DNA of 26,297 nucleotides from an uncultured Verrucomicrobium sp. (GTDB lineage Bacteria > Verrucomicrobiota > Verrucomicrobiia > Methylacidiphilales > GAS474): the NCBI GenBank assembly GCA_903889845.1, contig CAISZB010000452.1:1-26297 (forward strand). The letters are read 5' to 3'. How positions within the stretch are numbered: the stretch's first letter is position 1; every line of letters begins with the position of its first letter. The notes beneath the pieces are model-generated. The model made no database searches and was not told the origin of the DNA. It was given only the letters and a program-made list of their open reading frames with translations. Of this stretch, positions 1 to 26,297 are shown in pieces. The position numbers and the translations under genes are program-made.

Positions 1-70
1 CTGCTAGGTGTTCAGTCCCGCCGAGAGGTGGTGGGCGGTGGCCCCGCCGGAGGCGCACGCGGCGACGAGG

Positions 71-103
71 AAAGGAAAAGGATGAAGCGCCCGGTGCTTC
101 ATC
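71..103 (-). terminator. Rho-independent terminator after the dusB-like gene
   Basis: A perfect 8 bp inverted repeat, GATGAAGC (81-88) and GCTTCATC (96-103), with a 7-base loop lies just past the dusB-like stop codon at 105-107. Read on the minus strand it is followed by the T-rich tail CTTTTCCTTT (80-71). Stem, short loop, T-rich tail and position directly behind a stop codon fit an intrinsic terminator for the minus-strand dusB/ymdB/rarA run. There is no T-rich tail on the plus strand, so it looks one-directional. Confidence 0.75.
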
Positions 104-104
104 G

Positions 105-1259
105 CTACCACCACTCCTGCGGCCCGGAGGGGACGGGGATCGCGGTGCGGTTGGCGGCGGCGGGGTTTTCCCCGACATCGGAGCCGAGGGGGGCGCGGGA
201 GAAATTCTCGCCGAGCGGCGCAGGGGCGTACTTCGGCTGAAGGGTGACGCCGTCGGCCTCCAGGAAGGGGGCACGCCAGGCCACGTATTCGGCCAGGATC
301 GTGTCGAACTCGGCGCGGTTGTTCAGCCGGACGACGCGCTTGTTGAAGAAAGAGCAGGGGCCGAAGCGCCGCGCGTACCACGGGGCCACCTTTCGGAAGA
401 GACGGCAGCCGTGGGCCTCGCCGAAGACCTCGACCATGTAATCCAGGTGCCGGGTCAGGACGCGGACCCGCTCGGCGAAGGTCGCCTCGGGCGGGAGGGT
501 CCCGGTGGCGAGGTAGGCCCGGGTCCGGGCGAAGAACCACGGGTCGTAGAACGCGCCACGCCCGACGGCGATCCCGGCGCAGCCGGTCTCCGCCAGCATC
601 GTCTTCGCGGCCTGGGGCGTCGTCACGTCGCCATTGCCGATCACGGGGACCAGGCCCCCCACCGCCTCGACGACGGCGCGGATGCCGGGGAGGTTCACGG
701 TTCCGTCGAAGCCCTGCGCGCGCGTCCGGCCATGGACCATGATCGCGGCGGCCCCGGCCTCGGCCAGGGCGCGGGCCAGCTCCGGCGCGGTCAGGTTGTC
801 GTCGTCCCAGCCCAGGCGCATCTTGCACGTCACGGGGACGCGGACGGCGTTCACCATCCCGGCGACGAGGGCGGCGGTCCGGGCCGTCTCCGTCATCATC
901 GCGGAGCCGCCGCCGACCTTGCAGACCTTCCGCACGGGGCACCCCATGTTGATGTCGATGAGGGCGGCGCCCTGCTGCTCGACGAATTTCGCCGCCTCCA
1001 CCATCTCCTCCGGCACGGAGCCGAAGAGCTGGACGGAGAGGGGCCGGTCCTCGGGGCGGCTGGCGATGAGCTGGAGGGCCTTCGGGTTCCGCTCGACGAG
1101 GGAGCGGGCGTTGACGAGGTCGGTGACGCAGAGACCGACCCCTCCCACTTCCCGAATCACGAGGCGGAAGGGAAGATTCGTGTACCCCGCCAGCGGCGCG
1201 AGGATCAGGTTCCCGTCGAGCCGGACGGAGCCGATCTGGAGGTCGGCGCCGAGGTTCAT
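105..1259 (-). CDS. dusB: tRNA-dihydrouridine synthase (DusB-like)
   Basis: Flavoenzyme that reduces uridines in the tRNA D-loop to dihydrouridine using FMN and NAD(P)H in the cytoplasm. The 384-residue product shows the N-terminal LAPLAGYTNLPFR block, the catalytic-cysteine motif INMGCPVRKV (Cys107), the CKMRLGWDD block with a conserved Lys near 146, MVHGRTRAQGF (His176) and the phosphate-binding VIGNGDV segment, in the order expected for a TIM-barrel Dus enzyme. It is longer than typical DusB (about 320-330 residues) because of a proline- and alanine-rich C-terminal tail of about 40 residues. The ATG start leaves 12 bases after the preceding ymdB-like stop, so the two are probably co-transcribed. 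The family call is firm. The DusB subgroup rests on overall resemblance, and DusA or DusC cannot be strictly excluded. Confidence 0.93.
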   Translation of the reverse strand: MNLGADLQIGSVRLDGNLILAPLAGYTNLPFRLVIREVGGVGLCVTDLVNARSLVERNPKALQLIASRPEDRPLSVQLFGSVPEEMVEAAKFVEQQGAALIDINMGCPVRKVCKVGGGSAMMTETARTAALVAGMVNAVRVPVTCKMRLGWDDDNLTAPELARALAEAGAAAIMVHGRTRAQGFDGTVNLPGIRAVVEAVGGLVPVIGNGDVTTPQAAKTMLAETGCAGIAVGRGAFYDPWFFARTRAYLATGTLPPEATFAERVRVLTRHLDYMVEVFGEAHGCRLFRKVAPWYARRFGPCSFFNKRVVRLNNRAEFDTILAEYVAWRAPFLEADGVTLQPKYAPAPLGENFSRAPLGSDVGENPAAANRTAIPVPSGPQEWW

Positions 1260-1271
1260 CCGCGTGCCTCG

Positions 1272-2078
1272 TTACTTCGCCGCCGCGACGGCGTCGGGGG
1301 CGACTTTGATCTGGAACCGCTCGATCCGCAGGGCGCGGCCCGTCGCCTCGTCGAGCTCGGCGAAAAGGCCGTCGGCCTGGAGGCCGGCGGTGGCGAGGGG
1401 GAACTTGCTCGGCAGGAGGGTGACGAATTTCTGGATGACCGGGGCGACCTCCCGCCCGATGACCGAATCGTGCGCACCGGTGAACCCGGCGTCGGTCAGG
1501 TAGGCGGTGCCGCCGGGGAGGATCGCCTCGTCGGCGGTCTGGACGTGGGTGTGGGTGCCGACGACGATGCTGGCCTGCCCGTCGATGTGGCGACCGAAGG
1601 CGATCTTCTCCGAGGTCGCCTCGCCGTGGAAATCGACGAGGATGCACGGCGTCTCCCGGCGGAGGCCCTCCAGGAGGGGCTTGATGAGGAGGAAAGGATT
1701 ATCGACGTCGGGCCCCATGAAAGTCCGGCCCAGGGCGTTGACCACGGCCAGCTTCTTCCCGTTCCCCTGGACGATGACGAAGCCGGAGCCGGGCGTGCCG
1801 GGCGGGTAATTCATCGGGCGGACGAGGCGCGGCTCCTGCGAAAAGAAGCCGAAGATCTCCTTCTGGTCCCACGTGTGGTCGCCCAGGGTGACGGCGTCGG
1901 CCCCGGAGCGCATCAGGTCGATGGCCAGGCGGGGCGTGATGCCGTGGCCCCCGGCGGCGTTCTCCCCGTTGATGATGATGAAGTCGGGCGCGTAGAGGTC
2001 CTTCAGCCGGGGAATGGCGACGCGGAGGGTGTCGCGGCCGGGCTCGCCGACCACATCGCCCAGGAAGATGACTTTCAT
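1272..2078 (-). CDS. ymdB: YmdB-family metallophosphoesterase (TIGR00282 type)
   Basis: Calcineurin-like phosphoesterase of the TIGR00282/YmdB family. The Bacillus subtilis member hydrolyses 2',3'-cyclic nucleotides and affects biofilm decisions, but the role here is inferred only from the family. The 268-residue product has the complete metal site: FLGDVVGEPGR (Asp8), NGENAAGG (Asn38, Glu39), GDHTWD (His68), VDFHGEATSEK (His151) and GTHTHVQTAD (His176, His178), followed by YLTDAGFTGAHDSVIG. The length is normal for the family. The ATG at 2078 puts the first beta strand (MKVIFLGDVV) at the N terminus as expected; an upstream open frame in this phase belongs to the rarA region. No clear Shine-Dalgarno is visible. 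It lies 20 bases after the rarA stop and 12 bases before dusB, in an apparent operon. Confidence 0.92.
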   Translation of the reverse strand: MKVIFLGDVVGEPGRDTLRVAIPRLKDLYAPDFIIINGENAAGGHGITPRLAIDLMRSGADAVTLGDHTWDQKEIFGFFSQEPRLVRPMNYPPGTPGSGFVIVQGNGKKLAVVNALGRTFMGPDVDNPFLLIKPLLEGLRRETPCILVDFHGEATSEKIAFGRHIDGQASIVVGTHTHVQTADEAILPGGTAYLTDAGFTGAHDSVIGREVAPVIQKFVTLLPSKFPLATAGLQADGLFAELDEATGRALRIERFQIKVAPDAVAAAK

Positions 2079-2098
2079 AAGGGTGGGGGAAAAAGGCC

Positions 2099-3461
2099 CT
2101 ATTCTTCCCGCTGTTTGCGCTTCAGGTCGAGCCAGTAATCGAGCCGTTCCTTGACGATCTTTTCGTAGCCCCGGCCCGTCGGCGTGTAGAAGGTCCCCGG
2201 CGCGATGCCGAATTCCTGGGCGCTGATCCCCTCCGCGTAGTCGTGGCTGTACTGGTAGCCCGCTCCGTGGCCCAGGGCTTCGGCACCCTTGTAATGGGCG
2301 TCGCGGAGGGCCTTCGGGACGGCGACGGTCGCCTCCTTCTTCACCGCCTCCATCGCGGCGTTGAGGCCCATGTAGGAGGCGTTGCTCTTCGGCGCGGTGG
2401 CCAGGTAGACCGTCGCCTCGGCCAGGGGGATGCGGCCTTCCGGCATGCCCAGGGTCTCGAAGGCCTGCTGCGCCGCGACGGCGACGGAGAGGGCGCGGGG
2501 ATCGGCCATCCCGATGTCCTCCGAGGAGAGGATCACCAGCCGCCGCGCGATGAAGCGGGGGTCCTCCCCGGCGACGAGCATCTTCGCCAGCCAATAGAGG
2601 GCGCTGTCGGGATCGCTGCCGCGGACCGACTTGATGAAGGCGGAGATGGTGTCGTAGTGGCCATCCTCGTCCTTGTCGTAGACGGGGACCTTCCGCTGGA
2701 CGCAGGCCTCGATGGCCGGGAGGTCGATCCCGATCCGGCCCGCCTTGTTGGGACGCGTACTCAGCGCGGCCAGTTCCAGCGCGTTCAGCAACCGGCGGGC
2801 GTCCCCCTCGGAGACGGCGATCAAATGGGCGCGGGCGGCGGGGTCGAGGTCGAGGGGGAGCTGGCCGAGGCCCCGCTCCGTGTCGGTGAGGGCGCGGTCG
2901 ACGAGGCCGGAGAGGGCCTCCGGCGAGAGCGGCTCCAGCGCGAAGACCTGGGAGCGGGAGACGAGGGGGCCGTTGACGTAGAAGGAGGGATTGTGGGTCG
3001 TCGCCCCGATGAGGCAGACCGCGCCGCTCTCCACGTCGGGGAGGAGGACGTCCTGCTGCGATTTGTTGAAGCGGTGGATCTCGTCGATGAAGAGGAGGGT
3101 GCGCGGCCCGCCCTGGCGGAAGCGGAGATCGGCGGCGGCGAGGGCCTGCCGGAGCGTGGCCACGGAGGCCTCGACGGCGTTCAGCCGCTCGAACCGGCTC
3201 TGCGTCGTCGCCGCGATGGCCTCGGCGATGGAGGTCTTCCCGACCCCGGGCGGGCCGAAGAGGAGGATCGAGGTGAGGCGGTCGGCCTCGATCAGGCGGC
3301 GGAGCGGCTTCCCCGGGGCCGAGGAGATGCTCCTGCCCCGTCACTTCGTCGAGCGTCCGGGGCCGGAGCCGCGCGGCCAAAGGGGCGCGCGGATTCGCCC
3401 GCCGCTCCGTAGCCGCCTTGGCCGAGGAGGGGGTTGAATCAGGGACGCTGAAGAGATCCAC
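2099..3461 (-). pseudogene. rarA: RarA/MgsA replication-associated recombination AAA+ ATPase, interrupted by a one-base frameshift
   Basis: Homologue of the AAA+ clamp-loader-like ATPase RarA (MgsA), which acts at stalled replication forks. The start (GTG at 3461) and residues up to GQEHLLGPG are in one frame. Everything from the next residues on, including Walker A GPPGVGKTS, Walker B LLFIDEIHRFNKSQQD, the GATTHNPSFYVNGPLVSRS sensor region and the C-terminal tetramerisation part, is in another frame ending at 2099. The switch is at CCCCGGGG (3311-3318): removing one base restores a continuous 453-residue RarA of normal length (1363 bp is 3 x 454 + 1). The downstream frame has a TGA at 3341-3343 and no start codon before a GTG at 3163, which would omit Walker A, so no functional shorter product is apparent. 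The rest is well conserved, so this is either an assembly or sequencing error in a G/C run or a very recent mutation. Confidence 0.88.
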
Positions 3462-3533
3462 CGGGGGAGGGTAGAGCTCTTATGATGAAAGAGCCAGCCG
3501 GGAGCGAAGAGAAAAGGGGTGTTTGCTGTGAGG

Positions 3534-4271
3534 TCAGGGTGAAGTGACGGGCGTTGGATATTTTTCGATCAACGCCTGGAGAATTTGATTTTCCATCAAC
3601 TTGCCCCCCAATTCCGGATGGGCTTTATAGTAATCTTGGACGACCTGCATGAGGCTATTGATCGTCGCGTCGTGCGGAGGATAAAAATCCTTTCCCCCAT
3701 GTTTCCGAAGGAAATCGGCGAACCAGACCTCCTGTGGGTTTTCGGGGTGGGTGGCAGCGGCGGCTTTTGGGTTGGGTATGACGCTGGCCGTATCGATGAT
3801 GTGCAGCCAGATTTTGTATTTGCCCTCATCTCTCAGTTGCGGACGCACGTGATAGGCCAAGGCATAAATTCCATCACTGCATTGGATAAACCTGCGAATA
3901 GCCGTTTCCTGAAACGGGAGTGAAGTGTACTCCACAACAAGAGAGCCGTCGGCCAGGGAGCTTTCGGTTATCTGGATTTGAGCGTCTTTGCCTTGCATCG
4001 CTGCCTTCCAGCCGTCGACATACTGACGGAGAGGCAGATTAGTGAACGTCACTTGCTGGGCCACCATCTCTTTCCAGGCATCGATCGTTTGCCCGTCCGG
4101 GACCAATTCAGAAATGAAACCTGTGACAGCTCTTTCAGAGCTTCCCGATATCCACTTCCGATTATCTTCACCCATCGGAATGGTCACCGCCATTGCGGGA
4201 GTTGGAATCACCTGGGCGTGAAGAAGCGAGGGACACAAAACCCCCAATAAAAGGATCCATGCTTTTTTCAT
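3534..4271 (-). CDS. Secreted hypothetical protein with atypical base composition
   Basis: Not recognised as a known family. From the ATG at 4271 the 245-residue product begins with a clean Sec signal peptide (MKKAWILLLGVLCPSLLHA, predicted cut after Ala19 before Gln20), which is why that start is preferred over an in-frame TTG at 4316 that would add 15 residues. The mature part is soluble, mixed alpha/beta and rich in aromatic residues (for example WKEMVAQQVTFTNLPLRQYVDGWK), with one cysteine and no transmembrane segment, so it is probably periplasmic or extracellular. Base composition is near 50 percent G+C in the lines counted, clearly below the neighbouring genes, and codon use is less G/C-biased at third positions. 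It lies upstream of and co-directional with rarA (72 bases between) and divergent from the cytochrome b562-like gene. Recent acquisition is possible. Confidence 0.72.
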   Translation of the reverse strand: MKKAWILLLGVLCPSLLHAQVIPTPAMAVTIPMGEDNRKWISGSSERAVTGFISELVPDGQTIDAWKEMVAQQVTFTNLPLRQYVDGWKAAMQGKDAQIQITESSLADGSLVVEYTSLPFQETAIRRFIQCSDGIYALAYHVRPQLRDEGKYKIWLHIIDTASVIPNPKAAAATHPENPQEVWFADFLRKHGGKDFYPPHDATINSLMQVVQDYYKAHPELGGKLMENQILQALIEKYPTPVTSP

Positions 4272-4412
4272 GAGTGGAAGGAGAAATAGAATGAGATGAA
4301 GCTCGTTTTTACCCAAAAGTGATCGAAAAGAGCGAGATCATTTGAGATGAGCGAAAGAGCAAGAGGTATCAGCATCGACGTGCGGCAAAAACCCGCGTAG
4401 ACTCCATCACCG

Positions 4413-4961
4413 ATGACGCCGACGTTTCGCGCCTTGGTTCTGGTTCTGTTTGTCCTTTCCCTCCACGCTGCCGCCCTGGCCGATGATCCGGCCCCGGCTC
4501 CGGCAACGCCGCCCGCGCCCGCTGCGCCGCCCGATACGGTTCATGCGGAGATGAAGAAAATGGGGCAGGCGTTCCACGACCTCGCCTTTGCGCTCCAGAA
4601 GGGGGACGAGGTGGCGAAGGCCGACGACCTGGCCCTCCTGGCGACGATCAAGGCGGGGGCCGATGCGTCCCGGAAGCTCGACCCGAAGGCGGTCGCGCTC
4701 ATCCCGGCGGAGCAGCGGGAGGCGTTCCTGGCCGCTTACCGAAAGGCCCTCGACGAATTCGATGCGAAGGCCGATACCCTGGCCCAGGCGATCACTGCCG
4801 GGGATTGGGCGGCGGCGAAGCAGGACCTGGCCGCGCTCAATGAGGCGATGAAGGCGGGGCATCACAGTTTCATGAAGAACCGCCAGGGGGAGGTGGGGTG
4901 GCTGACGGAAAACCCGGCGCCCGCACCGGCGGCTCCGGCTTCGGGGATGGGCGGGAATTAG
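4413..4961 (+). CDS. Cytochrome b562-like periplasmic four-helix protein
   Basis: A 182-residue exported protein. Residues 1-23 form a signal peptide (FRALVLVLFVLSLHAAALA), followed by a Pro/Ala-rich linker (about 26-40) and an all-helical domain of about 120 residues. The domain resembles soluble cytochrome b562: a methionine at position 50 begins helix 1 (MGQAFHDLAFALQKGD), and a His-His pair at 150-151 lies in the last helix (LNEAMKAGHHSFMK). Their separation of about 100 residues matches the Met7/His102 haem ligands of the Escherichia coli protein (95 apart). The helix pattern around FLAAYRKALDEFDAKADTLAQAI also fits. This is an inference from pattern, and haem binding is not proven. A Pro/Ala/Gly-rich tail ends the protein. 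No obvious Shine-Dalgarno precedes the ATG at 4413. Confidence 0.72.
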   Translation: MTPTFRALVLVLFVLSLHAAALADDPAPAPATPPAPAAPPDTVHAEMKKMGQAFHDLAFALQKGDEVAKADDLALLATIKAGADASRKLDPKAVALIPAEQREAFLAAYRKALDEFDAKADTLAQAITAGDWAAAKQDLAALNEAMKAGHHSFMKNRQGEVGWLTENPAPAPAAPASGMGGN

Positions 4962-5011
4962 GGGGTCGCGGGGGGAGGATGCGGGGATTCAGCCGAGGCT
5001 GCGCCCCCCTA
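4959..5011. terminator. Possible bidirectional terminator hairpin between convergent genes
   Basis: Between the convergent ends of the cytochrome b562-like gene and the 69-residue cysteine-rich gene there is an imperfect long stem, TAGGGGG (4959-4965) against CCCCCTA (5005-5011), with a nested CAGC/GCTG hairpin inside. Both stop codons form part of the stem. There is no T-rich tail on either side, so termination is only a guess from position. Confidence 0.25.
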
Positions 5012-5218
5012 CTCCCTAAAACAAGACCGCCCCGCCCCGCACGCCTCCCGATCCGCCGCGCGCCCGTCGGCCCCGACGAGACTCTGCGTCAGGTTGCACC
5101 AGAAATGGCAGGGGGAGGCCTCGGGGTGGCCTGGCTCCTTCGCTTCAAACACCTCGGCAGGCGTCGAGGCGGTGAACATCTTCTTCGTTCGGAGGTGGCG
5201 GCAGGGGAGGGCATCCAT
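5009..5218 (-). CDS. Small cysteine-rich protein, last gene of the molybdoenzyme operon
   Basis: A 69-residue protein of unknown function. It starts with ATG at 5218, 12 bases after the stop of the PaoB-like gene, and has a near-ideal ribosome binding site (AAGGAG, about 8 bases before the ATG), which makes it a real gene. It contains five cysteines (6, 37, 41, 60, 66) and two histidines close to cysteines (8, 38), with the core SPCHFWCNLTQSLVG followed by EACGAGRSCF. The spaced C-x3-C and C-x5-C pairs suggest metal or iron-sulfur binding, or disulfides. It has no signal peptide. From memory, short proteins with a CHFWCN...C...RSCF pattern occur in other bacteria, but I cannot confirm this here. 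Its place at the end of the operon suggests a link to oxidoreductase maturation or function, but that is conjecture. Confidence 0.78.
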   Translation of the reverse strand: MDALPCRHLRTKKMFTASTPAEVFEAKEPGHPEASPCHFWCNLTQSLVGADGRAADREACGAGRSCFRE

Positions 5219-5230
5219 GGCTTTTCTCCT

Positions 5231-6205
5231 TCAGCTTTGCAATTGGAGCAGCGCGCGGCGGACCAGGGCGAGGGCGATCGGGACCTTGTAGCCGTTGTGT
5301 TCGAGGGGCTGCGCCTCCTTGAGGAGGAGGTCGGCGGCCTGGGTCGCCGTCGCGTCGTCGAGGGCCAGGGGTTTCCCCTCCAGGAAGGTGTTCGCCGCCT
5401 CGGCCTGGTGCGGCATCGGCGAGATGGAGCCGAGCGCGATTCGCGGTCCCTTCATTTTCCCGCCGTCGATGCCCGTCGCCGCGGCGCAGCTCACCAGGGC
5501 CCAGTCGAAGGCGTGCTTCTCGCTCGCCTGGAGGTAGGCGCTGCGGGTGCGGAGGAGCGGGACCTCGACGCGGACGACGAGGTCGCCCGGTTCGAGGGAA
5601 TGGTGGGTGAGGGGATTCTCCCACGCACGGTGGTAGAAATCGGCCATGCTCCACCGCAGTTCCTTCCCTTCCCGCACGACGACGGCGACGGCGTCGAGCG
5701 CGGCGAAGGCGACCGCGAGGCTGGAGACCATCGGGCTGACGCACGGGTTGCCCGTGAAGAGGGTGTGGTAGCGGTTCTCCCCGTTCCGGGCGAAGCAATG
5801 GTCGCCCCCCTTCTTTAGGCAAAGGGTGTCCCGGTGGCGGAAGTACCAGCAGCGGGAATGCTGCGCGAGGTTCCCGCCGACGGTGGCGACGTTTCGGATC
5901 TGGGGCGAGGCGACCTCGGCGGCGGCGGCGGCGAGGCCGGGGAAGGCGGCCTTCAACCCGGGATGTTTCTCGACCTGCGCGACGGTGGCCAGCGCCCCGA
6001 TGGACCATCCGGCTCCGCTCTGTTCGATCTTCCCGAGGCCGGGCAGCGCCTTCACGTTGACGAGGAGGTCGGCCTCGACCAGGCCCTCCTTGAGGAGACC
6101 CAAGAGGTCGTTGCCGCCCGCGAGGTAGGCCCCGTGCTTGCTTGATGAGGCGAGTTGGCGGGCGCTTTCCGGGGACAACGCGGTGGCGTAGGAAAACGGT
6201 TTCAT
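5231..6205 (-). CDS. paoB: PaoB/YagS-like FAD- and 4Fe-4S-binding subunit of aldehyde oxidoreductase
   Basis: The FAD-binding (CoxM/PCMH-like) subunit of a xanthine dehydrogenase-family enzyme, which passes electrons between the small iron-sulfur subunit and the acceptor. The 324-residue product has the FAD motifs YLAGGNDLLGLLKEG (27-41) and NVATVGGNLAQHSRCW (105-120). It also has an inserted loop with four cysteines (119, 129, 137, 155; CWYF...CLKKGGDHC...GNPC). That insert characterises PaoB/YagS of E. coli, where it carries an additional [4Fe-4S] cluster, and is absent from ordinary xanthine dehydrogenase FAD subunits. There is no signal peptide of its own; by analogy export is by piggy-back on the Tat-bearing small subunit. 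The ATG at 6205 overlaps the stop of the large-subunit gene by four bases (ATGA), indicating translational coupling. Confidence 0.9.
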   Translation of the reverse strand: MKPFSYATALSPESARQLASSSKHGAYLAGGNDLLGLLKEGLVEADLLVNVKALPGLGKIEQSGAGWSIGALATVAQVEKHPGLKAAFPGLAAAAAEVASPQIRNVATVGGNLAQHSRCWYFRHRDTLCLKKGGDHCFARNGENRYHTLFTGNPCVSPMVSSLAVAFAALDAVAVVVREGKELRWSMADFYHRAWENPLTHHSLEPGDLVVRVEVPLLRTRSAYLQASEKHAFDWALVSCAAATGIDGGKMKGPRIALGSISPMPHQAEAANTFLEGKPLALDDATATQAADLLLKEAQPLEHNGYKVPIALALVRRALLQLQS

Positions 6206-8343
6206 GCCGGGGTGGGGCTTGGCACCTTGCCGAGGGCGGCGAGGACCTTCGCGGGGGTGATGGGGAGGCTGAAGACGCGGACGCCGAGGGCGTTGGCGAC
6301 GGCGTTGGCGATCGCCGCCGCCGTCGGGATCGTCGCCGGTTCGCCGATGCCGATGACGCCGCGTTCCGGCATGTCGAGGAGGACGATGTCGATGTCGGGG
6401 ACGTCGGCCATGCCGGAGAGTTTGTAGGTCTCGAAGTTGGGATTGAGGACGACGCCCGAGGCGGGGTCCATCACGCGCTCCTCGTAGAGGGCGTAGCCGA
6501 GGCCCATGACGATGCCGCCGTTGATCTGGCTCTCCGTCGTCACGCGGTTGACGATCCGCCCGCAGTCGTGGACGGCGACGATCTTCTCCACGGTGACGAG
6601 GCCGATCTCCGTATCGACGGCGACCTGGGCGAACTGGACGCCGCCCGCACCGGAGGAGGAGAGGCCCGGCTGCCACATCCCCCGCGCCGCGACGGTCCCG
6701 GCGCCGAGTTTCCGGCACGCCGCCGCCCAGTTCGCGCCCTTCGCGTCGCGAATGTCGGAAAGCCCGGCCTGGGTCTGGAGCTGGCGGAGGGCGTTGGTGC
6801 AGGCATCGAGGACGGCGGGGGAGACCGAGGGACACGTGGTGCTGCCGCCGCTGCCGGGGCCGGGAGGGAAGCGGGTATCGCCGACGCGGACGGTGATCTG
6901 CTCCGGCGCGAGGCCGAAGACCTCGGCGGCGACGACGGCGATGACCGTCCGCGTCCCGGTGCCGATGTCCTGGACGCCGAGGCGGACCTCGACGCTGCCG
7001 TCCGAATGGATCTCGACCTCGGCCCCGGTGTTCTTGTTGCCGCCGCCGCCCCAATTCGCCCCCGCGCAGCCGACGCCGCGCCGGATCGGTCCCGCAGTCG
7101 CCAAGGCCAACGCTGCCGGATCGGGACGCCGGTACTTTTGCGCCCAGCCGAATTTCTCCGCGCCGACCTTGTACTCGCGCTGGCGGATCGGGTTCGGGTC
7201 GTTCTGGATGCGGAACGCGACGGGATCGACGCCGAGCTTCGTCGCGAGGTCGTCCATCGCCCCTTCCATGCCGAAGGAGGCGGGGGGATTCGCCGGGGCG
7301 CGGAAGGCGCTGGCCGGTCCGGCGTTGACGGCGACGGCGGCCTGTTTCGTCCGGACGTTCGGCACCTTGTAGATGTAGGGCATCGGGAGGTTGGCCCCGC
7401 CGCCGCCGCCCTCGGAGGCCTTCCCCGCGCCGATCCCGGCGGTGCCGTAGTTCTCGAAGTCGAAGGCGTGGAGCGTCCCGTCGGCGAGGGCGCCGAGGCG
7501 GATTTTCTGGAAGCTGGAGGGCCGGTTCCCGACGGCCAGGGCCTGGTCGAAGCGGGTCAGCATGAGGCGGACCGGGGCCCCGGCCTGCCTGGAGAGCTTC
7601 GCCGCGAGGATCCCCGCGACGCCGGGACCGAACTTCGCGCCGAAGCCGCCGCCCATGTATTCCGTGACGACGCGGACCCGGCTCTGGTCGAGCTGCAGCG
7701 CCCCGGCGAGGCCGTCCCGGACGCTCCCGATGCCCTGCGTCGAGGCCCACGCCGTCACCCCGTCGTCGGTCCAGGAAACGGTGTTTCCGTGGGTCTCCAG
7801 CGGGTGGTGGATCTGGACGGGCGTGGTGTAGAAGCCTTCGACGACCGCCGCGCACTCGCCGAAGGCGGCATCGACGGAGCCCTGTTCCTTCGGCGTGCCG
7901 GGGATGAAATTCGCCGCCGTGTCCCAGACCGGCGCAGCCCCGTCGGCCTTCGCGTCGTCTTCGCGGACGACGAAGGGGAGGGGCGTCGCCGTCACGCGGA
8001 TCGCGCGGAGGGCGTCGAGGCAGGCCTGCTTGCTTTTTCCGGCGACGGCGGCCAGTTCCTCCCCGTAGAAGCGGATCGTCCGCTCCCCGTCCCGCGCGGG
8101 GACGGCGGCGACGATGCCGGGGACCTGGAGCGCCGGGGCGAGGTCGATCGCGGCGACGCGCGCGGCGGGCCACTTCGAGCGGAGGATCATGCCGTAGAGC
8201 CAGCCGTCGGCCTGGATGTCGGAGGCGTAGCGGGCGCGGCCCGTGACCTTCGCCTCGGCGTCGATCCGGTGGGTGGAGTGGCCGACGACGCGGGTCTCCG
8301 CGGGCCAGGCGAGGGCGCCGGGGGCGGGCACGGGATCAGGCAT
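6202..8343 (-). CDS. paoC: PaoC/YagR-like molybdenum-cofactor-binding large subunit of aldehyde oxidoreductase
   Basis: Catalytic subunit of a xanthine oxidase-family molybdoenzyme, which oxidises aldehydes or N-heterocycles by hydroxylation at the molybdenum centre. The 713-residue product starts with HRIDAEAKVTGRARYASDIQ, typical of the aldehyde oxidase a/b hammerhead domain. It continues with cofactor-binding loops including TEYMGGGFGAKFG, NAGPASAFRAPANPPASFGMEGAMD, GVQDIGTGTRTV and GSGGSTTCPSVSPA, and ends with GVIGIGEPATIPTAAAIANAV. In that last motif Glu668 is the conserved catalytic base. Length (about 700-730) and the small-subunit partner with a Tat signal fit PaoC rather than cytosolic XdhA. 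It overlaps the upstream small-subunit gene by 8 bases and the downstream PaoB-like gene by 4. The substrate cannot be told from sequence. Confidence 0.93.
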   Translation of the reverse strand: MPDPVPAPGALAWPAETRVVGHSTHRIDAEAKVTGRARYASDIQADGWLYGMILRSKWPAARVAAIDLAPALQVPGIVAAVPARDGERTIRFYGEELAAVAGKSKQACLDALRAIRVTATPLPFVVREDDAKADGAAPVWDTAANFIPGTPKEQGSVDAAFGECAAVVEGFYTTPVQIHHPLETHGNTVSWTDDGVTAWASTQGIGSVRDGLAGALQLDQSRVRVVTEYMGGGFGAKFGPGVAGILAAKLSRQAGAPVRLMLTRFDQALAVGNRPSSFQKIRLGALADGTLHAFDFENYGTAGIGAGKASEGGGGGANLPMPYIYKVPNVRTKQAAVAVNAGPASAFRAPANPPASFGMEGAMDDLATKLGVDPVAFRIQNDPNPIRQREYKVGAEKFGWAQKYRRPDPAALALATAGPIRRGVGCAGANWGGGGNKNTGAEVEIHSDGSVEVRLGVQDIGTGTRTVIAVVAAEVFGLAPEQITVRVGDTRFPPGPGSGGSTTCPSVSPAVLDACTNALRQLQTQAGLSDIRDAKGANWAAACRKLGAGTVAARGMWQPGLSSSGAGGVQFAQVAVDTEIGLVTVEKIVAVHDCGRIVNRVTTESQINGGIVMGLGYALYEERVMDPASGVVLNPNFETYKLSGMADVPDIDIVLLDMPERGVIGIGEPATIPTAAAIANAVANALGVRVFSLPITPAKVLAALGKVPSPTPA

Positions 8344-9001
8344 GGAGGTCTCCCGGAGTCCCGTTGTCGGCGGCGCCGCCCGCGGCCTGGAGGACCGCCT
8401 CGACGACGCGCGGCTGGGTCCCGCACCGGCAGAGGTTGCCGGAGCAGGCGCGGCGGACGTCGGCGGGGGTCGGGTGCGGGTTTTCCTTCAGCAGCGCCGT
8501 GGCGGCCATCACGAAGCCCGGGGTGCAATAGCCGCACATCGTGGCGTCGCGCTCGGCGAAGGCCTTTTGGACCGGGGTGAGCTTTCCGTCCTGCGCCAGC
8601 CCCTCGACCGTCGTGATCGCGTGGCCCTGCGCCTCGATCGCGAGCATCTGGCACGAATAGATCGGCGCCCCGTCGAGGAGGACGGTGCAGGCCCCGCACG
8701 TCGCCCGGTCGCATCCCTCCTTCGTCCCGGTGTAGGTGGAGACATTGCGCAGCGCGTCGAGGAGGGTGACGCGGGGTTCGAGGGAAAGGGAGAGCGTTTC
8801 TCCGTTCACCCGCAGCGTGACCGGCACGGGGCCGGGGCCGACGATTTTTTCGGCATTGAGTTTTTCCAACTCGGCGGCAACGGCCTGGGTCTGGGAAGCG
8901 GCGGCGCTGATCGTGATCGCGCCGAAGCCCTTCAGGAAGGCCCGCCGGGAATGGGTCCCGAGGAGGGGGGCGTCGTCGGGATTCGGGTCTGGGGCGTTCA
9001 T
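8336..9001 (-). CDS. paoA: PaoA/YagT-like 2x[2Fe-2S] small subunit with Tat signal
   Basis: Electron-transfer subunit of the periplasmic aldehyde oxidoreductase. The 221-residue product carries an N-terminal twin-arginine signal (HSRRAFLKGFGA, Arg19-Arg20), followed by a short hydrophobic stretch and an Ala-x-Ala-like cut region near 36-44. It then has a plant-ferredoxin-like [2Fe-2S] domain (Cys97, 102, 105, 117; EGCDRATCGAC...YSC) and a helical second [2Fe-2S] domain (Cys156, 159, 191, 193; MCGYCTPG and NLCRC). The ATG at 9001 is chosen because it begins just before the Tat motif; an open frame further upstream to 9196 overlaps the mocA-like gene and looks non-coding. It follows the mocA-like stop by 1 base. 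The Tat signal implies that the assembled complex is exported folded. Confidence 0.93.
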   Translation of the reverse strand: MNAPDPNPDDAPLLGTHSRRAFLKGFGAITISAAASQTQAVAAELEKLNAEKIVGPGPVPVTLRVNGETLSLSLEPRVTLLDALRNVSTYTGTKEGCDRATCGACTVLLDGAPIYSCQMLAIEAQGHAITTVEGLAQDGKLTPVQKAFAERDATMCGYCTPGFVMAATALLKENPHPTPADVRRACSGNLCRCGTQPRVVEAVLQAAGGAADNGTPGDLHA

Positions 9002-9002
9002 C

Positions 9003-9656
9003 CTAGGTGGGTGGCGTGAAAGGAACGGACGCTGCGGCCAACGCCTTTCTATAATCCTCGGGCGTGTCCAAGTCAAGGGACAGCCCCCCGTCGTCGCTGG
9101 GCCACCCCTGCCGGACCAGGGAGCCGGACCGCTCTTCCTCCTCCAAAAAATCGCGCAGCGTCGCCGCCGCCGTTGTTCCCAGGCGCATTCCCACACTCCG
9201 GGGAAGGATCACGGGATGGCGCGGGCGGCCTTCGGTCATAAGGAAAACCGGCTGGCAGACCCTTCCGGGATGGGCCGCGTGAAAGGCGAGGAGTCCGGCA
9301 AGGGTCTCCGTCCGCAGATGGGGCTGGTCCCCGAGGGCGAAGGCCCACGCCTCCGTCTCCGCGCCCCAACCCTCCCACCGCGCCGCCGCGACGACGGAGG
9401 AGAACATCCCTTCCCCGTGCCGGGGGTTGACGATCCGGTCCCCGGGTGGGAGGCCGATCCGGTCGAGTTCCTTTTCCAAGGCGACATCGCCGGGCCGCAG
9501 CACGACGGCGACCCTCCCCACGCCTGCCGCCCGCCACTGCGCGACGAGGTGGCCGACGACGGTCGTCCCACCCCACGGAAGAAGGAGCTTCGGACTCCCC
9601 ATCCGGGACGAGGCCCCGGCCCCGAGGATCACGGCGGCGAGGGGGGAAAAGCTCAT
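9003..9656 (-). CDS. mocA: MocA-like molybdopterin cytidylyltransferase (NTP-transferase)
   Basis: Nucleotidyltransferase predicted to convert molybdenum cofactor to the molybdopterin cytosine dinucleotide form used by xanthine oxidase-family enzymes. The 217-residue product has the GT-A/MobA-like signature LGAGASSRMGSPKLLLPWGG (11-30), NPRHGEGMFSSVVAA (77-91), the metal-binding ALGDQPHL (107-114) and LDLDTPEDYRKAL near the C terminus. The ATG at 9656 overlaps the XdhC-like stop by four bases (ATGA). Its position directly before paoA-like suggests that it serves this enzyme. MocA (CTP) is favoured over MobA (GTP) because of this partner and by E. coli precedent, but nucleotide specificity cannot be read with certainty from the sequence. 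Confidence 0.88.
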   Translation of the reverse strand: MSFSPLAAVILGAGASSRMGSPKLLLPWGGTTVVGHLVAQWRAAGVGRVAVVLRPGDVALEKELDRIGLPPGDRIVNPRHGEGMFSSVVAAARWEGWGAETEAWAFALGDQPHLRTETLAGLLAFHAAHPGRVCQPVFLMTEGRPRHPVILPRSVGMRLGTTAAATLRDFLEEEERSGSLVRQGWPSDDGGLSLDLDTPEDYRKALAAASVPFTPPT

Positions 9657-10570
9657 GCCTTTGCCAACGCGGCCCGTTTCTCGATCAACTGCGCGACGAC
9701 GCTGACCGCGATCTCCTGCGGCCCGACGGCCCCGATGGCGAGGCCGACGGGGCAGGCGATCCGGTCGAAGCGCTCCGCCGTGGCGAGGTCCCGTTTCAGG
9801 AATTGTTCCCGGATCACGCGCGCCTTCCGGCGGCTCCCGATCATGCCCAGGAACGCGAAGGGGAACCCGATCCACTCGGAGAGGACAAGGGCGTCGTGCT
9901 GGTGGCCCCGGGTGATGATGAGGCCGAAGGCGGGGACCTCCGCGCCGGGCGCGTCCTGCAGCAATTCATGCCATGCGCCGACGCGGAGCCGGACGGCGAG
10001 CGGGAAAAAATCGGGATGGGCGAAGGCGGGCCGGTCGTCGAAGACGGTGACGGCGAAATCGAGCTGGAGCGCAAGCGGCGCGACGGCCTGGGCGACGTGG
10101 CCGGAACCGGCGATCCAGAGCGCGACCGGCGGCGCGACCGTTTCCCGGTAGCGGCCCTCCTCCTCCGGTTCCCGGACGACGGCGAAGGCCTCGCCGATCC
10201 CCCACCGGACGGCCTTCGGCAACGCCGGATCGGCCAGCTCGCGCCAGAGGGCGGCCTCGGCGCGGGCGTGGGGCAGGATCACCCCCTTCACGCTCCCGCC
10301 GCAGATCAATCCGTCGTCCCAGCCGAAGAGGTGGTCGAGGGCGATCTCGAACGATTCGGGCTGGCCCGTTTCGAGGGCCTTGAGGGAGCGTTGCCGGACC
10401 TCGGCTTCCAGGCAGCCTCCGCCCAGCGTCCCGGCCATCGTGCCGTCGGCAAAGAAAAGGGCCTTCGCCCCCGCGCGCTGGGGGCTCGATCCCTTCGTCC
10501 CGGCGATCAGCGCGAGGGCGAAGGGAACCGGGCGGGAGCAGGCGGCGGCGAGTGTCTCGTAAAAGCGCAT
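9653..10570 (-). CDS. XdhC/CoxI (PaoD-like) molybdenum cofactor insertion chaperone
   Basis: Chaperone of the XdhC/CoxI family, which binds the matured (sulfurated) molybdenum cofactor and hands it to the large subunit. The 305-residue product has the N-terminal XdhC_CoxI block (ALALIAGTKGSSPQRAGAK, 18-36; GTLGGGCLEAEV with Cys53; LICGGSVKGVILP, 88-100). Its C-terminal Rossmann-like half has LWIAGSGHVAQAVAPLA (151-167), ITRGHQHDALVL and GMIGSRRKARVI. This is the full two-domain architecture. The ATG at 10570 is preceded by a purine-rich GGAAGGGGGG at good spacing. It lies 26 bases behind the TPR gene and starts the tightly overlapping molybdoenzyme gene set. E. coli PaoD belongs to the same family, hence the functional analogy. 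Confidence 0.92.
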   Translation of the reverse strand: MRFYETLAAACSRPVPFALALIAGTKGSSPQRAGAKALFFADGTMAGTLGGGCLEAEVRQRSLKALETGQPESFEIALDHLFGWDDGLICGGSVKGVILPHARAEAALWRELADPALPKAVRWGIGEAFAVVREPEEEGRYRETVAPPVALWIAGSGHVAQAVAPLALQLDFAVTVFDDRPAFAHPDFFPLAVRLRVGAWHELLQDAPGAEVPAFGLIITRGHQHDALVLSEWIGFPFAFLGMIGSRRKARVIREQFLKRDLATAERFDRIACPVGLAIGAVGPQEIAVSVVAQLIEKRAALAKA

Positions 10571-10596
10571 GGCCCCCCCTTCCGGAAAACCGGCGT

Positions 10597-11985
10597 CTAA
10601 CCGTACGAGGCTTCGACGCGGGCCGCCACATCGCGGTACCCAATATCGACTTCGTAGATCTGCTTGAGGACGTCGATCGCCTCGGTCTTCTTGCCTGCAC
10701 CTTCCAGGACGCCGCCGAGGTTGTAGAGGATCTCCTTCTTCACGTCGTTCATCACCGGGATTTCGGCGGCGACGGCGGCGAGGCCCTTCTCGGCCATGTC
10801 GAACATGCCCAGCTTCCACTGGCAGAGGCCGAGGAGGTTCGAGGCCTCGTTGCGGATGCTCGGCTCCTGTTTCCCGGTCTGGAGGCAGGGGAGGGCTTCG
10901 CGGAACATGCCGAGGTCGGCATAGGCCTTTCCCAATTCGTAGTGGAGCTTCTTCTCCGTCGGGTACTTCTCGACGCGCTTCTTCGCCGTCTCCAGGTGGA
11001 GCTGCTTCTTGTAATCGACCAGCTGCTGGTGATAGTCGCCCCAGGCCGGGTCGGCGGCGGCGTTCGTCGCCGCCTCGGCGATCTGCTTGTCGATCTGGCG
11101 GAAGCGGAGGCCGTCGATGATCTTCTCCAGCGAGGCGTCGGTCGCGCCGCCCGCGTTGAAGGTGTGCTCGTACCAGGCGATGGCGTTCTCGTAATCGCCC
11201 ATCTGCTCGTACAGTCCGGCGATCTGCTTCGGGTAGTTGAGGTTCGACGGGTTTTCCTGCGACTGCTTGTAGAGGCGGGCGATCTGGTCGGCGAGGGCGT
11301 CGGCCGACTTCGTGACCTTCGACTCCTGCTCCAGGCGAACCGACTCGTCCTTGTTCTTCAGCGCGCCGCGGAAATCCTTCGCGCTGTTCCACCCGCCGCT
11401 GGCGGAGGCGAAGCGGGCGGCGGCGTTCTTCGCCCCGCTCTGGGCATCGGTGTCCCGGGGATCGATGGCCAGGATCTTCTCGTAAGCCCAGATGGCCTTC
11501 TCGAAGTTCTCGATCCGCATGCAGAGGGCGGCGAGCTGGTTCAGGTGCGAGGTCTTCTTCGGGTTCCCCTCGGCGAGGATCTCGTAGCCGAGGATCGCGA
11601 TGTCGTAGAGTTCCAGGGCCTGCCCGGCGTCGAAGAGGACCTCGTTCGCCTTCTCGTGGTAGGGGTCGAGGGCGAGGACTTCCTCGGCCGAGGCGAGGGC
11701 CTCTTCCGGGTGCTTCTTCACCTGGGACGCGGCGCGCATCCCCCCGGCCATCGTCTTCACCTCGGCCAGCTTGCGCGACATGGCGGAGAGCGACTTGTAC
11801 TTCGCGATCTCGACGGTGCGGAGGTAGCGCCGTCCCTCGATGAAGCCGGGGGCCAGCTTGAGGAGGTTCTGGATCAGGCTGATGGCGTAGTCGCGGTTGT
11901 TCGTTTCCGCCGCGCCCTTCGCCCGGGTCCACAGGTCTCTCTGGGACGCATCGAGGTCCTTTTCGGTCTTCACAATTCCAGCCAT
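10597..11985 (-). CDS. TPR-repeat protein
   Basis: A cytoplasmic-looking protein of 462 residues made mainly of tetratricopeptide-type helix pairs. Examples are AISLIQNLLKLAPGFIEGRR, ALASAEEVLALDPYHEKANE, KAIWAYEKILAIDPRDTDAQ, GLYEQMGDYENAIAWYEH, LGKAYADLGMFREALPCLQ and NLGGVLEGAGKKTEAIDVLK. There is no signal peptide, transmembrane segment or catalytic domain. TPR proteins usually act as scaffolds, so a specific role is not predictable. The ATG at 11985 is preferred; an in-frame TTG at 11994 would add three residues. It lies between the small orphan after fmt and the molybdoenzyme genes, all in the same direction, with only 26 bases to xdhC-like. Co-transcription is likely, but functional linkage is not shown. 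Confidence 0.85.
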   Translation of the reverse strand: MAGIVKTEKDLDASQRDLWTRAKGAAETNNRDYAISLIQNLLKLAPGFIEGRRYLRTVEIAKYKSLSAMSRKLAEVKTMAGGMRAASQVKKHPEEALASAEEVLALDPYHEKANEVLFDAGQALELYDIAILGYEILAEGNPKKTSHLNQLAALCMRIENFEKAIWAYEKILAIDPRDTDAQSGAKNAAARFASASGGWNSAKDFRGALKNKDESVRLEQESKVTKSADALADQIARLYKQSQENPSNLNYPKQIAGLYEQMGDYENAIAWYEHTFNAGGATDASLEKIIDGLRFRQIDKQIAEAATNAAADPAWGDYHQQLVDYKKQLHLETAKKRVEKYPTEKKLHYELGKAYADLGMFREALPCLQTGKQEPSIRNEASNLLGLCQWKLGMFDMAEKGLAAVAAEIPVMNDVKKEILYNLGGVLEGAGKKTEAIDVLKQIYEVDIGYRDVAARVEASYG

Positions 11986-12022
11986 AAAATTCAAACCTAG
12001 CGTTGCCGATTTTTACGGTCAA

Positions 12023-12418
12023 TCAGCCAATCGGGGTCCGGCCCCGTTTTTTCGCCGCAAGCCGGGGCCGCTTTTCCGCCGCGTACCGGGCCACCACGGC
12101 GGCGCCGATGCCCTTCGCTGCGGGGGCCACGGAGAGGAGCCGGAAGACGAGGCGCGCCCCCTTCGGCAGACGGAACGGCGCGGCCAGGCCGGGAGCCCCC
12201 GGCGCCCCCTTCACCTCGGAGCGCCACAAAAGAACCAGCCCGGAAACCCGGCCCGCTTCCAGCAGACGCGCCGTCTCGTCCGGGGTGGCAAAGCAGAGGT
12301 CCTTCTCTTCCGGTACCGCAGCGCTCAGCGCGCGGCGGCGGGCAGGGGAGAGCGGTTCCCACACCCCGTTCAGGGAAAGCGCCGCGGCCAGGGTGACGGG
12401 GGGAACGCGCGCAGGCAT
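12023..12418 (-). CDS. Small hypothetical protein downstream of fmt
   Basis: A 131-residue open frame, from ATG at 12418 (an in-frame TTG lies at 12424), 8 bases behind the fmt stop. Not recognised. The product has an apolar N-terminal third without a proper signal peptide (PPVTLAAALSLNGVWEPL), a central alpha/beta-like part (DLCFATPDETARLLEAGRVSGLVLLWR) and a basic tail (EKRPRLAAKKRGRTPIG). Codons show the G/C-rich third positions of neighbouring genes and the spacing fits an operon, which argues for a real gene. The opposite strand also carries a long open frame here, so confidence is moderate. The basic tail might contact nucleic acid; that is only a guess. Confidence 0.55.
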   Translation of the reverse strand: MPARVPPVTLAAALSLNGVWEPLSPARRRALSAAVPEEKDLCFATPDETARLLEAGRVSGLVLLWRSEVKGAPGAPGLAAPFRLPKGARLVFRLLSVAPAAKGIGAAVVARYAAEKRPRLAAKKRGRTPIG

Positions 12419-12426
12419 GCGCAACG

Positions 12427-13389
12427 TTACCCCAGGATGGTCCCGACGGCGAGGTTGAAGCCGCGGGCGAACTCGGCGGCGTGCATCCGCTTCTTCCCCT
12501 CCAGCTGCACTTCGCGCAGGAGGAGGCCCCCGGTGCCGCCCGTGGAGACAAGGACGCCGTGATTGTCGACCCGGATGACCTCGCCCGGCTTCCCCTTCGC
12601 GCGGCGGGAAAAGATCGTCGTGAAAATCTTGAGCATCTTCTGGTCATTCCCGCCCGAGGTGTTGTCGGGGACCCACGTGTAGGCAGAGGGCCACGGCGTC
12701 ATCGCCCGGATGTGGGCGTCGAGGTCGCGCTTGCTCTTGCTCCAGTCGATGCGGCCATCCTCCTTCGTCAGCTTCTTCGCGTAGGAGGGGGGAATACCGA
12801 GGTCGGACTGGGCCGTCCGCGTCGCCTTCCCCTTCTTCAGCCGGTCGAGGGAGATGAGGAGCGCCTTCGCCCCGATCTGGGCCAGCCGGTCGTGGAGGGT
12901 CTGCGCCGTGTCGTCGGTCTTGATCGGCGTCGCCTCGGCCAGGAGGACGTCCCCGGTGTCGAGGCCCTCGTTCATCCACATCACCGTCACGCCGCTCTTC
13001 TTCTCCCGGCGGAGGATCGCCGACTGGATCGGAGAGGCCCCCCGGTACTTCGGCAGGAGCGAGGCGTGGAGGTTGAGGCAGCCGTAATGGGGCAAGTCGA
13101 GGATCGCCTTCGGCAGAATCTGGCCGTAGGCGGCGACGACGATGACGTCGGGCTGCAGGTAGGCGATCTGCTTCAGCACGCTCTCCCGCTTGATCTGCTC
13201 CGGCTGGAAAATCTTGAGATGATGCTTGAAGGCCGCCTCCTTGATCGGGGAGGCCGTCAATTTCTGCTGCCGCCCCGTGGGCCGGTCGGGCTGCGTGATG
13301 ACGCCGACCACCGAATGGAGCGGGCTGGCGACAAGGGCGGAGAGGGCGGGGACGCCGAACTCCGAGGTTCCGATAAAAACGACCTTCAT
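12427..13389 (-). CDS. fmt: Methionyl-tRNA formyltransferase
   Basis: Transfers a formyl group from 10-formyl-tetrahydrofolate to methionyl-tRNA(fMet) for translation initiation in the cytoplasm. The 320-residue product has the N-terminal formyltransferase Rossmann domain MKVVFIGTSEFGVPAL, the folate/catalytic motif CLNLHASLLPKYRGASPIQ with Asn106 and His108, and GLDTGDVLL with Asp144. These are the same residue numbers as the catalytic triad of E. coli Fmt. The C-terminal OB-like tRNA-binding domain follows (GKPGEVIRVDNHGVLVSTG). The ATG at 13389 is chosen because it begins the first beta strand; an open frame extending to 13434 runs into the promoter region. It is divergent from the threonylcarbamoyl-AMP synthase gene and heads the long minus-strand run. 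Confidence 0.97.
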   Translation of the reverse strand: MKVVFIGTSEFGVPALSALVASPLHSVVGVITQPDRPTGRQQKLTASPIKEAAFKHHLKIFQPEQIKRESVLKQIAYLQPDVIVVAAYGQILPKAILDLPHYGCLNLHASLLPKYRGASPIQSAILRREKKSGVTVMWMNEGLDTGDVLLAEATPIKTDDTAQTLHDRLAQIGAKALLISLDRLKKGKATRTAQSDLGIPPSYAKKLTKEDGRIDWSKSKRDLDAHIRAMTPWPSAYTWVPDNTSGGNDQKMLKIFTTIFSRRAKGKPGEVIRVDNHGVLVSTGGTGGLLLREVQLEGKKRMHAAEFARGFNLAVGTILG

Positions 13390-13415
13390 AACGGTGGCAA
13401 AAAACGCGAGGTCTC

Positions 13416-13444
13416 TATAAAGCCCGATTCCCAAGCGGGCGCAA
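13416..13444 (-). promoter_or_regulatory. Predicted sigma-70-type promoter of fmt
   Basis: On the minus strand, TTGCGC (13444-13439) and TTTATA (13421-13416) are separated by exactly 17 bases, giving a -35/-10 pair. The expected transcription start is about 18-20 bases before the fmt ATG at 13389. It is embedded in the inverted repeat CTCTATAA (13413-13420) / TTATAGAG (13450-13457). Confidence 0.5.
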
Positions 13445-13456
13445 GTCCGTTATAGA
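13428..13456 (+). promoter_or_regulatory. Predicted promoter of the threonylcarbamoyl-AMP synthase gene
   Basis: TTCCCA (13428-13433) and TATAGA (13451-13456) are 17 bases apart on the plus strand, about 24 bases before the ATG at 13480. The -35 match is weak and the -10 match fair. It overlaps the divergent fmt promoter, and the two -10 boxes form the two arms of the 8 bp inverted repeat 13413-13420 / 13450-13457. Confidence 0.4.
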
Positions 13457-13479
13457 GGAAAGGCGTCTTTCCCCCGCCC

Positions 13480-14481
13480 ATGCCTTCGCCCGCCCCGACG
13501 ATCCTCCCCCCCGACGCCGCCGCCCTCGCCCGGGCCGCCGCGCTCCTCCGCGCCGGGGAGTTGGTCGGCCTGCCAACGGAGACCGTCTACGGCCTCGCCG
13601 CCAACGCCCTCGACCCCGGGGCGGTGGCGAAAATCTTCGAAGCCAAGAAGCGCCCCTTCTTCGATCCCCTCATCGTCCACGTCCCCGGCCTAGCCGAGGC
13701 CGAGGCCCTGGCGGCCTCCTGGCCGGGCGCCGCCCGGAAGCTGGCCGAGGCCTTCTGGCCCGGCCCCCTGACCCTCGTCCTGCCGAAGCGCCCCGTCGTC
13801 CCCGACCTCGTCACCAGCGGCCTCCCCCGCGTCGCCCTCCGCGCCCCGGCCCACCCCGCCGCCCAGGCCCTCCTGCGGGCCTGCGGCCTCCCCCTCGCCG
13901 CGCCGAGCGCGAATCGCTTCGGCCGGATCAGCCCGACCACCGCCCGCGCCGTTGCCGAGGAATTGGGCGACGCCGTCCCCCTCATCCTCGACGGCGGCCC
14001 CTGCGCCGTCGGCCTCGAATCGACCCTCGTCGCCTTCCCCGAAGAGGGCGGCCTCCCCCTCCTCCTCCGCGCCGGGGGCCTCCCCCGCGAGGAGATCGAA
14101 GCCCTGATCGGCCCCGTCCTCCTCGGCAGCCGGGACACCGCCGAGGGCGAAGCCGCCGCCGCCCCCGGCCAACTCCCCTCCCACTACGCCCCCCGGACCC
14201 CGCTCCGCCGCATCGCCACCGCCGCCGAAATCCCCGCCGCCCGCCGCGCCGCCACCGCCCTCCTCGCCTTCGGCCCCCTCGGGGTCGAGGAGTTCGCGGG
14301 CTTCGCCGCCATCGAAAACCTCTCCCCCGCCTCGGACCTCCGCGAAGCCGCCGCCCGCTTCTTCACCCTCCTCCGCACCCTCGACCACTCCGGCGCGGAA
14401 GAGATCGCCGCCCTCCCGGTCCCGGAGACGGGCCTCGGGCTCGCCCTCAACGACCGGCTGCGAAGGGCGGCGCATCGGTAG
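13480..14481 (+). CDS. L-threonylcarbamoyladenylate synthase (Sua5 type)
   Basis: Makes threonylcarbamoyl-AMP from threonine, bicarbonate and ATP, the first step of the universal t6A37 tRNA modification. The 333-residue product carries the YrdC domain: GLPTETVYGLAANAL (30-44), KKRPFFDPLIVHV (56-68), AFWPGPLTLVLPKR (91-104), APSANRFGRISPTTA (141-155) and GLESTLV (178-184). It then has the Sua5 linker PGQLPSHYAPRTPLR (229-243) and a C-terminal Rossmann-like Sua5 domain, which makes it the long two-domain form (like B. subtilis YwlC/archaeal Sua5) rather than the short TsaC. The C-terminal domain is slightly short. The ATG at 13480 follows a pyrimidine-rich stretch without a clear Shine-Dalgarno. 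It ends convergently with the sialate O-acetylesterase gene, 28 bases away. Confidence 0.95.
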   Translation: MPSPAPTILPPDAAALARAAALLRAGELVGLPTETVYGLAANALDPGAVAKIFEAKKRPFFDPLIVHVPGLAEAEALAASWPGAARKLAEAFWPGPLTLVLPKRPVVPDLVTSGLPRVALRAPAHPAAQALLRACGLPLAAPSANRFGRISPTTARAVAEELGDAVPLILDGGPCAVGLESTLVAFPEEGGLPLLLRAGGLPREEIEALIGPVLLGSRDTAEGEAAAAPGQLPSHYAPRTPLRRIATAAEIPAARRAATALLAFGPLGVEEFAGFAAIENLSPASDLREAAARFFTLLRTLDHSGAEEIAALPVPETGLGLALNDRLRRAAHR

Positions 14482-14509
14482 GGGGAACTATCCCGCTATC
14501 CTAAGAAAC

Positions 14510-16135
14510 CTATTTCCCCGCAACAGGCGTACTCGTCTGCGTGTCGAACGGGGAGGCGGGGAGGCCTTCCTTGTTGTAGAGATTGAGGGGGGGCCGGGCA
14601 TAGCCGGTGTGGCCGTAGCGGACGGCCTTCGGCTGGGGTACGGCGTCGCTCCAGACCAGGACGCTATCGCCCTCGATCTGCGCCTGCGCGGGAACGAAGC
14701 GGTTGTCGGTCCCGGCCACCTCGAAGCCGACGAGGCGGTCGGCGACCGCTCCGGGGACGGCTCCCGCCGGAGCCGGGGTGACGCCGATCGCCAGGCCACT
14801 TCCGACACGGCTGAAGCCGACCCTCATCTTGCCGCCCTCCTCCTGCGCCGAGGCATAGAGCGGGCCGGAGGCTACGAGGTCTTCCCCGTAGGCGACGCGG
14901 CGGGCGAGGAGGGCCAGGCGTCGGCCCACCTCGCTTTTTTCCTTCGGATGGACGTCGTGCTCCTCACCCAGGTCGATGGTGACGGCCAAGCCGGTGTTCG
15001 GCAGGGAGAGAGTCTTCAACTGCGCATCGCGGATCGGGACGAGGTAATCTCCTTCGGCCCAGGAAGGGATCTGGACGAGGAGGAAGGGAAAATCGCCCTG
15101 GCCCCAGCGGCGGCGCCAATCGCCGATGAGGGTCTCCAGCATCTTCGCGTAAGGCTGGCCGCCGTTGTTCGATTCGCCCTGATACCAGAGGACCCCTTTC
15201 AGGCTGTAGGGGATGAGGGGGGCGATCATGCCGTCGAAGAGAATGACGGGGAACTGGGGATAGGCGTCGGGGGAGTTCGGCTTTTTCGGCTCCGGCTCCG
15301 GCGTCGCCGGGGAGCCGGGGGCCGCCTGGGCGGTCTTCTGTTTCCAGGCCTCGTGCTCCTGTTCCCATTTGGGAAGGGTCGTGGTCCGGTAGGCGTCGAG
15401 GATCGCGGCCCAGTTGTCGCGCGTCTTCTCGAACTCGGAGACGAAGCCGGAGAGCGCGGGCTCCGCCCGGGTCGCCTCCAGGCTGGTCCACGACTGGGCC
15501 GCCGTCCCTCCCCAATAGGCGCCGATGAGGCCGAGGGGCTGACCGGGCCGGGCCGCTTGGAGTTCCTTGGCAAAGAAGAGGCCGACGGCGGAGAAGCCGT
15601 TCCACCCGCCGACCTTGACGATGTTCTCCGGCGTGCAGACGACCCACTGCCCCTTGAGGTTATCGCGGACGATGTCGGCCTGGGGCTCGAAGGCGATGCG
15701 ATGGGGGACGAGGAAGAGGCGGAGGCTGGGGAAGTTGAACTGCGGTACGATTGCAGCAGCGTTGGGCGCGTTGCCGATGCCGAATTCCATGTTCGACTGC
15801 CCCGAACAGAGCCAGACGTCGCCGATCAGGACGTCGGTGAAGCGGAGAGTGTTCCTGCCGCTGACCTGCACCTCCACCGGCGTCCGGGTGACGGGCAGGG
15901 GATCGAGGTCGACCCGCCATTGGCCGTTCGCATCGGCGACCGCCTTCCCCTGGCGCTCGCCGACGGTGACGGCGATTTCCTCGCCCGGATCGGCGGTGCC
16001 CCAGACGGGGAGCCTCACGTCCTGTTGGAGGACCATGTGATCCCCGAAGATCGCGGGCAGCTTCACGTCGGCCCGCGCCCCGGCGACCGCGCCCAGGCCC
16101 AGGCCTAGGAGGAGAAATAAGGCGGGGAATCTCAT
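14510..16135 (-). CDS. Sialate O-acetylesterase-like SGNH hydrolase, exported
   Basis: Carbohydrate esterase of the sialate O-acetylesterase (SASA) family, which removes acetyl groups from sugars such as sialic acids or acetylated plant polysaccharides; the true substrate is unknown. The 541-residue product has a signal peptide (MRFPALFLLLGLGLGAVAGARA), an N-terminal beta domain (LPAIFGDHMVLQQDVRLPVW, 26-45) and the SGNH blocks. These are WLCSGQSNMEF with the nucleophile Ser114, GAYWGGTAAQSW (205-216), GVLWYQGESNN (314-324) and the Asp394/His396 pair in HDVHPKEK. A Pro/Glu-rich insertion at about 270-290 is unusual. The C-terminal beta-rich part (about 415-541) fits the family. It begins 17 bases after the heparinase stop, so the two are a likely operon for extracellular polysaccharide breakdown. 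Confidence 0.9.
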   Translation of the reverse strand: MRFPALFLLLGLGLGAVAGARADVKLPAIFGDHMVLQQDVRLPVWGTADPGEEIAVTVGERQGKAVADANGQWRVDLDPLPVTRTPVEVQVSGRNTLRFTDVLIGDVWLCSGQSNMEFGIGNAPNAAAIVPQFNFPSLRLFLVPHRIAFEPQADIVRDNLKGQWVVCTPENIVKVGGWNGFSAVGLFFAKELQAARPGQPLGLIGAYWGGTAAQSWTSLEATRAEPALSGFVSEFEKTRDNWAAILDAYRTTTLPKWEQEHEAWKQKTAQAAPGSPATPEPEPKKPNSPDAYPQFPVILFDGMIAPLIPYSLKGVLWYQGESNNGGQPYAKMLETLIGDWRRRWGQGDFPFLLVQIPSWAEGDYLVPIRDAQLKTLSLPNTGLAVTIDLGEEHDVHPKEKSEVGRRLALLARRVAYGEDLVASGPLYASAQEEGGKMRVGFSRVGSGLAIGVTPAPAGAVPGAVADRLVGFEVAGTDNRFVPAQAQIEGDSVLVWSDAVPQPKAVRYGHTGYARPPLNLYNKEGLPASPFDTQTSTPVAGK

Positions 16136-16152
16136 GCCATCCCGGGCCGCGA

Positions 16153-18138
16153 CTACGGCTTGGCCTCCGGCGCGGGCGCGACCGCCGGGACGATCACCGT
16201 GCGGAGCACCACATGGGTGACCGGCTTCGTCAGGTTCACGCCCAGCCGCATCGGCGTCATCCCCTTGATGAGCCGGAAGCCGGTGATCGGTTCCACCTTG
16301 TTTTCGATCTGGACGCCGTCGCCCGCCCCCTCGACGGTCACGGTCGCGGCGAGGGCGTGGTTCTTCTCATAGACGAGGAAGGAGCCGGGACCGGTCTCCT
16401 TCCAGCCGGAGAGGGTGACGAGGGCGGAGCCGTAGTCGGTCGGCGCGGAGAAGTCGGCCTCGTCGACGATTTCGACCGACGGGCCCGTGCGGTTGAAGAC
16501 GTAGGTGCGGACGAGGCGCGTCAGGCTCGGCACCGGGTAACTCGTCGTCAGGTCCATCTTCAGCGTGTCCTGCGCGTCGGTGAATTCGTTCCCGATGATT
16601 TTCCCGAGGGCCTCTTCGCCGGTTTTCTGAAGCGTCTTCCCGACATAGGGCACGTCGTGCCCGTAGGAATTCATCATCATGCTCTCATACCGGTGCGGGC
16701 CGAAGGTGTTGATCGTGTAATCCTCCATGCCGGGATCGAGGAGGAGCGGCACGTTGCCCTCGGCGACGACGTAGCTGCCGTTGTCGTTGTGGCCGTGCCC
16801 CTGGTAATTCCTCCCACCCTTCACCGCCATCCCGAAGGGAGGCTGCCCCGGCTGGAGGGACCGGCAGATGAGGACGTTCCCTTCCCGGAAAAAGAATCGC
16901 TTCTCCTCGTCCTTATCTGAAACCGCTCCACCGGACGATCCCGCCACGGGACTCGCGCCGAACGTCGGCAGCGGGAACCCGAAGAGGCCGAAGCCATAGA
17001 GACGGTCCCCCAGCGGGTGGGCGCGGAACATGTCGGACTTGTCGGGCTCGAATTCGCCCCCGCTCCAATCCATCCCCCAGCGCTGCTTGATGAGCTGCAT
17101 CAGCGCCGAAGGCATCGAGCGCATCCGCGCGAAGGCATCGCCGAAGGCGGGGAAGACTTCCGGGACGATCCGAAAATGGGGCAGAAAGAGGGCGACCTGC
17201 CGCAGCTTCTCCCCCTCGTACAGGTTCACCTTCCCCTTGGTTTCCTGGTAGAGCGTTTCCGCCAGGCAAAGATAGGAGCCGAAGCCGTAGGCCCAATACC
17301 CGACCCCCTCGATGCAATAGCCGTCGTCGGTGAAGCCGTTCTTGTAGAATTCCATCGAGTTCAGCGCCGCCTGGACGAAGAGGGCGCGCTCCTGCGGGGA
17401 GTCGATCATCGTGAGGGCCGCGCCGACGACCCCGGAGGTGCAGACGGCGTTCCAGTTGTTCGTCCCGACCATCCAACCCCAGGACGGCTTCCCGGCGCGG
17501 ACGGAGGCCTCGTAGTTGGTGAAGATCCGCTTCCGCAATTCCGTGCGGATCGCCAACCGCGTCTCCGGGCGGAGTTTATCGCCCAGCCAGTAATCGACCG
17601 TCGCCAGGTCCCACGCCCGCGCCGAGGCGGCCAGGTCGATGGCTCCCTCCAGGCCCCCGTAGGGATGGGAGACGAGGACGTGGGCGGGGACGCCCCAGCT
17701 TTTTTCCTTCAGGATCGCGTCGAGTTCGGCCTCGACCTTCGGCAGGTAGGTGCCGTCATTGAGGACGCACTCGGCCACGGTGAAGGCGATCAGGCGCGTC
17801 GTCCGCTTCTGGAACGGCTTCTCGTACGTGTCCCGCATCCCCGTCTTCAGCACTTCGTTGAACAGCGCGTCGGTCAGTTCCGGCGTCGGCTCCGTCGCAT
17901 CCTGCGCCGCCTCCTTCACTTCGGCCTGGAAGGCGGGGAATTTCGCCGCCTGGGCCCAGGCCGCCCGGTCGGTGATCGGGGCGCCGACGCCGGTCGGCTT
18001 TTCGGGGAGCCAGGCCGCGATGCGGTCGATCTGTTCGGCCGTCGGAACGGGGAGGACCGGGGGTTCGTCGGCCCGCATCGGGGACGGTGAGGTGAGAAAA
18101 ATCAAAGCCGCCGCCGCTGCCGTTGCTCGATGAAACAT
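16153..18138 (-). CDS. Heparinase II/III-like polysaccharide lyase, exported
   Basis: Predicted lyase that cleaves uronic-acid-containing polysaccharides by beta-elimination in the periplasm or outside the cell. The 661-residue product begins with a signal peptide (ATAAAAALIFLTSPSPMRA). It continues with an alpha/alpha-toroid domain containing WMVGTNNWNAVCTSGVV (222-238) and DGYCIEGVGYWAYGFGSYL (272-290), which match the catalytic/structural blocks of heparinase II/III proteins. A beta-sandwich domain follows, with NYQGHGHNDNGSYVV (444-458), GMEDYTINTFGPHRYESMMMN and a C-terminal beta region. The substrate (heparin, alginate, chondroitin or another) cannot be deduced. The ATG at 18138 lacks a clear Shine-Dalgarno. 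The partner esterase downstream suggests joint attack on an acetylated glycan. Confidence 0.88.
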   Translation of the reverse strand: MFHRATAAAAALIFLTSPSPMRADEPPVLPVPTAEQIDRIAAWLPEKPTGVGAPITDRAAWAQAAKFPAFQAEVKEAAQDATEPTPELTDALFNEVLKTGMRDTYEKPFQKRTTRLIAFTVAECVLNDGTYLPKVEAELDAILKEKSWGVPAHVLVSHPYGGLEGAIDLAASARAWDLATVDYWLGDKLRPETRLAIRTELRKRIFTNYEASVRAGKPSWGWMVGTNNWNAVCTSGVVGAALTMIDSPQERALFVQAALNSMEFYKNGFTDDGYCIEGVGYWAYGFGSYLCLAETLYQETKGKVNLYEGEKLRQVALFLPHFRIVPEVFPAFGDAFARMRSMPSALMQLIKQRWGMDWSGGEFEPDKSDMFRAHPLGDRLYGFGLFGFPLPTFGASPVAGSSGGAVSDKDEEKRFFFREGNVLICRSLQPGQPPFGMAVKGGRNYQGHGHNDNGSYVVAEGNVPLLLDPGMEDYTINTFGPHRYESMMMNSYGHDVPYVGKTLQKTGEEALGKIIGNEFTDAQDTLKMDLTTSYPVPSLTRLVRTYVFNRTGPSVEIVDEADFSAPTDYGSALVTLSGWKETGPGSFLVYEKNHALAATVTVEGAGDGVQIENKVEPITGFRLIKGMTPMRLGVNLTKPVTHVVLRTVIVPAVAPAPEAKP

Positions 18139-18227
18139 AAATGAAAAAAAGGAAGAGGCTCCCCACCCCCTGCCGCGCCGTCTTCGTTTCCGGCCAGGGG
18201 AGGGCGGGGGTGTCCCGTGAAGCCTAT

Positions 18228-20186
18228 CTAAGCCCGGCAGACTTGGCGACGCCGCACAACGATCAGGAGCGCCACGGTTCCCAGGGAGAGGAGCACCAAC
18301 GGGGAGGGCTCCGGCACGGCGACGGCAGTGAACGAGAGGACACCGCTCGAACTGAGGGTCGCCGTGTAGTCCGCCGTGTCGTAGCCGGTGATCGTCAGGC
18401 CCGAGACACTACTGCCGCTGGCAAAGCCGTTGAAGAGCGTGTAGCTGCTCCCATATCCCGCAAAGCCCGTCCCCAGCGTCAGCGACAGGGTGCCGCCGGA
18501 GATCGTGAACGTCCCCGTGCCGCTCCCCACGATCGAGTCGTAGGTGGCGTCGGAGGCCGTGCCGACGTTGAAGACGAGGGTGCCGCCCGTCATCGTGAAG
18601 TTTTGGTTGGCGGACAGGGTCAACGTCGCCGTGGTCGTCGTCCCGTCGAGGTCGAGGCCACCGGAGGAGAGCGTCACGCCGCCCCCCGTCGTCAGGGCGG
18701 TCTGGGCGACCTTCAGGAAGCCGTTTTGCACCGCGAGGGCTCCGATCGTCCGGTTCGAGACGAGCGTCGCCTCGCTGGCCGAGGTGGCAGAGCCGCTGTA
18801 AAGGAACGTCGAGGTCGCCGCGATCGTGCCGGTGCCGCTGAGGGTGTTCGCCGTGGCGTTCCCGCCCGTCGCCTGCAATGTGACGTTCCCCGAAATATTC
18901 GTCGTCGAGGCCGAGACCGAGCCCGTGTTGAAGTTGAACGACTGTGCCTTGACCGTACCGTTCCCCTGGATCGTCCACGATGTGCTGTAGCCCGAGGTCG
19001 ACTGACCACCGCTGAAGACGAAGCCGTTGGTCATGGAGGTGGCGTCGAGGGTGTATCCCGTCGAGGTGCCCGTATCGATGATGTACTGGGCGGCGGTGGC
19101 GGCACTGTAATTGGCAGCCAGGACGGTCGTCGAGGAAGAAGAGCTGAGCGTGAGGTTGCTCCCGAGGAGGAGTTCGACGGGCTGATTGGCGGCGGACTCC
19201 AGGAAGGTCAACGTGGCGATCGTTCCCCCGGTCGAGGTGATCGTCTTCACCGCCGTCGAGGTGTTTCCGCTGGCCCGCAAGGTCAGGTTCCCGATGTTCG
19301 CTGCCCCGAGCGCCAGGGACTGGTTGCCCGAGGTCCCGGTGGAGAAGAGGGAGGTTATGATGTTGCTGCTGATCGAGGTCAGGCCGACGAAACTATTCGT
19401 CGTCCCCGAAAGGACGAGGGAGGCCTGCCCGTAGCCCAGTCCCGACCCGATGGCGATCGTCCCCCCACTGGCGGTGAAATTGCCGCTCACATTGAAGCGA
19501 TTGTCCGTGGAGAGGCCGGTGGTTCCGCTCAACGGGGTGGCACCGAGGACCAGGGTGCCGCCGCTCATGGTAAAGGTGCCGCTCTCATACGTGTTGGAGG
19601 ACGACGTCGAGTAGGTTCCCCGCTCGGCATTGAACGTGCCGCCGGTCATCGAAACATTGCCGGAGATCGTCGCCGCCGAGGACGAGGCCGCCAGATCGAC
19701 CATCCCTCCGCTGGCCACGTTGAGGGTGCCGCCGCCGTTGCCGACGATGAACTTGATTCCGTAGGCCGTCGTCGGATCGACGTAGAGGATGCTGGTGCCT
19801 GCGCTGGCGCTGACCGTCACGTTGCTGGAGACCGTGAAGGTGCTCGACGTCGCGCTCGACGAGTTCTGGAGTACCAGTTCGTTGACTCCCCCGCTCACTT
19901 CGATGAACCCCAGCGTGCCGAGCGAGGCCGAGGCCCCCGCCAAGTCGTAGGTCGTCGCGCGGGTCGTTCCGGAAGAGACGTCGCCTAGGTAGGCGGTGTC
20001 GCCGGAACCGGGATAGGTCGATCCGGAACCGGTGACGACGGTCCAGTTTCCCGACGTCGCCCACGAGCCGCCCGCCGTCGAGCTGGCCCAGGTGTAGGTC
20101 GTCTGCGCTCGGGCCCCCAGCGGGACGGACAGGATGAGCAGAGCGATTAACGCTGCACAGAAAGTTGCGGCGCGGGGATTTTTCAT
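18228..20186 (-). CDS. PEP-CTERM surface protein with autotransporter-like beta repeats
   Basis: A secreted, probably surface-anchored adhesin-like protein of 652 residues. It has a Sec signal peptide (residues 1-27, cut ARA before Gln28; the ATG at 20186 is chosen for this over a start at 20219). Next is a long Ser/Thr/Gly/Asn-rich region of short beta-helix repeats such as MTGGTFNAE, TMSGGTLVLG, TASGGTIAIG and TISGGTLSLTLG. The C-terminal sorting signal is VPEPSPLVLLSL...VVRRRQ (from 624): a PEP motif, one transmembrane helix and an Arg cluster. PEP-CTERM signals are processed by exosortase, which is not encoded in this window. It is divergent from the LacI-type gene, and the 18 bp palindrome at 20256-20273 lies about 70 bases upstream of its ATG, suggesting control by that regulator. 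The sequence is repetitive and fast-evolving, so a ligand cannot be predicted. Confidence 0.92.
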   Translation of the reverse strand: MKNPRAATFCAALIALLILSVPLGARAQTTYTWASSTAGGSWATSGNWTVVTGSGSTYPGSGDTAYLGDVSSGTTRATTYDLAGASASLGTLGFIEVSGGVNELVLQNSSSATSSTFTVSSNVTVSASAGTSILYVDPTTAYGIKFIVGNGGGTLNVASGGMVDLAASSSAATISGNVSMTGGTFNAERGTYSTSSSNTYESGTFTMSGGTLVLGATPLSGTTGLSTDNRFNVSGNFTASGGTIAIGSGLGYGQASLVLSGTTNSFVGLTSISSNIITSLFSTGTSGNQSLALGAANIGNLTLRASGNTSTAVKTITSTGGTIATLTFLESAANQPVELLLGSNLTLSSSSSTTVLAANYSAATAAQYIIDTGTSTGYTLDATSMTNGFVFSGGQSTSGYSTSWTIQGNGTVKAQSFNFNTGSVSASTTNISGNVTLQATGGNATANTLSGTGTIAATSTFLYSGSATSASEATLVSNRTIGALAVQNGFLKVAQTALTTGGGVTLSSGGLDLDGTTTTATLTLSANQNFTMTGGTLVFNVGTASDATYDSIVGSGTGTFTISGGTLSLTLGTGFAGYGSSYTLFNGFASGSSVSGLTITGYDTADYTATLSSSGVLSFTAVAVPEPSPLVLLSLGTVALLIVVRRRQVCRA

Positions 20187-20255
20187 AAAAGGTCTTTCGA
20201 GCAATTGGGCTATCCCCACAGTAAGAGGGGGTTGGGCTTGCCGGAAGGGATTTGG

Positions 20256-20273
20256 AATGCCATTAGTAGCATT
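20256..20273. promoter_or_regulatory. Predicted operator of the LacI-type regulator (site 1)
   Basis: AATGCCATTAGTAGCATT is an 18 bp imperfect palindrome (14 of 18 positions symmetric) with outer arms AATGC/GCATT. It lies between the divergent PEP-CTERM and LacI-type genes and directly abuts the GTG at 20274. It has the same arms and spacing as two sites near 24950-24990. Autoregulation and control of the PEP-CTERM gene are inferred. Confidence 0.62.
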
Positions 20274-21332
20274 GTGAAAGGGCGGGTCATCTTACGCGAC
20301 GTGGCAGAGAAGGCGGGGGTCCATCTGACCACCGCCGCCCGGGCGATGAAAAACGATCCACGCGTCCGGCCGGAGACCCTGGAACTCGTCCAGGGCCTCG
20401 CCAGGAAGATGGGCTACGAGGTCGATCCGATGCTGACCGCGCTGAGCGCCTACCGCACCGCGAAGCGGCCCGCCCAATACCACGGCACCGTCGGCTGGAT
20501 CACCAATTACCCGACGCGGGACGGCTGGCGGCGGCACGAGGCCTTCCGCCTCTATCGGGAAGGGGCGGCCGAATCACTGGCCCGCCAGGGTTACCAGATG
20601 GAGGATTTTTGGCTTCAAGAACCGGGCCTCACGGCGCGGCGGGCCAGCCAGATCCTCCACAGCCGGGGCATCCGGGGCCTCCTCCTCTGCCCCCTCTCCG
20701 TCAGCTACGGTCACCTGAGCCTCCAGTGGGACCGCTTCGCCGCCGTCACCTTCGGCTACACGCTGCTGCGGCCCGAACTCCACTCCGCCACCGCCGCCCA
20801 TTACCACAGCATGCAGGTCTGCGTACGGAAACTGCGCCAGCTCGGCTGCCGCCGCATCGGCCTCGTCGCGCCGAAGTGGATCGACGACCGGATGCACCGG
20901 ATCTGGTCGGCCGCCTATCAGACGCAACTGCCCAAGATGCCGGGGGAAAGGCCGCTGCCCACCCTCTCCCTCGACGAATCGCTGGAACGCGACGATGTTT
21001 CCCAAAGGAAACTCTTTTTCAAGTGGTTCCGCGCCCATCGTCCCGACGCGGTCATCGCCTTCTGGGGGAGCTTCTGCGGGTGGCTCAGGGACGAGGGCTT
21101 GCGGGTACCGGGGGAAGTCTCCTTCGTTTGCCCCATCCTCCAGGAATCGGAGCGGGATGACTCGGGCATCGTCGAGCCGTCGCGGGAGATCGGAGCCGCC
21201 GCCGCCGACTTCCTCGTCGGCATGCTCCACCGGGGCGATTACGGGATACCGCGGATGCCGCAGCAAATCCTGCTGAAGGGGAAATGGAACCCGGGCAGGA
21301 CGGCGGGACGCCGCGCCCCGGCTACTCGCTGA
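20274..21332 (+). CDS. LacI-family transcriptional regulator
   Basis: DNA-binding regulator of the LacI/GalR family, expected to bind palindromic operators as a dimer and respond to a sugar-like ligand. From the GTG at 20274 the product has 352 residues. It starts with the helix-turn-helix (RVILRDVAEKAGVHLTTAARAM, about 4-25, then KNDPRVRPETLELVQ), followed by a diverged hinge (KMGYEVDPMLTALSAYR) lacking the usual hinge-helix residues, and a periplasmic-binding-protein-like sensor domain (GTVGWITNYP, REGAAESLARQGY, SRGIRGLLLCPL, GCRRIGLV, RPDAVIAFWGS, EVSFVCPILQ). In-frame TTG codons at 20238 (with AGAGGGGG six bases before) and 20205 are alternative starts; the GTG is preferred because LacI proteins begin a few residues before the HTH. 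It overlaps the convergent Verru_Chthon A gene by 11 bases. Confidence 0.9.
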   Translation: MKGRVILRDVAEKAGVHLTTAARAMKNDPRVRPETLELVQGLARKMGYEVDPMLTALSAYRTAKRPAQYHGTVGWITNYPTRDGWRRHEAFRLYREGAAESLARQGYQMEDFWLQEPGLTARRASQILHSRGIRGLLLCPLSVSYGHLSLQWDRFAAVTFGYTLLRPELHSATAAHYHSMQVCVRKLRQLGCRRIGLVAPKWIDDRMHRIWSAAYQTQLPKMPGERPLPTLSLDESLERDDVSQRKLFFKWFRAHRPDAVIAFWGSFCGWLRDEGLRVPGEVSFVCPILQESERDDSGIVEPSREIGAAAADFLVGMLHRGDYGIPRMPQQILLKGKWNPGRTAGRRAPATR

Positions 21333-24300
21333 CGGCCTCCAGTTGCCGGTCGACGATCTCCCCGGTGTAGCGGTCGATGGCGAGGTGGAGCCAATAGCGC
21401 CGTTCCCCCTCGACGAGGAAGTTTTCCGGCGCCGTCGTCCCCGCGGGGTACCGCCCCGACTGGGCGACGATGTCGATCATCAGGTTCCACGTCCGCGTGT
21501 TCGCCGACTCGGCGAAGGCGCGGACGACGGCTTCCCGTTCCGTTTTGATGCCGCCCGACGAGACTGCGCTGAGGCCGCTCACGCCGCTGTTCGTCCCCAT
21601 GAAGCGGGTGACGATGTCGGAACGGCTGACGAAGGGGTTATTGGTGGCGATGTTGCGGAAGGAGGTCGCCACGGTGGAGGCCGTCGAGGCGGCCAGGCTG
21701 GGGCTGTTGTTCGTGGCAGCCAGGTTCGCCCCGCTCAGCAGGGCCTTCAGGACGGGGAGCGGCGCGGTGTTCGGATTGACGTGCCCGGCGACCGTCGTCC
21801 CTTCCGAGAGGCTGAAGAGGTCGAGGAGGGCCGCGTCGGGACTGTCGCCGGAGAAGAAGTTGAGCGTCCGCCACGGCATGTCGCGGAAGGCGTAGCCCAT
21901 CTCCGCGACCGAGACGAAGGGCCGGTTGAGGAGGGCCGGCCGGGTCGTGTTATCGCCCGTGTAGTACGGCAGATGGCTGGAATTCACGGAATTCGCGGCA
22001 TAGGCGGCATCGCCCAGCCGCTGCGTCTTGTCCATGTCGGCATAATAGGCGGGGAGGCCGGACGAGCCGGTGCTCAGGCTGGTGTTCGTGTTGGCCGCCC
22101 ACATGTGGAGGTAGTAGGGGGTCAACCGGGACGTCCCGGCAAGGCCCAGCGGCAGATTGGAATAGGCCTGGCTGTAGTAGGTGGGATTGCTGCCGGAAGC
22201 GGGCATGAGGCTGCTGCCCGCGACCATGGGGCTGGCACCCGCCGTTCCCCAATTCAAGTAGCGCGGATCGAAGAAACCACACGCGTAACCCCACCGGGAG
22301 GTGCGGGGATCGGGTTTGGTGTAGGCGAAGCTGTTGGCGGAGTTGTCGGTCGTCGGAAACGTCCAGTATCCCGTGGTGAGGCCCCAGGAAAGGGCCGTCG
22401 TCCCTGAGGTCGAGGGCTCCAGCCCGGCGAGCGTGCTGTAGGTGTGGTATTTCCCGTTCCATTCGAATTGGAGGGGCCAGACCGCCGTCTGCGAGATCAT
22501 GCACTCCCAGCCCGAACTGTTGCTCCCGCTGGTGGTTAAGGGCCAGGACCAGACCGCCGGCCACGTCCTGGCCGCGCCGGAAGAAGAAGCCTTGCCGACG
22601 GTCGGAAGGCCGACCGAGGGCAGCACCAGTCCGGCGATGGTTTTGTTGTAGTCCGCCCCGCTGGGACTCGAATTGCTGTTGAGGACGTAGTTCGTCGGGA
22701 GGGAGGGACTGGCCGACGTCTGGGTGTAGATGAGGGCCGGTTCGCGGTAGTCGGTGGCCTGGGCGGTGAAGGGAATGACGCCCGCATTCGTGACGGCCGC
22801 GCTGTTGAAGTAGGTGGTGTTTTGGACGACCCAGCGGGTCGTCCCCTGGCCGTCCGCATAGACGATCTGGACTTGGTAGTAGTCTCCCGCATAGGGGGCG
22901 ATGCAGAAATTGCTGGGACGCGTGGCGGCAGGGGTATTGCCCAGATTCTGGTGGGGATTCCACAACTCGTGATAGATCATCGGCGTGACGACGGTGCTCG
23001 ACGCCGTCGTCGTCGCGGTGCCGCTCGACCCCGAGGAGACCGCCAGCGAATAGGTCTTGAAGAGGGCCTTGTTGTAATAGGGCAGGTCCTCGATGCCGAA
23101 GAAGTTGAAGCCGTTGAAGGTGATCGTCGTCGGCACACTGTCGGAGTCCCATTGGTCGATGACATTCGCCCCGATCCGGATGATCTGATAGGGGAGGATC
23201 GCATCGGGATCGGGATACGACGGCAACGCACCGGCCCCCAAATAGTCCGCCCGCCCGCCGAGGGTCCCGCCCGTACCGGCCCGCCCCAGGCCGAGGGAAC
23301 CCGAAAGAATGCCCGCCTGGAGGAGCTCGAAGAAATTCGGGTCCCGCTGGAGGGAAGCGATCTCGTCGAGGGTGAGGATGCGGCCGGTCACGCCGCCGTA
23401 GTTGTAGGCCGTGGTCGGATAGCTCCAATGGCGGTAGAGACCGTCGGAGGCGTCTTTCCCGGTTTCGACGTAGTCGAGGCCGAAGTATTTCTGGATCGCG
23501 GTCTTGTTCTGCTGCCACGTCGCATCGTTGGTCGTCGCCTCCAGGAGGGCCAGCTTGTCGAGCGGGAAGCGGTATTTGACGAACGGCTCCCCCGCGTTGC
23601 GGACGAGGCCGGCGTTGTTCGTATACGTCGTCTGGATCCGGGGGTTCAGGATGAAGACATTGGCGTTGTAGTTGGTGAGGTTGCCGGTGATGCCATTGTA
23701 GGAATAGGCGAGGGTGCTCAGCTTCGTCGTCGTCCCGTATTGATGACTGAGGTAATCGAAGGGGGTCCCGGCGGCATTCGTGGCGTCCGCAGCAGGGCCC
23801 CAGACGGGGCCGTTCAATTCCCGGCTGAAGGTGGTCAGGTAGGGGAGGGCGGCGGCCCACTTCGTGTAGCCGGGCTGGGTGGTGAATTTGATGAGTTCCT
23901 GCCGTCCCAGGAAGGCCGTGTCCCCCTGGGCGACCCGGAGGAAGCCGTTGGTCGCCCAGTTCGTGACGTAGGCCGCATAGCTCGCCGTGTTGGCCGTGTT
24001 GCGCCAGGCGACGAGGGCGTTGACGTCGGAGGAGGTGAGGGCGTTCGTCAACTGGGTCAGGTCGGCCCAGGGCAGGAGGCCCTTGCTGCCGGCGGAACCG
24101 CTTGCCGCGTTCGGATAGCCGGCGACGTTGACGTCGAGCAGGCCGCTGGTGTCGTAGACGACGTAGGCGTAACGCCCCAGAACGCCGTTCTTGTTCCCGA
24201 GGGCGCTGGAGAGGTCTCCCCCGGTCGGAATGACGGGGCCCTGGCGCCCCAGCAATACCCAGGTCGGAATGGGGAAATGGTTCGTCGCGGTACCCGGGAC

Positions 24301-24834
24301 CAGCTGGGGCAGGTCCCAGCGCCGGAGGCTGACGCTGCGGCCATTGAGGGAATTGGAGGTCGTCAGCACGGAGGCGGCGAAGTTCGTCCCCAGGCGGGTC
24401 GTGGTCGTGTAGAAGGGCGCGCCCGGCTTGCTGACCTTCACGATGAGCTGAAGAGCGGGGTCGGTCGAAAGATTGCTCATCCGTTCCGGCATCGTGGCTG
24501 CTCCCGTGAGCGGGCGGTAGACGGGGTAGTTCGTACTCTTCGGCAGCGTACTGTTGAGGGTGTTGGCGGTGCTGTTGATCGCGATGGAGTTGGTCGATTT
24601 GGCCGGATCGGCGATCTCCGCCTGGAGCTGGCTGACGATCTGCGCCAGGGCGCTGCCGGCGATCTGGTCGGCCTGGATACCCCGGCTATAACCCTCCGTC
24701 GATTGGCGATCCTTTGAAACAACGCTGACGAAGGAGACCAGCAGGACCGTCAGCAGGGAGAGAAGCGCAAGGGTCGTAACCAGGGCCACGGCCTTTTCCG
24801 GGGAGGCGGGAGAGCGTGAAGCGGCAGGAGTCAC
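21322..24834 (-). CDS. Verru_Chthon cassette protein A-like secreted/membrane-anchored protein
   Basis: A very large protein (1170 residues from GTG at 24834) resembling the Verru_Chthon cassette protein A family (TIGR02600), known from Verrucomicrobiota and of unknown function. It begins with a type IV pilin/secretion-like anchor: a short N-terminal stretch, one hydrophobic helix (about 16-40, ALVTTLALLSLLTVLLVSFV) and a helical SKDRQSTEGYSRGIQADQIAGSALAQI segment as in PilX- or GspK-like proteins. The long remainder is rich in Ser, Thr, Asn, Tyr and Trp, and the C terminus has NPNTAPLPVLKALLSGANL and a conserved-looking YWLHLAIDRYTGEIVDRQ end. The upstream open frame to 25965 lies opposite the dehydrogenase gene and is judged non-coding; the start is the GTG just before the anchor. 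The usual partner genes B, C and D are not seen nearby. A degenerate operator half-site lies 10 bases upstream. Confidence 0.82.
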   Translation of the reverse strand: MTPAASRSPASPEKAVALVTTLALLSLLTVLLVSFVSVVSKDRQSTEGYSRGIQADQIAGSALAQIVSQLQAEIADPAKSTNSIAINSTANTLNSTLPKSTNYPVYRPLTGAATMPERMSNLSTDPALQLIVKVSKPGAPFYTTTTRLGTNFAASVLTTSNSLNGRSVSLRRWDLPQLVPGTATNHFPIPTWVLLGRQGPVIPTGGDLSSALGNKNGVLGRYAYVVYDTSGLLDVNVAGYPNAASGSAGSKGLLPWADLTQLTNALTSSDVNALVAWRNTANTASYAAYVTNWATNGFLRVAQGDTAFLGRQELIKFTTQPGYTKWAAALPYLTTFSRELNGPVWGPAADATNAAGTPFDYLSHQYGTTTKLSTLAYSYNGITGNLTNYNANVFILNPRIQTTYTNNAGLVRNAGEPFVKYRFPLDKLALLEATTNDATWQQNKTAIQKYFGLDYVETGKDASDGLYRHWSYPTTAYNYGGVTGRILTLDEIASLQRDPNFFELLQAGILSGSLGLGRAGTGGTLGGRADYLGAGALPSYPDPDAILPYQIIRIGANVIDQWDSDSVPTTITFNGFNFFGIEDLPYYNKALFKTYSLAVSSGSSGTATTTASSTVVTPMIYHELWNPHQNLGNTPAATRPSNFCIAPYAGDYYQVQIVYADGQGTTRWVVQNTTYFNSAAVTNAGVIPFTAQATDYREPALIYTQTSASPSLPTNYVLNSNSSPSGADYNKTIAGLVLPSVGLPTVGKASSSGAARTWPAVWSWPLTTSGSNSSGWECMISQTAVWPLQFEWNGKYHTYSTLAGLEPSTSGTTALSWGLTTGYWTFPTTDNSANSFAYTKPDPRTSRWGYACGFFDPRYLNWGTAGASPMVAGSSLMPASGSNPTYYSQAYSNLPLGLAGTSRLTPYYLHMWAANTNTSLSTGSSGLPAYYADMDKTQRLGDAAYAANSVNSSHLPYYTGDNTTRPALLNRPFVSVAEMGYAFRDMPWRTLNFFSGDSPDAALLDLFSLSEGTTVAGHVNPNTAPLPVLKALLSGANLAATNNSPSLAASTASTVATSFRNIATNNPFVSRSDIVTRFMGTNSGVSGLSAVSSGGIKTEREAVVRAFAESANTRTWNLMIDIVAQSGRYPAGTTAPENFLVEGERRYWLHLAIDRYTGEIVDRQLEAVSE

Positions 24835-24844
24835 AAACAATCGC

Positions 24845-24862
24845 AATGCTATTTTAAGGGAG
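24845..24862. promoter_or_regulatory. Degenerate operator-like half-site upstream of the Verru_Chthon A gene
   Basis: AATGCTATTTTAAGGGAG shares the first nine bases and the AAG at positions 12-14 with the full palindrome at 24974-24991, but lacks the right arm. It sits 10 bases upstream of the GTG start at 24834. It may be a weak or decayed operator for the same LacI-type regulator, or chance. Confidence 0.3.
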
Positions 24863-24943
24863 CGAAAGCGCAAACACGCCTTCTGCTTAGGTAGGTTCCG
24901 AAAGAAGGGTGAAAGGCTTCGGGCGGCAGGGAAAGGCCCCCGC

Positions 24944-24961
24944 AATGCTTTCAATAGCATC
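24944..24961. promoter_or_regulatory. Predicted operator of the LacI-type regulator (site 2)
   Basis: AATGCTTTCAATAGCATC is an 18 bp imperfect palindrome (12 of 18 symmetric). Its sequence is 16 of 18 identical to the reverse complement of site 3 (24974-24991), so the two are inverted copies, start to start 30 bases apart. They lie between the divergent Verru_Chthon A and 2-hydroxyacid dehydrogenase genes. Confidence 0.62.
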
Positions 24962-24973
24962 GCCGGCGGCGGG

Positions 24974-24991
24974 AATGCTATTGGAAGCATT
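24974..24991. promoter_or_regulatory. Predicted operator of the LacI-type regulator (site 3)
   Basis: AATGCTATTGGAAGCATT is an 18 bp palindrome with perfect 6 bp arms; with the flanking GG and CC the perfect arms are 8 bp (24972-24979 and 24986-24993). It is about 110 bases upstream of the dehydrogenase ATG and about 140 bases upstream of the Verru_Chthon A start. Its 30-base spacing from site 2, about three helical turns, would place two bound dimers on the same face of the DNA. Confidence 0.65.
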
Positions 24992-25101
24992 CCGGACCGC
25001 TTCCGGCAGGGGGACGGGCGGCGTAAGAAAGAGGCAGACCCAAGGCCCCCCACGACCGCGCTGCCGCCTCGGCGGCCCCGCCCCGGAATCATCCCCTCCC
25101 C

Positions 25102-26094
25102 ATGAAAACCCACCTCCTCTGCCTCCTCGACCAGATGTACTGGGAGCACGTCTACGGGCAGCCCGAGCGCGAGCGCCTGGCCGGGTTGGCGTCGACCCCG
25201 CCGCGCTTCCACACGAAGGAATCGATCCTCCGGCATCCCGAAGACCTGGCCCGGGCCGAGGTGATCCTCTCCGGCTGGGGCATGCCCCGCTGCGACGAGG
25301 CCTTCCTCGCCGGGGCGCCCCGCCTCAAGGCGATCTTCCACGCGGCGGGCAGCGTCCGCCCCTTCATCGACGACGCGGTGTGGCGCCGGGGCATCGTGGT
25401 CAGCAGCGCCAACGGCGCCCTCGCCATCACCGTCGCCGAATACACCCTCGCCCAGATCCTGCTCAGCCTGAAAGTGATGTGGCGGCAGGCGGCCGACATG
25501 CGCGCCACGCGGCGGCACCACCGCCAGCCGTTGCCCGGGATCTACGACAGCGTCGTCGGCCTCGTCTCCGTCGGCGCGGTGGCGCGGCACCTCCTCTCCC
25601 TCCTGCGCCACTTCGACCTGCGCGTCGTCGCCTACGATCCCTTTCTCCCGGAAGAGGAGGCGTGCCGACTCGGCATCGAGCTGGTCTCGCTGGAGGAACT
25701 CTTCGAGACCTCCCACGTCGTCTCCCTCCACACCCCGTGGCTGCCGGAAACGGAGGGGATGATCCGGGGCCATCACTTCGCCCGGATGCGGCGGGATGCG
25801 ACCTTCATCAACACCGCGCGCGGGGCCGTGGTGAACGAGCCGGAGATGATCGACGTCCTCCGGCGGCGGCCCGATCTCCAGGCCCTCCTCGACGTGACCC
25901 ACCCGGAACCGCCCGCGGACGATTCCCCGCTCTACGAGCTGCCCAACGTGATCCTGACCCCCCACATCGCCGGAGCCCTCGACGGGGAATGCCGCCGCCT
26001 GGGCGCCATGGCCATCGACGAATTCGAGCGCTACCTCAACGGCGAACCCCTTCAGGGCGAGGTCCGCGAGGCGATGATGGCGACGATTGCCTGA
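25102..26094 (+). CDS. D-isomer-specific 2-hydroxyacid dehydrogenase family protein
   Basis: NAD(P)-dependent oxidoreductase interconverting 2-hydroxy- and 2-oxoacids; the substrate is unknown. The 330-residue product has the split catalytic domain (1-103 and the C terminus) and a central nucleotide-binding domain. The catalytic residues are present: Arg240 in FINTARGAVVNE, Glu269 in DVTHPEPP and His288 in LTPHIAGAL. Asp179 in VVAYDPF sits where NAD-preferring members have an acidic residue. The glycine-rich loop is unusual: GLVSVGAVAR (153-162), where GxGxxG is expected, reads Ser156-Val-Gly158-Ala-Val-Ala161. The ATG at 25102 follows a GC-rich leader with a GCCGCC/GGCGGC repeat at 25063-25076 and no clear Shine-Dalgarno. 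Tandem operator sites 2 and 3 upstream suggest control by the LacI-type regulator. It ends 7 bases from the convergent dienelactone hydrolase gene. Confidence 0.88.
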   Translation: MKTHLLCLLDQMYWEHVYGQPERERLAGLASTPPRFHTKESILRHPEDLARAEVILSGWGMPRCDEAFLAGAPRLKAIFHAAGSVRPFIDDAVWRRGIVVSSANGALAITVAEYTLAQILLSLKVMWRQAADMRATRRHHRQPLPGIYDSVVGLVSVGAVARHLLSLLRHFDLRVVAYDPFLPEEEACRLGIELVSLEELFETSHVVSLHTPWLPETEGMIRGHHFARMRRDATFINTARGAVVNEPEMIDVLRRRPDLQALLDVTHPEPPADDSPLYELPNVILTPHIAGALDGECRRLGAMAIDEFERYLNGEPLQGEVREAMMATIA

Positions 26095-26101
26095 GAAGGG
26101 C

Positions 26102-26297
26102 CTATCCGAATAACTCCCGCTTGAAGAGTTCCACCGTCAGCTCCCATGCGATGCGCGTGGCGGCGGCATCGTAGCGCGGGCCCTCGTCGCGGGCGAAGGC
26201 GTGGGCGGCGTTGAACTCGTGCCACTGGAAGGTTCGCCCTTTCTCCGCCAGGGTGTCGTAAATCAACCGCCGTCCTTCACCCGGCACATGAGGGTCC
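26102..26297 (-). CDS. Dienelactone hydrolase family protein, C-terminal part (runs off the window)
   Basis: The last 64 residues of a dienelactone hydrolase-like alpha/beta hydrolase; the 5' part lies beyond the right edge. The visible sequence starts DPHVPGEGRRLIYDTL, with the Asp of the catalytic triad as its first complete residue. It continues with WHEFNAAHAFARDEGPRYD, in which the His of AHAF is the triad histidine, and ends with an amphipathic helix (ELTVELFKRELFG). This region is highly typical of the family. The GTG at 26287 within it is not a credible start. The nucleophile Cys or Ser is outside the window. Substrate unknown. Confidence 0.85.
   Translation of the reverse strand, partial: DPHVPGEGRRLIYDTLAEKGRTFQWHEFNAAHAFARDEGPRYDAAATRIAWELTVELFKRELFG

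Follow-up and report, generated by a model that had tools for sequence, protein, structure and literature searches.

Does the LacI-type regulator encoded in this DNA of an uncultured Verrucomicrobium sp. control its own neighborhood through the palindromes that flank its gene, and what would such a regulon do? We analyzed a stretch of 26,297 nucleotides, referred to here as the window. The palindromes are very probably operators of the adjacent regulator, which we predict to be the local repressor of a polysaccharide-utilization locus with co-regulated surface parts. They probably form a switch for sugar polymer-degrading enzymes and poorly understood surface proteins. The core of the original prediction, a local LacI-type regulon, holds.

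Palindromes in the window and in the source genome

Putative operator 1 (AATGCCATTAGTAGCATT, 20256-20273) abuts the likely lacI start codon and lies upstream of a PEP-CTERM gene whose start is 70 bp away. Putative operator 2 (AATGCTTTCAATAGCATC, 24944-24961) has one arm mismatch (GCATC), and putative operator 3 (AATGCTATTGGAAGCATT, 24974-24991) stands at a distance of 30 bp from operator 2, with a dehydrogenase start 111 bp downstream. They occupy two divergent intergenic regions, one between the PEP-CTERM gene (- strand) and lacI (+ strand) and the other between a Verru_Chthon-A-like gene (- strand) and the dehydrogenase gene (+ strand). The three had been described as sharing arms and spacing; positions and spacing stand, and the arms are exact for two of the three, since exact AATGC(N8)GCATT was found by window scan at 20256-20273 and 24974-24991. 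With ≤1 mismatch allowed, the scan returned no place beyond the three, in agreement with the earlier search by eye. Base composition predicts 0.006 exact occurrences in the window (2 found) and 0.25 at ≤1 mismatch (3 found). At ≤2 mismatches the count is at chance (5 found versus 4.37 expected), and the looser pattern is therefore uninformative. An isolated perfect half-site, AATGCTATT (24845-24853, + strand, read directly), adjoins the Verru_Chthon-A-like gene start; a function for it is doubtful.

The source genome (G000; 2,886,325 bp, or 2.89 Mb, in 593 contigs, 82.7% complete) was scanned in its entirety. Scattering of the motif at random genome positions had been named as the finding that would count against the regulon; the exact motif is not scattered, and occurs only as the two copies in the window. 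At ≤1 mismatch there were 29 places versus 9 for the reversed control, of which only the three in the window were studied. The same pattern showed no enrichment over its reversed control in G001 (13 versus 18) or G002 (26 versus 24).

The regulator and its hinge

The regulator gene (20274-21332, + strand) encodes 352 amino acids from a GTG start, with the helix VHLTTAARAM, and was aligned with four orthologues. GTG 20274 is likely the lacI start because it aligns with the ATG chosen as start in those four orthologues. Operator 1 ends directly before it; in G002 the equivalent, AATGCCATCAGTAGCATC and then ATG, is found at the same position. The protein matched Pfam LacI (PF00356, helix-turn-helix; 32.1 bits, cut-off 27) and Peripla_BP_3 (PF13377, effector domain; 44.8 bits, cut-off 26.5), and is one of 8 LacI-type matches in all of G000. 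As is usual for the LacI family, the putative operator near the regulator gene is an even palindrome.

In LacI-family proteins, the hinge leucine enters the DNA. The corresponding residue, L57, is invariant in the five orthologues, and both of the best solved structures, 3e3m and 3bil, have a leucine at the aligned position. The hinge had been described as diverged, but it is not peculiar to this regulator: most of the 41 relatives compared (42 before the partial locus L128 was dropped) have a similar one. As the hinge is common to most relatives and the leucine position is kept, the proposed co-divergence of protein and site is not shown by the data.

A refined operator motif tracks the orthologous regulator

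Orthologous regulators were present in 11 other genomes, which together with G000 represent three families. Comparison of these loci refined the predicted LacI operator to ATGCTA-N4-TAGCAT. This consensus, picked after the window and the first relatives had been seen, occurred 11 times at ≤1 mismatch in the 12 loci (217,520 bp; three of the 11 are those of the window), against a mean of 0.11 and a maximum of 2 for 149 permuted palindromes. In a scan of all palindromes with 4-bp arms, ATGC-N8-GCAT ranked first (8 genes versus 0.4 in shuffles).

Nine of 118 LacI genes, a set that excludes those with <160 bp of upstream DNA or an N-terminus identical to another, had a site with ≤2 mismatches no more than 40 bp from the start. 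Eight of the nine, including that of the window, belong to one clade of 12 (support 99/98) in a tree of 70 of the 117 full-length LacI proteins, chosen as best by helix-turn-helix score. The site label requires three changes on this tree versus a shuffled mean of 8.7, and 0 of 500 shuffles were as low. One ≤2-mismatch site, at L153, precedes a LacI gene outside the clade.

Within the ortholog group, the 16-bp core (≤2 mismatches) lies 1-8 bp before the start of 8 of the 12 lacI genes, including that of the window; presence of the site upstream of orthologous regulators, posed as a check on the original prediction, is thereby borne out. The other four form one nested branch, in which one gene retains a 3-mismatch remnant overlapping the start codon and the remaining three score 5-6 mismatches, and all four have a ≤1-mismatch site elsewhere: before a GH5 gene in G318 (L091), upstream of a GH42-like gene in G348 (L092) and G098, and 48 bp before a GH5 gene in G400, on another contig than lacI. 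In G318, G348, and G098, three of these four Opitutaceae-type genomes, a GH42-like enzyme, a PEP-CTERM protein, and, last, LacI are encoded in series on the same strand, and the site lies near the head of the series, not at lacI. Autoregulation may thus have been relocated in this branch.

On the single 3.76-Mb contig of G002, the lacI site is the only ≤1-mismatch match of the refined motif; the locus sites of G029 and G032 have two mismatches each. Raw counts of the refined motif at ≤1 mismatch were not raised over the reversed pattern in nine genomes (16 versus 37) or in ten more (18 versus 31). The evidence is carried by site position and targets, not by raw genome-wide counts, and a genome-wide motif was rejected on the scans of the original and refined patterns. 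The single off-window refined match in G000 is at chance frequency (0.92 expected). A lead to uxuA in G000 found no support in G029 and G032, whose uxu operons lack any ≤2-mismatch site. In G029, two genes above the PEP-CTERM cut-off are preceded, at 88 and 99 bp, by off-locus matches, and 5 of 11 off-locus matches in the ortholog genomes have no recognizable target.

In our profile of 18 sites (19 less one doubtful site), none has CG at the center, which confirms the non-CG center described earlier. In the catalogue text of Ravcheev et al. 2014 (PMC4052901), by contrast, 1173 of 1303 LacI regulators have a CG center, but 78 likewise have a different or degenerate one. Perfect-arm palindromes upstream of the 118 LacI genes numbered 12 versus 7.7 in shuffles, with no clear center preference, so that no general statement on CG centers in the lineage can be made.

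Target genes

Divergent from lacI, the PEP-CTERM gene (18228-20186, - strand) encodes 652 amino acids (TIGR02595, 19.8 bits, cut-off 16); its homologue in G002, 51% identical, is likewise divergent from lacI. Ninety bp behind it is a heparinase II/III-family gene (16153-18138, - strand; up to 661 amino acids, start uncertain), whose product is 71% identical to a protein named heparinase II/III family and has a Pfam match below the cut-off (19.2 versus 24). After a further 18 bp comes a SASA-type carbohydrate esterase gene (14510-16135, - strand; 541 amino acids; PF03629, 79.3 bits, cut-off 24.8). Because this run holds a heparinase-family gene and an esterase, its theme is polysaccharide breakdown; their nearness to a sugar-type regulator is what a polysaccharide utilization locus presents, and the relatives' loci carry GH5, GH2, GH42-like, and heparinase genes.

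On the other side lies a D-isomer 2-hydroxyacid dehydrogenase gene (25102-26094, + strand; 330 amino acids; PF02826, 149.9 bits). Orthologues 47% identical are preceded by an operator-like site in G029, G032, and G033, which makes the dehydrogenase a site-bearing target in four genomes. Genes recurrently bearing or adjoining a site encode PEP-CTERM proteins, glycosidases, heparinase-family proteins, pseudopilin-like proteins, and the 2-hydroxyacid dehydrogenase; gene starts in the relatives, from codon-usage ORF calls, are approximate and wrong in places. Sites in other genomes back the proposals that the regulator controls itself, the PEP-CTERM gene, and the dehydrogenase gene, and predicted control of the latter two is well supported. 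Promoter scans found no consensus sigma-70 promoter in either divergent intergenic region.

The Verru_Chthon-A-like gene (21322-24834, - strand; 1170 amino acids if the start is GTG 24834) had been taken to encode Verru_Chthon A itself. Its TIGR02600 match is N-terminal, covers residues 16-80 only, and scores 29.2 bits (cut-off 332.3), making it A-like only. In G002, G029, and G032, genes near the lacI orthologue encode relatives with 35-48% identity. Of the Verru_Chthon companions, B scored above the cut-off in G002 (54.6 versus 51.4), and C and D scored below theirs; beside the A-like gene of the window no B, C, or D was recognized in the part of the frames searched. Its predicted control by the regulator is favored by the layouts in G000, where it shares a divergent region with the dehydrogenase gene, and in G002, where the site is followed by a plausible operon that includes the A-like gene. 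The proposal fares less well elsewhere: in G029 and G032 the site follows the A-like gene and precedes the dehydrogenase gene, and in G033 there is no ≤2-mismatch site less than 1.5 kb away from the closest A-like copy. This is the weaker prediction, resting on the two genomes G000 and G002.

Proposed mechanism and alternatives

A regulator dimer would place one helix-turn-helix on each half of ATGCTA-N4-TAGCAT, as suggested by motif conservation and clade association. Without inducer, promoters would be blocked at the lacI start, at the PEP-CTERM/heparinase-family/esterase run, and in the intergenic region between the dehydrogenase and A-like genes; operators 2 and 3, 30 bp apart, could be bound cooperatively. 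A polysaccharide breakdown product, perhaps a uronic acid-bearing sugar, would release the regulator by binding to its periplasmic-binding-protein-like domain, and degradative enzymes would be made together with surface or secretion-linked parts.

That the palindromes are chance AT-rich sequence in a GC-rich genome is exceedingly improbable: the original pattern at ≤2 mismatches is at expectation in the window, but genome scans, locus enrichment, LacI-start specificity, arm-palindrome ranking, and composition expectation together oppose chance, and conservation in other genomes contradicts it. The lacI-proximal palindrome could instead be conserved as coding DNA, specifying an N-terminal extension (NAISSI) rather than an operator. 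In G000 and G002 the site is indeed in frame with lacI and encodes NAISSI, the two copies differ only at two third codon positions, both synonymous, and each has an in-frame TTG upstream of it. Across the eight ortholog-group genes, however, the site stands in two frames relative to the start (3 versus 5), G033 has an in-frame stop directly before the lacI start, and other site copies precede unrelated genes. We rejected coding conservation on this frame analysis and consider it very improbable.

It is improbable, too, that a different regulator binds the palindromes and happens to control this neighborhood. Association is no proof of binding, and G000 has 8 LacI-type matches, but neither of its paralogues L017 and L018 has a ≤2-mismatch site near its start, the nine site-bearing genes include no further LacI gene of G000, and the sites track the orthologue clade; G001, which belongs to the same genus but lacks an orthologue, shows no match to the site at ≤1 mismatch. 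An activator, or a regulator acting both ways, is an unlikely alternative to a plain repressor, for operators adjoining the regulator's start codon suit repression, although the 111 bp from operator 3 to the dehydrogenase start leave space for upstream activation. Most characterized LacI-family members are repressors.

Comparison with known systems

The predicted local repressor resembles the local LacI sugar regulons in the text of Ravcheev et al. 2014 (PMC4052901) in its even palindromic operator, autoregulation, clustered targets, and carbohydrate theme. Paired sites lie about three helical turns apart in both (peak 32 bp there, 30 bp here). More than 75% of the sites catalogued in that text lie 30-140 bp upstream, whereas here operators abut the start in 8 of 12 genomes, and the targets here, unlike those described there, include PEP-CTERM and pseudopilin-like proteins. 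The word stem Verrucomicrob- has 0 occurrences in the text.

The text of Haft et al. 2006 (PMC1569441) describes sigma-54 PEP-CTERM control by PrsK/PrsR in Proteobacteria, where PEP-CTERM genes likewise have an upstream DNA site in common. That control works through a two-component system and sigma-54 and is associated with exopolysaccharide genes, whereas here there are a LacI-type regulator and degradative enzymes. The same text states that PEP-CTERM systems, in Proteobacteria and beyond, have more regulators and DNA motifs awaiting discovery. In Verruconatronum alginivorum (Verrucomicrobiota), 17 genes, one of them for a pseudopilin, were over-expressed when the uronate polysaccharide alginate was compared with sucrose, with one replicate per condition (PMC13274419); the text names no LacI-type regulator for the alginate-induced clusters (the term LacI has 0 occurrences). 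A literature search for Verru_Chthon gave no match, and one joining Verrucomicrobia, LacI, PEP-CTERM, or pseudopilin gave no resembling regulon by title or abstract start, with few subscription papers covered.

Wider reading

Tentatively, and as a possibility we rate somewhat below even, Verru_Chthon-A-like genes and many PEP-CTERM proteins may be substrate-specific surface or secretion modules, each induced via its own LacI paralogue, with a CTA-N4-TAG core shared by the expanded LacI family of the lineage. Of the 11 A-like genes in G002, 4 have a LacI gene no more than 10 kb away (random mean 0.62, P = 0.002), and in G000 4 of 9 contigs with an A-like gene also carry a LacI gene (P = 6e-5). 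CTA-N4-TAG occurs in 11 of 118 LacI upstream regions versus 0.8 in shuffles; in all 11 genes TT opens the recognition helix, a feature whose background share among the 118 was uncounted. Against this reading, neither of the two LacI genes listed for G033 is on a contig with any of its A-like genes, and the match between the helix residue and the bases outside the core is not a clean one.

Among the ortholog genomes, G098 appears to belong to the named species Rariglobus hedericola, which is in culture, and the prediction is therefore testable. The findings yield a concrete regulator, operator, and predicted target list for PEP-CTERM systems in Verrucomicrobiota, and would tie PEP-CTERM and pseudopilin-like proteins to polysaccharide breakdown.

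The LacI-type gene and its flanking palindromes

The regulator encoded in the window belongs to the LacI family, with both its Pfam LacI and Peripla_BP_3 matches above cut-off. Its gene probably starts at the GTG at 20274, immediately 3' of the first of three palindromes located by pattern search, an exact AATGC(N8)GCATT at 20256-20273. The second (24944-24961) and third (24974-24991, exact), spaced 30 bp, lie between a Verru_Chthon-A-like gene and a 2-hydroxyacid dehydrogenase gene. The original prediction gave all three the same arms, which holds for two, but the copy at 24944-24961 has one mismatch; its statement that the window has no others was confirmed at ≤1 mismatch over the whole window. 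Base composition predicts 0.006 exact copies in the window and 0.25 at ≤1 mismatch; at ≤2 mismatches, the five matches versus 4.37 expected are at chance level. In the assembly to which the window belongs (G000; 2,886,325 bp in 593 contigs), exact AATGC(N8)GCATT occurs solely as the two window copies.

On the - strand, divergent from lacI, a PEP-CTERM gene (product scoring 19.8 bits against a cut-off of 16) is followed after 90 bp by a gene of the heparinase II/III family (71% to a protein of that name; Pfam match below cut-off) and, 18 bp beyond that, by one for a SASA-type esterase (family match). The Verru_Chthon-A-like protein scored 29.2 bits versus a cut-off of 332.3. An isolated perfect half-site, AATGCTATT, adjoins the start of its gene (24845-24853). 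The 11 bases of CTTGCCGGAAG (20237-20247) are identical in genome G002 at an equal distance upstream of lacI and, judged by sequence, are a possible promoter element. By eye, 5231-10570 on the - strand holds a molybdenum hydroxylase-like cluster (xanthine or CO dehydrogenase type) with maturation genes.

Conservation of the site in orthologous regulators

In G002, of the same genus, the regulator is 62% identical and AATGCCATCAGTAGCATC ends at its ATG. Three genomes of another family in the same order (G029, G032, and G033) encode regulators of 55-57% identity with ATGCTAWCTGGTGCAT 2-7 bp upstream of the start, and a site with TGCTCCCTGTAGCA upstream of a dehydrogenase relative (47% identity). 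The more distant G383, G038, and G040 have a site in the same position before the regulator. Further distant orthologues (G318/L091, G348/L092, G098, and G400) come from the family that includes Rariglobus; G098 carries P0130, a protein named for Rariglobus hedericola. Because fetched loci L089, L090, L091, L092, and L093 are apparently the records G029, G032, G318, G348, and G033, we counted 12 genomes, including the window's. The LacI gene of L209 (G405; 42%) falls outside the clade, with a 47% relative of the window dehydrogenase ~5.6 kb off; no site was found there at ≤2 mismatches.

The refined operator consensus ATGCTA-N4-TAGCAT, set after some of the 12 loci had been seen, occurred in them (217,520 bp) 11 times at ≤1 mismatch, including the window's own three, and 19 times at ≤2, versus means of 0.11 (maximum, 2) and 2.8 (maximum, 16) for 149 permuted-arm palindromes. 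Upstream of 118 LacI genes, ATGC-N8-GCAT ranked first among all 4-bp-arm gapped palindromes (8 genes versus 0.4 in shuffled sequences), and in nine genes a site with ≤2 mismatches lay no more than 40 bp from the start. In a 70-protein tree, eight of these nine, including the window's, fell in a clade of 12 (support, 99/98), with L153 outside it; the site label required 3 changes versus a shuffled mean of 8.7. The palindrome recurs near lacI in 8 of 12 clade members, and the four others form one nested group. In three of these four (G318, G348, and G098), lacI lies downstream of GH42-like and PEP-CTERM genes on the same strand, and the sites of the locus precede genes for GH42-like or GH5 enzymes; gene order differs in G400.

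The profile was built from 18 sites, none of which has a CG centre, in agreement with the original prediction. Ravcheev et al. 2014 (PMC4052901) report even palindromes for 1251 of 1303 LacI regulators, a CG centre in 1173, and >75% of sites 30-140 bp upstream. CTA-N4-TAG was present in 11 of the 118 upstream regions versus 0.8 in shuffles; its flanking bases vary (TGCTA, TTCTA, CCCTA, GGCTA, and others), with no clean match to one helix residue.

Genome-wide distribution of the site

At ≤1 mismatch, the 12 genomes held 22 matches: four in G000, three in G033, two each in G029, G038, G040, G098, G318, and G400, one each in G002, G348, and G383, and none in G032. Half (11) were inside the fetched lacI loci. 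Among the 11 off-locus matches, two in G029 lie 88 and 99 bp upstream of PEP-CTERM genes above cut-off. One in G400 is 48 bp upstream of a GH5+CBM6 gene that shares 67% identity with a gene of the G098 lacI locus; another is 29 bp upstream of a protein slightly below the PEP-CTERM cut-off (14 versus 16), followed by a DUF1559 gene. The G040 match precedes a GH2 gene close to a contig end. One in G000 (L179:1603-1620, contig C281; one mismatch), of a frequency at chance level, is 26 bp upstream of an SDR gene followed by UxuA (D-mannonate dehydratase), a pair suggestive of hexuronate catabolism. No target was recognised for the other five (two in G033, one each in G098, G318, and G383); by eye, the G383 match (L249, contig C74; one mismatch) is ~180 bp upstream of a putative TonB-dependent receptor frame.

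Raw motif counts were not raised, since reversed-pattern controls outnumbered the motif (37 versus 16 in nine genomes; 31 versus 18 in ten). The difference lay in position and target. Seven comparison genomes (G001, G034, G037, G039, G014, G007, and G009), with no regulator above 39% identity among the best matches listed, had 12 matches; of the 10 with a locus, none preceded such target genes, by eye.

Association with Verru_Chthon-A-like genes

Control of the Verru_Chthon-A-like gene by the regulator, also proposed originally, is favoured by G002, where PEP-CTERM, GH42-like, D/B/C-like (cassette companion), and A-like genes run one way from a single operator. It is unsupported in G029 and G032, because the operator is situated after the A-like gene, and in G033, where the closest copy has no site within 1.5 kb. 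A-like genes are multi-copy and occur near LacI paralogues above chance in both genomes tested. In G002, 4 of 11 A-like genes (21 matches merged; one 80-residue fragment dropped) lie within 10 kb of a LacI gene (random mean, 0.62; P 0.002). In G000, 4 of 9 A-like contigs also carry a LacI gene (P 6e-5; fragments counted), and G033 had no listed pair on a shared contig.

Putative targets and proposed function

The enzymes whose genes recur as neighbours or bear a site are GH5+CBM6+ricin-type, GH42-like (with relatives called beta-agarase or beta-galactosidase in some sources), and GH2. Heparinase II/III+CBM4_9 proteins are divergent from lacI in G029, G032, and G033 (domains searched in the latter two), with a small gene intervening in G033; in G038 and G040 the divergent gene is below the PEP-CTERM cut-off. 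PEP-CTERM and N-methylated pseudopilin-like proteins also recur, as do the dehydrogenase and, in G002 by eye, an SSS-type transporter. A Verrucomicrobiota isolate is described as over-expressing a pseudopilin on alginate (PMC13274419), and Haft et al. 2006 (PMC1569441) expected further PEP-CTERM regulators. We infer repression, an inducer, and cooperativity for this regulator; in the simplest mechanism, it would repress genes locally until a breakdown product lifts the block.
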